From: Antedon mediterranea
Lineage: Eukaryota; Echinodermata; Crinoidea; Comatulida; Antedonidae
Direction of reading: 5' to 3'
DNA length: 64,000 nucleotides
Assembly: GCF_964355755.1 (NCBI RefSeq)
Contig: NC_092673.1
Location: 11,291,001-11,355,000 of the forward strand
The position numbers and the translations under genes were made by a program. Shown here one piece after another: positions 1 through 64,000 of the stretch (positions are counted from its first letter, which is position 1; every line of letters begins with the position of its first letter). The notes below the pieces were generated by a model. It saw only the letters and a list, made by a program, of their open reading frames with translations. It was not told the DNA's origin and made no database searches.

Positions 1-299
1 CGTACGCAAGCGTTATATGCGCTACGCACGTAATTGTATTGCCATATGATGAAATGTGACCTGAAATTTATGAGTACCAAATTTTGTTTAATTGTGATTC
101 ATGCTTGTGAAGATATGATTACAAACGTGATTTCGTAAAATCGCGCGTAGACCGCGTAATTTTTGATTGCTCATCGTGAAAATATAACCACATCGATTCC
201 TGGCCATAAGGAATATACTCTGAAAACTTGACTTAGCTAGATGAAACTGATGCCAAGATAATTCACGGACAAAATAGTGCTAAGGAAAGAATAAATAAA
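1..299 (+). mobile_element. Hairpin element B0, 5' portion cut by window edge
   Basis: This stretch matches the 3' half of the B-type units at about 15249-15550 and 16670-16965 almost base for base and ends in the same A-rich tract (AATAAATAAA). At 300 it is interrupted by another hairpin element (C0). It resumes at 1890 with the B-type 3' end. The 5' end lies before the window. No coding capacity. Confidence 0.85.
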
Positions 300-1889
300 C
301 TAGACATGAAACTCGTCACTTTGACGAGTTAGTTATCCGCTCGACAAACGCCACGTGCACGTCATACGTTAGAATATTGCACACAGAAAAATATTAAGGC
401 ATTATGACCTGAACTGAAGAATATGATATGTTGTTATTTCTGAATTCTGTTATTTTGTGTCATATACATAGTATACACAGTACAATCTGTATACATATCA
501 CAAACAGTGTAAAATAGGTGAAATTACGGGACCCGTATTTTATTGTAATTTTTGACATCTTGACGGTTTCTAAATGAAATGCAAAAGTAGAAATTTCAGA
601 ATGAAATTATCTCAGCAACAACATATTAACGTGTAGAAGAAATTTGAATACGTGAAATATTGATGCGCGCTCTTTTAAATGTAATGAAATATAACGCAAA
701 AGATGAAAATACGACTTTTTGTATTTAACTGGCCATATGATGACGTCACAACATTCGATTGGCAAAATTTTCACATGATTTTGTATCTACAATACAATAG
801 CTTCCTGAAAACGTTTTAATCGTGATTATCACATTTTATTCTTACGAGCTATAACAGATTAAAATTTACTGTAAAGATGAAATTAATGACCAATGTAATT
901 TAAATTTTTAGGCATGATGACGTTAAAAAAATTAAACAAAATTTAATTCATGCAAAAGATAGTTGATTGTCCTAGAATATATTAAAATCGGGGTGAAAAT
1001 GGACAACGAATAAGTGGAGATGCGCTCTATTAAATGTGATGAGCTATGACGAAAGAGACAAAAATCCTATATTTTATATTCGCGTGGCCATACGATGATG
1101 GCACAATGTCCGGTTAGCCATATTAATGCATGATTCGATATCTACAACTCATCAACTTCCAGAATATGTAATTAAAAAAAAGTTCTCCATGTAGTTTAGA
1201 ATCTATGACTGTTTAAAAATAGGCATAATTTTGACGAATTTTTGAACTTTTTCACCAGAAACGCGTGCAAATTATTTAATTCGACGTGCTCGTATGACGT
1301 AATTTTAAGTCGAAATTGTTTAAAAGTTGGTAACATTACTATAAAAGGCTGAAAAAACATAAATCACGCGAAAAAAATATGTTTTTAACGCTACGTGTGA
1401 ACCGCGTGCGTAAAAAGTTTCGCGCGCGTGGGAATTTTTGACATGCTCAAAATGACATGAAACGCATAGAAAGTTGATTAGAAGTTGATTTTTCGCACTA
1501 TAAAATTTTAAACGCGCGTGCGCGCGTAACTTTTTGTGAAACATGCTATTTTTAATCCATAGAAAGTTTGCGCTTGATGTGACTTAAATTTTCACAAAGT
1601 GTCAAAACAAAATTATGTTTCGTTTTTAGTCTATGATCAATCATTGAAATTCATAAAATCGCGCGTAAGTCACGTTGCGCAACTCTGACGTCATTCAAAA
1701 ATAGGAGGTGCACAAGTTCACGTAAATGTCGATATGTTGACAAAGTTACGATATGTTCTGTTTACACGTTTTAGAGAAACGCGACGCACAAAAATGACAG
1801 AAGGAAAGAAGTATAATACAGAAAAAAAAAAAAAATATGATGAAACAGGACGATTACAAGGAGTTATCCGCTACTAAGCGGATAACTAA
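300..1889 (+). mobile_element. Hairpin element C0 (A'-type), complete, inserted in B0
   Basis: It starts CTAGACATG, followed by a 9-bp-stem hairpin (AACTCGTCA, loop CTT, TGACGAGTT) and the tag AGTTATCCGC. It ends with the hairpin at 1863-1886, stem GTTATCCGC/GCGGATAAC with a 6-nt loop. Length is 1590 bp. It sits in the AATA microsatellite of B0, since the flanks join to a longer AATA run. It carries several TGACGTCA-like sites and no convincing ORF; the 60-90 aa frames in it recur in other copies only because the DNA is repeated. Confidence 0.85.
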
Positions 1890-1945
1890 TAAATAAAGAT
1901 TCTGACAGAATCAAGAGGTTATATGCATGATAATGCATAAACCTA
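1890..1945 (+). mobile_element. 3' end of hairpin element B0
   Basis: Continuation of the B copy interrupted at 299/300: an AATA run, then GATTCTGACAGAATCAAG, then the hairpin at 1917-1943. The right arm reads ATGCATAAACC instead of ATGCATATAACC, so this stem has decayed. Beyond 1945 the sequence is unrelated flank. Confidence 0.8.
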
Positions 1946-3901
1946 ATAACATACGAGCCCAAAAAGCTATTAAACGAATTAACAATCGTGTTAACAACCC
2001 GTTGTAACAACAATGACCGGACTGCTAATAACCCGTTATTTTGAGTCATAGGATTTCACGCAACATACCATAACAAGGACTGTTAATAACGCGTTGGAAT
2101 CATCGTTACGCAACACTGAACGGCATGCCCGGTCTCCCGTTAATTACGCGTTAAACAATGGAGTGATCACAACAGCATAGTAGCTAGTAAAGAAGGAGGG
2201 CTTGATATGCCTCAATGAACACGCCCAACCCCATGTAAATTAGCTTGCATATAACGGTAAATCGTTAAACTAGTTGCGTTACAACAAGTTAAACGGAGGA
2301 AAAACATTTGGGCACGCTCCCTAAAAGTCATAGAAATTGACGTAAATGACGGACCGTTGAAAAAATCTGCATTTAAAAAAAATTCCACCTAATTATATAT
2401 GCGTAGACAAATTTGACACCTTTCCTGTCTTTTAAATGCGGGTCATTCCATGCCAACTCAACAAATGGGATGGCTGGGTACCCCTCAGATTTCCTTGAAA
2501 CTCACATAATATGCAACTATATGTCTCACGAACACACCAAAAATTTCAGTTGCCAACTCCAAGTCGTTTAAAAGTTATGGCCATTTGAAAATGTGTCGTC
2601 GAATTTTTGGTCTTAATAAATTACCTTTTTGTAAAGTTGCATTTTTAATTAGCCATATTTTAAAAACTATTAAAGCTAATAAGCTGAATATTGATACACT
2701 GACATAATTTTGGTCATAGATTAAAAATATGAAAAAAAAATTGCTGTATCTCAATTAATTTTCGAGATTTTGATCCCTAGAAACCCCAATTTATTTTGTC
2801 GCAAACAGCTTCGGCAATTTTTACCCCATATTTAAATATGAAAATACATTTTTAAACTGATTTTTTCCTATACATTATTAATATATGGTGTTAAATGTAT
2901 CAATACAAAAAAGTTCATCATTTTAAAAATTTATCCTAGGGGTACACTGCGCGTCAAAAACTCACTCGGGACACAAAATACAAAAAATCATTACTTTTTC
3001 ATTTTGAACTTTGACCTTGTGGGCAATAATTCCCAAAATTGAAACTCATCATATAAGTTCATCAATGCATGATTCAGCTATGTACCAAATACCAGTTTGG
3101 TGTCTTTATTCCTTCATGTCTAAATATGACTATTAAATTTGTTTATTTTTGTTTTGCATTTTGTGTATATTTATAGCAATTTCAATGTAAAATGTGCTTT
3201 TCGGAAGATCATAATTTCAGTATTTTATCTCCTAGTGCTATCAATACATTCAATTTTAGACAATTTTAGTAGACTGCTGTGTAGTCATGGATACATGGTA
3301 CATTCAAATCAAAACTATTTTTCAAGTGACCTACAGTATACAATGTAACAATGTAAGGGTTTCATATCATTGAACTAATTCAGATTGCTGAAATTAATTT
3401 ATAATAACAATACAATAAATTAATAATAATAATAATAATAATATAATATATTTTTTATTTCCCTGCTCCAATTGAAGTTGTAAAGCATAGAAACACATTT
3501 ACTTTAATAAGGTGATTCATAAACTACAAATCCCCCATAACCCTGCTCATTACCATACTATTGCAGTTGTGTGCTTTTTTACTTGCTTTGAATATTGTCA
3601 ATATACAACGTTGTTAATTGAATAACAACATTTTAGGCAGTGAAAAAAGTTTCATAAATCCAGCCCCTGAGCTATTTGTACTATTTAAAGTAGTGTCTAG
3701 TAAAAATTAAGTCTGGGCTATAGTAACTATTTTAGCCAAACTAGACCATGGTCTAGCATATTATTTCAACTTTTTACAGCTCTACAATAAGTCATTGAGC
3801 TATCGCTGGATGCTCAGTGTACCATGTGCACCAGGTTACTACCGTAAGTATTGACCATTCAGAAACAGCCTTTCTATAGAGGGCGCATAAAAAACTGAGA
3901 G
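1946..3901. other. Unassigned AT-rich spacer
   Basis: I see no gene here. Between 1985 and 2150 a loose motif resembling TTAATAACGCGTT recurs four times, about 40-60 bp apart. A (TAA)n microsatellite lies at 3420-3455. The 69-aa frame at 3139-3348 has low-complexity AT-driven composition and no recognisable domain. Confidence 0.5.
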
Positions 3902-3910
3902 CTCTATGTG

Positions 3911-4636
3911 GGGTATTGCTAAACACTGCAAACCCCGCAAACCTCCAAAAAAACATAGCAAACCCCACCGAACCAACATAAAAGTGATTGAATCATGTAG
4001 TGTACAACCCACTGTGTATATTATTGTTTAAAAAAAATTAAATTTCTACTGTTAACAACTTATTTTTGGGGTAAAACAACATTTTTTTGGTCAAAAATGA
4101 TTGCTAAACCCCGCAAACCTCCAAAAAACTATAGCAAACCCCACCGAACCAACATAAAAGTGATTAAATAATGTACTGTACGACCCAGTGGGTATATAAA
4201 TTATTAAATTTCTACTGTTAACTACTTTTTGGGGGATAAAACATCATTTTTTGGTTAAAAATTAGCAATCATTTTTGACCAAAAAATGATGTTTTACCCC
4301 AAAAATAAGTAGTTAACAGTAGAAATTTAATATATTTTTTTTACATGGATATACCTAGTGAGTTGTACACTACATGATTCAATCACTTTTATGTTGGTTC
4401 AGTGGGGTTTGCTATATTTTTTTGGAGGTTTGCAGGGTTTAACAATCATTTTTTACCAAAAAAATGATGTTTCACCCCAAAAATAATTAGTTAACAGTAA
4501 AAATGTAATATTTTTTTACATGGATTTACCCAGTGGGTTGTACACTACATGATTCAATCACTTTTATGTTGGTTCGATGGGGTTTGCTATGTTTTTTGGA
4601 GGTTTGCGGGGTTTAGCAATACCCCTCTAGATACCC
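3911..4636. mobile_element. Foldback (palindromic) MITE with 9-bp target duplication
   Basis: The left half holds two forward copies of a roughly 170-bp module containing TTGCTAAACCCCGCAAACC. The right half holds two inverted copies, so the whole element folds into one long hairpin centred near 4257. The termini read GGGTATTGCTAAAC and GTTTAGCAATACCC. CTCTATGTG occurs directly outside both ends (3902-3910 and 4637-4645) and is probably a 9-bp target-site duplication, which fits Mutator-like elements. The right end has about 12 extra bases (CTCTAGATACCC) between the repeat and the duplication. Confidence 0.75.
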
Positions 4637-4645
4637 CTCTATGTG

Positions 4646-7130
4646 TGCATAGTTTAAATAGTTTTAGTTTTAAATATTTATTTCGAGTATATATAATATA
4701 TTATTAAAATTCATGGAAGCTTACCAAATACAATTCTCCATATGGCCGGATGTGGTCTTGTAAATGGTCCTGAAAAAAAAAATGAAAATAACTAATTAAT
4801 TTATTAACATTCATAAAATGTTTCTATTTTGTCCCATTGTTTTTGTCGGTATACATATTACATTTGTTTATAAAAATTTAATATTTAAAATAAATAATAC
4901 TCACACACAGTTTACAATCTTTTGAATTACAGCTTGTAAACATTATACTGTTGTTATTTCTATGACAGAACCATAACCATTTACCTTTTATGAACCTATA
5001 AATTATATAGGTCCATCTATATATAAATTATGGTTAATTCTGACATAGGCGAGCACAATGCAAAAACTTCGGTATAAATCTCCACCTTGGATACCTACCT
5101 TATCTATACAGATGTACCGCGAAACGTAGATTTTATAACATTAGTTATTAAATTATTAATAATTATTAGGATGGTAGTTTTTTGTTTAGTTTAGAAACAA
5201 ACCGCGCGCGCATGTGAAGGTACAGTACTTAAAAAATAAAAATTATTCTGCAAATTAATAAAGATCAAATTAAATATACGCCATAAAGAATCGGAATATA
5301 TTGTGGGGAATAGTATTATAAAATTACATAGGGAGATTTGATGATAAGACATTTTGTTTAAAATCGAGTGACATCCCGATAGCTGAGTTTTATTGAGTAA
5401 GCTGGCAGGAATAACTGTAGGCTATCTGTGTCCCGTTAGGACCAAGATGTCTGCCCATGTTGCAAGCCGTAATGTCTTCTTTCTTGGGCCGAAACGGCCC
5501 ACTCTGTCACGGCAGTTAGTTTCAAAAGATGTTTAAATTAAATAATGTATTAATAATTATTAGGATGGTATTTATTTGAATAAACGCCTCTCCAATAAAA
5601 CATCACTTTGAATAATAATCCCCCCCTCCAACCCAACTATCTAATAAACGTCCATCCACATTTATAATAACACAATTATACTATTTGTAGTAGAATTCAT
5701 CGCACTGTTATCTACAATTTACCAAGCATTTGTTATTCTTTTTTACCACTTTTCATATCTATTAGAGGATTTCATTTGATTATAAATGTTACCATATTAT
5801 TAAAACTAAAAAATTTAACATCCCCTTGAATAAGCACCTCCCTCAAATGAACTCCGCCTCCCCACCTCCGCCTTATAAGGGCGCTACCAAACAATAAACA
5901 CTATACTTTAAAATGTTGTTAATCATTTAAGACACTGTGAAACAAGAGTAGTTTAGTTGGGTTACGAATGTCAAGCATTTTCAATAATGGTAACCGACAG
6001 AAAACGTACAAGGAGAACATTATCATTCCGAGAACCATTGTCTACACTTCTTAGAGGGGGAGCAAGCGAAGCGAGCTCACCCTCTAGTGTAAGTAATTAA
6101 GTAAGTAATATTTATTGCTTGTACTACTTACCATTAGGAAATGTTAAGAGACTGATTAGCAGAAAGAAAAATGCCACACAACAAAGTCCATTCCAAATGT
6201 TCTGTTCTGAATTTTCTTCACTGGTTCTGTATAAAACAGTAAATCAATTGTTATTGATGTTATATCATACATAGGCTACACGTATTGTACCTTACATACT
6301 TAAGTCCAAGGTACAGCCATGAATTTTAAATATAATATAGATCTGGTTAAATGAACATTAACAAATATGTGTAACAGAAATTATGACCAACACAAATTTT
6401 CACTTAAAATTGCCAAAAACTACTACAGTATAAAATCTAGATATACTTTTTTCAGTAGTTTAACCAACTAGATGGTTCTCTAATAGTAATACTCAAATTC
6501 AAATGTACGCAATGCTTAGTTGGGTCTATAATATAGAAATAAATAGACTAAAATTAGCACCCTGAGAATTACTTCTGAAAGAGAAACTAGTCAAACATTA
6601 GGGTTGTTAATTTATATATAGATGCAGGATTTAAACAATTTTAAATTGTGAGGACTTTAATACGCAAATCAAAACAAAATTAATGAACAGGAAAATAATG
6701 TAGATGAAGTAGGTATATGAATATGGTATAATCCTTAAACGAATGTAAATGTTATGCATGATTTAAAATAGGGAAATTGCGCAATTTAATGACATTTCAT
6801 TCTTTTACCTGCATTTTTTATATATGCATACAGATTTCAATGACCTTTGGTTTTATCAAATACTGAAAATACCATGCGTAATTTGAATAGTGATTCATTT
6901 TGACACAAAAATTTCAAATTGCATTTGCTCAAATCACATAACAGAAATACATTCAAATTTTCTGCGCAATTTGAATATCGCAGAAAATCCTCATCATTTT
7001 TTAAATTACATACATTCATACAAATCACACATAAAAGAAATAAATTTAATTAATTAAAATAATATAAAATCTAATAAACTCAGTTCATTCGGTTTTGTAA
7101 ATTTACTGCACCAAGCTGATAATAATAATT
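4646..7130. other. Unassigned AT-rich spacer
   Basis: No gene is recognised. A direct repeat of about 20 bp (AATAATTATTAGGATGGTA) occurs near 5157 and again near 5553, and could flank an old insertion. A segment near 6300-6480 is a diverged relative of the QTRT1 intron sequence near 61590-61760, so it is probably a dispersed repeat. Confidence 0.4.
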
Positions 7131-7560
7131 GTCAGGAAAGGTCGGTATGACAGTGCAACTAACGCCATGCGATCTTTGCACTGGCTTCCAATGTCTTATA
7201 GATGTCAATTCAAAATAGTGTGTCTTGTATGGCGTTCGCTTAAAGGCTCCACTCCAAGTTACCCGAGAGATATTCTTACTGTGCGGAATGTTTCTCGCAG
7301 TACTCGTTCAAGCACCAGCATTGTTAACCTGACAATCCCACGAACTAAACGAAAGACATTTGCTGACCGTTCGTTTGCCGTAGCAGGACCCACAATTTGG
7401 AACAGATTACCAAGTCACATTAAACACTTAGACGACTATAATCAGTTTAAAAAACATTTAAAAGCACTATATTTCAAACAATGTTATGATACCGATTGAT
7501 GTGAAGCACAGCTGATTATAATTAAATGTTGTATAAATGTGCGCTATACAAGAAATAATA
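7131..7560 (+). pseudogene. 3' end of a CR1/L2-like LINE
   Basis: The frame from 7167 to 7499 (110 aa, continuing open upstream) is the C-terminal tail of a non-LTR retrotransposon ORF2. It has the family's signature order: RSLHWLP, then FKI, then a Thr/Pro-rich linker and Arg/Ser-rich block, then FAVAGPTIWNRLP and FKKHLKALYF. Known relatives place this segment downstream of the reverse transcriptase, so this is a heavily 5'-truncated copy. It ends in an AATAATAAT tail at 7554-7567, as expected for CR1/L2 3' ends. The upstream boundary near 7131 is approximate. Confidence 0.8.
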
Positions 7561-7620
7561 ATAATAATTTCTTTTGAAATAAGAGGACAACTATAAGAGA
7601 CTTCAACAATTTCAACGGTA

Positions 7621-7740
7621 TGGAAGTTACTATCTCCAGCAAGCAGCGACCACGTTTCAGTCCTGCATCCCCGCACATTATGGAAGTTACCATCTCCAGC
7701 AAGCAGCGACCACGTGTCAGTCCTGCATCCCCGCACATGA
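7621..7740. repeat. 60-bp tandem duplication
   Basis: Two adjacent 60-bp units (7621-7680 and 7681-7740) differ at only a few positions. Both contain TGGAAGTTAC and CCTGCATCCCCGCACAT. Because the unit length is a multiple of three, open frames run through both on each strand, but none resembles a known protein. Confidence 0.85.
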
Positions 7741-8559
7741 TGATTGTGGTTTTTTTTCCCTCAAAAACAGATTATTTCAGTCTGTATTACAATATATGTA
7801 ATGTTATATCTTCAAAAGATTTTTAGAAAACCATGTGACTATTTAGAATTAGGTTATCATTTTTAATAAAGGATTTATGATGATGATGATTTGCACATTT
7901 GTAGAATTTCATTTGCACATTTACGTAAAATATAATGGACTCATAAAATAGATTTTGCGATGCACCTGTGACGTCACAGCAAGCGCTGGCGGCGATATCC
8001 TTAATCTCCCTACATGTACATACAGGTTTTTATATGGCGCCTTGTAAATGTTATACAATTTTTAAGCAAATTACTCGACTCCATACTCTACATAGGCATA
8101 GTTGGACAGAAAGATGGCTGGTGTACACTCCATGTGACTGGGTAGTTGGGTTTGGAGGCTATAATTCTAGGCCTCTACTGCAGTTTCGCACCACACTGTT
8201 ATATCTTCGATTTCTCATCTAAATTTTTTCCGACAGTCACACCCACATCATACAATTTTGGGCCATTATGTAACATGTTCACATGATTTAGCCACCATTA
8301 AAGTATCCTTTTCACAATAAAAAATGCCTTGAATACTTTGATCTAACTGGGGCCATTTCAGAATCAGAAAATTGCCAGAAATCAATGTATGTTTTATTTT
8401 CCGTCTTTATTTTAAACTATAGAGAGTGGTTTTAAAGAACCATATGCTGTACATATATCAAAACGGCGAGGAGATGAGTTCGTACATATAACATTTTATT
8501 TTTGTTAAACAATGCTGTTCACAATCATAAACCATATAGGCACATTTCAATTTATGGTG
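7741..8559. other. Non-coding spacer with one arm of a distant inverted repeat
   Basis: Bases about 8178-8230 (containing TTTCGCACCACACTGTTATA) are the reverse complement of about 10928-10985. Either the 2.8 kb between them was once bounded by terminal inverted repeats, or these are two scattered copies of one repeat. The 84-aa frame at 7968-8222 overlaps this arm and is not considered a gene. Confidence 0.45.
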
Positions 8560-9094
8560 CGAGTTTTGAAAATTATTGACATTAATTAATTAATTAATTA
8601 CTGTACGACAAATTTTATTTTTTTAAGCTTTCTAAGAATCGCGCGCGCAAAAACGTGTTTTTGCGCAGTAATTTTTTAAAACACGCAAACGGCCTAATTC
8701 ATGCTCTAAATTGATCAAAACTTAATTTTGAGCTTTTTAAATTTTTAACGCGCGATTTCACACCCTACGTGCGTGTGCGTTTTTATTTGCTAATATTTTT
8801 ACTCTTGATCTGAAGTTCAATTAATTTCATTAATTTGTGATAATGAATTATGGAGATATGATTGATAATGTGATTTCACAAAATGGCGTATAAATGACGT
8901 CACGGTTAAGTGATCACGCTGAAAAGCTTATTAGGATTAAGTTACAGTATTTGAAAGATATTGTGAAATTTTGGTAATCATTGACTTTAAACTTTTTGAG
9001 ATAATTGTTACACAAAATAGTGTACAGAAACAATAATAACTTTAAAGATTTCATACAACAATAGGTGATCATTTTATTCTAAATGATCACCTAA
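8560..9094 (+). mobile_element. Diverged relic of the hairpin-element family, with its own 3' hairpin
   Basis: The sequence follows the same order of landmarks as the 3' half of the array units: an AACGCGCGATTT-type block, ACACGCAA, GTGATTTCACAAAAT, then TGACGTCACG. It finishes in a clean hairpin at 9063-9092 (GGTGATCATTT, 6-nt loop, AAATGATCACC) followed by TAATAATAAT. The stem sequence differs from every array copy, so it represents a third subfamily. I could not find a matching GGTGATCATTT tag upstream, so the 5' end is lost or unrecognised. Confidence 0.55.
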
Positions 9095-9494
9095 TAATAA
9101 TAATCAATCGGGAGAAAAATGGCAAAGGGTTTCCTACTTTCTAGGATTTTTTATCAGATAATCTATATTGTTTTGACAACACTTGTAACATGACCACAGT
9201 CCTGATTTTGTCATTTTTCCTCTAACTGTAATATTATTAATAATAATAATTTATTGGAAACTTACTTTTACAACAGTGGTACACTTCGATTATAAAGGTG
9301 CATTAAAATATTAATAATTATTAATGAAATATTAATTTAACCTCTATTATATTACGCCAGTTGGAAAAACTGCCTTTCAAAATTAAAAATAAATATTTCT
9401 TTTTTCTTTATAGTTTCTACATTTTGGGGAAAATAAAGCATACATTCTGGCAATTAATTGTTAAAATATAAGATGGCAAATATTTTGCAGTCTA

Positions 9495-9968
9495 GGGGTG
9501 GATTGCTATAAAACAGTCTTAACTGATGGTCTTAACTCCCCGATTAAAGCCGGCTTTATCAGATAGACGGTCTTACTAAAGCCACCCCTGTTAGACTATT
9601 GCTATAAACAGTTTTAGATAAGACCGTGTAAAGTAACAAATTGAGGGCGTACTTTGCACGTAAAATACCAAATAAGGTAATGTTCGTCACACTTGTTCAA
9701 TTCACAATCATAACAGTACTCTATCAGTAAATCTATTCTAGGCCTAAAATAATATTTTTTTTAAATGATAAATAATATGTAAAAGCAACAAAAAGAGAGG
9801 TTTCAGACTGTTTTTTAAGATTCCTTCGAGTAGGCTTTAATTTTAAAGACCGCTTACAGGTTAGACCGCGGTATAGCAATGGTCTATAACAAAGACTACT
9901 TGCTACGTCACGAATTATAGTCGGCTAAGCGCTAAGACCATTTATAGACCGCTTATAGCAATCCGCCC
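9495..9968. mobile_element. 474-bp MITE with terminal inverted repeats
   Basis: The ends read GGGGTGGATTGCTATAA and TTATAGCAATCCGCCC and are inverted repeats; similarity continues inward (AGTCTTAACTGATGGTCTTA against the reverse complement of the other end). An internal inverted copy of the motif lies near 9580-9610. I see no clear target duplication, so the superfamily is open. No coding capacity. Confidence 0.7.
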
Positions 9969-9972
9969 AAGT

Positions 9973-10342
9973 ATGTTGACAGCAGAGAGATGTAATAAAT
10001 CAACGGATGTGCTCCAGCCTACATATGTGACATCATTACTCCGTCAACCAACTCTTCGCTTCGTTCATCCAGCAGACTTCTTCTTAAACCTGGACCCCGT
10101 TCCAGAACTCGGTTTTACGGTGATCGTGCTTTCGCTGTCGCAGCCCCAAAACTCTGGAACACTCTACCCCTCGAAATACGCTCATCAAAATCTGTTATCA
10201 CATTTAAAACTAAACTCAAAACTCATCTCTTCAGAGAAGCATAATCGCACGCTACTACTTGCACAGATCTTGGAAACACAGCGCTTTGAAACCTTTGTCT
10301 CTTGCGCTTTATAAATGTTATTTATTATTATTATTATTAATA
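9973..10342 (+). pseudogene. 3' end of a second L2/CR1-like LINE, frameshifted
   Basis: In the frame of about 10110-10245 the sequence encodes YGDRAFAVAAPKLWNTLP and then FKTKLKTHLF, the typical C-terminal end of L2/CR1 ORF2 proteins. Upstream homology (SLRSSSRLLL) is in the same frame, while the longest open frame (9973-10314) is a different one, so the coding sequence is decayed. The 3' terminus TTGCGCTTTATAAATGTTATT, then a TTA repeat, is typical of L2. This copy is independent of the one at 7131. Confidence 0.8.
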
Positions 10343-10800
10343 AGCGGAAGGCTAGTGGGCGTACTCCAGACTGAAAAGTGATTCCAACAGAAGGGGGAAC
10401 CAACAAGATGGCGGCCATAAATGTGTTCAAAAACATTATTTAATATAAAAAATAACAGGTAATACATTAAGACCACATAAATTACAACACATATTCTATC
10501 AAATTAAATATATTGTTAATCGCAATGGAATGAATAATTTCTTGGTAATAAATTTAGCATTTTTATATACGAGGATCATATAGAATGCGTACGCGTTTAT
10601 ACACTTAACACGATGCATATCGTTCTTTGCTCAACACAGGCGCATACTGTAGCAGCAGTGCGTATTGATTGCGCGCGTAGGGCATGTCTGATTGGTCCAT
10701 TGCAGCCGCCATCTTGCTGGTTCCCTCTCCATGGAGAATCATCATTTGAACTGCAATAACATTATCGGCTATTATATCACTGGTTGACTGAAGTGACAGC
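10343..10800. promoter_or_regulatory. Repeated promoter-like segments (CCAAT and YY1-type motifs)
   Basis: AAGATGGCGGC on the plus strand (about 10407) and GCCGCCATCTTG near 10703 are YY1-type motifs. The second is preceded by CTGATTGGTC, an inverted CCAAT box. The roughly 100-bp block at 10620-10720 recurs immediately upstream of QTRT1 at about 35610-35685. The segment at 10343-10375 (GGGCGTACTCCAG) recurs at about 11400-11425. The block is therefore a dispersed sequence that may carry promoter activity; function is inferred only from the motifs. Confidence 0.45.
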
Positions 10801-11061
10801 GAGTTCAATTCAGTCATCGTTTAAAATGTTTAATAGAAAAGTATTGTTATTTAAAAAAATTTACTTCATAAGTGGTCCAATCGTAATAGACATGTTACAT
10901 AATAATATTATGCTTTGAGTGTGAAAATTTTTAATTTAGGTGAGAAATCGAAGATATAACAGTGTGGTGCGAAACTGTAGTAGCGGCCCTCTTATGCTAC
11001 TGTATTTTGCCTAGACTAGAGGGCCTAGCCTAGGGCCAGGCCTCTACAGTACCGTACGTAC

Positions 11062-11234
11062 CGAGTAAATGCGAAAAACACAGTTGCGAAAAAAGCACCA
11101 AATAACAGAGTAAGCGTATGAGGCTTGTAAAAAAAGTCGAGAGTTATATCATCCACTTCTTGTTCATTTATAAGACGAAAATGATCACTAATCTCTGATG
11201 ATGTTCGTCTGTGTCCCGTCCTAGATCGACCCAT
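11062..11234 (-). CDS. PTDSS1: Phosphatidylserine synthase, first coding exon
   Basis: The exon encodes about 57 residues from an ATG at 11234. Residues 19-56 (containing [25 protein letters not shown] and FFAFTR) match the N-terminal cytosolic segment and the start of the first transmembrane helix of animal phosphatidylserine synthases. These ER enzymes make phosphatidylserine by swapping the head group of phosphatidylcholine or phosphatidylethanolamine for serine. The match ends at FAFTR, where a consensus 5' splice site (CG|GTACGT) sits on the minus strand, leaving phase 2. The remaining exons would lie below 11062; I did not find exon 2 in the window, so intron 1 probably runs past its edge. 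I favour PTDSS1 over PTDSS2 from the INEQ-V-DIT-DFFY-PHT pattern, but the paralogue call is tentative. Confidence 0.82.
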
Positions 11235-12482
11235 CCTGTTTTTTTTTTTAAAGAACGTTAATTAAACGTATAACACAAGAATCTCGTGTTCGTCCGATGC
11301 CGCCCATTCAACAAAGCCAGCTCTCACAATATCGCGATCGTACAGTAACGGTTTCTGCCATGCTGTAGTACAGGGTTAAAACCACAGAGGTGTTATAAAG
11401 CGAAGGCTAGAGGGCGTACTCCAGTTTGAATAGTCAGAGCCATAACATAAAGAGTTGCGACTTTTAATTAATTCCTATGTAGAGTAGGCCTATATGGGCA
11501 GTGAGTCCTTTGTTTTTAAAATGTATAACGTTCAAAAAGGCTTTAACTATCGAATTTAATATCAAAATAATCAATTTGTTTAAAGGTTTTTGTTAAAATA
11601 ATAATAACATTATAAAATTACTGCAAACATGATTTAAAAAATATCTTTAAAAACAGCGCAATAAGTCCCATTTGACTGTCAATCTAGACCGATTTTATAA
11701 TACTGAATTCGCTGTCATATAATCATTGAATTATTATTAAAACAGTCCATATAATAGAAAAGTTTTTGTTTGTAATACTAATAGGATACAATTTGTTCAC
11801 ACTTGAAGAATCTAGGCTTGATGAAGTGACCCCCGCCCCCAGACTTGACCTTAGCTATAAAATAAACTAAAGTGACAGAAATTGAGTCTGTTTAGTATAA
11901 TAAAGTAATATTATTTAGACATCATTTTTATTTAAATTATTTAATAAGCACATCATCTTTTACAGATTTAGTATTTTTTATTTTTCAATTGCACAATTAT
12001 GGCATATCAAAGTATGAATTCTTGTTGTATTTTACTTCAAAAATACAAAAGTTATTCACTTCTGTTTCAAAAAAATAATATTTATTCACGTATAAAAAGA
12101 GAAAAGAAACGTTTAATTACAACCCCAAAACCACTGTCTGACAGACAATTTAATTATTTTTTGCTTTAAAAATTACATTTTTTGATGTAAATAATTGTTT
12201 ATTTCGTGAATAACTATTATGTGACAATAAAATGACACATTCAAAAACAAATTTGAAATAAAAAATATTTTTCAGGGGACAATATCCCTTTAAAACTGTT
12301 ATGTCAACAAGCGAGCAGCGTTTTTTGTAAGAAATATTTCTTGTTTATTATATATACCGTAAATCTTCTAATTGTGACCCTGGGTTAGTAATCTTTGATT
12401 TTTTTTTTAGGGTGGGTTACTATTGTAACCCCAGAAGTTAAGGTCACGCTATAGAGGGCGTTCATAGAATGTAATATTAGCT
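11235..12482. other. Putative PTDSS 5' flank and spacer
   Basis: Upstream of the PTDSS start, 11280-11370 is less AT-rich than its surroundings and holds CG-containing motifs (TATCGCGATCG), as expected near a promoter. I cannot place the transcription start. From 11440 to 12480 the DNA is AT-rich with no recognisable gene. Confidence 0.4.
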
Positions 12483-12725
12483 CTGCTAACTTTTCTGGCT
12501 GTTTACTTTCTTTTTGATTTAGCTTTTCGCTTTTTTTTTGTATCTCCATTGAGATCCAGCAACTGATACCAACAGCATTGTCATTTTTTCAGTAATTTGC
12601 CTTTGGATTTATATATATATATAAAAAAAGCGAAAAGCTAAATCAAAACGATAAAGTAAACCGCCAGAAAAGTTAGCAGAGTTTCGGGCAACACTAGCCC
12701 TTCATGTGCAAGTGAGGGAATTTGG
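12483..12725 (-). repeat. Penelope-like element terminal repeats (pseudo-LTRs), head to head
   Basis: About 12606-12725 carries the pLTR module (AAGCGAAAAGCTAAATCAAA, GTTAGCAGAG, then CGGGCAACACTAGCC). Bases 12483-12605 carry the same module in the opposite orientation, with TATATATA between them. The same module occurs at the other end of the element (30500-30637) and again at 63790-63966. On the minus strand a hammerhead-like GGGC..GCCCGAAAC stem is visible, but the CUGAUGA box reads CATGA here, so it is degenerate. Confidence 0.7.
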
Positions 12726-12774
12726 ATAAAGTCATAGCATAAGAGTTGGCAAGTGCTGCCTGGGTGGACAGGAA

Positions 12775-12858
12775 TAAAAGAAATATAACAATCAGCGCCA
12801 TGAGCAATGAATGTTGGAATGGTGCTATATAAATCGAACGATTGATTGATTGATTGAA
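12775..12858 (+). mobile_element. Short LINE/SINE-type 3' tail with (ATTG)n
   Basis: AATGGTGCTATATAAAT followed by a GATT/ATTG repeat resembles the shared 3' end of CR1/L2 LINEs and their dependent SINEs. Only about 80 bp is recognisable, so this is a low-confidence fragment. Confidence 0.4.
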
Positions 12859-13013
12859 ACAGCGTGTTAAATGGTAGGTGGAGACTGAATAAGAGTAGAA
12901 AACAAAGAAGGTAGGCCCCTATAGCTTGGTAGATATATAAACAATTTTGGAATGGAACTAAAAAAAGCTAAAATGGTGGTTAATATTGAAACTTAAATTT
13001 TGGTAGTCCCTGG

Positions 13014-14132
13014 TCAATGGAATAATTTTACCGATCTGGGAGTATTGTTCCTAATGTTAAGTCCAAAAGGTTTTGTGGGTTTAAGTAGTAATTCCCAGTG
13101 GTTTTCTTTGCCTTTGCGAGTTTTGTCGCTCCATTTGACATCGTGGTCTATTGCAATAACTCTGAAATTTGCAATAGAGTGACCAGCTGAATTAAAATGT
13201 TCGGCTACAGGTTCATCAAGCTTTAATGTTTCGATAGCTGATCTGTGTTGTGTCATTCTCATACGGAGAGTGTTTTTTGTTTCTCCGACGTACTGTTTGC
13301 CACAAATATTACAGTATATGAGATAAATGACGTTTTTGGTTAGACAATTAATTGATTGTCTTATCCGAAAAATGCGGCCAGTTTGGTTACTCTCAATTTT
13401 TTCAGTAGAATCAACCAATGAACAAGTTTTGCAAGATTTTCCGCAAAGGTGACTGCCCACATTTTGGCTGTCATGAGAGTTAATTTCACTCTTAAATTTG
13501 GATCTGACTAATATGTCACGAAGGTTGGAAGGTCTACGAAATGCAATAATGGGTGGTTCCGGAAAAACCGCCCTGAGACGTTCTGTGAACTGTAGAATGG
13601 GCATATGTTTCTCAATAATAGCCCGTAATGGAGGCAACCTAGGGTGATAGGTTGTGACCAATGGCACTCTGGTCGAATTTTTTGGCTGACGTGGTTTGTA
13701 CGTCAGTGTTTGACATCGAGGAATATCTTTTGCTTTCTTTATAGCAGTTTCGATATATTCCTTCTTGTAATTTCTATTCCGGAGATGTCCGGTTAGTTCT
13801 TCGGTACGATTCTGAAAATCTAAATCTGAAGAACAGATACGTCTGATACGTAATGCTTGACTGTACGGTATGTTTTTAGTACAGTGTCGGGGGTGACAAC
13901 TGCTAGGGAGCAGGTACATATTTTTATCCGTGGGTTTACGGAATAGGTCAGTTTTGAGTGTACCATTTTTTATGGTCACTATAGTGTCCAAAAAAATCAA
14001 CGCTACTAGTGGAATTGGTAGCTGTAAATTTTATAGTTGGGTGGACTAAATTAATATTGAGAAGAAAAGATTCCAAATTATCTTCACCATGGGTCCAGAT
14101 CATGAAGATGTCGTCAATGTATCTAAACCAAA
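13014..14132 (-). pseudogene. Penelope-like element: C-terminal RT and GIY-YIG endonuclease
   Basis: On the minus strand the sequence starts mid-protein with LVWFRYIDDIFMIW, the reverse transcriptase catalytic motif (YIDD), and runs through the thumb and linker. It then reaches a GIY-YIG-type nuclease: IYCNICGKQYVGETKNTL with downstream R.R..QH, ending with a stop at 13014. A Cys cluster (CGKSCKTC) precedes the nuclease, as in Penelope/Neptune-type elements. A one-base expansion of a T run near 14000 shifts the frame, so 13014-14000 (328 aa) is the longest intact stretch. The N-terminal part lies 15.76 kb away (29892-30480), because hairpin elements inserted between the codons for PLV and WFRY. 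Penelope elements retrotranspose by target-primed reverse transcription. Confidence 0.92.
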
Positions 14133-15550
14133 CTAGATTTAATTCGTCACTATGACGAATTATAGGTTATATGCATTGATAATTAAAATAAAGATAATTT
14201 ATTTTTAAAAGATATTTTGATTCATTGATTTTCTCAGATTCTTTAAATAATATATAATATATGATAGGACCTTGCTAACGCGAATACAATAGCCGGTATC
14301 ACAATCCGATCAAAGATCCCTCTGCGTATAATGTCATAAACCACATTTGCTGTTACATAATAATAAAGACATAAGTTATTTTTTATCTAGATTTCATTAT
14401 AAATCATGTGTATAATATATACACTAAGAAATAAATTTGAACAAACAATACGGATAATAAAAAAAAAAATTTATTTCGTTTCCCAAGGTGAGACTCGATC
14501 TCGGTACCTTGAGTGCCATAGACACGAGCACACACCACCGAGCCATACACAACTGACTAAAAATCGTAGAAAAATTCCTCCGTGTATTTACTATGCAGTA
14601 ACCACTTTGGTGCAGATAGATTATTACATACCGCAATGAATTATAATTTTTTACTATGATGACATCTCTAAAAATGTACAAAAATGATGCACTGTCAAAC
14701 TATATACTTTTAACTTTAATATATGAACTTTTGAAGGAAGAAAGTTAATGTTAAGTTTGTTATTTTGGCCTAAGAAAATGTCATAATTTGTTTGATTGTC
14801 GAAATGAATTTTTTTTAATTTAATATGAAATTAATTATGGCTTAATCAACTTTTGTTCCCTTAGTTTAATAATAAATCATACATAAGATACATAAACTTC
14901 AAGAAAATTAAATAAAAAATATGTGTTCCCGAGCATTCTGACGATCTATATTAATTTTAAAATTTAGCATATTTTCACCATTTTGTTAACTTACACGTGC
15001 GTAGCCTGTCACTTTTGACGTGCTCGTATAAGGCAATTACGCGTTGAAAAGTGAATAAAATATGATGATATTATTAAAGAAAGGTTGTACAACCGAAATC
15101 GGACAAAAAGAGTGCGCATTAACGTATAACGCGCAGTGCGCGTGCAAAAATCTGCGCACTCATGGCAATTTTTTAAACGCTTAAAATTGCCTGAAACGTA
15201 CTCTAATTTCATCGAAAATAAATTTTGACAATTTTGAACATTTTAAGCGCGCGTACGCAAGCGTTATATGCGCTACGCACGTAATTGTATTGCCATATGA
15301 TGAAATATGACCTGAAATTTATGAGTACCAAATTTTGTTTAATTGTGATTCATGCTTGTGAAGATATGATTACAAACGTGATTTCGTAAAATCGCGCGTA
15401 GACCGCGTAATTTTTGATTACGCATCGTGAAAATATAACCACATCGATTCCTGGCCATAAGGAATATCCTCTGAAAAATTGACTTAGATAGATGAAACTG
15501 ATATCAAGATAATTCACGGACAAAATAGTGCTAAGGAAAGAATAAATAAA
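14133..15550 (+). mobile_element. Hairpin element B1, left part (outermost)
   Basis: It starts CTAGATTT, then the 5' hairpin AATTCGTCA-CTA-TGACGAATT, then the tag AGGTTATATGCAT. It breaks at 15550 in GAATAAATAAA, where B2 begins. Its right part (54 bp) is at 29838-29891, for a rejoined length of 1472 bp. A tRNA-like module is on the minus strand at 14479-14550. Confidence 0.87.
14479..14550 (-). ncRNA. tRNA-like module inside B1
   Basis: On the minus strand TGGCTCGGTGGTGTGTGC resembles a pol III A box with a D-arm. GAGATCGAGTCTC, 33 nt later, resembles a B box with a T-arm stem. The acceptor stem does not close convincingly, so this is a tRNA-derived promoter-like module (as in SINE heads) and not a functional tRNA. 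The same module is in B2, A1 and A6. Confidence 0.5.
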
Positions 15551-16965
15551 CTAGATTTAATTCGTCACTATGACGAATTATAGGTTATATGCATTGATTT
15601 AAATAAAGATAATTGATTTTTAAAAGATATATTGATTGATTGATTTTCTCAGAATCTTTAATTATTTATAATATATGATAGGACCTTGCTAACGCGAACA
15701 CCATAGCCGGTATCACAATCCGATCAAAGATCCATATGCGTATAATGTCATAAACCACATTTGTTGTTACATAATAATAAAGACATAAGTTAATTTTTAT
15801 CTAGATTTCATTATAAATCATGTGTATAATCTATACACTAAGAAATAAATTTGAACAAACAATACGGATAATAAAAAAAAAAAATCTTATTTCGTTTCCC
15901 AAGGTGAGACTCGATCTCGGTACCTTGAATGCCATAGACACGAGCACAGACCACCGAGCCGTACACAACTGACTAAAAGTTGTAGAAAAATTCCTCCGTG
16001 TATTTACTATGCAGTAACCACTTTGATGCAAATAGATTATTACATACCGAAATGAATTATAATTTTTTACTATGATGACATCTTTAAAATGTATACAAAT
16101 GATGCACTGTCAAACTACATACTTTTAACTTTAATATATGAATTTTTGAAGGAAGAAAGTTAATGTTAAGTTTGTTATTTTGGCCTAAGAAAATGTCATA
16201 ATTTGTTTGATTGTCGAAATTATGTTTTTTTAATTTAATATGCAATTAATGATGACTTAATCAACTTTTGTTCTCTTAATTTGATAATAAATCATACATA
16301 TGATACATACACTTCAAGAAAATGAAATAAAAAATAGGTGTTCCCCTGCATTCTGACGATATATATTAATTTTAAAATTTAGCATATTTTCACCATTTTG
16401 TTAACTTATACGTGCGTAGCCCGTCACTTTTGACGTGCTCGTATAACGCAATTTCGAGTTGAAACCTGAATCAAATATGATGATATTATTAAAGAAAGGT
16501 TATACAACAGTAATCGGACACAAACAGTGTGCATTAACGTTTGATGCGCAGTGCGCGTGCAAAAATCTGCGCACTCATGGCAATTTTTTAAACGCCTAAA
16601 ATTGCCTGAAACGTACTCTAATTTCATCGAAAATAAATTCTGACAATTTTCAACATTTTAAGCGCGCGTACGCATGCGTTATATGCGCTACGCACGTAAT
16701 TGTATTGCCATATTATGAAATATGACCTGAAATTTATGAGTACCAAATTTTGTTTAATTGTGATTCATGCTTGTGAAGATATGATTACAAACGTGATTTC
16801 GTAAAATCGCGCGTAGACCGCGTAATTTTTGATTACGCATCGTGAAAATATAACCACATCGATTCCTGGCCATAAGGAATATACTCTGAAAACTTGACTT
16901 AGCTAGATAAAACTGATGCCAAGATAATGCATGGACAAAATAGTGCTAAGGAAAGAATAAATAAA
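15551..16965 (+). mobile_element. Hairpin element B2, left part
   Basis: It has the same 5' end as B1 and is about 95% alike by eye. It is inserted in the AATA tract of B1 and is itself broken at 16965 in the same tract by A1. Its right part is at 18585-18653; rejoined length is 1484 bp. The tRNA-like module is at 15895-15966 on the minus strand. Confidence 0.87.
15895..15966 (-). ncRNA. tRNA-like module inside B2
   Basis: Second copy of the B-type tRNA-like module, with A-box-like TGGCTCGGTGGTCTGTGC and B-box-like GATCGAGTCTC on the minus strand. Confidence 0.5.
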
Positions 16966-18584
16966 CTAGAACTTAAACTCGTCACTTGAGGACGAGTTTG
17001 GTTATCCGCCAGCAACAAAGCGTATCTTGCGTATTCAAGTACTTCCAAGTTATGACTTTTCCAAAAAAAGTAGGCTATTCAAAATTAAAACTGCCCTCTC
17101 AGTGTAATAACCAACTAAACCCTTTTAATTAATTGTTTTCCCGTGACGGGACTCGAACCCGGTACCTCTGATACCAAAGTCGGTTGCATTACACATCGAG
17201 CCATATGACCACCTGCTGACGAAAATCCGAAGAAAGAGTCCTCGTTCATTCGGTATGTCGTGAACCCCCTCGATGCAAGTTGATTATTACATATCAAACT
17301 TAAATCATAAATTTTACTATGATGAAATCTTCAAAAATTTTAAACGCTGATATTTTATGAAAGTACATACTTTCAAGTTTGATATATTAACATGTAAAGA
17401 AAAAAGATAAATGTTATGTTTATTGTTTTGCTCTTTGAATAAGTTTATGTTTGTTTGATGATAAATATTTCAAAAATTATATTTAATATGCAAATAATGT
17501 AGCCATCAAACACGTTTTAGCATTCAACACTATAATAAATCAGACCTATGATTCATACACTGCAAGTAATTAAAATAAAAAATGGGGGTAACCTTGCATT
17601 CTGATGAACTGTGTCATTTTTAAAAGTAGACATATTTTGGAACATTTTCACAATTTGTTGACGTTTTCGTGCGCAACCTGTCATGTTTAACGTGCTCGTA
17701 GAACGCCATTTCAAGTTGAAAAGTGAATAAAATAACGTAAAATTGTTAACAGAAGATTTAAAAACACAAATCGTGTAAAAGAAATGCTCATACCTGTTCC
17801 CTGCGCCGTGCGCGCGTAAAAATGTGCGCACCAGTGGCAATTTTTTAAACGCTTAAAATGACCTGAATCGTGCTCTAATTTAATCAGAAATTGATTTGAA
17901 GCATTTTAAAATTTCAAACGCCATTTACGCGCGCACTTTCTAATGTTACAAATTGCGATAGCGTTAAAAAAGTTAACTATTGATGTGAAGCAAACGTGGC
18001 TGAAAATGACGTTAAAAAATATTCATTTGTTTCGAAGTTATAATCAATTTAAGATTTTCAGAAAATCACGCGTAACTTACGCTAAGCGGCTCTGACATCG
18101 TCAAAAAGCTTGGCTGGACAACTTCAGTAAAATGTCTATATGTTGAACAAGTTACAAAATGTTATGTTAACGCGTTACAGAGAAACAGCGTGCACAAATT
18201 AGGAGCATTTTAAAATTTCAAACGCAGTTTACGCGCAGACTTTCTAGTGTTCAAAAATTTGCTGAAGAGCGAAAAAGTTAGCCATTGATGTGAAGAAAAC
18301 GTGGCTGAAAATTTCGTTAAAAAATATTTATCGGTTTCGAAGTTATGACCGATTTAAGATTTTCAGAAAATCGCGCGTAACTTACGCTACGCGGATCTGA
18401 CATTGTCAAAAAGCTTCGCAGTACATCTTCAGTTAATTGTCTATATGTTGACCAAGTTACAAAATGTTATGTTAACACGTTCAAGAGAAAACGCGTACAC
18501 AAAATCTGAGAAAGAAAGAAGAATAATAAAAAAAAAAAGTAACACTACAATAACAAAGGTTATCCGCTTGAGGCGGATAACCAA
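16966..18584 (+). mobile_element. Hairpin element A1 (A*-type), complete
   Basis: It starts CTAGAACTT with the 5' hairpin AAACTCGTC-ACTTGAG-GACGAGTTT, then tag GGTTATCCGCC. It ends with the hairpin at 18558-18582 (GGTTATCCGC, 5-nt loop, GCGGATAACC). Its 5' half resembles the B type (tRNA-like module, AATAAATCAGACC-type block). Its 3' part contains a roughly 300-bp internal duplication (about 17905-18205 and 18205-18505). It is nearly identical to A6 and has the same length (1619 bp). Confidence 0.88.
17139..17216 (-). ncRNA. tRNA-like module inside A1
   Basis: On the minus strand, TGGCTCGATGTGTAATGC (A box) and GGGTTCGAGTCCC (near-perfect B box with a 4-bp T stem) are spaced as in a tRNA, and ACGGG follows the T arm. 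The anticodon arm is irregular. It probably derives from a tRNA and may still recruit TFIIIC; it is not called as a working tRNA. Confidence 0.55.
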
Positions 18585-18653
18585 TAAATAAATAAATAAA
18601 TAAAGATTTTGACAGAATCAAGAGGTTATATGCATATCATGCATATAACCTAA
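18585..18653 (+). mobile_element. 3' end of hairpin element B2
   Basis: AATA repeats, GATTTTGACAGAATCAAG, then a perfect 12-bp-stem hairpin at 18624-18650 (GGTTATATGCAT, ATC loop, ATGCATATAACC) followed by TAA. The stem sequence matches the B 5' tag and not the A tag, which assigns it to B2. Confidence 0.87.
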
Positions 18654-20221
18654 CTAGACATGTAACTCGTCACTTTGACGAGTTTGGTTATCCGCCGCGC
18701 AAGTGGTGCAACATTAACATTAAGGGGATAGGTTGAGGACAAAAGGAAGTGTTCACGTTGGCATTATGACCTGAACTGAAGAATATGATATGTTGTTATT
18801 GCTGAATTTTATTATTTAAATTCATATATAGTATATACACAGTATATAATCTGTATCCATATCACATACAGTGTAGAATAGGTGAAATTACGGGACCCGC
18901 TATTTATTGCAATTTTTAACATGTTGACGGTTTTAAAATGAAACGCGAAAGTAGCAATTCCGAAAGGAAATTATCTCAGCAACAACGTATTAGCGTGTAG
19001 AAGAAATTTGAATACGTGAAATATTGATGCGCGCTCTTTTAAATGTAATGAATTATGACGCAAAAGATGAAAATACGACCTTTTTTATTTAACTGGCCAT
19101 ATGATGACGTCACAACATCCGATTTGCAACATTTTTACATAATTTCGTATCTACAATCCAATAGCTTCCAGAAAAAATTTTAATCGTGATTATCACATTT
19201 TATTCTTACGAGCTATAACAGATTAAAATTTACTGTAAAGATGAAATTAATGCCACACGTGATTTAAATTTTTAGGCATGATGACGTTAAAAAAATTAAA
19301 ATATTTTTAACTCATGCGAAAGATACTTGATTGACCTAGACAAAATCAAAATCGGGGTGAAAATGGAAAACGGATAAGTGGAGATGCGCTCTATTCAATG
19401 TGATGAGCTATGACGAAAGATACAAAAATCCTAAATTTTATATTCGCATGGCCATACGATGACGTCATAATGTCCGGTTAGCCATATTAATACCTGATCC
19501 GATATCTACAACTCATCTACTTCCAGAATATGCCATCCACAAAAAGTTGACCGTCTAGTTTAGAAATTACGACTGTTTAAAAAAAGGCATATTTTAAACG
19601 AATTTTTTAACCTTTTCATAAAAAACGCGCGCAAATTGTCCAATTCGACGTGCTCGTATGACGTATCTTTAAGTCGAAATTGTTTAAAATTTGGTAAAAT
19701 TACTAGAAAAGGCTGGAAAAATATAAATCACGCGAAAAAAGTACGTTTTCAATACTACGTGCGCACCGCACACGTAAAAATGTGCGCACGCGTGGGAATT
19801 TTTGACATGCTTAAAACGACATGAAACGCGTAGAAAGTTGATTATAAATTAATTTTGCGCATTTTGAAATTTTAAATGCGCGTGCGCGCGTAACTTTGTG
19901 TAAAACACGCAATTTTTTTTCAACAGAAAGTTAGCGCATGATATAAATTAAACTTTTGCAAAGTTTCAAGTTGAAATGTTATTTGGTTGTCGAGCTATGT
20001 TAAATACGACAAAATCGTTAAATCGCGCGTAAGTCACGTTGCGCAATTGTAAACGTCATGAAAAGCTTCGCTTGACGACGTTACGTAAATGTCAATATGT
20101 TAAGATAGTTACCGAAATGTTATGTTTGCGAGTTTTAGAGAAAAGCGTTACACAAAAATCATACAGAATGATTTCGTACAATCACAAGAGGTTATCCTGC
20201 AACTTCGTTGCGGATAACCAA
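18654..20221 (+). mobile_element. Hairpin element A2, complete
   Basis: It starts CTAGACATGTAACTCG (5' hairpin AACTCGTCA-CTT-TGACGAGTT, tag GGTTATCCGC). It ends with the hairpin at 20190-20219: GGTTATCC, a bulged T, GCAAC, loop TTC, then GTTGCGGATAACC. Length is 1568 bp. It lacks the ATG/GAT microsatellite seen before the closing hairpin of A4, A5 and A7. Confidence 0.88.
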
Positions 20222-21746
20222 CTAGACATGTAACTCGTCACTTTGACGAGTTTGGTAATCCGCCGCGCAAGTGGTGCAACATTAACATTAAGGGGATAGG
20301 TTGAGGACAAAAGGAAGTGTTCACGTTGGCATTATGACCTGAACTGAAGAATATGATATGTTGTTATTGCTGAATTTTATCTATATATAAATTCATATAT
20401 AGTATACACAGTATAATCTGTATCCATATCACATACAGTGTAGAATATGTGAACTTACGGGACCCGCTATTTATTGCAATTTTTAACATGTTGACGGTTT
20501 TAAAATGAAACGGGAAGGTAGCAATTCCGAAAGGAAATTATCTCAGCCACAACGTATTAGCGTGTAGAAGAAATTTGAATACGTGAAATATTGATGCGCG
20601 CTCTTTTAAATGTAATGAATTATGACGCAAAAGATGAAAATACGACCTTTTTTATTTAACTGGCCATATGATGACGTCACAACATCCGATTGGCAACATT
20701 TTTACATAATTTCGTATCTACAATCCAATAGCTTTCAGAAAAAGTTTTAATCGTGATTATCAAATTTTATTCTTACGAGCTATAACAGATTAAAATTTAC
20801 TGTAAAGATGAAATTGATGCCACACGTGATTTAAATTTTTAGGCATGATGACGTCAAAAAAATTAAAATATTTTTAACTCATGCGAAAGATAGTTGATTG
20901 ACCTATACAATATCAAAATCGGGGTGAAAATGGAAAACGGATAAGTGGAGATGCGCTCTATTCAATGTGATGAGCTATGACGAAAGATACAAAAATCCTA
21001 AATTTTATATTCGCGTGGCCATACGATGACGTCACAATGTCCGGTTAGCCATATTAATACCTGATCCGATATCTACAACTCATCTACTTCTAGAAAATGT
21101 CATCCACAAAAATTTGACCGTCTAGTTTAGAAATTACGACTGTTTAAAAAAAGTCATATTTTAAACGAATTTTTTAACCTTTTCATAAAAAACGCGCGCA
21201 AATTGGCCAATTCGACGTGCTCGTATGACGTATCTTTAAGTCAAAATTGTTTAAAATTTGGTAAAATTACTAGAAAAGGCTGAAAAAACATAAATCACGC
21301 GAAAAAATTACGTTTTCAATTCTACGTGCGCACCGCACACGTAAAAATGTGCGCACGCCTGGGAATTTTTGACATGCTTAAAACGACATGAAACGCGTAG
21401 AAAGTTGATTATAAATTAATTTTGCGCATTTTGAAATTTTAAATGCGCGTGCACGCGTAACTTTGTGTATAACACGCAATTTTTTTTCAACAGAAAGTTA
21501 GCGCATGATATAAATTAAACTTTTGCAAAGTTTCAAGTTGAAATGGTATTTGGTTGTCGAGCTATGTTAAATACGACAAAATCGTTAAATCGCGCGTAAG
21601 TCACGTTGCGCAATTGTAAACGTCATGAAAAGCTTCGCTTGACGACGTTACGTAAATGTCAATATGTTAAGATAGTTACCAAAATGTTATGTTTGCGAGT
21701 TTTGGAGAAAAGCGTTACACAAAAATCATACAGAAAGAAAGAAGAA
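20222..21746 (+). mobile_element. Hairpin element A3, left part
   Basis: A2-like. It breaks at 21746 inside GAAAGAAAGAAGAA, where A4 begins, so no hairpin precedes A4. The right part is at 28169-28235, beyond A4-A7. Rejoined length is 1592 bp, within the range of intact copies. Confidence 0.86.
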
Positions 21747-23349
21747 CTAGACATGTAACTCGTCACTTTGACGAGTTTGGTTATCCGCCGCGCAAGTGGT
21801 GCAACATTAACATTAAGGGGATAGGTTGAGGACAAAAGGAACTGTTCACGTTGGCATTATGACCTGAACTGAAGAATATGATATGTTGTTATTGCTGAAT
21901 TTTATTATTTAAATTCATATATAGTATACACAGTATAATCTGTATCCATATCACATACAGTGTAGAATAGGTGAAATTACGGACCCGCTATTTATTGCAA
22001 TTTTTAACATGTTGACGGTTTTAAAATGAAACGCGAAGGTAGCAATTCCGAAAGGAAATTATCTCAGCAACAACGTATTAGCGTGTAGAAGAAATTTGAA
22101 TACGTGAAATATTGATGCGCGCTCTTTTAAATGTAATGAATTATGACGCAAAAGATGAAAATACGACCTTTTTTATTTAACTGGCCATATGATGACGTCA
22201 CAACATCCGATTGGCAACATTTTTACATAATTTCGTATCTACAATCCAATAGCTTCCAGAAAAAGTTTTAATCGTGATTATCACATTTTATTCTTACGAG
22301 CTATAACAGATTAAAATTTACTGTAAAGATGAAATTGATGCCACACGTGATATAAATTTTTAGGCATGATGACGTCAAAAAAATTAAAATATTTTTAACT
22401 CATGCGAAAGATAGTTGATTGACCTAGACAATATCAAAATCGGGGTGAAAATGGAAAACGGATAAGTGGAGATGCGCTCTATTCAATGTGATGAGCTATG
22501 ACGAAAGATACAAAAATCCTAAATTTTATATTCGCGTGGCCATACGATGACGTCACAATGTCCGGTTAGCCATATTAATACCTGATCCGATATCTACAAC
22601 TCATCTACTTCCAGAATATGTCATCCACAAAAATTTGACCGTCTAGTTTAGAAGTTACGACTGTTTAAAAAAAGGCATATTTTAAACGAATTTTTTAACC
22701 TTTTCCTAAAAAACGCGCGCAAATTTTCCAATTCGACGTGCTCGTATGACGTATCTTTAAGTCGAAATTGTTTAAAATTTGGTAAAATTACTAGAAAAGG
22801 CTGGAAAAATATAAATCACAAAAAAAAAATACGTTTTCAATGCTACGTGCGCACCGCACACGTAAAAATGTGCGCACGCGTGGGAATTTTTGACATGCTT
22901 AAAACGACATGAAAAGCGTAGAAAGTTGATTATAAATTAATTTTGCGCATTTTGAAATTTTAAATGTGCGTGCGCGCGTAACTTTGTGTAAAACACGCAA
23001 TTTTGTTTCAACAGAAATTTAGCGCATGATATAAATTAAACTTTTGCAAAGTTTCACTTTAAAATGTTATTTGGTTTTCGACATATGTTAAATACGATAA
23101 AATCGTTAAATCGCGCGTACGTCACGTTGCGCAATTGTAAACATCATGAAAAGCTTCGCTTGACGACGTTACATAAATGTCAAAATGTTAACATAGTTAA
23201 CAAAATGTTATGTTTGCGAGTTTTAGAGAAAAGCGTTACACAAAAATCATACAGAAAGAAAGAAGAAGAATAAAAAGTTGATGATGATGATGATGATGAT
23301 TTCGTACAATCACAAGAGGTTATCCTGCAACTTCGTTGCGGATAACCAA
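21747..23349 (+). mobile_element. Hairpin element A4, complete
   Basis: It has an A2-type 5' end and a closing hairpin at 23318-23347 preceded by a GAT microsatellite. Length is 1603 bp. It was inserted into the GAAA/GAAGAA tract of A3. Confidence 0.87.
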
Positions 23350-24940
23350 CTAGACATGTAACTCGTCACTTTGACGAGTTTGGTTATCCGCCGCGCAAGT
23401 GGTGCAACATTAACATTAAGGGGATAGGTTGAGGACAAAAGGAAGTGTTCACGTTGGCATTATGACCTGAACTGAAGAATATGATATGTTGTTATTGCTG
23501 AATTTTATTATTTAAATTCATATATAGTATACACAGTCTAATCTGTATCCATATCACATACAGTGTAGAATAGGTGAAATTACGGGACCCGCTATTTATT
23601 GCAATTTTTAACATGTTGACGGTTTTAAAATGAAACGCGAAGGTAGCAATTCCGAAAGGAAATTATCTCAGCAACAACGTATTAGCGTGTAGAAGAAATT
23701 TGAATACGTGAAATATTGATGCGCGCTCTTTTAAATGTAATGAATTATGACGCAAAAGATGAAAATACGACCTTTTTCATTTAACTGGCCATATGATGAC
23801 GTCACAACATCCAATTGGCAACATTTTTACATAATTTCGTATCTACAATCCAATAGCTTCCAGAAAAAGTTTTAATCGTGATTATCACATTTTATTCTTA
23901 CGAGCTATAACAGATTAAAATTTACTGTAAAGATGAAATTACTGCCACACGTGATTTTAATTTTTAGGCATGATGACGTCAAAAAAATTAAAATATTTTT
24001 AACTCATGCGAAAGATAGTTGATTGACCTAGACAATGTCAAAATCGGGGTGAAAATTGAAAACGGATAAGTGGATATGCGCTCTATTCAATGTGATGAGC
24101 TATGACAAAAGATACAAAAATCCTAAATTTTATATTCGCGTGGCCATACGATGACGTCACAATGTCCGGTTAGCCATATTAATACCTGATCCGATATCTA
24201 CAACTCATCTACTTCCAGAATATCCCATCCACAAAAAGTTGACCGTCTAGTTTAGAAATTACGATTGTTTAAAAAAAGGCATTTTTTAAACGAATTTTTT
24301 AACCTTTTCATAAAAACGCGCGCAAATTGTCCAATTCGACGTGCTCGTATGACGTATCTTTAAGTCGAAATTGTTTAAAATTTGGTAAAATTACTAGAAA
24401 AGGCTGGAAAAACATAAATCACGCGAAAAAAATACGTTTTCAATGCTACGTGCGCACCGCACACGTAAAAATGTGCGCACGTGTGGGAATTTTTGACATG
24501 CTTAAAACGACATGAAACGCGTAGAAAGTTGATTATAAATTAATTTTGCGCATTTTGAAATTTTAAATGCGCGTGCGCGCGTAACTTTGTGTAAAACACG
24601 CAATTTTTTTTCAACAGAAAGTTAGCGCATAATATAAATTAAACTTTTGCAAAGTTTCACTTTAAAATGTTATTTGGTTTTCGACATATGTTAAATACGA
24701 GAAAATCGTTAAATCGCGCGTACGTCACGTTGCGCGATTGTAAACATCATGAAAAGCTTCGCTTGACGACGTTACATAAATGTCTAAATGTTAACATAGT
24801 TAACAAAATGTTATGTTTGCAAGTTTTAGAGAAAAGCGTTACACAAAAATCATACAGAAAGAAAGAAGATTAAGAAAAAGATGATGATGATTTCGTACAA
24901 TCACAAGAGGTTATCCTGCAACTTCGTTGCGGATAACCAA
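23350..24940 (+). mobile_element. Hairpin element A5, complete
   Basis: Same architecture as A4; closing hairpin at 24909-24938; 1591 bp. It abuts A4 and A6 with only AA at each junction. Confidence 0.87.
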
Positions 24941-26559
24941 CTAGAACTTAAACTCGTCACTTGAGGACGAGTTTGGTTATCCGCCAGCAACAAAGCGTAT
25001 CTTGCGTATTCAAGTACTTCCAAGTTATGACTTTTCCAAAAAAAGTAGGCTATTCAAAATTAAAACTGCCCTCTCAGTGTAATAACCAACTAAACCCTTT
25101 TAATTAATTGTTTTCCCGTGACGGGACTCGAACCCGGTACCTCTGATACCAAAGTCGGTTGCATTACACATCGAGCCATATGACCACCTGCTGACGAAAA
25201 TCCGAAGAAAGAGTCCTCGTTCATTCGGTATGTCGTGAACCCCCTCGATGCAAGTTGATTATTACATATCAAACTTAAATCATAAATTTTACTATGATGA
25301 AATCTTCACAAATTTTAAACGCTGATATTTTATGAAAGTACATACTTTCAAGTTTTATATATTAACATGTAAAGAAAAAAGATAAATGTTATGTTTATTG
25401 TTTTGCTCTTTGAATAAGTTTATGTTTGTTTGATGATAAATATTTCAAAAATTATATTTAATATGCAAATAATGTAGCCATCAAACACGTTTTAGCATTC
25501 AACACTATAATAAATCAGACCTATGATTCATACACTGCAAGAAATTAAAATAAAAAATGGGGGTAACCTTGCATTCTGATGAACTGTGTCATTTTTAAAA
25601 GTAGACATATTTTGGAACATTTTCACAATTTGTTGACGTTTTCGTGCGCAACCTGTCATGTTTAACGTGCTCGTAGAACGCCATTTCAAGTTGAAAAGTG
25701 AATAAAATAACGTAAAATTGTTAACAGAAGATTTAAAAACACAAATCGTGTAAAAGAAATGCTCATACCTGTTCCCTGCGCCGTGCGCGCGTAAAAATGT
25801 GCGCACCAGTGGCAATTTTTTAAACGCTTAAAATGACCTGAATCGTGCTCTAATTTAATCAGAAATTGATTTGAAGCATTTTAAAATTTCAAACGCCATT
25901 TACGCGCGCACTTTCTAATGTTACAAATTGCGATAGCGTTAAAAAAGTTAACTATTGATGTGAAGCAAACGTGGCTGAAAATGACGTTAAAAAATATTCA
26001 TTTGTTTCGAAGTTATAACCAATTTAAGATTTTCAGAAAATCACGCGTAACTTACGCTACGCGGCTCTGACATCGTCAAAAAGCTTGGCTGGACAACTTC
26101 AGTAAAATGTCTATATGTTGAACAAGTTACAAAATGTTATGTTAACGCGTTACAGAGAAACAGCGTGCACAAATTAGGAGCATTTTAAAATTTCAAACGC
26201 AGTTTACGCGCAGACTTTCTAGAGTTCAAAAATTTGCTGAAGAGCGAAAAAGTTAGCCATTGATGTGAAGAAAACGTGGCTGAAAATTTCGTTAAAAAAT
26301 ATTTATCGGTTTCGAAGTTATGACCGATTTAAGATTTTCAGAAAATCGCGCGTAACTTACGCTACGCGGATCTGACATTGTCAAAAAGCTTCGCAGTACA
26401 TCTTCAGTTAATTGTCTATATGTTGACCAAGTTACAAAATGTTATGTTAACACGTTCAAGAGAAAACGCGTACACAAAATCTGAGAAAGAAAGAAGAATA
26501 ATAAAAAAAAAAAGTAACACTACAATAACAAAGGTTATCCGCTTGAGGCGGATAACCAA
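24941..26559 (+). mobile_element. Hairpin element A6 (A*-type), complete, near-identical to A1
   Basis: It starts CTAGAACTT and ends with the hairpin at 26533-26557, like A1. The two copies have the same length (1619 bp) and only scattered substitutions, although A1 sits inside B2 and A6 inside A3. This points to two recent insertions from one source, or to gene conversion. The tRNA-like module is at about 25114-25191 (minus strand). Confidence 0.88.
25114..25191 (-). ncRNA. tRNA-like module inside A6
   Basis: Second copy of the A1 module, with an unchanged B box (GGGTTCGAGTCCC) and A-box-like segment on the minus strand. Confidence 0.55.
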
Positions 26560-28168
26560 CTAGACATGTAACTCGTCACTTTGACGAGTTTGGTTATCCG
26601 CAGCGCAAGTGGTGCAACATTAACTTAAGGGGATAGGTTGAGGACAAAAGGAAGTGTTCACGTCGGCATTATGACCTGAACTGAAGAATATGATATGTTG
26701 TTATTGCTGAATTTTATTATTTATATTCATATATAGTATACACAGTATAACCTGTATCCATATCACATACAGTGTAGAATAGGTGAAATTACGGGACCCG
26801 CTATTTATTGCAATTTTTAACATGTTGACGGTTTTAAAATGAAACGCGAAGGTAGCAATTCCGAAAGGAAATTATCTCAGCAACAACGTATTAGCGTGTA
26901 GAAGAAATTTGAATACGTGAAATATTGATGCGCGCTCTTTTAAATGTAATGAATTATGACGCAAAAGATGAAAATACGACCTTTTTCATTTAACTGGCCA
27001 TATGATGACGTCACAACATCCGATTGGCAACATTTTTACATAATTTCGTATCTACAATCCAATAGCTTACAGAAAAAGTTTTAATCGTGATTATCACATT
27101 TTATTCTTACGAGCTATAACAGATTAAAATTTTCTGTAAAGATGAAATTGATGCCACACGTGATTTAAATTTTTAGGCATGATGACGTCAAAAAAATTAA
27201 AATATTTTTAACTCATGCGAAAGATAGTTGATTGACCTAGACAATATCAAAATCGGGGTGAAAATGGAAAACGGATAAGTGGAAATGCGCTCTATTCAAT
27301 GTGATGAGCTATGACGAAAGATACAAAAATACTAAATTTTATATTCGCGTGGCCATACGATGACGTCACAATGTCCGGTTAGCCATATTAATACCTGATC
27401 CGATATCTACAACTCATCTACTTCCAGAATATGTCATCCACAAAAATTTGACCGTCTAGTTTAGAAATTACGACTGTTTAAAAAAAGGCATATTTTAAAC
27501 GAATTTTTTAACCTTTTCATAAAAAACGCGCGCAAATTGTCCAATTCGACGTGCTCGTATGACGTATCTTTAAGTCGAAATTGTTTAAAATTTGGTAAAA
27601 TTACTAGAAAAGGCTGGAAAAACATAAATCACGCGAAAAAAATACGTTTTCAATGCTACGTGCGCACCGCACACGTAGAAATGTGCGCACGCGTGGGAAT
27701 TTTTGACATGCTTAAAACGACATGAAACGCGTAGAAAGTTGATTATAAATAAATTTTGCGCATTTTGAAATTTTAAATGTGCGTGCGCGCGTAACTTTGT
27801 GTAAAACACGCAATTTTTTTTCAACAGAAATTTAGCGCATGATATAAATTAAACTTTTTCAAAGTTTCACTTTAAAATGTTATTTGGTTTTCGACATATG
27901 TTAAATACGATAAAATCGTTAAATCGCGCGTACGTCACGTTGCGCAATTGTAAACATCATGAAAAGCTTCGCTTGACGACGTTACATAAATGTCAAAATG
28001 TTAACATAGTTAACAAAATGTTATGTTTGCGAGTTTTAGAGAAAAGCGTTACACAAAAATCATACAGAAAGAAAGAAGAAGAATAAAAAGTTGATGATGA
28101 TGATGATGATGATGATGATTTCGTACAATCACAAGAGGTTATCCTGCAACTTCGTTGCGGATAACCAA
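26560..28168 (+). mobile_element. Hairpin element A7, complete
   Basis: A2-type ends; closing hairpin at 28137-28166, preceded by a long GAT microsatellite (28092-28120); 1609 bp. Directly after it the tail of A3 resumes (AAATAAAAAGATGATGATT). Confidence 0.87.
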
Positions 28169-28235
28169 AAATAAAAAGATGATGATTTCGTACAATCACA
28201 AGAGGTTATCCTGCAACTTCGTTGCGGATAACCAA
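28169..28235 (+). mobile_element. 3' end of hairpin element A3
   Basis: A second closing hairpin (28204-28233) follows that of A7 after only 37 bases, with no 5' end between them. This double closing balances the missing closing before A4 and is the key evidence that A4-A7 sit inside A3. Confidence 0.88.
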
Positions 28236-29837
28236 CTAGACATGTAACTCGTCACTTTGACGAGTTTGGTTATCCGCCGCGCAAGTGGTGCAACATTAAC
28301 ATTAAGGGGATAGGTTGAGGACAAAAGGAAGTGTTCACGTTGGCATTATGACCTGAACTGAAGAATATGATATGTTGTTATTGCTGAATTTTATTATTTA
28401 AATTCATATATAGTATACACAGTATAATCTGTATCCATATCACATACAGTGACATACAGTGTAGAATAGGTGAAATTACGGGACCCGCTATTTATTGCAA
28501 TTTTTAACATGTTGACGGTTTTAAAATGAAACGCGAAGGTAGCAATTCCGAAAGGAAATTATCTCAGCAACAACGTATTAGCGTGTAGAAGAAATTTTAA
28601 TACGTGAAATATTGATGAGCGCTCTTTTAAATGTAATGAATTATGACGCAAAAGATGAAAATACGACCTTTTTTATTTAACTGGCCATATGATGACGTCA
28701 CAACATCCGATGGGCAACATTTTTACATAATTTCGTATCTACAATCCAATAGCTTCCAGAAAAAGTTTTAATCGTGATTATCACATTTTATTCTTACGAG
28801 CTATAACAGATTAAAATTTACTGTAAAGATGAAATTGATGCCACACGTGATTTAAATTTTTAGGCATGATGACGTCAAAAAAATTAAAATATTTTTAACT
28901 CATGCAAAAGATAGTTGATTGACCTAGACAATATCAAAATCTGGGTGAAAATGGAAAACGAATAAGTGGAGATGCGCTCTATTCAATGTGATGAGCTATG
29001 ACGAAAGATACAAAAATCCTAAATTTTATATTCGCGTGGCTATACGATGACGTCACAATGTCCGGTTAGCCATATTAATACCTGATCCGATACCTACAAC
29101 TCATCTACTTCCAGAATATGTCATCCACAAAAAGTTGACCGTCTAGTTTAGAAATTACGACTGTTTAAAAAAAGGCATATTTTAAACGAATTTTTTAACC
29201 TTTTCATTAAAAACGCGCGCAAATTGTCCAATTCGACGTGCTCGTATGACGTATCTTTAAGTCGAAATTGTTTAAAATTTGGTAAAATTATTAGAAAAGG
29301 CTGGAAAAACATAAATCACGCGAAAAAAATACGTTTTCAATGCTACGTGCGCACCGCACACGTAAAAATGTGCGCACGCGTGGGAATTTTTGACATGCTT
29401 AAAACGACATGAAACGCGTAGAAAGTTGATTATAAATTAATTTTGCGCATTTTGAATATTTAAATGCGCGTGCGCGCGTAACTTTGTGTAAAACACGCAA
29501 TTTTTTTTCAACAGAAAGTTAGCGCATGAAATAAATTAAACTTTTGCAAAGTTTCACTTTAAAATGTTATTTGGTTTTCGACATATGTTAAATACGAGAA
29601 AATCGTTAAATCGCGCGTACGTCACGTTGCGCAATTGTAAACATCATGAAAAGCTTCGCTTGACGACGTTACATAAATGTCAAAATGTTAACATAGTTAA
29701 CAAAATGTTATGTTTGCAAGTTTTAGAGAAAAGCGTTACACAAAAATCATACAGAAAGAAAGAAGATTAAGAAAAAGATGTTGATGATTTCGTACAATCA
29801 CAAGAGGTTATCCTGCAACTTCGTTGCGGATAACCAA
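28236..29837 (+). mobile_element. Hairpin element A8, complete
   Basis: A2-type 5' end, closing hairpin at 29806-29835, 1602 bp. It contains a short local duplication (GACATACAGT) near 28445. It is followed directly by the 3' end of B1. Confidence 0.87.
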
Positions 29838-29891
29838 TAAAGATTTTGACAGAATCAAGAGGTTATATGCATGATAATGCATATAACCTAA
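29838..29891 (+). mobile_element. 3' end of outermost hairpin element B1
   Basis: TAAAGATTTTGACAGAATC, then the perfect 12-bp hairpin at 29861-29888 (GGTTATATGCAT, GATA, ATGCATATAACC) and TAA, after which Penelope coding sequence resumes. The B-type stem matches the B-type 5' end at 14133, closing the composite. Confidence 0.9.
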
Positions 29892-30490
29892 CAAGTGGTT
29901 TATTTGGTTGGAGGGACAGAAAATTGGCCTCAAATTGTCCCATAAATAACTTTTGCAAAAGATTGCGCCATTTTTGTGCCCATCGCTGTGCCATGAATTT
30001 GAAGGTAATAGTCATTTCCAAAAATAAAATTGTTGGTGGTTAAAATCAACATGACCAGTTCTCGTAAATGAGCTTTAGTAGGCGTTTTGCCTGGAATTTG
30101 TTTGTAATTTAAAATACATGCGTCGGATCCTTCTTCGTGAGGGATATTAGTATACAATGATGAAACATCTAATGTAGCCAGAACAGAATTGTTAGGTAAA
30201 TTTTGAATTTGGTTAATTTTGCGGATAAAGTCCGTGGAGTCCTGAATGTATGAAGGGAGATCAGTCACATATGTTCTAAGTAAATCATCCACATATTCAG
30301 AAATTTTCTATGTAGCAGTGCCATTGCCCGAAATAATGGGTCTACCAGGATTGCCTGCTTTGTGGATTTTAGGTAGGAAATAAAATCTGCCTGGTGCCAA
30401 ATGAGGTCCAATTTTAGGATCGATGGAGTGTTTTTTAACCATCACAGAAACAGATTTGGCCACCTTATCCGCAATTTCCGGATATATATA
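29892..30490 (-). pseudogene. Penelope-like element: N-terminal part of the reverse transcriptase
   Basis: On the minus strand the protein reads GRFYFLPKIHK, NPGRPIISGNGT, SYIQDSTDF, ATLDVSSLYTNIPHEEG and IHGTAMGTKMA, then QFEANFLSLQPNKPLV. These are RT motifs 1-4 of Penelope elements. A stop interrupts the GNGTAT region near 30310, and a frameshift near 29935 follows SFAK, so it is not functional. It continues directly into WFRYIDD at 14132 once the nested 15.76 kb is removed. The 5' end of the gene is missing: the RT begins just after a TATATA tract at 30480-30500. Confidence 0.9.
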
Positions 30491-30499
30491 TATAAATAT

Positions 30500-30637
30500 A
30501 TAAATTTAAAGGCATTACTGAACAAATGACAATGCTGTGGTTATCAGTGGCTGGATCTCAATGGAGATACAAAAAAAAGCGAAAAGCTAAATCAAAACGA
30601 TAAAGTAAAACAGCCAGAAAAGTTAGCAGAGCTTTCT
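30500..30637 (-). repeat. Penelope terminal repeat (pLTR), cut by LINE
   Basis: The module GGATCTCAATGGAGATAC, AAGCGAAAAGCTAAATCAAA and GTTAGCAGAGC matches the copies at 12483-12725 and 63790-63966. It stops at CAGAGCTTTC where the other copy continues into the hammerhead-like core. Here a LINE 3' tail (TTGTTTACTTGTTTAC) begins instead. Confidence 0.7.
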
Positions 30638-30702
30638 TGTTTACTTGTTTACTTGTTTCCCGTACACTTTCGTCTACGGGATCGAGGCGAAGCACTCAGT
30701 GC

Positions 30703-32212
30703 TTAAAAGCCCCTCTTAGCAATAAAATCATATTCTATATAGGGTGAAAACTTCAACGGGTGGTTGGACCATGCGACGTTAAGTTTTGCTTTGAACAAGT
30801 TCACCGTAGCACATGACACTACATCCGTAGGCAGAGCATTCCATAAGAGAATAACTCTCCTGGAAAACGTGTCCCTCCTAATATTAAGACGAGAGCTTTT
30901 AAACTTGAGTTTATATGGGTGTCCACGGGTCCGAGATTCTAGATCAAATTCAAAAAATGTGTTGATCGAAATACGATCGAAACCTTTTACAATCCTAAAA
31001 ACTTGGATAATATCCGCTCTCTGCCTTCGATATCTCATGGTAGGAAGACCAAGAATTCTCAATCGTTGTTCATAAGGCATATTACGGTACCTAGGAATCA
31101 ATCTTGTTGCTCTTTGCTGGACCTTCTCTATTTCATCCTGATCTCGTTTTCTAATAGGATTATTAACAGTATTACAATATTCAAACGTTGGCCTGACAAT
31201 AGACTTTATTCAAGAATTTAAAAGATCTATAAATCATTCCTAGTTTCTTATTAGCTCTTTTACAAATATCCGCTACATGCAAATTAAATATTAAACTAGG
31301 ATCAAAGGTAACACCTAGACCTTTCTCCTGCTTTACCTCATGTAGTAAATTACCAGCCATTGAATACAAGAAATTGGGATTATCACGACCATAATGAAAT
31401 ACCTTACACTTAGTGTCATTAAATGGCAATTGCCAAACATTAGACCAATGGGAAGCACTGTCAATGTCTCTCTGAAATAAATCCGCATCCTCAATGTTAT
31501 TGACCACTCTATACAACTTAGTGTCGTCTGCAAATAAACGAATACTAGACTCGACAACATCAGGTAAATCGTTAATGACGATTGAAAATAAGATTTGGCC
31601 CACAACGCTACCCTGTGGAATTCCACTTAATACTGGAGCCTGTGATGATAATTGACCATTGACACTAACTCGTTGTGTTCTATTTGACAAATAATTAGAG
31701 AACCATCCTAGTAGATTTCCCGTAATACCAAAACCTTTCAATTTGACTAAAAGCCTTTGGTGTGGCACACTATCAAAAGCCTTTTTATAGTCTAAATATA
31801 CATAATCAAAGCTATCATAGTTATCCAGGTTAGTAGTTCAACTCTTCAGGACATCAAGTAGTTGTAATGCACATGATCCGCTACCTTGTCTGAATCCAAA
31901 TTGCTCATTGCACAAAAGACCATTACTCTCAAGATACATTACAAGTTTATCCCTAATGATCCATTCCATCATTTTCCCTATGACCGACGTTAAACTAACC
32001 GGTCTGTAGTTAGCCGGGTCCTCCTTTTTGCCTTTTTTAAATATAGGTATTACAATTGCCTCCTTCCACGATAGAGGGACCTTCTGATCATTGAATAATC
32101 TAGTGAATATTAGACTGAGAGGGTAAACAATTTGATTTAATTTTTTAATTCAATTAAAACCCGTGGGTGAAAGCCATCAGGGCCAGCTGACTGATCTATA
32201 ACTAAGGGCCTG
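30703..32212 (-). pseudogene. LINE reverse transcriptase and C-terminal domain
   Basis: In order: QSAGPDGFHP, IPIFKKGKKEDPANYRPVSL (finger motifs), FGFRQGSGSC, VYLDYKKAFDSVPHQ (catalytic motif A with Asp), SGIPQGSVVGQILFSIVIND, then RLFADDTKLYR (FADD catalytic motif), LGVTFD, and the post-RT tail RRDTFSRRVILLWNALP. This order is the non-LTR RT of the CR1/Jockey group. Stops occur near 31838 (in DVLKS*TTNL) and near 32150 (LKN*IK), and the frame shifts between the RT (31181-31768) and the C-terminal segment (30703-31101). It is therefore a pseudogene copy. Confidence 0.88.
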
Positions 32213-32215
32213 TTT

Positions 32216-33031
32216 CTATTGAAAAATAAAAAAAGAACGGTTTTTTGGAAACCGGTTTCGGCTGTTGTTTATAAATAAAGATCGCGTTGCAGCTCAATTT
32301 TTACTCCAATAAAACCGGTTCCGTCCATGTGCATTCGTTATGAATGACATCATTATATACACCACAATGCAGTTCGTTAGGCGGAAGCGTGATTGGATCG
32401 AGGTCATGTTTACTTTTTTTTCGCATAGCGCGATCCCCAAGAAATAGCATCCATTTCATCATAGAAGGGGGAATTATTACCTGAAACGTTATTGTGGTCC
32501 TTGGTTAAAGTATAGGTACTATGATTGGCCTCTGATATTGTCAAGTTGAACTCGTCTAGCTTTCACACGCTTTACAATATTCTTAAAAACATGTAGGCCT
32601 TAGGCCTACGTGAGTCTTTCTTCCGACTCCCGACAAGTCCCCTCATCTTCTTCCCTTCACATATTTTTTACAAACCTCGTAATGGCATCGGTCAACATTT
32701 TTTAGTTAAATAAAATACTCACTATCTAGAGAAATAAAGGTTTGACTGCGAGTTGACCGCAATCGTCCCAGTGCAGCAGACTGGAGAGTTCAATTTTTGG
32801 GGTCAAATTGAGACCGCGATTGTGTTGCAGCTAAAATTTGCTCCACGGAAACCGGTTTCAGAACGGTTCTTTGCGATCGAGACCGCAATCAATTGGGGTT
32901 TTTGAAACCGTTTTTAAGATCGGTTCTTTTTTGTGGTTTTTTGTGGGGACCCATTTCTGCTGGCAAGAAAAAACGGTTCTTGAAAAGAACGGTATTCAAA
33001 ACCGTATTCTCTGCTCTATAGAAACAGGCCC
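32216..33031. mobile_element. PIF/Harbinger-type MITE inside the LINE
   Basis: Terminal inverted repeats are GGGCCTGTTTCTAT at both ends, with a TAA duplication at 32213-32215 and 33032-33034. A 3-bp TWA duplication with GGG-starting ends is typical of PIF/Harbinger. Removing the 816 bp and one TAA restores the LINE frame as KLLSNLVIDQSAGPDG, which proves the boundaries. AACCGGTT-type motifs recur near both ends. There is no transposase. Confidence 0.88.
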
Positions 33032-33085
33032 TAAGTTAGACAACAGCTTATGAATATCTTCTACATTAAACTCAATATCTGACAA

Positions 33086-34190
33086 AGAAGAGTGTAACTA
33101 CTTCAGGGTACTTGGAAAAATATTCAACTACAATAAGATGATCTCTGACAGCGAATGTAAATATATCTGCGCCCAGCTTAGCCCATGGTCTCATAGGAAC
33201 TTTATGTGGAATCATCGGCTCCCGTTGATTTCTACGCATGAACTTTACACAAACAGGGCATCTTGACACTGCTGATTCTATATCATTGGTCATACCTGGC
33301 CAATACTATTTATTTATTTATTTTTATTTATTCGACTTCTCACTAACTCAGTTAGTGAAGGATCTGGACCAACAGGTGGTAAACACCTCTAAAACGGCCC
33401 AGTCCCAATTTGCACAGTGGCTGTGTGTGACAGTGGCTGTGTTTGTGTGGACTAGTACACCGGAGTAACCCCCTACTCGTCTCGAAAGATGTACTAGGTT
33501 CTTTAAAGTGCGCATGAGCTAGTGTACACTGGACCTACGGTTTATAGTCCTTATCCGAGAAGACTCGTTCTACCACCAGAACCATGGAGCGAGTGAGCCT
33601 CGAACCCTTGCCGATGTTATGGCTACTAAATTACGGTTCCACTGTCTTAACCGCTCGGCCACTCACTCACTAATACATAATAGATCTGGCCCTCGCCTTA
33701 CACTTCTCCATCCCAAGGTGACTTTCATGAATTTTATTCAGCATATCTGCTCTCATTTGGCTAGGAACAATCAACTTCTCACCTAAAAACACAAGACCAT
33801 CAATTTCATGTATCTCATCACGAAGATGCCAATACTGCCTAATTTGCTCCGGTGCACCCCATCTATGTTTAGGCCACCCGTTTTTGCATGTTAGAATTAG
33901 AGTTTGGAGTACCACATCTGCCCGTGTAGCTCGTATTGCTTCTACAATTCTTGCTTTACTCATGGGCAATAGGCCTATTTCGTCTAGACTATGCACCCTA
34001 TATTTCAACTGTTCAAGGGGTTGAGCATCACGATCAACCTTATCAGGATATGCTCTGCTGAGAGCATCAGCTATGTACATGTACTTTCCAGGAACATACT
34101 TAACATCAAGTTCATGCTTTATCAATTTGAGCAGCATTAGTTGTATTCTAGGACTAGCTTAATGGAGTGGTTTACGTGTGATTGTTTCGA
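33086..34190 (-). pseudogene. Ty3/gypsy retrotransposon fragment: RNase H tail and integrase N-terminus
   Basis: From 34190 down: KPLH*ASPRIQ, LLKLIKHELDVKYVPG, YIADALSRAY (end of RNase H), a linker, then KIHESHLGMEKCKARARSIMYW, WPGMTNDIESAVSRCPVCVK (integrase HHCC zinc finger) and PMRPWAKLGADIF..YFSKYPEV (start of the integrase core). A stop replaces a Lys codon near 34158. A SINE splits it at 33307-33671, and the LINE cuts it off at 33085 before the rest of the DDE core. No LTR is recognised. It would once have encoded cDNA degradation and integration functions. Confidence 0.88.
33307..33671 (-). mobile_element. tRNA-derived SINE inserted in gypsy integrase
   Basis: On the minus strand the head carries GGCCGAGCGGTTAAG, a Leu/Ser-tRNA-type A box, and a B box GGTTCGAGGCTC about 45 nt later. 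A roughly 250-bp unrelated body and an (AATA)n tail at 33307-33335 follow. AATAC flanks both ends (33302-33306 and 33672-33676). Removing the SINE and one AATAC restores the integrase codons MYWPGM. Confidence 0.88.
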
Positions 34191-34779
34191 CCATCAAAAT
34201 AAAAGGGTGGAGGCGGCTTAAATTTCAACGATTTCATTTTGAGTGAATTTCCACTATTCTGACACCATATTACAAGTGTGACTCGTCAACACGGTTCTTT
34301 TAATTCAACTGTTTTATTAATTCACCGAGCGTAACGTAGTTTGCATAATTAGCAAATAACAAACAAATATAATTAGCATATTAACAGAACATATGTGACA
34401 TCTTCCCTTTTCTAACAAAATAAATTTCTAAAGTGTCCTTCTTTTTTTTTAAAAATCAATATCAAAAGTAAATTAGACACAATATATCACATTTCTCATA
34501 ATAAATAATATTACTTTTCTTACTTGTCATTTTTTCAGTAATTTACCTTTGGATTTGTATATAATTTGAAACGATAAAGATGAGGAAATCAGTGAGAGGG
34601 CTTTCATGGTTTGTTCAAACTCGATTGGATAGCGACTCTTTAACATTCTCGTCGGAAAAGCACTAGTCCTCAGTTGTACCTAATAGGTACAACTGAGGAC
34701 TAGTGCTGTTCCGACGACTAATGGTTCACAATTACATAATATAAAGCAACACAAATTCTACTGACTTATTAACAGTAAA
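34191..34779. other. Spacer with a near-perfect 70-bp hairpin
   Basis: No gene is seen. Bases 34649-34717 form an inverted repeat with arms of about 33 nt (containing GCACTAGTCCTCAGTTGTAC), one mismatch and a 3-nt loop. A short relic of the Penelope terminal repeat (TTTCAGTAATTTACCTTTGG) lies at about 34537. Confidence 0.6.
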
Positions 34780-35600
34780 TGTTTTTTAAATATTTCAGTC
34801 CTATGTGACATAGCTTTAATAAAAATGATTTACTTTTATTGTCAAAAATGGAGCAAATTGATTTATCTTGATATAATTTATTATGTCGTCTAGTAGTGAT
34901 GCTTAAATTCTGTTGAACCATTAAAAAAAATGTCCCAATAATATTCATTAAATTGTACATAAGTCACTTTTCAATTCAGTAAACAAGTATTTCTTACAGA
35001 GGATAAACTTACACAATCAAACAAGAAACGATCAATTGTTTCTATTAAAATACTTTTACAAATGAGACAATGGCCTGAGTAGGAATCTGACCATAATCGC
35101 TTTCTGCCTTCTAAATCTAAGTTATTGGTTCTTGCTTTGAATTTTAGGTTCGCTCCTTTAAAATGTATTCTATCTAAAAGGTAAATTCCATATATGGTGT
35201 ATTTTTATATTTAACGTAGTCAGTTATGTCGTTTTTGTTTTTTGCCTTTTCAAACTAATCATTCAGAAATATTTTTCTTAAAAGATTTGCACCAATAACC
35301 TTGAGGTTCCATATTGAATTTGTCATTTAAGTTACACTTTTCCGAAATTCATTTAACATTTTCAATCCATTTCCATCTTGTTGAAAATCTAACCTCCATA
35401 AGTTCTTTACATAATAAATGTGGCCACCTATAATCTTCCATCGTCTTAAGTCTATTAAAGTAACTTATTCTAAATTTGTTTTTTAATGTTTCAATGGATT
35501 GCCATCCTAAATCACCTAATAATACTTCATTGGCGACATTTCTAGGTGCTTTTAATATGATTTTAGCCATTTGGTACTGTAAATTCTCAAGTTTTTTCTC
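34780..35600 (-). pseudogene. C-terminal relic of another non-LTR retrotransposon
   Basis: On the minus strand the 73-aa segment at 35349-35570 (APRNVANEVLLGDLGWQSIE, then ISYFNRLKTMEDYRWPHLL) resembles the post-RT region of non-LTR ORF2 proteins. Further on, LWSDSYSGHCLICKSILIET and FLFDC suggest the Cys-rich C-terminal knuckle. Frames are broken and no RT remains. I cannot assign a clade. Confidence 0.6.
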
Positions 35601-35800
35601 TCAGGTTAACACAGGCGTATATCAGTGCCTTTTGCGTAGGGCATATCTGATTGGTCGATTGCGGCCACCATCTTGTTTAAGAATAACTTTTTGAACTGCG
35701 ATAACATTGTAGTTTACCATCCAGCCTTCGGCTATATAAAATAATATATATCATTGATTTAAAAAACATCTTAGAGGGCGCTACCTACATTAATGTCAAA
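35601..35800 (+). promoter_or_regulatory. Putative QTRT1 promoter region
   Basis: About 125-160 bp before the ATG lie CTGATTGGTC (inverted CCAAT box) and GCGGCCACCATCTTG (YY1-type motif), the kind of pair found just around metazoan housekeeping start sites. The same block occurs at about 10620-10720. No TATA box is obvious. Assignment as the promoter rests on motifs and position only. Confidence 0.45.
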
Positions 35801-36055
35801 ATGGCAGCCCCCATTAGTTCATTGGCGTCCAAACCCACACGTGTTTCCAAATGTTTATCTCTTCAAATTCTAGCTGAATGTAGTACAACTAAAGCGAGAA
35901 CATGTAAACTATCTCTTCCACATCAAACTGTTGATACACCTGTATTTATGCCCGTAGGAACTCAAGGAACAATGAAAGGTTTAACGGTGGGCCAGCTTGA
36001 GGAACTCGATTGTCAAATTATTCTTGGAAACACATATCATCTGGGGATGAGACCG
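35801..36055 (+). CDS. QTRT1: Queuine tRNA-ribosyltransferase catalytic subunit 1, exon 1
   Basis: Codes for residues 1-85 from the first ATG. After a variable N-terminus the family core begins: [20 protein letters not shown], then [17 protein letters not shown], then [15 protein letters not shown]. The enzyme works with QTRT2. It swaps the wobble guanine (position 34) of tRNAs for His, Asn, Asp and Tyr for queuine. These segments build the first strands of the TGT barrel. The exon ends CCG|GTTAGT, phase 0, and joins GGTCCA of exon 2 to give RPGPK, as in other animals. The 5' splice site lies only 34 bp before a 21.9 kb transposon. Confidence 0.95.
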
Positions 36056-36235
36056 GTTAGTATTCCTAAATTAGCCATATATTGAGCAAATCTGTGAAAA
36101 AATTTAAAAGAAGCTAATTTCAACTGATTTTGGTAGGTATGGGTATGGACAACTACCAAAAAAATAGAAGGGAAGATAGGGGCTGGGTAAAATTTTTTAT
36201 CGGAGGTCAAAGTTATTGACCGTTGCTAAATAGCT

Positions 36236-37220
36236 AGACTTGCCCCAAGTCTGTATTTATTGTCTTTTTTTTATATTTATTTGTTTTTATTTCGACCGCG
36301 ATTTTTCTCTGAAAATACAGACTTGTGAAACACGTATCGAAATCGATTTGGAGACCGCAAACATCCGATAAGAATGACGTAGGTTATCATACCGTATTTG
36401 GCTATATGGGGCGGGCGGTATGTAAATATGGATTTCGAATCAACCAATGATCATTTTGTTTCAAAATGAAAAAGATAGAGTACGTACAGTGCTGAATGTA
36501 CGATCGAGACTGAACAACTGTTGAAATATAAAATCGTGTTGCCAAGTTGTTTTGTTTATTAATTGTTTAGTCCTGGCCTAGGCCTCCTTCGTAGGGATAC
36601 TCAACTCGTACGTATGACCTGCCAAATAGAACGCCAATAAAGTACATACCACCACCGACCGGCACACAACAGGGCTACACCGGCACACAACAGGGCTACA
36701 CCACCACACAGAACAGGACAGGGTATGGCTGGGTGGGAAATAAATTAAATTATCTCCGCATAATAAATGATCCATTCAATGTTTGATTTGCGGAGAAGCT
36801 AGCCTATCATATCAAGACGAGTTTTCATGTTCTTGGGAAAAATCCCATCAAATGTTTACCAGACTACTAGGCATATAAAATCATTTCTAGCTTTCAGAAA
36901 CTGTCATCAATGTACCCAAAGTGCACATTGTCTAAACGTAATATAGCGCATGCGCATCGTCTTAGATGTTGAGTCTTTGAAATTCTGAAATATGAATATT
37001 AAAACAGTGTACGAGTGAGTAGCCAATCACATGCAGCTGAAACTAGTCAACCGGATAATCGTATGCACCAAGAATTCTTGGTGTCAAACCACGTGACTTG
37101 TGCGTGTTTCCCCAGACGGAGTATCCAAACTCAAGTAATACACGTATGAAACGCCATATGTGCAAAAATATTTATATTTTTACTAATATTAAGACAAAAC
37201 TCCGTCTGGAGCCCAGACTA
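36236..37220. mobile_element. 985-bp insertion with foldback ends and 9-10-bp target duplication
   Basis: CTAAATAGCT occurs on both sides (36226-36235 and 37221-37230). The opposite arm (near 57826) keeps the uninterrupted sequence with CCAAATAGCT, confirming a clean insertion. Each end carries its own short hairpin: CAAGTCTGTATTT with AAATACAGACTTG at the left, and CCAGACGGAGT with ACTCCGTCTGG at the right. A 9-10-bp duplication suggests a Mutator-like element. It contains a 22-bp tandem duplication (GGCACACAACAGGGCTACAC) near 36660. No ORF is recognised. Confidence 0.75.
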
Positions 37221-37230
37221 CTAAATAGCT

Positions 37231-37751
37231 ATAAATCCTTGTATGAATCATATTTCGTCACTAGAATATGGTATCTAATTAAAATTGGTGTCAAAATGTG
37301 CAGAATTAAAAAAGGAATAACACTTAAAATAGAAGTCATGTCTTTGGATCAAATCTTGACCACTAAAAATGAGGTCAAAAAGTCAAATTTTCTACATAAA
37401 ATGGCATATAATTGATATTTCAGCAACATATAATGGTATATTGATTGATGTTAAAATATGCAGAAAAAAAAGGAAGAAAACTTGGACCAAAAACAAACAA
37501 CTTAAAAAATGAGGTCAAAGGTCAAAAGTATTTATGAACATGCTATTATTAGTGATTGTTTTTTTTTAAATTAACAAAAATCCCCAAAACATTAACTTTG
37601 ACATATTGAGGCGTACATGGTGTCAAAACGCACAGAATAAATGGGTCAAACTAAATTTGACAATGACCCTAAACCAAGTCTTGACCACCAAATACAAGGT
37701 TAAGATAATGCTGATAATAACTTACAGTAACTATCACCAAAACAAAATAAA
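37231..37751. repeat. Inner part of the left arm of the inverted-repeat transposon
   Basis: Reverse complement of about 57340-57825. It is rich in GGTCA/TGACC half-sites, including AGGTCAAAGGTCA near 37512. It ends CAAAACAAAATAAA directly against the first hairpin element. Confidence 0.8.
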
Positions 37752-39253
37752 CTAGACATGAAACTCGTCACTTTGACGAGTTAGTTATCCGCACGACAAA
37801 CGCCACGTGCACGTCATACGTTGGGATATTGCACACAGAAAAAGATTATGGCATTATGACCTGAACTGAAGAATATGATATGTTGTTATTGCTGAATTCT
37901 GTTATTTTGTGTCATATATAGTATACACAGTATAATCACATACAGTGTAGAATAGGTGAAATTACGGGACCTGCTATTTATTGCAATTTTTAACATGTTG
38001 ACGGTTTTAAAATGCGACGGTAGCAATTTCGGAAGGAAATTATCTCAGCAACAACATATTAACGTGTAGAAGAAATTTTAATACGTGAAATATTAATGCG
38101 CGCTCTTTTAAATGTAATGAACTATGACGCAAAATATGAAAATACTGTACGACTTTTTTTATTTAACTGGCCATATGATGACGTCACAACATCCGATTGG
38201 CGAAAAGTTCACATGATTTCGTATCTACAATCCAATAGCTTCCAGAAAACGTTTTAATCGTGATTATCAGATTTTATTCTTACGAGCTATTACAGATTAA
38301 AATTTACTGTAAAGATGAAATTAATGACCCACGTAATTAAAATTTTTAGGCATGATGACGTTATAAAAATTAAAATATTTTTATCTGATGCTAAAGAAAG
38401 TTGATTGACCTAGACAATATATAAATGTAGGAGAAAAAGGAATACAGATAAGCGTGATGCGCTCCATTGAATGTGATGAGCAATAACAAAAGAGACAAAA
38501 ATCCTATATTTTACATTCGTGTGGCCATACGATTACGTCACAATGTTTTTTTAGCCTTATCGATGCATGATCCGATATCTACAACTCATCAACTTCTAGA
38601 TTTTGTAATAAAAATAAACGGTTCATGGTTTACTTTAGAAACTATGACTGTTTAAAAAAAGACATTATTTTGATGATTTTTTAAGCTTTTTCATAAAAAA
38701 CGCGTACGAATTGTCTAATTCAACATGTTCGTATGGCGTTATTTAAACTTGAAAAGGTCTAAATTGTTTTCAAAATTACTAGGAAAGGCTTGAAAAATAT
38801 AATTCAAGAGGAAAAAATATGTTTTTAACGCTACGTGTGCACCGCACGCGTAAAAAATTGCGCGCCCGTGGGAATTTTTGACATGCTCAAAATGACATGA
38901 AACGCGTAAAAAGTTGATTAGAAATTAATTTTGCGCATTTTGAAACTTTAAATGCGTGTGCGCGCGTAACTTCTTGTGAAACATGCCATTTTTAATCCGT
39001 AGAAAGTTTGCCCCTGGTATGACTTAAATTTTGTCAAAGTGTCAATACTAAATGACTTTTGGTTTTTAATCTATGTTCAACCATTGAAATTCATAAAATT
39101 GCGCGTAAGTCACGTTGCGCAACTATGACGTCATTCAAAAATAGGAGGTGCACAACTTCACGTAAATGCCCATATGCTGTCAAAGTTATGAAATGTTATG
39201 TTTACACATTTTAGAGAAACGCGACTCACAAAAAGGAAGGAAGGAAAGAAGAA
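37752..39253 (+). mobile_element. Hairpin element C1 (A'-type), left part
   Basis: 5' end CTAGACATGAAACTCG with hairpin and tag AGTTATCCGC. It breaks at 39253 in AAAGAAGAA, where C2 starts. Its own 3' end is lost or is the truncated hairpin at 51137-51148. Confidence 0.82.
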
Positions 39254-41067
39254 CTAGACATGAAACTCGTCACTTTGACGAGTTAGTTATCCGCTCGACA
39301 AACGCCACGTGCACGTCATACGTTAGAATATTGCACACAGAAAAATATTAAGGCATTATGACCTGAACTAAAGAATATGATATGTTGTTATTTCTGAATT
39401 CTGTTATTTTTTGTCATATAGTATACACAGTACAATCTGTATACATATCACAAACAGTGTAAAATAGGTGAAATTACGGGACCCGTATTTTATTGTAATT
39501 TTTAACATCTTGACGGTTTCAAAATGAAATGCAAAAGTACAAATTTCTGAATGAAATTATCTCAGCAACAACATATTAACGTGTAGAAGAAATTTGAATA
39601 TGTGAAATATTGATGCGCGCTCTTTTAAATGTAATGAAATATAATGCAAAAGATGAAAATACGACTTTTTTTATTTAACTGGCCATATGATGACGTCACA
39701 ACATTCGATTGGCACAATTTACACATGATTTTGTATCTACAATACAATAGCTTCCTGAAAACGTTTTAATCGTGATTATCACATTTTATTCTTACGAGGT
39801 ATAACAGATTAAAATTTACTGTAAAGATGAAATTAATGACCAAATTAATTAAAATTTTTAGGCATGATGACGTTAAAAAAATTAAAAAAATTTTTATTCA
39901 TGCAAAAGATAGTTGATTGACCTAGAATATATTAAAATCGGGGTGAAAATGGACAACGAATAAGTGGAGATGCGCTCTATTAAATGTGATGAGCTATGAC
40001 AAAAGAGACAAAAATCATATATTTTATATTCGCGTGGCCATACGATGACGTCACAGTGTCCGGTTAGCCATATTAATGCATGATCCGATATTTACAACTC
40101 ATCAACTTCCAGAATATGTAATTAAAAAAAAGTTCTCCATGTAGTTTAGAATCTATGACTGTTTAAAAAAAGGCATAATTTTGACAAATTTTTGAACTTT
40201 TTCATCAAAAACGCACGTAAAGTATCCAATTCAACGTGCCCGTATGACGTAATTGTAAGTCGAAATTGTTTTAAAATTGGTAAAATTACTATAAAAGGCT
40301 GGAAAAACATAATTCAATAAAAAAAAAATACTTTTAGCGCTACGTGCGCACCACGCGCATAAAATTGTTCACGCGCGTAGGAAATTTTGATATGCTCAAA
40401 ATGTCATATTCAGCGTAGAAAGTTGATTAAAAATTAATTTTGCGCATTTTGAGTTTTAAATGCGCGTGCGCGTGTAACTTTGTGTAAGACACGCAATTTT
40501 TTTTCCACAGAAAGTTAGCGCATGATATAAATTAAACTTTTGCTAAGTTTCAATTTAAATTGTTATATGGTTTTAAATCTATGTTAAATACGCGAAATTC
40601 ATAAAATCGCGCGCAAGTCACGTTGCGCATTTCTGACGTCATTCACAATAGGAGGTGCACAACTTCATGTGAATGCCCATATGTTGACAAAGTTATGAAA
40701 TGTTATGTTTACACGTTTTTGAGATACGCGAGACACAAAAACAGAGGAAAAATGCGCGTGCCCGCGTAACGTCTTGTAAAACATGCCATTTTTAATCCAC
40801 AAAAAGTTTGCCCTTGATATGACTTAAATTTTCACAAAGTGTCAAAACAAATTTATGCTTGGTTTTTAGCCTATGATCAATCATAAAAAATCATAAAATC
40901 GCACGTAAGTCACGTTGCGCAACTCTGACGTCATTCAAAAATAGGAGGTGCACAACTTCACGTAAATGCCCATATGTTGACAAAGTTATTAAATGTTACA
41001 TTTACACATGTTAGAGAAACGCTCTACACAAAAATGGAAGGAAAGAAATGAGAATAATACAGAAAAA
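39254..41067 (+). mobile_element. Hairpin element C2, left part with internal duplication
   Basis: A'-type 5' end. The block from about 40456 to 40745 (TGCGCGTGCGCGTGTAAC to AGACACAAAAACAG) is repeated in diverged form at about 40751-41060, so this copy is about 300 bp longer than its sisters. It breaks at 41067 before C3; its tail is at 45068-45130. Confidence 0.82.
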
Positions 41068-42581
41068 CTAGATTTGAACTCGTCACTTTGACGAGTTCGG
41101 GTTATCCGCGCAAACGCAACATGCACATACTTTAAACTATATGAACTTCGACAATTATTATACCATCCTATGACATGAATTAAGAATGTTTACAGTGCTG
41201 AATTGTACCTATTTTGTAGCATACAGCATATTACAGTGTTTACAGAATACACTGTATGTTATATACAGTGTAGAATAGACAAAATTACGAGACCCATCTT
41301 TTAAATCCAATTATTAACACGATGACGTCATCAAATTGGCATATAAAGATAACAATTTTAGAAGATAATTATCTAAATAATTACATTAATACAAATTTTA
41401 AGAATTTTGGGCACGTGAAAGTGAGATGCGCTCTCGTTTAAACGCAATGAACTTTTACGCAAGAGATGAAAATATGACTTTTTGAATTTAACTGGCCATA
41501 TGATGACATCACAACATCTGATTGGCAAAATATTCACATAAATTCGTATCTACAATCCAATAGCTTCCAGAAAACGTTTTAATCATGATTATCACTTATA
41601 ATTCTGATGAGCTATAACCGATTGAAATTTACTGTAAAGATAAAAATAAGTGACCCACATTATTTACATTTTTAGACATGATGACGTCATAAAAATTAAA
41701 ATATTTTTAATTCATGCGAAAGATAGTTGATTGACCTAGACAGTATTAAAATATATGAGGAAATGGAATACGTATAAGCGATATGCGCTCTATTTAATGT
41801 AATGAGCAATAACGAAACAGTCAAAAATCCAATATTTTACATTCGTGTGGCCATACGATGACGTCATAACATCCGAGGGGTAAAGATTCTGCATGAATTC
41901 ATAGCTACAACATATCTGCTTACATATTAAATTAAAAAAATTGGGGGTAACGGTTGATCCTAAGGAGCTATAATAGATTCAAAGTAGGCATAATTTTGAC
42001 ATTATTTTGTAACTTTTTCAACTAAAATGCGCGCAAATTGTCTAAATCAACGTGTTCGTATGACGTCATTTTAATTTGAAATGAAGTCAATCTTTTTTTA
42101 AATGACTAGGAAAGGCTGGAAAATCATAATTCAAGAGAAAAAACATGATTTTCATGCTCCGTGCGCACCATACGCGTAAATTTGTTTGCGCGCGCGGGAA
42201 TTTTTGACATGCTCAAAATGTCATGATCAGCGTAGAAAGTTGATTAGAAATTAATTTTGCGCATTTTGAAACTTTAAATGCGCGTGCGCGCTTAACTTCT
42301 TGTGAAACATGTCATTTTTAATCCATAGAAAGTTTGCCCTTGATATGACTTAAATTTTCACTAAGTGTCAAAACAAAGTGACTTTTGGTTTATAATCTAT
42401 GACCAATCATTGAAATTCATAAAATCGCGCGTAAGTCACGTTGCGCAACTCTGACGTCATTCAAAATATGGAGGTGCACAACTTCAGGTAAATGTCCATA
42501 TGATGAAAAAGTTATATATATGATATAGTAACAAGCAATAGGGGATATGCTGCGCACAAAAATCCGGGAAAGAAAGAAGAA
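41068..42581 (+). mobile_element. Hairpin element C3 (variant ends), left part
   Basis: It starts CTAGATTTGAACTCG with tag GGGTTATCCGC, one base different from C1/C2. The matching closing hairpin (GGGTTATTCGCAAC arm) is at 45033-45065. Rejoined length is 1586 bp. Internal sequence is diverged from C1/C2 at about 10-15% by eye. Confidence 0.82.
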
Positions 42582-44995
42582 CTAGACATGAAACTCGTCA
42601 CTTTGACGAGTTAGTTATCCGCACGACAAACGCCACGAGCACGTCATACGTTGGAATATTGCACACGGAAAAAGATTATGGCATTATGACCTGAACTGAA
42701 GACTATGATATGTTGTTATTGCTGAATTCTATTATTTTGATTCATATATACCGTATATTTCGGTGTATAAGTCGCACTTTTGACACGCAAATTTGACCTC
42801 TAAATTAAGGGTGCGTCTTATACACCGAACATAAATGCCTCACCACACAAATTGTACATAGGCCTAGGCTATCGTCACCTCGTTTGCTAGGCCTGAGTAG
42901 GCTAGGCCTAGCTACAGTAACTAACTAACGTAACGGCAACCTGCTTCTGCCTAGGCCTAGTTTTCAAGTCATTTTAGCATGATGTTATACTAAATATGAT
43001 GAAAAGATTTGTTCATTATGGCGCTCCGATAAAATTTCATTTGTAAACGTTTACGTCGTACGATTGGAATAGTATTTATTTATACAGTAGTTATACGCAC
43101 GATCGCCGTACCCCAAGCGCAAGCCCTTCTTTTGGTGGCACATGGTGTACGGTATTCGACTAGTATATTCTCCAGGTGATTATAGCATGGACCTAGCGTA
43201 CACACTTCTCGGATACATAGATACTAATCGAATACGATTGTCCGTGAAAACGTGCGCCCTCTCGAAATGATCGAGCGAGGCTAGCCCACACACGTGCGTG
43301 TTACACACACGGTCATGCACTCGATGTTGCGGCGAAACTCATGAATAACAAGTTAGAAAGAACTTGTTGAGGCTGGGCGCGGCCGAGCCTAGGTAAGAAA
43401 AAACCTAAATAAAGGACGCCGTTGTAGATATAACAAAATATATAATTACAATAATATTGATTACAATTTAAAAAAACATTGTTTTGATGAAATATAAGGT
43501 GCGTCTTATACATCGACGATATAAAAAATACCGATATTTTACTCTCAGTTGGGGGTGCGTCTTATACACAGGTGCGACTTATACACCGAAATATACGGTA
43601 GTATACACAGTGTAATCTGTATACATATCACATACAGTGTAGAATAGGGGAAATTACGGGACCCGCTATTTTTAACATGTTGATGGTTTTAAAATGAAAC
43701 GCGAAGGTAGCAATTTTGGAAGGAAATTATCTCAGCAACAACATATTAACGTGTAGAAGAAATTTGAATAGGTGAAATATTAATGCGCGATCTTTTAAAT
43801 GTAATGAACTATGACGCAAAATATGAAAATACGACTTTTTTTATTTAACTGGCCATATGATGACGTCACCACATCTGATTGTCAAAATTTTCACATGATT
43901 TTGTATCTACAATCCAATAGCTTCAAGAAAACGTTTTAATCGTGATTATCACATTTTATTCTTACGAGCTATAACAGATTGAAATTTACTGTAAAGATGA
44001 AATTAATGCCACTCGTAATTTAAATTTTTAGGCATGATGACGTCATAAAAATTAAAATATTTTTAACTCATGCTAAAGATAGTTGATTGACCTAGACAAT
44101 ATCAAAATCGGGGTGAAAATAGAAAACGGATAAGTGGAGATGCGCTCTATTAAATGTGAGGAGTTATGACGAAAGATACAAAAATCCTAAATTTCATATT
44201 CGCGTGGCCATACGATGACGTCACAATGTCCGGTTAGCCATATTAATGCATGATCCGATATCTACAACTCATCTACTTCTAGAATATGTCATCCACAAAA
44301 ATTTGACCGTCTAGTTTAGAAATTACGACTGTTTAAAAAAAGGCATATTTTAAACGAATTTTTTAACCTTTTCATAAAAAACGCGCGCAAATTGTCCAAT
44401 TCGACGTGCTCGTATGACGTATCTTTAAGTCGAAATTGTTTAAAATTTGGTAAAATTACTAGAAAAGGCTGGAAAAACATAAATCACGTGAAAAAATACG
44501 TTTTCAATGCTACGTGCCAACCGCACACGTAAAAATGTGCGCACGCGTGGGAATTTTTGACATGCTTAAAACAACATGAAACGCGTAGAAAGTTGATTAT
44601 AAATTAATTTTGCGCATTTTGAAATTTTAAATGCGCGTGCGCGCGTAACTTCTTGTAAAACATGCCATTTTTAATCCACAAAAAGTTTGCGCTTGATATG
44701 ACTTAAAATTTCACAAAGTGTCAAAACAAAATTATGCTTGGTTTTTAGTCTATGAGCAATCATAAAAAATCATAAAATCGCGCGTAAGTCACGTTGCGCA
44801 ACTCTGACGTCATTCAAAAATAGGAGGTGCACAACTTCACGTAAATGCCCATATGTTGACAAATTTATGAAATGTTATGTTTACCCATTTTAGAGATACG
44901 CTCTGCACAAAAAGTGAGGGAGAAAGACAGAAGAATAATATAAAATTGAAACAGGACGATTACAAGGAGTTATCCGCTACTAAGCGGATAACTAA
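42582..44995 (+). mobile_element. Hairpin element C4, complete, carrying a mariner-type MITE
   Basis: A'-type ends; closing hairpin at 44969-44992 (GTTATCCGC, TACTAA loop, GCGGATAAC). Without the 848-bp MITE it is 1566 bp. Its middle is closer to the A units of the first array than to C1-C3, so it is probably a chimera or a younger subfamily. Confidence 0.84.
42751..43598. mobile_element. Tc1/mariner-type MITE, 848 bp
   Basis: Perfect 27-bp terminal inverted repeats begin CCGTATATTTCGGTGTATAA and are flanked by TA on both sides. Sister hairpin units read TTCATATATAGTATACACAG without it, which defines the empty site. Further GTGCGTCTTATACA motifs lie inside both ends. No transposase: the 66-aa frame at 43313-43513 is not recognisable. 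Confidence 0.9.
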
Positions 44996-45067
44996 TAAAG
45001 ATGAAAAAAAAAAGGATATTTACAATAACAAGGGTTATTCGCAACTTAAAAAGTTGCGGATAACCAA
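44996..45067 (+). mobile_element. 3' end of hairpin element C3
   Basis: An A-rich run, then GGATATTTACAATAACAAG and a 15-bp-stem hairpin at 45033-45065 (GGTTATTCGCAACTT, AAA, AAGTTGCGGATAACC). The GGGTTAT arm matches the C3 5' tag. Confidence 0.83.
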
Positions 45068-45130
45068 AAAGAAAAAAAATGATGATCCTATACAATCACA
45101 AGGAGTTATCCGCCAAGTGCGGATAACTAA
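45068..45130 (+). mobile_element. 3' end of hairpin element C2
   Basis: AAAAGAAAAAAAATGATGATC, then CACAAGGA and the hairpin at 45105-45127 (GTTATCCGC, CAAGT, GCGGATAAC) followed by TAA. It is the third closing in a row with no intervening 5' end. Confidence 0.83.
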
Positions 45131-46661
45131 CTAGACATGAAACTCGTCACTTTGACGAGTTAGTTATCCGCACGAGAAACGCCACGTGCACGTCATACGT
45201 TGGAATATTGCACACAGAAAAAGATTATGGCATTATGACCTGAACTGAAGAATATCATGTATTGTTAGTGCTGAATTCTGTCTATTTTGTGTCATATAGT
45301 ATATACAGTATAATCTGTATACATATTAAATACAGTGTAGAATAGGTGGAATTACGGGACCCACCGTTTATTCCAATTTTTAACATGGCGACGGTATTCA
45401 AATTAAACACTAAGATAGCAATTTCGGAAGGACATTATCTCACCAACAACATATTAACGTGTAGAAGAAATTTGAATACGTAGAATATGGATGCGTGCTC
45501 GTTTAAATGTGATGAACTATGACGCAAAATATGAAAATACGACTTTTTTTATTCAACTGGCCATATGATGACTTCACAACATCCGATTGGCAAAATGTTC
45601 ACATTAATTCGTATCTACAGTCCAATAGCTTCCAGAAAACGTTTTAATCATAATTATCACTTTTTGTTCTTACAAGCTATAACAGATTAAAATTTACTGT
45701 AAGAATGAAATTAATGACCCTGTTAATTATAATTTTTAGGCATGATGACGTCATAAAAATTAAAATATTTTTAACTCATGCGTAAGATAGGTGATTGACC
45801 TAGACAATATTAAAATCTCGGAGAAAACGGAATACAGATAGGTGTGATGCGCTCCATTGAATATGATGAGCAATAACAAAAGAGACAAAAATCCTATATT
45901 TTACATTCATGTGGCCATACGATGATGTCACAATGTCCGGTTAGCCATATTGATTCATGATACGATATCTACAACTCATCAACTTCCAGAATATGTAATT
46001 AAAAAAAAGTTCACCTCGTTCTTTAGAATCTATGACTGTTTAAAAAAAGGCATAATTTTGACGAATTTTGACAAATTTTTTAACTTTTTCATCAAAAACG
46101 CACGTAAATTATCCAATTCAACGTGCCCGTATGACGTAATTTTAAGTCGAAATTGTTTAAAAGTTGGTAAAATTACTAGAAAAGGCTGAAAAAACATAAA
46201 TCACGCAAAAAAAATTGTTTTCAACACTACGTTCGCACCATGCGCGTAAAAAAATGCGCGCGCGTGGGAATTTTTTACATGCTCAAAATGACATGAAATG
46301 CGTAGAAAGTTGATTAGAAATTGATTTTTCGCATTTTGAAATTTTAAACGCGCGTGCCCGCGTAACTTCGTGTGAAACATGCCATTTTTTCCCCATAGTC
46401 AGTTAGCGCAAGATATAACTTAAACTTTTGTTAAGTTTCATACTAAATTGTTATATGGTTTTCGATCTATGTTAAATACGCGAAATTCGTAAAAACGCGC
46501 GTAAGTCATGTTGCGCAACTCTGAGGTCATTCAAAATAGGAGGTGCACAATTTCACGTAAATGCCCACATGTTGACAAAGTTATGAAATGTTATGTTTAC
46601 ACGTTTTTGAGTTACGCGAGACACAAAAATGACAGAAAGAAAGAAGAATACAGAAAAAAAA
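45131..46661 (+). mobile_element. Hairpin element C5, left part
   Basis: A'-type 5' end. It breaks before C6 in GAAGAATACAGAAAAAAA without its closing hairpin, which is presumably lost in the deletion near 51120. Confidence 0.8.
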
Positions 46662-46812
46662 CTAGACATGTAACTCGTCACTTTGACGAGTTAGTTATCC
46701 GCACGACAAACGCCACGTGCACGTCATATGTTAGAATATTGCACACAGAAAAAGATTATGGCATTATGACCTGAACTGAAGAATATGAATTTCTATTATT
46801 TTGATTCATATA
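46662..46812 (+). mobile_element. Hairpin element C6, 5' fragment
   Basis: The first 150 bp of an A'-type unit (CTAGACATGTAACTCG onward) stop at TTTTGATTCATATAAT. Unrelated repeat DNA follows. A 3' part that could belong to it begins at about 49545. Confidence 0.78.
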
Positions 46813-47689
46813 ATTAAGTAGAGGCTATATATGGTTTGACCTTGAAAAAATTCTAATAAAAGGTCTTTTGGTATTTTCTTGTAGCTTTAGGTGTCAATAA
46901 TTACCAAAAAATTTTTGCAGCCTTCTAGTTGCTGCGTTAGTGAGATATTGAGGGTCAAAGGTCAGTCACCTTTTTGTGGCATTTGATGGCTCATAACTCC
47001 TCAACTCCTGGGTTTAAAAAGACAAATGTGGTTTGTACATCTATGTTTTAGTGGTCAAACAACAAAATAAAGTTTTTGCAAATTTTGGGTTACTTGTGCC
47101 ATTGGTCAGATAGTCGGGTCAAAGGTCATTGACCTTTATTCATTAATAACTACTGCTAGTGTAGGACCTGAGTAAGATTTGTATGCATTCAATTTAGGAG
47201 AGAATATCTCAACTGTTATAGGATAATTTGACCCCAAGGAACAACATGGGATATGTGTCAAATTCGTTATCTAGGGCGGACATGCCCAAAATCGGGGTCA
47301 AAGGTTAGAAATGTGTGGTTCTTATATCTCGAAAACCACTTGTCATACAGATTTGCTTTTGGTGTCAAATTGTTCAGAATATACATATTTATATTCGGTC
47401 TAACACAACTTTTACCCAAAAAAATGACCGGAAATGCTTTTACTGACCTTTGACCAAAAAACACATTTTCGGGTTAAATATTTAAAATGTCAATGGACAC
47501 ACTGTATGGTATCAAATGAAAGCATATACAATATGCTACCCATTGCTACCCAACTTGTATTTAATTATGTGATGTTATTTTTGGAAAATATGCATATTTT
47601 ATTAAATTTAGACAAAAATGAGTATAAATTAATGTAAGTTTATTTTAGGTGAAATAATTCTAGCGTTGTAATGAAATATTTGGTATAAA
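46813..47689. repeat. Repeat with TGACC half-sites and one arm of a local inverted repeat
   Basis: The stretch contains GGTCAAAGGTCA twice (about 46943 and 47125). About 47460-47590 is the reverse complement of about 48755-48905 (both contain ATACAATATGCTACCCATTG). No coding sequence; the 65-67 aa frames here are chance. Confidence 0.6.
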
Positions 47690-48750
47690 AAAGAAAAAAC
47701 TTAGTTGTAGTTTATTAAGTTCTTTATTTGGTAGACCAAACAAAATGGCATTGCAGTAGTCTAACCGTGATGTTATTAGTGCATGGACAAGTTTAATAAG
47801 CGAGGAGTGTGTTTGCGAATTGATCTTATGTTACGAAGGTGGTACTGTAGGTTTCAGATTTACTAATGTTGTTGATATGTATGGACATAATCGTTGCCGA
47901 GTCAAATACAACTCCGATATATCTAACCTCCAACGATGATGTGATTGATGTTTCTAGCAATGGCCAATTTCTTGAAGTGTTTTGAATGAAGAAATAAGAT
48001 TTCGGTTTTACCAGGATTAAAAAGAGCATGTTTTTAGTTAGCCAATCCTGAACATCAACAACACAAGCTTCGATAACCGATTTCGCCTCATTAAACTCTG
48101 CTGGATTAAAGCTGATGTACAGTTGTGTATCATCTGCGTACACATGATATTGGACACAATGTCTCTTAATGATATCACTCATGGGCGAGATGTAAACTAA
48201 AAACAATACTGGACCCAGTATTGATCCTTGAGGAACACCGCATTTCAGGTCGATAGAGGTGGATTTGACATTACCAATCCGGACCTGCTGCTTCCTAGAA
48301 GACAAATGACTTGAACCAATTTAGAGCAGATCCACAGATACCAATAGACGAAAGTCTTGCAATAAGAATGGAATAGTCCATGGTATCAGAAGCTGCCGAC
48401 AGGTCGAGGTACACAGAAAAAAGACAATTACCTTTATTCAGAGCTAAAATAATATCATTATGCACCTTGAGAATGGCTGACTCTGTACTGTGGTGCTTTC
48501 TATATGCTGATTGAAGAGGGTCGAACAGATTATTGTCGTCAAGAAAATGTATGAGATCTAAAGCAACGCAGTTCTCAAGGATCAATTAGATAAAAAAGCG
48601 ACATTAGAAATAGATCGAAAATTTGCCATGCAAGTATGATCCAGTAAAGGTTTCTTTAAAATAAATGTAACTAGACCCAACTTCAAATCATCAGGAAAGG
48701 TCGTACCAGTTGATAAAGATAAATTAATAATAATTCTAAATACTGAAGTC
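47690..48750 (-). pseudogene. L2/CR1-like LINE reverse transcriptase fragment
   Basis: On the minus strand: TFPDDLKLGLVTFILKKP (finger region), DPLQSAYRKHHSTESAILKV, VYLDLSAASDTMDY (motif A; the expected FD is SD), RLSSIGICGSALNW, CGVPQGSILGPVLFLVYISP, YHVYADDTQLYISF (YADD catalytic motif), then [20 protein letters not shown]. The order is RT of the L2/CR1 group. It lacks the N-terminal endonuclease and the 3' end, and a frame break separates 48295-48585 from 47826-48305. It lies between the two arms of a local inverted repeat. Confidence 0.87.
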
Positions 48751-48925
48751 AATTATGCACATTTTCCATAAAGTTATATTCCTAATTAAAAATTTCAATA
48801 CAAGTTGGGTAGCAATGGGTAGCATATTGTATATGCTTCCATTTTATACCATACAGTGTGTCCATTGACATTTTAAAGAATAATTTAACCAGAAAATGTG
48901 TTTTTTTGGTCATTTTTTTTCGATC
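48751..48925. repeat. Right arm of the inverted repeat around the LINE
   Basis: Reverse complement of about 47440-47600. Outside 48925 the similarity stops and a different LINE begins. Confidence 0.65.
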
Positions 48926-49544
48926 AACCAGCATCGACCAACAGCTTAAGATCTGCATGGCAACTTGTCAAACAACTCTCAGGGAAGAGATCTCAAAGTG
49001 CCTGCATCATGGGAGAGGATCGTCTTCTAGCATGGAAAACTCACTTCCACAAACTACTATCGGTGGAGACTTCAGTGGTAGATGACATGGATATCGGCAA
49101 AATCTTCAACTTAACCACCAGATAAGCTCCGAGAGGTTCTCCGAGGCTGAGGTGTCAATTGCGTGCAAACAGATGAAATCTGGCAAAGCACCTGACGGTC
49201 TTCCCATCGAAATATGGAAATTACCTGGCACCCAGAAAGCTCTCACTTCTTTCTGCAATCAAATTCTTGATGGAAACAGGCCATCAGAATGGGGAATTTC
49301 GTTCATATCCCGAAAAAAGGTGATCTTTCAAAACCAGATAACTACAGGGGTATTTCATTATCACAATTGGCTGCAAAGATCTACAATCGCCTGATTTTAA
49401 ATAGGATACGTCCTGTGATTAATGAAGTTTTACGCCCCAACCAGAATGGCTTTCGTCAGGCACGATCAACAACTACGCACATTCTTGCACTGAGGAGAAT
49501 TGTTGAAGAGGTTAAGAACCATCACAAAGAGGCAGTCATTGTGC
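48926..49544 (+). pseudogene. Second non-LTR reverse transcriptase fragment
   Basis: On the plus strand the translation contains ACKQMKSGKAPDGLPIEIWK, VHIPKKGDLSKPDNYRGISL, AKIYNRLILNRIRPVINEVL and PNQNGFRQARSTTTHILALR. These are the finger motifs of a non-LTR reverse transcriptase. A frameshift near 49300 separates the first part from the second. It stops at EAVIV just before catalytic motif A, where hairpin-element sequence begins. It is unlike the L2/CR1-type copies elsewhere in the window; the clade is not assigned. Confidence 0.85.
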
Positions 49545-50034
49545 ACCGCGTGCGTAAAAAGTTTCGCGCGCGTGGGAATTTTTGACATGCTCAAAATGAC
49601 ATGAAACGCATAGAAAGTTGATTAGAAGTTGATTTTTCGCACTCTAAAATTTTAAACGCGCGTGCTCGCGTAACTTTTTTTGAAAGATGCTATTTTTAAT
49701 CCATAGAAAGTTTGCGCTTGATGTGACTTAAATTTTCACAAAGTGTCAAAACAAAATTATGTTTGGTTTTTAGTCTATGATCAATCATTGAAATTCATAA
49801 AATCGCGCGTAAGTCACGTTGAGCAACTCTGACGTCATTCAAAAATAGGAGGTGCACAAGTTCACGTAAATGTCGATATGTTGACAAAGTTACGATATGT
49901 TCTGTTTACACGTTTTAGAGAAACGCGACGCACAAAAATGACAGAAGGAAAGAAGTATAATACAGGAAAAAAAAAAAAAATATGATGAAACAGGACGATT
50001 ACAAGGAGTTATCCGCTACTAAGCGGATAACTAA
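49545..50034 (+). mobile_element. 3' part of an A'-type hairpin element (probably C6)
   Basis: It starts in mid-unit (GCACCGCGTGCGTAAAAAGT) and follows the C0 sequence closely to a closing hairpin at 50008-50031. The abrupt join to LINE coding sequence means either a deletion or template switching. The frame runs across the join only by chance. Confidence 0.8.
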
Positions 50035-51148
50035 CTAGACATGAAACTCGTCACTTTGACGAGTTAGTTATCCGCACCACGACAAACGCCACATGCACGT
50101 CATACGTTGGAATATTGCACACAGATAAAGATTATGGCATTATGACAAGAACTGAAGAATATCATATGCTGTTAGTGCTGAATTCTGTCAATTTTGTGTC
50201 ATAGTATATACAGTGCAAACAGTATAATCTGTATACATATTACATACAGTGTAGAATAGGTGAAATTACGGGACCCGCCATTTATTCCAATTTTTAACAT
50301 GGCGACGGTATCAAAATGAAACACTTAGATAGCAATTTCAGAAGGAAATTATCTCAGGAACAACATACGTGTAGAAGAAATTTGAATACGTAAAATATAG
50401 ATGCGCACCCTTTTAAATATGAAAATACGACTTTTTTTATTCAACTGGCCATATGATGACGTCACAACATCTGATTGGCAAAATGTTTACATGAATTCGT
50501 ATCTACACTCCAATAGCGTCCAGAAAACGTTTTAATCATGATTATCACTTTTTATTCTGACGAGCTATAACAGATTGAAATTTACTGTAAAAATGAAAAT
50601 AAGTGACCCACGTTATTTACATTTTTAGACATGATGACGTCATAAAAATTAAAATATTTTTAACTCATACGGAAGATAGTTGATTAACGTAGACAATATT
50701 AAAATCTTGGGGGAAATGGAATACGTATAAGCGCGATGCGCTCTGTTGAATATGATGAGCAATAACGAAACAGACAAAAATCCTATATTTTACATTCGTG
50801 TGGCCATACGATGACGTCATAACATCCGAGAGGTAAAAATTCTGCATGAATTCATATCTACAATTTATCATCTTACATAATATGTTAAAAAAATTTGGGT
50901 AACCTATGATCCCGAAGAGCTATAATAGATTCAAAATTGGCATTATTTTGACAATATTTTATTACTTTTTCAACTAAAATGCGCGCAAATGGTCTAAATC
51001 AACGTGTTCGTATGACGTCATTTTAATTTGAAATGATGTTAATCTTTTGTAAACTGACTAGGAAAGGCTGTAAAATCATAATTCAAGAGAAAAACACATG
51101 ATTTTCATGCTCCGTGCGCAGCTTACGCTCTACCAAGCGGATAACTAA
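50035..51148 (+). mobile_element. Hairpin element C7, truncated
   Basis: An A'-type 5' end with tag AGTTATCCGC, body like C3. At about 51120 it jumps from CCGTGCGCA to a partial closing hairpin (CTCTACCAAGCGGATAACTAA). The last 12 bases form the right border of the composite. Confidence 0.8.
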
Positions 51149-51155
51149 TTAATAA

Positions 51156-51921
51156 TTATAGTGCTTCCTCTTCATCGCTGTCAATTAGTTCTTCTGCATC
51201 TGTGTTATCCTTTCCATTCTCGCAATGTCCACTGCACACACCACATGCAGACACACACGACATGCCAGCTTTCATGCAACTGCATCTCATGGTTTGGTAT
51301 TGCCTTTCGCCTTCCTTGCAATTGCAGCAGAAGGTTGTCTGGTGCAATACCACAAGAGAGCATCTTAGGTTTAAGTTTTCTGTTGAAGTCTAATTCCCAT
51401 CCTCTTCCTTTGGGTTCAAGAACCGAGGTGTTCAGATGCCTCCATATCTTAACTTGAAGATGAACACGCAGGGAATGTTGAGCGGTTGCATATTCCGTTG
51501 GTGGTAGACGGTCAGGATCGATCTTTCCTTTGGCTGCTTGCTTCTTGAACTTAAGATAGCGAGGCTTTTCAAGAGGAGTATCCCCACAGCCATATGTGAT
51601 CTGCATTGCCTTTGATTCGGCTGTTCGAATTTGTGAGACAGGTGAAGTGGTACATGTAAATGTTGTGATGACACTGGCAGGAAATTTGGATTTGTAAATA
51701 GCACATTTGGTATGTCCATGAATGCATGAAACAGTGTCATTTCCAGACCAGCCATACTTGAAGAGGAACTCCTCGCGGTCACAGATGTCTATGGTAGAGA
51801 TGTCGTAAAGACCATCAAAGTCTGCTTTAAGATATAAGATAGTCGATAGGTCTATGATAGCAGAGCAAAATCAAAATATCAGTGTCCTGGGCGACAACAA
51901 CAACTGGGGAATTGACACCTA
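51156..51921 (-). pseudogene. Transposon protein with Cys-rich tail, left inverted copy, C-terminal part
   Basis: From 51921 down: VNSPVVVVAQDTDILILLCY, then LKADFDGLYDISTIDICDRE, TVSCIHGHTKCAIYKSKFPA, TEYATAQHSLRVHLQVKIWR, then a Cys-rich tail (CNCKEGERQYQTMRCSCMKA, CGVCSGHC) and an acidic end (ELIDSDEEEAL). I recognise this as an uncharacterised protein type common in invertebrate repeats, but cannot name its function. About 11 bases are missing before CNCK relative to the right copy, shifting the frame. The N-terminal part is displaced to 55153-55250 by a hAT-like insertion. Confidence 0.72.
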
Positions 51922-52817
51922 CAGGCCTCAAATTTTACCGCGGCCAGTGCCGTCGGTGCCCTCCCAGTTGGCCTCAATGCCCTCGAAAATGAATAGCAAT
52001 CGCTTCGGACGAACAGGAAATTCTTGTGTTATATAAGTTCTTTGTTTATCGCAAATAGCTTGCACAATGCATGATGGGAAGGGTTTGGGAGCAAACGTCA
52101 CAACGCGTACGTGCAAACAACAAATCACGTACGTACGCGTTGTGACGTTTGCTCCCAAATCCTTCCCATCATGCATCGCACACGCTATTTGCGATAAACC
52201 TTATTGAGCTAGCCGCCTTCGATTACACGCACTCCTAGCTAGCCTAGCCTATCCTCCCGCCGCCGATCCGGTCAAACACACGCAATTCTTCAATTCATTG
52301 GGAAAACAATTCTATTTGACGCACACGCACCCTCTGATAAGAAATTTCACACACGACGTCCGTACGTAATACCAAAGATAATAAAAGGAGAAGATACAAC
52401 AGTTCCGTTGGCGGTGTAAACCACATCCGGGTTACTATTTGCCTACGCCTGAAGGTGGCGCATTTCTTTTTCGCTAGAAAAAGTGCGCCACCTTCAGGCG
52501 TGGGTAAGGTAAAACTTTTATTGTAAATATCTATAAAAATGCAAACGATGATTATTTATCAAAATGATTATCAAAATATTAATAATATCAAAATTAGTAG
52601 AGCACAGACGCGAGAACACATCAGATCATCACGATCCATCGAAACGTGGGATTAGACGGGAACCATATCTAGAGCCCGCCGTCGTTCGGCTGCTGGATTC
52701 TTACGCGTCCATGAATAAGCGTCTATCCTTCTATGTATAACAGCGCGTACTGTTGATTCTTTACCTATTTATATTCTTTGGTAATACGCGAAGGATCGGA
52801 TCGTTGGAAAAACAATT

Positions 52818-54112
52818 CAGGGCTGAGCGAACCCACTTGCCCGACGCCCGGGACAAGTGTTTTTTACGGTCGGACAACCACATTTGACGTATCCTCTTGT
52901 CCGAGGACAAGCACTTTTGAAATTCAGGAAATTAAACTAAGAGCACAGAAAACCATGTGCCAACACAGTTAGCCATGTGCATTAATAAAAATAGCAGGCT
53001 TCTTCAAAGCACATTAAACCCAGTGCATTTAATACATCACTGATTGGTCAATGACCTGAGTCACATCATTATAGATTACACGATTTTCTATTTGGGGAGG
53101 TAATTAAAACATTTTTGGACCATGCAGTGGTTGAGACATAGGTTAACTGGGTAATTAAAAAAATGCCCAGTTAAAAAGAACCCCCGTAATTAATGGACTC
53201 TACCAGGTATTGTTGATCAAAAATACCATGCTGTATACACGCGAGGATGTGGTAGGCCCAGTATTTTAATTTTTCTCTGTACATCGTGCATGGAACGGAC
53301 AATTGATAAAGTGGTTTCATAGGGAAAAGAATGTTTTTTATAAATTTACCTGTGAAATGCAACAAGCTATTTTATTTAGTGAATTGGATAATAACAAAAA
53401 CATCCTCTCTCTGTCTGTTGTAGAGTAGGAGGCCTAACTTCTAGAGTAAGGATGGCCTGGAGCCTGGAGGTATTTTTCTCTCTCTCCATGGTGACTGTCT
53501 AAGGCCTAGTGTCTGGATGGCAAGCTTTAATTAGTATTGGGCCTAGCCAGACCTACATTAATTCGGTATTATTTGTTAACTAATTATGCCTGGACAAAAT
53601 AACAATTATTTAAAAAAATAATTTTAATTATGCCTGGACAAAATAAAAATTATTTTAAAAAATAATTTAAATATACCTACTATCTAGCTAGCCGGCATAG
53701 CTACAGTAGGCAAAGATCAGTTCACATGTATGACTAGGCTATGATACGTTTGTATATAATAGACACCACAGTTTTTTTGGTAATTCAATTCTTTTATTTT
53801 TTATTTACTAACTACTATTTATTAATTAGGCCTACAGTACTCTACACACTGTTGTGTTAATAAAATAAAACCTAAAAATGACCGTTATTTTTATCAAAAT
53901 ATTGAGCAGGCTAAAAAAGTCTAGGCTAGGCCTATAAACTGCTGAATTTTAAATCGACAATAAACACTTGCGTGACATTTGTCGACACTTGTGTAATTTT
54001 TTGCCTATTGCGCAATAAAGAGGGACAAGTAAAATTTTTTCTCGGACAAGTGAATTCCGTGCAGGTACTTGTCCGGGGACAAGTGAAAGAAATTGAAATT
54101 CCCTCACCCCTG
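52818..54112. mobile_element. 1.3-kb hAT-type MITE nested in the 3.2-kb element
   Basis: Terminal inverted repeats CAGGGCTGAGCGAA and CAGGGGTGAGGGAA, with CAATT on both sides. The motif ACTTGTCC/GGACAAGT recurs at least three times near each end, like hAT transposase subterminal binding sites. A related sequence at about 52296-52345 (AACAATTCTATTTGACGC and downstream) looks like an unoccupied paralogue of the insertion site. Confidence 0.82.
53581..53680. repeat. Short tandem duplication
   Basis: AATTATGCCTGGACAAAATA followed by an A/T-rich run occurs twice about 51 bp apart, inside the hAT-type MITE. Confidence 0.7.
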
Positions 54113-55152
54113 CAATTCCTGTTGACGTACACGCACCCTCTGATAAGAAAATACCATGTGCGTTCCTGCATGGTGTAGTCCATTATACGTGTAAAATTAG
54201 GGGTGTTTACTTTTAGCACCAAAGTTAAACCTGCACCTCAACTCGAAGATCGTTGGAGGTATATCATATTTATATTTTATCGCACCCACCTCAATAATCC
54301 AGCAGACAGATCATCAAAAAATCTTGTTTAACAACGTCGTACACTAAATTACCAAACGCGTTTTTACCGAACTCAAGGAAATGGTATAGTCCACAATACA
54401 TGTGCAGAAGGCCGGCTAAACACAAAGAGCGAGAAAGGGGTCGGCACGTCCGTCCGTGTTTTGAATTCTTATAAATATGGATTATACTAACAAAAAAGCT
54501 TCAGAAATCGAAACTCGGAAAATAACTATAATTTATATTCTACTACATAATGTCATTGGCTTAATTTTTACCGTGGTTAACACTCTGTGTATGAATAGTT
54601 GTAGGTAAGGCCTACAAACAAATTGTTTTGGTATCATGTTTTCTCCGTCGACTGCTAGCTAAGTAAGGCTGAGTAGCTTGCTGTTGTAAGGGTCTTTATA
54701 CCTGTTCTGGGGTTCCTTGGTTGGCTTCACGTGCCTTTTTATCGCATTATTTGAAACTAAACGAAACATTCAACACAGGACGGTAAACTATAAACGCTGA
54801 CCATCGTACCTATTTATTATTTATATGGATCGTAAATACACGTAATATTTATATAAAATACAAAAAGATGTATTGTAGACAGTCCTACTACTACTACGCA
54901 ATCTGATGAATAGGGGGAAATCCCCAAAACATTTTGCGGGTAGAATTTTTTTTTTTTTTTTAATTCCACCCTCAACCGGAAACAAGCTATTTTTTAATTT
55001 TGGCCTAGTTATTTTTTAATTTTGGCCTTGGTGCCCCTTCGATTTAAAACAAATGGCCTTGGTGCCCTCCCATTTGGCCTTGGTGCCCCTAAAATCAATG
55101 AAAACTGGAGGCCAAATGGCCTTGCCCCTAAAATCCCCAAATTCGAGGCCTG

Positions 55153-55250
55153 CACCTACGACCAAATTCATTGCAGATCTAACAAGCAGTGTGTCACCAT
55201 CATCCTTTGCTTGGCGTACAGTGATATGCTGTCTTGCCATCTCTGTAGAT
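55153..55250 (-). pseudogene. Left inverted copy of the transposon protein, middle fragment
   Basis: On the minus strand, TEMARQHITVRQAKDDGDTL and LVRSAMNLVVG match the right copy (56800-56890). It stops at 55250, where unrelated purine-rich DNA begins, so the N-terminus (FDGYGEESSMKDHEH region) is absent from this copy. Confidence 0.7.
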
Positions 55251-56340
55251 AATGTAATGATTTTGGGGTAGAAGGAAAAGATAGAGGGCGGCAGATGGAG
55301 GCAGAGTAGGCAGGAGGAGAAGCAGAGAACGGACGTGAGAAAAAGGGCTGAGAGGGATTTGAGAAGGAAGGCAATGGAGGGTTACCTCGAGCTGCGTTAA
55401 AAAGGAGGGAGAGATTGGAGCTGGAAAAGCGGAGAAGCAGGGAGAAGACGTGTAAAATAAGTAGAGACATTAGAGAAATTGAAAAACAAAGTGTATAGAA
55501 GATTAGAAAGAAAGAGAAAATTGGAGTTGAATAGTAAAAGGAGAGTTAAGACACAGCAAGTAAGTTAGCCGGAGGGTACAGCATACCGCTTGAGCTGCTG
55601 TTTGAGACATAGTGAGCCGGAGGTTGCGCCTACTGTACTGGTTGTATCACTATTTGAGACATATTGAGCCGAAGGTTGCGCCTACTGTACTGGTTGTATC
55701 ACTATTTGAGATAGCTGAGCCGGAGGTTGCACCTACTGGTTGTGTTACTGCTTGAGATACAGTTAGCCCGTGGTACACCCTGTGGTTGTGATACTGCTTT
55801 GCTGGTGGGTACACCTATTAGCCAGTGGTTAAGACTACTGGTGGTTACCCTGTTAGCCGGTACGTGGTTACGCCATTGTTGGTGGTTACGTGCTGTAGGA
55901 GGTTACACCATTGTGTTGGTGGGTACGTTGCTGGTTGGAGGTTACACCATTGTTGGTGGTTACGTGCTGTGGAGGTTACACCATTGTTGGTGGTTACGTT
56001 GCTGTGGAGGTTACACCACTGTTGGAGGTTACACCATTGTTGGTGGTTACGTTGCTGTGGAGGTTACACCATTGTTGGTGGTTACGTTGCTGTGGAGGTT
56101 ACACCATTGTTGGTGGTTACGTGCTGTTGGAGGTTACCCATTGTTGGTGGTTACGTTGCTGTGGAGGTTACACCATTGTTGGTTGTTACGTGCTGTTGGA
56201 GGTTACACCATTGTTGGTGGTTACGTGCATGTTGGAGGTTACGCCGTTGTTGGTGGTTACGCTACTATTGGAGGTTACGTCATTACTGGTGGTTACGCTG
56301 TTGTTTCAAATCCGGCGTAATAGCAGAACTAATTAAATTA
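55251..56340. repeat. Purine-rich stretch and minisatellites between the inverted arms
   Basis: 55260-55560 is strongly purine-rich on the plus strand. 55610-55790 holds about three copies of a roughly 65-bp unit (GAGCCGGAGGTTGCGCCTAC). 55800-56310 is a minisatellite of roughly 35-bp units (TTGGTGGTTACGTTGCTGTG, GAGGTTACACCATTG). All three plus frames are open across it, giving repetitive peptides (GGYTIVGGYV, WRLHHCWWL), as expected when a repeat lacks stops; I do not call it a gene. Confidence 0.8.
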
Positions 56341-56514
56341 ATTATTATAATCGGTTGTTACCAATAATTTGGAATCAAAGAAGAATAAAGGAGGTCACTC
56401 CAGAAATTGTAATTGATTTTTTTTGTTTCATTCGAGTGTGCCGCGGTACCGCAGACCCTTCCCCCCAAAAGGGAACAAACCCGAGAGCGGATTTTCGTTA
56501 CAATATCATCGTGA

Positions 56515-57327
56515 TGATGCTTTCTTGTGGTATTGCGCCAGACAACCTTCTCAAAGGAATCTGCTGCAATTGCAAGAAAGGCGAAAGGCAATGCCAACAA
56601 ATTCAATAGTGCTACCGTCGTGTTTGATGGCTACGGGGAAGAATCATCAATGAAAGACCATGAGCATATACGCCGGATGGCTGGAAAGAAGGTTTCTCCG
56701 GACTTGAGTGTCACACTGGACCTGACTGTGTCATGTGATAGAGAGGTATTCCTGGCAAATGAGAAGAACAAAGGAGCCTTGATCACGATGATATCTACAG
56801 AGATGGCAAGACAGCATATCACTGTACGCCAAGCAAAGGATGATGGTGACACACTGATTGTTAGATCTGCAATGGATTTGGTCGTAGGTGTTAATTCCCC
56901 AGTTGTTGTTGTCGCCCAGGACACTAATATTTTGATTTTGCTCTGCTATCATAGACCTATCGACTGTACTAACTTGTATCTTTAAGCAGACTTTGATGGC
57001 CTGCGTGTTCATCTTCAAGTTGGAATATGGAGGCATCTGAACACCTCGGTCCTTGAACCCAAGGGAAGAGGATGGGAATTAGACTCCAACAGAAAACTTA
57101 AACCTAAGATGCTTTCTTGTGGTATTGCGCCAGACAACCTTCTCAAAGGAATCTGCTGCAATTGCAAGAAAGGCGAAAGGCAATGCCAAACCATGAGATG
57201 CAGCTGCATGAACGCTGGCATGTTGTGTGTATCTGCATGTGGTGTGTGCAGTGGACATTGCGAGAATGGAAAGGATAACACAGATGCAGAAGAACTAATT
57301 GACAGCGATGAAGAGGAAGCACTATAA
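56515..57327 (+). pseudogene. Transposon protein with Cys-rich tail, right inverted copy
   Basis: 56515-56592 is a stray duplicate of the Cys-motif segment (CGIAPDNLLKGICCNCKKGE). Then 56593-56985 encodes VVFDGYGEESSMKDHEHIRR, LANEKNKGALITMISTEMAR, ITVRQAKDDGDTLIVRSAMD and VVVAQDTNILILLCYH, a protein type widespread in invertebrate repeats. A Lys codon is TAA at 56983, stopping the frame. The segment between FDGL and RVHLQV is deleted relative to the left copy. The tail 57109-57327 keeps 11 Cys (CNCKKGERQCQTMRCSCMNA) and an acidic C-terminus. Function unknown; both copies in the window are broken. Confidence 0.72.
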
Positions 57328-57965
57328 TTATTAATTTATTTTGTTTTGGTGATAGTTACTGTAAGTTATTATCAGCATTATCTTGACCTTGTATTTGGTG
57401 GTCAAGACTTGGTTTAGGGTCATTTATTCTGTGGGTTTTGACACCATGTACGCCTCAATAAGTCAAAGTTAATGTTTTGGGGATTTTTGTTAATTTAAAA
57501 AAAACAATCACTAATAATAGCATGTTCATGATAGAATAAATACTTTTGACCTTTGACCTCATTTTTTAAGTTTGTTTTTTTTTCTGCATATTTTAACATC
57601 AATATACCATTATATGTTGCTGAAATATCAATCATATGCCATTTTATGTAGAAAATTTGACTTTTTGACCTTTGACCTCATTTTTAGTGGTCAAGATTTG
57701 ATCCAAAGATATGACTTCTATTTTAAGTGTTATTCCTTTTTTAATTCTGCACATTTTGACACCAATTTTAATTAGATACCATATTCTGGTGACGAAATAT
57801 GATTCATACAAGAATTATAGCTATTTGGCAACGGTCAATGAACTTTGACCTCCGATAAAAAATTTTCCCCAGCCCCTATCTTCCATTCTTTTTTCTTGGT
57901 AGTTGTCCATACCCATACTTACCAAAATCAGTTGAAATTAGCTTCTTTTAAATTTTTTCACAGAT
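57328..57965. repeat. Right arm of the inverted-repeat transposon
   Basis: Reverse complement of 36090-36235, 37221-37751 and 51149-51160 joined together, so it preserves the state before both left-arm insertions. It holds several TTTGACCTTTGACCTCA stretches. Confidence 0.82.
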
Positions 57966-59270
57966 AAACCTAGGTGTGTGAAAATTAAAGTAATTGTGGT
58001 TTTAGGCCTGGGCATAGATCATTTCAATGTTATTGCAGTGCAATCAAATATCACACGAAAGTTTTGTGATGTTGATAATTTTTTAGTCTGTTTGTTTTAT
58101 TATTTAGTCCTAATACGAATTTTCTTGCAGTTATTATAGGCCTAGGCCAGGCAGGGGGAGTATAATCGAAGCGGCCGCCAGTTTAATATCGTCATTTGTA
58201 TGGAACGCTGTGTGCGCTTTAATCTTTGATTGTTGTTGTCAACGCCATGGCCTATGGCGAGTTGAGTTACAGCTAAGGGGTACTGTCAAACCAATAAATA
58301 TAAAAGCCAAAAATCATTTGAGTACTATCAAATCTTTATATTTCTACTAATAGGCCTAATATTAAATAATTAAGTTTGCCTGCCGATAAATCAATGTATA
58401 TTTTATTTGTATTTTAATATTAACTTACATGCTATCGAATCTTATATTCTATTAATATTTACATACTATCGAATCATTAATAATTTACGTTTACATCATA
58501 ATATACATACTTTTATATCTTATTTACATACTTTATATTGCTAGTAAAGGGAAAAAATAACTTTGAACTGACCCACGTTTCTCGAGCACTCTCCTATAAT
58601 CTCCTCAAATCTATATTCAGTATGCATTAATAATTTACGGACAGTACTGTCGAATCTTTATATATTATTTACATACAGTACTATCGAATCTTCATACAGT
58701 ATTGAATTAATAATTCATGTACGGTATTGTCGAATCTTTATATATTATTTACATATTATCGAATCGTTATACAGTATTGCATTAATAATTTACGTACGGT
58801 ATTGTCGAATCTTTATATATTATTTACATACAGTACTATCGAATCTTGGTTTTTATTATTAGTAATAGGGTGTGTTATACATTATGTGTTATTCCATTGT
58901 AATACATTGTTTGTGTTTTCAATAAAGCAATGTGGGGACGAATACGCCAGAGGAACGCGCACCTTCTACAGCACTAATTGAGTCAGCCAGTCAAGTTATT
59001 AGCAGAAATTCGCGTAATTAATTACCATGTTATTATTATTTTAGTATTTAAAACTCATTTTGAATTGATTTATATATCTGAAGGCAAGGTATAACATAAA
59101 TGTTAAATAAATTAGAAAGAAGTTAACAAATTATGATGGTGAACACTACTAGTTACTTTACTGAATAATTAATATACAATAACAAAAATATATATTTTGA
59201 TATACTTTATTGAAAAAATATATATAATTCTTAATATTTAAAAAATAATAATAATAATGTTAACTTTTTT
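57966..59270. repeat. QTRT1 intron 1, AT-rich, with a minisatellite of about 83 bp
   Basis: From about 58620 to 58850 a unit containing TGTCGAATCTTTATATATTA and TTTACATACAGTACTATCG repeats about three times, with shorter relatives from 58430. No gene is recognised elsewhere; 58140-58270 is less AT-rich but holds no clear exon. Confidence 0.6.
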
Positions 59271-59350
59271 GTTAAACCAATTGTCAAGTACTTACTTGCT
59301 ACGTTTCGGCTATTTTCAGTAGCCTTGGTCACGCAAATGATGTTGACATG
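59271..59350 (-). repeat. Penelope-type terminal fragment with hammerhead-like stem
   Basis: On the minus strand GACCAAGGCTACTGAAAATA, then GCCGAAACGTAGC, has the GGCTA..TAGCCGAAAC stem and GAAA box of Penelope terminal repeats. The CUGAUGA box is degenerate (GTGACCA). It differs from the 63790 copy, so it is a different Penelope family. Confidence 0.45.
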
Positions 59351-60140
59351 ATGTTCTGTCATTCGTCATGGTTCGGTGAATTACGCCATCTCTCGTCTGA
59401 TGTTCAGCTTTCTGCTGGTGTCCCCCTTTGGATGCTCGAGAGATGACTATATGTAAATTTACGTACGAAAAATTCTGTAAATCATGCGTTACTTACTCTA
59501 TGGTATATAAAGTTTGTTGGTACTGATTTTAATCATTGTTTTTACTAATTAAGTTGAGTTTTCCCCTAATAGGGTGCTTTCTAATCGTGGTGGCTAATGG
59601 ATGTTGATGCTAAAGTATAACTGCACATCTCAAGGGTGGATCCAAGGGGGTGGTCCACAGGGTCCGGGCCCCCCCTAAATTTTAAATGTGCCCTTTTTTT
59701 TAGAGGTTCAATATATTTTAATCGTGTGACATTTGTGTGTATGTTAGTGTACACAGACTGAGTAGGCTACACATACGGCAAAAACGAAAATAGAAATTTC
59801 CGACGATGTGCTGGCCAATCAAAGAGCATTATGAGGTGACATAACGATCTCTAGTTAAACTTCTAAAAATAGATCCTTTTACATACTACAGAGGGTGCAT
59901 TATCAAACTTTTTCATCACGTGAAATAATGTATCAGGAATTAATGATTAAAAAAAAATTATTTTAAATTGCTTCTTGGTGTTGGTGGATCAAAATTTACA
60001 AACTTGGGTCTGGTAACAGACCGATAGTAACAAACTGACCTATAAGGCGTCGTCAAAATCTATAGTAATTGTCTTATTATGTTTGTTGGGTATTTGCAGT
60101 AAATCATTAGAAACCATTCCAAGGAAGCTTGTCTTTTGTT
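59351..60140. other. Intron spacer with a possible hAT-type end
   Basis: At about 59632, AAGGGTGGATCCAAGGGGGT and GGTCCGGGCCCCCC resemble ends of hAT-type repeats, but I could not find the partner end. No gene is recognised. Confidence 0.35.
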
Positions 60141-60800
60141 ATATATTTTGATTATTGATTATAAAGCATATTGAAATAAACTTTACTATAAAAATGTACT
60201 GTAATAACACTGGTCACAGACTGACATGTCAGTCTGTGACCAACTCGGTAACAAAAAAGGTTTTTAAAAAAAATAACCTTATGAGTGTATGTAAAGCTAT
60301 AATTTTTAATAGTTTGAAAAATATTATAATTGTCAAGAAGGTACATGGTTTTTAAATTTTAAAAAATGTCGTTTTTTGGTAACAACCCGACAAAATTATT
60401 AATGATTATGTTGTCTCCTCAACATATTTCTATGTTGATTGATTACATTTTTTAAAACTATATACTATATATTTTGATTATTGATTTTAAAGCATATTGA
60501 AATAAATTTTACTATAAAAATGCTAGTTTAGCTTACTGTAATAACACTGGTCACAGATTGACATGTCAGTCTGTGACCAGCTCAGTAACAACCAGACACT
60601 TTTTAATATCATATAAAAATGTAAAAATAAGGTTTTTAAAAAAAATAACCTTATGAGTGTATGTAAAGCTATAATTTTTAATAGTTTGGAAAATATTATA
60701 ATTGTCAAGAAGGTACATGGTTCTTAAATTTAAAAAAATTTGTTTTTTGGTAACAACCCGACAAAATTATTAATGATTATGTTAGCCCCTCTTTAATATT
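60141..60800. repeat. Tandem duplication carrying a 30-bp palindrome
   Basis: Two copies of a roughly 300-bp unit (about 60141-60440 and 60466-60790). Each contains GGTCACAGACTGACA joined to its own reverse complement: a perfect 30-bp palindrome at 60212-60241, with one mismatch at 60549-60578. The GACAAAATTATTAATGATTA block also repeats. Confidence 0.8.
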
Positions 60801-61393
60801 TCTACGTTGATTAATTCAATTTTTGTTAACAAAATCTCAAATAATATATTTAATTCTTTAATTCTAAAAAGAAATGACATGTATAAATTGGGATTTAGTT
60901 GTCTGTTTTATAGGATTTAAGTAAACCTCATATTGTTTTATTTTTTAAGTTTTCTAAATATCATTATTTTAAATGGAAATATGTCCGTATATATCTCATA
61001 ATTTTTTTTTACCGCTTAATTATCCTGAAAATATATCCCATTAGCTTTAGTTTGATATCAAACATGTTAAGATTGCTAAAATTTGAAAATTTAAAAAAAT
61101 CAAAAAAAAATCGTGGAATTGCCCATTTGTAACTTTCTATAACCCTCCCGGTGAAATTATAATTATTCAACTACATACATTCTATCATGTCTGTATTGTG
61201 TGTGGAGTGCCTATATATAAGAACCATCCATGAGCACGAGAGTGTAAGCAAGCGTCTAGTAAGGATAATAATAGTTTTTGAGGCTATGTTTACGACTTGT
61301 ATGAGGGGAATTAATGCAAGGAATGTCATACAAAATCAAATAGCAAAGATACACTTACAAGTGTGTTTTAATTTGTAACATTTGTTTCTTCAG
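60801..61393. other. End of QTRT1 intron 1
   Basis: AT-rich with no recognised repeat. The last 20 bases form a pyrimidine-biased 3' splice site (TTTGTTTCTTCAG). Confidence 0.5.
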
Positions 61394-61462
61394 GGTCCAA
61401 AACTACTGGATAAAGCAAATGGTCTTCATAATTTTATGAACTGGAAATGGGCACTTTTAACT
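61394..61462 (+). CDS. QTRT1: QTRT1 exon 2
   Basis: A 69-nt exon coding for residues 86-108 (GPKLLDKANGLHNFMNW, then KWALLT), bounded by TTCTTCAG| and |GTGAGT, phase 0 at both ends. It matches the family segment GPEL..KANGLHGFMNW that follows GNTYHLG.RP in animal TGT subunits and precedes the DSGGFQ catalytic segment. It is too short to appear as a long ORF and was found by homology and splice signals. Confidence 0.95.
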
Positions 61463-62238
61463 GTGAGTTTATAATCTATCTATTTATACTCTACTTTCTG
61501 TCTTAATCTTTTTGAAATCAATTTTTTACATTTTAGATTGTTTTTCTCAAACTTTGTGTATTATATTGAATAGAACACACTTTTTTAAAGCTCGGTACAG
61601 GCATGAATTTTAAATATGATATCTGGTTAATTGTACATAAATCAAATATTTGTAATAGAAATCAAGATGAAAAAACATGAATTTCCCATAAAATGGTCAA
61701 ATAAAAAATTTGGCAAAGTTCTGCCATAAAAACCTTTTTAAGACTTTTTTTTTTTCAGTAATTATGTAGTTTAACCTAATGTAATGACATGTCTGGTGAC
61801 TCCCTAGAAGGTGAAAAAAGATGGTGGATATACGGGGGATAATGCTATAGCATGAAAATAAAAATCTGAAATTGAATAAAAACAGCAAAAAACTAAAATT
61901 CAAGTTATACATATTACCTATATTTAGTCATCTGCTTTTTGAAATGCCTTTGAACTGATAAGAAACAGCTTATTTTCAACAAGCTTGTGTAACACAAATA
62001 AAATCCCAAAAATTATGAAACATAGGGGAAGCTATAGATCGGTAATTATTTGAATGTATGATCAATAAAAATGTTAAGCCCGCACCTGGCCTTTAAAGGA
62101 AAATGATTAATTAATTAAACAGTAAAATTAACACTTTTAACTAATTGTATAGTATTGCATACAGTAGTCACGATATAGCAGACACAGATTGCAGTTTCAT
62201 AAATTTATTGTTTTTAACTTTATGATTTGACATTGCAG
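61463..62238. other. QTRT1 intron 2
   Basis: AT-rich. About 61590-61760 (GGTACAGGCATGAATTTTAA onward) is related to about 6310-6450, so a dispersed repeat is present. It ends TGACATTGCAG before exon 3. Confidence 0.6.
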
Positions 62239-62456
62239 GACAGTGGTGGCTTTCAAATGGTGTCCTTATTAGATCTTGCTGTGATTACAGAGGAAGGAGT
62301 CAAGTTTCGATCACCTTACACAAATGAAGAATTGCTTCTTACACCAGAAAAATCAATGGAAATTCAGAATAGTATAGGAGCAGATATTATGATGCAGCTA
62401 GATGATGTAGTTCATGTTTTGACTACTGGCCCACGGGTAGAGGAAGCTATGCATAG
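62239..62456 (+). CDS. QTRT1: QTRT1 exon 3
   Basis: Codes for residues 109-181: [20 protein letters not shown], then [40 protein letters not shown] and AMHR. The Asp of DSGGFQ is the conserved active-site aspartate that acts as acid/base in base exchange. D in MQLDD and the GP loop belong to the queuine pocket region. The insert is bounded by TTGCAG| and AG|GTTTGT, ending two bases into an Arg codon. The second catalytic Asp and the zinc site would lie in later exons outside the window. Confidence 0.96.
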
Positions 62457-62963
62457 GTTTGTCAAAAGTCAAATGTTGTGGGACACGTTTCAAGTTCCAT
62501 TGGTTTTTAACTAGTCTGCTGAGCTCACGGGCGAACATGTCTTTTATATATAAATCAGGCACAGAAATAGCTAAACCACCTTGTAATATATTAAAAATTA
62601 ATTTTTTTTGAAACGGAAATCTGTGAGAATGAGAAAAAGTCTCACAGAAAAGATTAAAAAAAACAGAACCTTTTGTTTGATATGCACTGGGTCTTTCATG
62701 GTATTGTTTAAATTTGACTCTAAGTGTGGTAAGGCAGAACAGTACTAGTCATTGATTTCAGTATATATGTAAGTTCACAAAAGGTGCAGACAAAAATATT
62801 TGTATAAGTTCTATATTCGTAAAATGGAAGTAATTTTATTCAGTTAAGAATGAAATTTGTTTTATCATGAAATTATTTGTACCATTGTACTCAAAAACAT
62901 ATATTATTGATCATATTTGACTGAGAAAATATTCGCCCCATTCAACACAAAAACTTTCATATT
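62457..62963. other. QTRT1 intron 3, first part
   Basis: AT-rich, no recognised gene. The open frame of exon 3 runs into it as far as 62514 only by chance. Confidence 0.5.
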
Positions 62964-63177
62964 CAGGGGCGGATGCAGGGGTGTTGTCCCAGTTGCCCGA
63001 CAACACCCTTAATTTCATACTAAATGTTTTTTCTGCCACTAAATTAAAATTTAGATCCCATTTCATCATATATATTAACCATTAATGTTATAGTCCAGGC
63101 CTGTGGCGCAAATAATCGGTTTCTACAGCCCTGTACTCTTGGGCAACCCCCTTAAAATATTCCTGTGACCGCCCCAG
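62964..63177. mobile_element. 214-bp hAT-type MITE in QTRT1 intron 3
   Basis: Ends CAGGGGCGGATGCAGGG and the inverse of CTGGGGCGGTCACAGG, flanked by ATATT on both sides (62959-62963 and 63178-63182). This is the second hAT-like element in the window with a 5-bp duplication. Confidence 0.75.
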
Positions 63178-63210
63178 ATATTTGTATAATATACAGTATC
63201 TTCTTTTCAG

Positions 63211-63326
63211 GTCTATACGATGGTTGGACCGATGTATCGCAGCTCACAAGAGACCATCAGAGCAAGCTTTGTTTGCAATAGTACAAGGTGGTCTAGATAT
63301 TAAAATGAGAAAGCAATGTGCAAGAG
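63211..63326 (+). CDS. QTRT1: QTRT1 exon 4
   Basis: Begins G|TCTATACGA after TTCTTTTCAG, completing the split Arg codon and giving [19 protein letters not shown], then [20 protein letters not shown]. It matches the animal TGT segment [27 protein letters not shown] is a conserved substrate-pocket segment (the Gln and Gly contact the base in bacterial TGT). The exon ends AAGAG|GTATAT. The total in the window is 658 nt, about 219 of roughly 400 residues; the C-terminal half is beyond the edge. Confidence 0.94.
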
Positions 63327-63785
63327 GTATATTTTGTAATATTCTTAATTAGTCAAAATATGAAAATATTTGGCCTAACAACAACAAAATTGCAAGAAAG
63401 GGTTTTTAATGTATTATAAAAAAGATGGTCTCAAAAAACATAAATCAAAAGTTTACTCAAATCGGAATACTGCAAAGGTTCAAAATTTGATGTTAAAAAA
63501 AATGGCCGACAAGTTTTGAAAATCTGTAACCACTTCGTAGAGAGCTGTATTTGGTGTCAAATTGTTTATATTGATACTTTTTTAACATTTTGTTGAAACA
63601 TGACCGGAAATTCCATTTTGTGACCTTTGACATAAATGGCATGACGTTTATATCTACGTAATTGCAAATCACAGAGTCTTGATATTAGTGTCAAAATGTA
63701 CACACATACGTTTATGTTTACCCTTTTTGAACATTTTGTTGAAAAAAAAAAAATCCATTTTGTGACCTTTAACATAAATGGCATG
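63327..63785. repeat. QTRT1 intron 4 with a roughly 150-bp repeat
   Basis: Two related units (about 63555-63650 and 63690-63785) each contain CATTTTGTTGAA, CCATTTTGTGACCTTT and ACATAAATGGCATGA. They share the TGACCTTTGAC theme of the repeats at 37231 and 46813. Confidence 0.65.
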
Positions 63786-63789
63786 ATGT

Positions 63790-63966
63790 TTATATATAAA
63801 TCCAAAGGCAAATTACTGAAAAAATGACAATGCTGTGGGTATCAGTGGCTGGATCTCAATGGAGATACAAAAAAAAAAGCGAAAAGCTAAATCAAAACGA
63901 TAAAGTAAAACAGCCAGAAAAGTTAGCAGAGCTTTCGGGCAACACTAGCCTTTCATCAGTGCAATG
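63790..63966 (-). repeat. Solo Penelope terminal repeat with hammerhead-ribozyme-like core
   Basis: The module matches 12606-12725 and 30500-30637 and is complete at its outer end. On the minus strand, 63959 down to 63932 reads CTGATGA, a GGC-loop-GCC stem, then CGAAA: the conserved CUGAUGA..GAAA boxes of a hammerhead ribozyme around stem II, with a possible minimal stem III (GC-TCT-GC) before TA. Penelope terminal repeats are known to carry hammerheads. I could not form a convincing stem I, so cleavage is unproven. Confidence 0.6.
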
Positions 63967-64000
63967 CAGTGTATATATATCTATGTAACTGCAAATCACA

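Follow-up and report, generated by a model that had tools for sequence, protein, structure and literature searches.

The repeats at positions 14133-29891 of the window, the 64,000-nucleotide stretch of Antedon mediterranea DNA analyzed here, are best read as a cluster of non-autonomous Helentrons that nested within themselves, a reading to which we give a probability of roughly 93% and in which transposition is read from the sequence. An end search within this array recovered ten CTAGA-plus-hairpin ends and ten subTIR hairpins, the same numbers as in the original prediction, and the order of these ends parses as B1[B2[C]A2 A3[A4 A5 C A7]A8]. Every unit is closed by its own type, as had been claimed for the B type. 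The proposed nesting order stands, since only 1 of the 1260 possible type assignments for the closing hairpins (three types, ten hairpins) fits it, but the two copies previously labeled A1 and A6 belong to a distinct unit class, the C type. When the 20 labeled ends were placed in random order, a balanced string with matching types arose with a frequency of 7.5e-5; with types ignored, 9% of orders were balanced, so that balance on its own says little.

Judged by their sequence features, the units are HINEs (non-autonomous Helentrons) whose true polarity is that of the minus strand. The polarity originally assumed is thereby reversed, each supposed 5' end being a 3' end and vice versa. All 17 listed 5' ends begin with TT followed by GGTTATCCGC, AGTTATCCGC or AGGTTATATGCAT, as expected of a HINE 5' subTIR, which lies 2-4 nt inside the terminus; the 5' end at 1946 has one changed base, and at the 5' end at 51148 the hairpin is absent. 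In the A units, GCGGATAACC spans the interval from 42 to 32 nt before the 3' terminus, compared with approximately 38-60 nt for the published HINE 3' subTIR, a measure whose reference point is ambiguous in the relevant part of PMC4067079. The 3' hairpin of the A units ends 10 nt before the terminus, within the 8-35 nt of the HINE palindrome, and a 3' hairpin formed in all three 3' ends folded, one per type (z -3.3 to -5.9). The 3' flank starts with TT at 18 of 18 ends in the window, in keeping with the T-rich, unduplicated target, with T on either side, that characterizes HINEs; among arrays beyond the window, a single T rather than TT follows 6 of 30 listed 3' ends. Also as for HINEs, no stop-to-stop frame longer than 99 aa was found within 14133-29891. 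The tRNA-like region of the B and C units gave no Rfam match and no tRNA. A- and T-type ends are distinguished by a single base. A canonical Helitron (Helitron1) was considered and rejected: CTRR is matched by the 3' CTAG, but TTRG stands in place of TC at the 5' end, and the target of the array, in a Penelope-like element (PLE), is G^T and not A/T.

All units of the array lie on the minus strand. The outermost, B1, has its 3' part (body) at 14133-15550, with the 3' terminus CTAG at 14133 and the 3' hairpin and subTIR GCATATAACC, and its 5' part at 29838-29891, which carries the TTAGGTTATATGCAT hairpin and the start of the T-rich tract. These two parts had been predicted to be one element and proved to be of matching type. 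Inside the B1 tract lies the B2 3' part (15551-16965), whose 5' part (18585-18653) was identified by end order and by its join; the joins of B1 and B2 both fall in a (TAAA)n tract that varies in length. B2 encloses a complete C-type unit at 16966-18584 (the former A1), which is 99.63% identical (6/1619 differences) to the complete C-type unit at 24941-26559 (the former A6), itself placed by unit comparison inside A3. The complete unit A2 (18654-20221) directly abuts the 5' part of B2. The host A3 consists of a 3' part at 20222-21746 and a 5' part at 28169-28235, which join without a gap when aligned to A4 and A7, just as the prediction that they are one element required. Besides the C-type unit, A3 contains A4 (21747-23349), A5 (23350-24940) and A7 (26560-28168), all complete, and the complete unit A8 (28236-29837) adjoins the 5' part of A3 end to end. 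End and unit comparison delimited B2 and A3 on their 3' side as well as A2, A4, A5, A7 and A8. Rejoined units measure 1472 bp (B1) to 1619 bp (C), in agreement with the range given previously. The right halves of the array, at 54-69 bp, are too short for a tree, and joins in register were used instead.

The sequence on either side of the array belongs to a minus-strand PLE, with a GIY-YIG domain and part of the reverse transcriptase (RT) on the left (13014-14132) and RT on the right (29892-30307); named relatives of this protein include those of sea cucumbers, a sea urchin and bivalves. With the flanks joined, the sequence across the junction is NKPLVWFRYIDDIF, where P0001 has LKPQIWLRFIDDIF, so the outer boundary restores the RT reading and defines a clean empty site. 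For a second array, at 37752-51148, the empty site lies at 57334/57335, where a second copy of the flanks is unbroken at exactly that point (750 aligned columns at 87% identity; the 77 gap columns all lie away from the junction). At both sites, insertion occurred without target duplication, immediately 5' of a T run.

These sites also bear on whether the assembly might have shuffled similar repeats. Such repeats are hard to assemble, and their order is known from the assembly alone, but clean empty sites and ordered, type-matched ends on three contigs make an artefact scarcely credible.

Insertion into the units themselves followed a common pattern. In the window, 8 of 8 hosts were entered in their own 5' T-rich tract by a guest oriented as the host, at a point 54-72 nt from the host 5' end in the six hosts with the 5' part present, which separated a short 5' tail of the host from a body of approximately 1.5 kb. 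All five window hosts with both halves were entered in the first 130 nt, an outcome with a probability of 3e-5 if TT sites were used equally. Other units adjoin a neighboring copy end to end, at the TT of its 5' terminus, and host tails and bodies close last-in, first-out.

An ordinary satellite, in which one or a few units inserted and were then multiplied by unequal crossing-over or block duplication, would explain the head-to-tail units in a single orientation. A tree restricted to the window hinted at such a history, pairing A4 with A7 and A5 with A8 at approximately 90% support in an order p-q-p-q. The pairing dissolved once outside copies were added, when the clades A4+A7 (p-AU 0.035) and A5+A8 (p-AU 0.006) were rejected in post hoc pair tests. 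In the larger tree, the window A copies interleave with copies from other contigs, and a single clade of the six was rejected (p-AU 3e-38). The array units are not closest kin at one-unit spacing. Split units, moreover, have distant matching tails, the type order is the 1 in 1260 noted above, and 60 spacings in the completely listed part of the genome amounted to a body plus 0, 1, 2 or 3 tails in 29, 16, 7 and 5 cases, with 3 between. We therefore regard multiplication by crossing-over or block duplication as extremely improbable. The original inference of repeated self-insertion is borne out by the empty sites, other arrays, quantized spacing, paired junctions and the tree.

Divergence within the array was uneven, at 0.4% between the C copies, 1.4-3.7% among the A copies and 5% between the B copies. 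The host A3 has 19 private substitutions, compared with 10, 14 and 9 in its guests A4, A5 and A7, and B1 has 34 compared with 21 in B2. Together with the nearly identical C pair, these values support the expectation that inner copies are younger, an expectation that failed for the outer nesting levels at 37752-51148, where the end branches of T1, T2 and G measure 0.061, 0.080 and 0.135, respectively, those of the guests T2 and G being longer than those of their hosts.

Unequal divergence speaks against rolling-circle read-through, a route put forward for the tandem Helitrons of bats, silk moth and plant centromeres, in which a missed terminator yields concatemers that insert all at once. Read-through has been described for Helitrons, and the numbers of 5' and 3' ends are unequal in some arrays. 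However, the divergence of the three types is too unequal for one event, a single array mixes types whose units are not closest kin, and guests break their hosts at a single position of the tract, where both junctions can be seen. On divergence, types and tree, we rejected a one-event concatemer as the main route, and we consider this explanation very unlikely.

Two more sets of units lie in the window, again on the minus strand. At the left edge, end and unit comparison placed a complete T-type unit, T0 (300-1889), inside B0, whose 3' part (1-299) is cut by the window edge, with its 3' terminus at C4:11290111, and whose 5' part (1890-1946), with a slightly diverged hairpin, was found by end search and join. 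The array at 37752-51148 begins with the T1 3' part (37752-39253), for which no 5' part that must belong to T1 was found, and the 3' part of the host T2 (39254-41067). The 5' part at 45068-45130 was assigned to T2 because the join is in register with T0, although ownership by T1 is possible. The host G has its 3' part at 41068-42581 and its 5' part, from end order and join, at 44996-45067; it encloses T4 (42582-44995), which carries an unrelated insert of approximately 840 bp. There follow the T5 3' part (45131-46661), whose 5' part was not found; T6 (46662-50034), with approximately 2.7 kb of other sequence inside and a 495-bp 5' portion 98.4% identical to T0; and T7 (50035-51148), a shorter unit whose 5' end has a plain TTAGTTATCCGC and lacks the hairpin, which forms the 5' limit of the array. 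Two 3' ends of this array are without a partner.

Further arrays were found in the 354 Mb genome; one of them, at C2:20987560-20998644, reaches six levels and has seven units of 1569-1593 bp when rejoined. Across nine arrays or array strands, and with type rules and hand settings fixed after the data had been seen, 41 of 48 3' ends close a type-matched open unit in last-in, first-out order. Label shuffling over the same nine (20,000 runs, with B0 and the C type entered by hand in the shuffled strings) gave a mean of 22.6 and a maximum of 34 of 48, while a first-in, first-out order matched only 19 of 48; for single arrays, 5 of 9 label shuffles were not below 0.05. The automatic parse had assigned type X to the diverged 5' end of B0, left out the B0 3' end and merged C and G with A. 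Spacing bins and end patterns were likewise chosen after the data had been seen. Two 31-mer 3' ends have 575 and 660 exact copies in the genome, and exact searches recovered 86 tail-guest junctions (for one A-type tract site) and 46 guest-body junctions; reversed controls gave 0 in every case. Of the 46 right junctions, 34 have a same-strand left junction no more than 16 kb upstream, 20 of them one unit length off, as against 11/46 downstream and 3/46 on the other strand. In the completely listed part of the genome, neighbors within 10 kb were on the same strand in 98 of 98 pairs.

Some arrays are unbalanced: the C4b array has six open 5' ends, and 4 of 5 3' ends in C8b and 1 of 13 in C8a are unmatched. 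The claim that an array records its insertion order holds for depth but not for the order of arrival among end-to-end neighbors, and the bracket order at 14133-29891 records depth only. A mixed origin, in which nesting came first and nested blocks then moved as composites with surplus 5' or 3' ends, would be an addition to self-nesting and is a serious possibility, though short of probable. It would fit the surplus 3' ends at 37752-51148 with the clean empty site around them, as well as the surplus 5' ends in C4b, and chimeric elements with two 5' termini have been proposed for Fusarium (PMC5148889). The same counts could, however, come from tail loss (recombination between adjacent tail repeats of approximately 65 bp), from deletion or from mutated ends missed by the patterns.

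The self-nesting reading suggests a mechanism. Rep/helicase would come in trans from a Helentron in the same genome that encodes an endonuclease, and insertion would be strand-specific, 5' of T. With the tract's T residues on the top strand of the element, guests would necessarily take a head-to-tail polarity, whereas insertion at T on the opposite strand of a body would reverse the guest's orientation, as seen in the C8 array. In C8a, unit-body sequence in opposite orientation adjoins two 5' ends and two 3' ends. Each insertion would create new target sites, such that the array renews its own target. Unbalanced arrays may stem, less surely, from composite mobilization (from one element's 5' end to another's 3' end) or from tail loss. 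A candidate partner is a Helentron-type ORF (Helitron_like_N, PIF1, Exo_endo_phos) approximately 4 kb from the C4b array, and the genome holds 87 Helitron_like_N matches. Around an autonomous element at C10:20.87 Mb, the one place inspected for matching termini, no T-type 3' end was found in 20875400-20880400; a T-type 5' end at C10:20860205 lies within a unit body.

A further proposal, which we rate as less likely than not, is that the 5' T-rich tract of this family is its preferred landing site, that strand-specific self-homing builds arrays that record depth and that nested blocks yield composites with surplus 5' or 3' ends. The body insertions and single-T flanks beyond the window weaken the case for exclusive homing to the tract. 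If the proposal is correct, the arrays would both protect the family and give rise to variants of it. Self-nesting would represent a third route to satellite-like arrays, beside unequal crossing-over and rolling-circle read-through, and one readable from a single assembly because two matching half-elements remain from each host insertion. The arrays would record transposition, and depth could supply relative ages with which to calibrate the dating of elements by divergence; at the paired junctions, the Helentron target rule could be tested exactly.

Self-nesting Helitrons are already known, as are tandem ones; for the depth and regularity of the present array we found no comparable published description. 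The units share with the HINE/DINE-1-like elements of PMC4067079 subTIRs 2 nt from the 5' end, a palindromic subTIR, a palindrome near the 3' end, a T-rich target without duplication, a lack of coding capacity and, in some copies, internal tandem repeats; in the relevant part of that work, HINE clustering was put down to missed termination or close insertion, and no self-nested order is described there. Helitron2-type elements of Fusarium oxysporum are alike in self-insertion and several 5' termini, but the part of PMC5148889 concerned gives one nested case with short duplicated 5' ends, whereas here there are ten-unit and six-level arrays with a repeated entry site. In a published pair of canonical Helitrons, an end-to-end junction was also read as consecutive insertion, since the two differ, but that case involves two elements, an A/T target and no nesting. 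Double transposon insertion into one target has been suggested as a satellite seed (McGurk and Barbash, as cited in PMC12628747). As that review describes it, this model similarly has target preference yield tandem copies, and what sets the present arrays apart is nesting inside the element and type-matched order. In oysters, Helentrons are likewise a source of satellite-like DNA (PMC7492417, PMC11136912), and complex loci in which elements lie within other elements are noted for such DNA in these works and in PMC12628747; the oyster arrays, as far as the relevant sections describe them, are mostly short repeats inside one element, whereas here the repeat unit is the whole element.

In the array at 14133-29891 (15.8 kb; array 2), ten CTAGA-plus-hairpin ends and ten palindromic ends were recovered in the same order as in the original prediction, and the rejoined units again measured 1472–1619 bp. 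The units fell into three types, i.e., A (n = 6), B (n = 2), and C (n = 2); six of the eight units previously called A kept that assignment, but A1 and A6 belong to the separate type C. The CTAGA-plus-hairpin ends, which had been read as 5' ends, are 3' ends on the minus strand, with CTAG as the terminus. On that strand, units start with TT and a hairpin-forming subTIR (GGTTATCCGC or AGGTTATATGCAT) and finish with an inverted subTIR and a hairpin, followed after a short spacer by CTAG. TT directly followed CTAG in 18/18 3' ends of the window, and the hairpin formed in the six ends folded as DNA (two per type). On the minus strand, the units match the anatomy described in PMC4067079 for HINEs (non-autonomous Helentrons).

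The units contained no stop-to-stop frame longer than 99 aa. Internal tandem repeats are present in C units (305 bp, two copies; 17900-18503 and 25875-26478) and in T2, a unit of array 3 (37752-51148), where the repeat measures 292 bp (40458-41034). On their sense strand, C units also carry what we take to be a tRNA-like stretch with pol III box motifs (~17139-17211 and ~25114-25186, minus strand), present in diverged form in B units (e.g., 14479-14548); Rfam and ARAGORN found no tRNA in these stretches of either type. Unit T4 contains an unrelated insert (42758-43598) whose ends are, by eye, mutually inverted copies and which is probably a MITE. A diverged fragment resembling the bodies (the ~1.5-kb 3' parts) of B and C units lies at 8670-8888, outside all three window arrays.

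With the closing ends of array 2 labeled by the three types, only 1 of 1260 assignments was compatible with nesting. Since 9% of random end orders were balanced when types were ignored, the weight rests on the types and the joins. The A3 join was in register against A4 and A7, as were the T2 and G joins of array 3 against T0, the guest of B0 in the small array at the window start; three B units rejoined within a TAAA tract of variable length. We also read four further stretches of the 354-Mb genome, selected for resemblance to unit A5 rather than for their structure; counted together with three from the window, this made nine arrays or array strands. In this parse, for which some end types were set by hand after the data had been seen, 41/48 3' ends closed the last-open unit of their own type, compared to a mean of 22.6 and a maximum of 34 in 20,000 trials with shuffled 3' labels, and to only 19/48 under first-in first-out closing. 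Taken singly, four of the nine arrays gave label shuffles below 0.05 and five did not. The clearest case is C2:20987560-20998644, with the order X[ A[A[T[X[T]]]] T ]: its six 5' ends lie inside ~340 bp, the 3' ends follow in reverse order, and all seven units rejoin to 1569–1593 bp. Nesting depth is readable from end order; the sequence in which end-to-end neighbors arrived is not.

All eight interrupted hosts in the window were entered in their T-rich 5' tract by guests in host orientation (8/8 for both), at 54–72 nt from the 5' end in the five hosts with both halves in the window and at 57 nt in B0. Genome-wide, one exact A-type tail site (the tail being the short 5' part of a host) gave 86 tail–guest junctions, and guest–body junctions gave 46 exact matches; reversed controls gave 0 for each. 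For 34/46, a same-strand left junction lay no more than 16 kb upstream, at hand-grouped distances of 1555–1623 bp (20 pairs; one guest), 3144–3476 bp (6), 4780–4794 bp (3), and further (5). The controls reached 11/46 downstream and 3/46 on the opposite strand, so clustering alone accounts for part, not the whole, of this pattern. Entry was not confined to the tract. In C8a, an array on contig C8, two 5' ends (2436036 and 2443976) and two 3' ends (2427830 and 2439239) adjoin, by eye, unit bodies and are oriented against the strand of those bodies, and the 5' end at C10:20860205 lies inside a unit body; these entries fit a strand-specific T target and not exclusive homing to the tract. A single T followed CTAG in 6/30 3' ends listed from the further stretches. 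The opposite-orientation units at C8:2427830-2443976 lie within a B-type element and include a pair of nearly identical A copies (each with an end branch of 0.0014); they represent either insertions into T sites of the other body strand or an inverted duplication.

Spacing was assessed with two exact 31-mers as 3'-end markers, one with 575 copies, found on A units as well as on T6 and some other T units, and one with 660, which most T units of the window carry. The fully listed region (C1 plus C2 up to 11.8 Mb) contained 155 marker sites; there, neighbors less than 10 kb apart shared a strand in 98/98 pairs, and isolated 3' ends made up 10/100 with the first marker and 26/55 with the second. 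The 60 spacings of 1400–1800 bp formed groups of 29, 16, 7, and 5, with 3 between, and these four groups correspond to a body plus 0, 1, 2, or 3 tails. Unequal crossing-over between whole units predicts the one-tail group only.

Block duplication would suit the window-only tree, with its A4–A7 and A5–A8 pairs, but this pairing broke once 11 copies from four other arrays were added. In the wider tree, weakly supported at many forks (3/14 inner branches starred), A7 grouped with a C8 copy, and A3 with a C4 copy at a distance of 6.6 Mb. A single clade of the six window A copies was rejected (p-AU 3e-38), as were A4+A7 (0.035) and A5+A8 (0.006), the latter two in post hoc tests. From these trees, the units look like separate arrivals out of a common pool. 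The expectation that inner copies are younger fits array 2, where private substitutions numbered 19 in host A3 against 10, 14, and 9 in its guests and 34 in B1 against 21 in B2; the two C copies were nearly identical. At the first two levels of array 3, the trend in end-branch length was the reverse; such lengths are a poor clock here because they depend on which relatives are sampled.

Not every array was balanced. Array 3 has seven 3' ends against five 5' ends, six 5' ends stay open in C4b (an array on C4), and 3' ends without a match numbered 4/5 in C8b and 1/13 in C8a. Several processes would each produce this, with none strongly favored: removal of a tail when neighboring tail repeats recombine, deletion, mutation of the ends, and composite mobilization.

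Removal of 14133-29891 rejoined a Penelope-like RT with no base lost or gained at the junction, as judged against the Penelope-like protein P0001; away from the junction, the frame is broken. The target of array 3 has an uninterrupted copy on the opposite strand (junction at 57334/57335), and neither empty site showed a target duplication. Plus-strand frames at 35705-36085 and 62218-62514 match queuine tRNA-ribosyltransferase (Pfam TGT, profile 2–57 and 77–152), and a third at 63116-63352 resembles, by eye, a further exon; the 13.4-kb array 3 would then be intronic in that gene. At 55866-56297, a tandem repeat with a period of ~35 bp, split into stretches of 4.7 and 7.9 copies, has more than one frame open.

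The genome holds 87 matches to Helitron_like_N, 41 of them, by hand count, inside open frames of at least 2,500 aa. One frame ~4 kb from the C4b array combines Helitron_like_N, PIF1, and Exo_endo_phos domains, the set that a Helentron would be expected to carry; no autonomous copy sharing the unit termini was found at the single place inspected. The 41 long frames (2,581–3,181 aa) score similarly (119.6–135.8 bits), and some lie close to array coordinates (e.g., C1:5738048). Shorter frames also occur (e.g., C1:3140090 and C4:17909410), and the two classes together suggest recent activity.

Earlier papers already describe tandem or adjacent Helitrons (PMC2267711), missed termination (PMC4067079), Fusarium elements that self-insert or form composites (PMC5148889), and, in oysters, complex Helitron loci (PMC12628747 and PMC11136912). 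Among the titles and abstracts found on nested, tandem, or self-inserted Helentron arrays, in a search with most subscription papers outside its reach, none reported multi-level, type-matched self-nesting.
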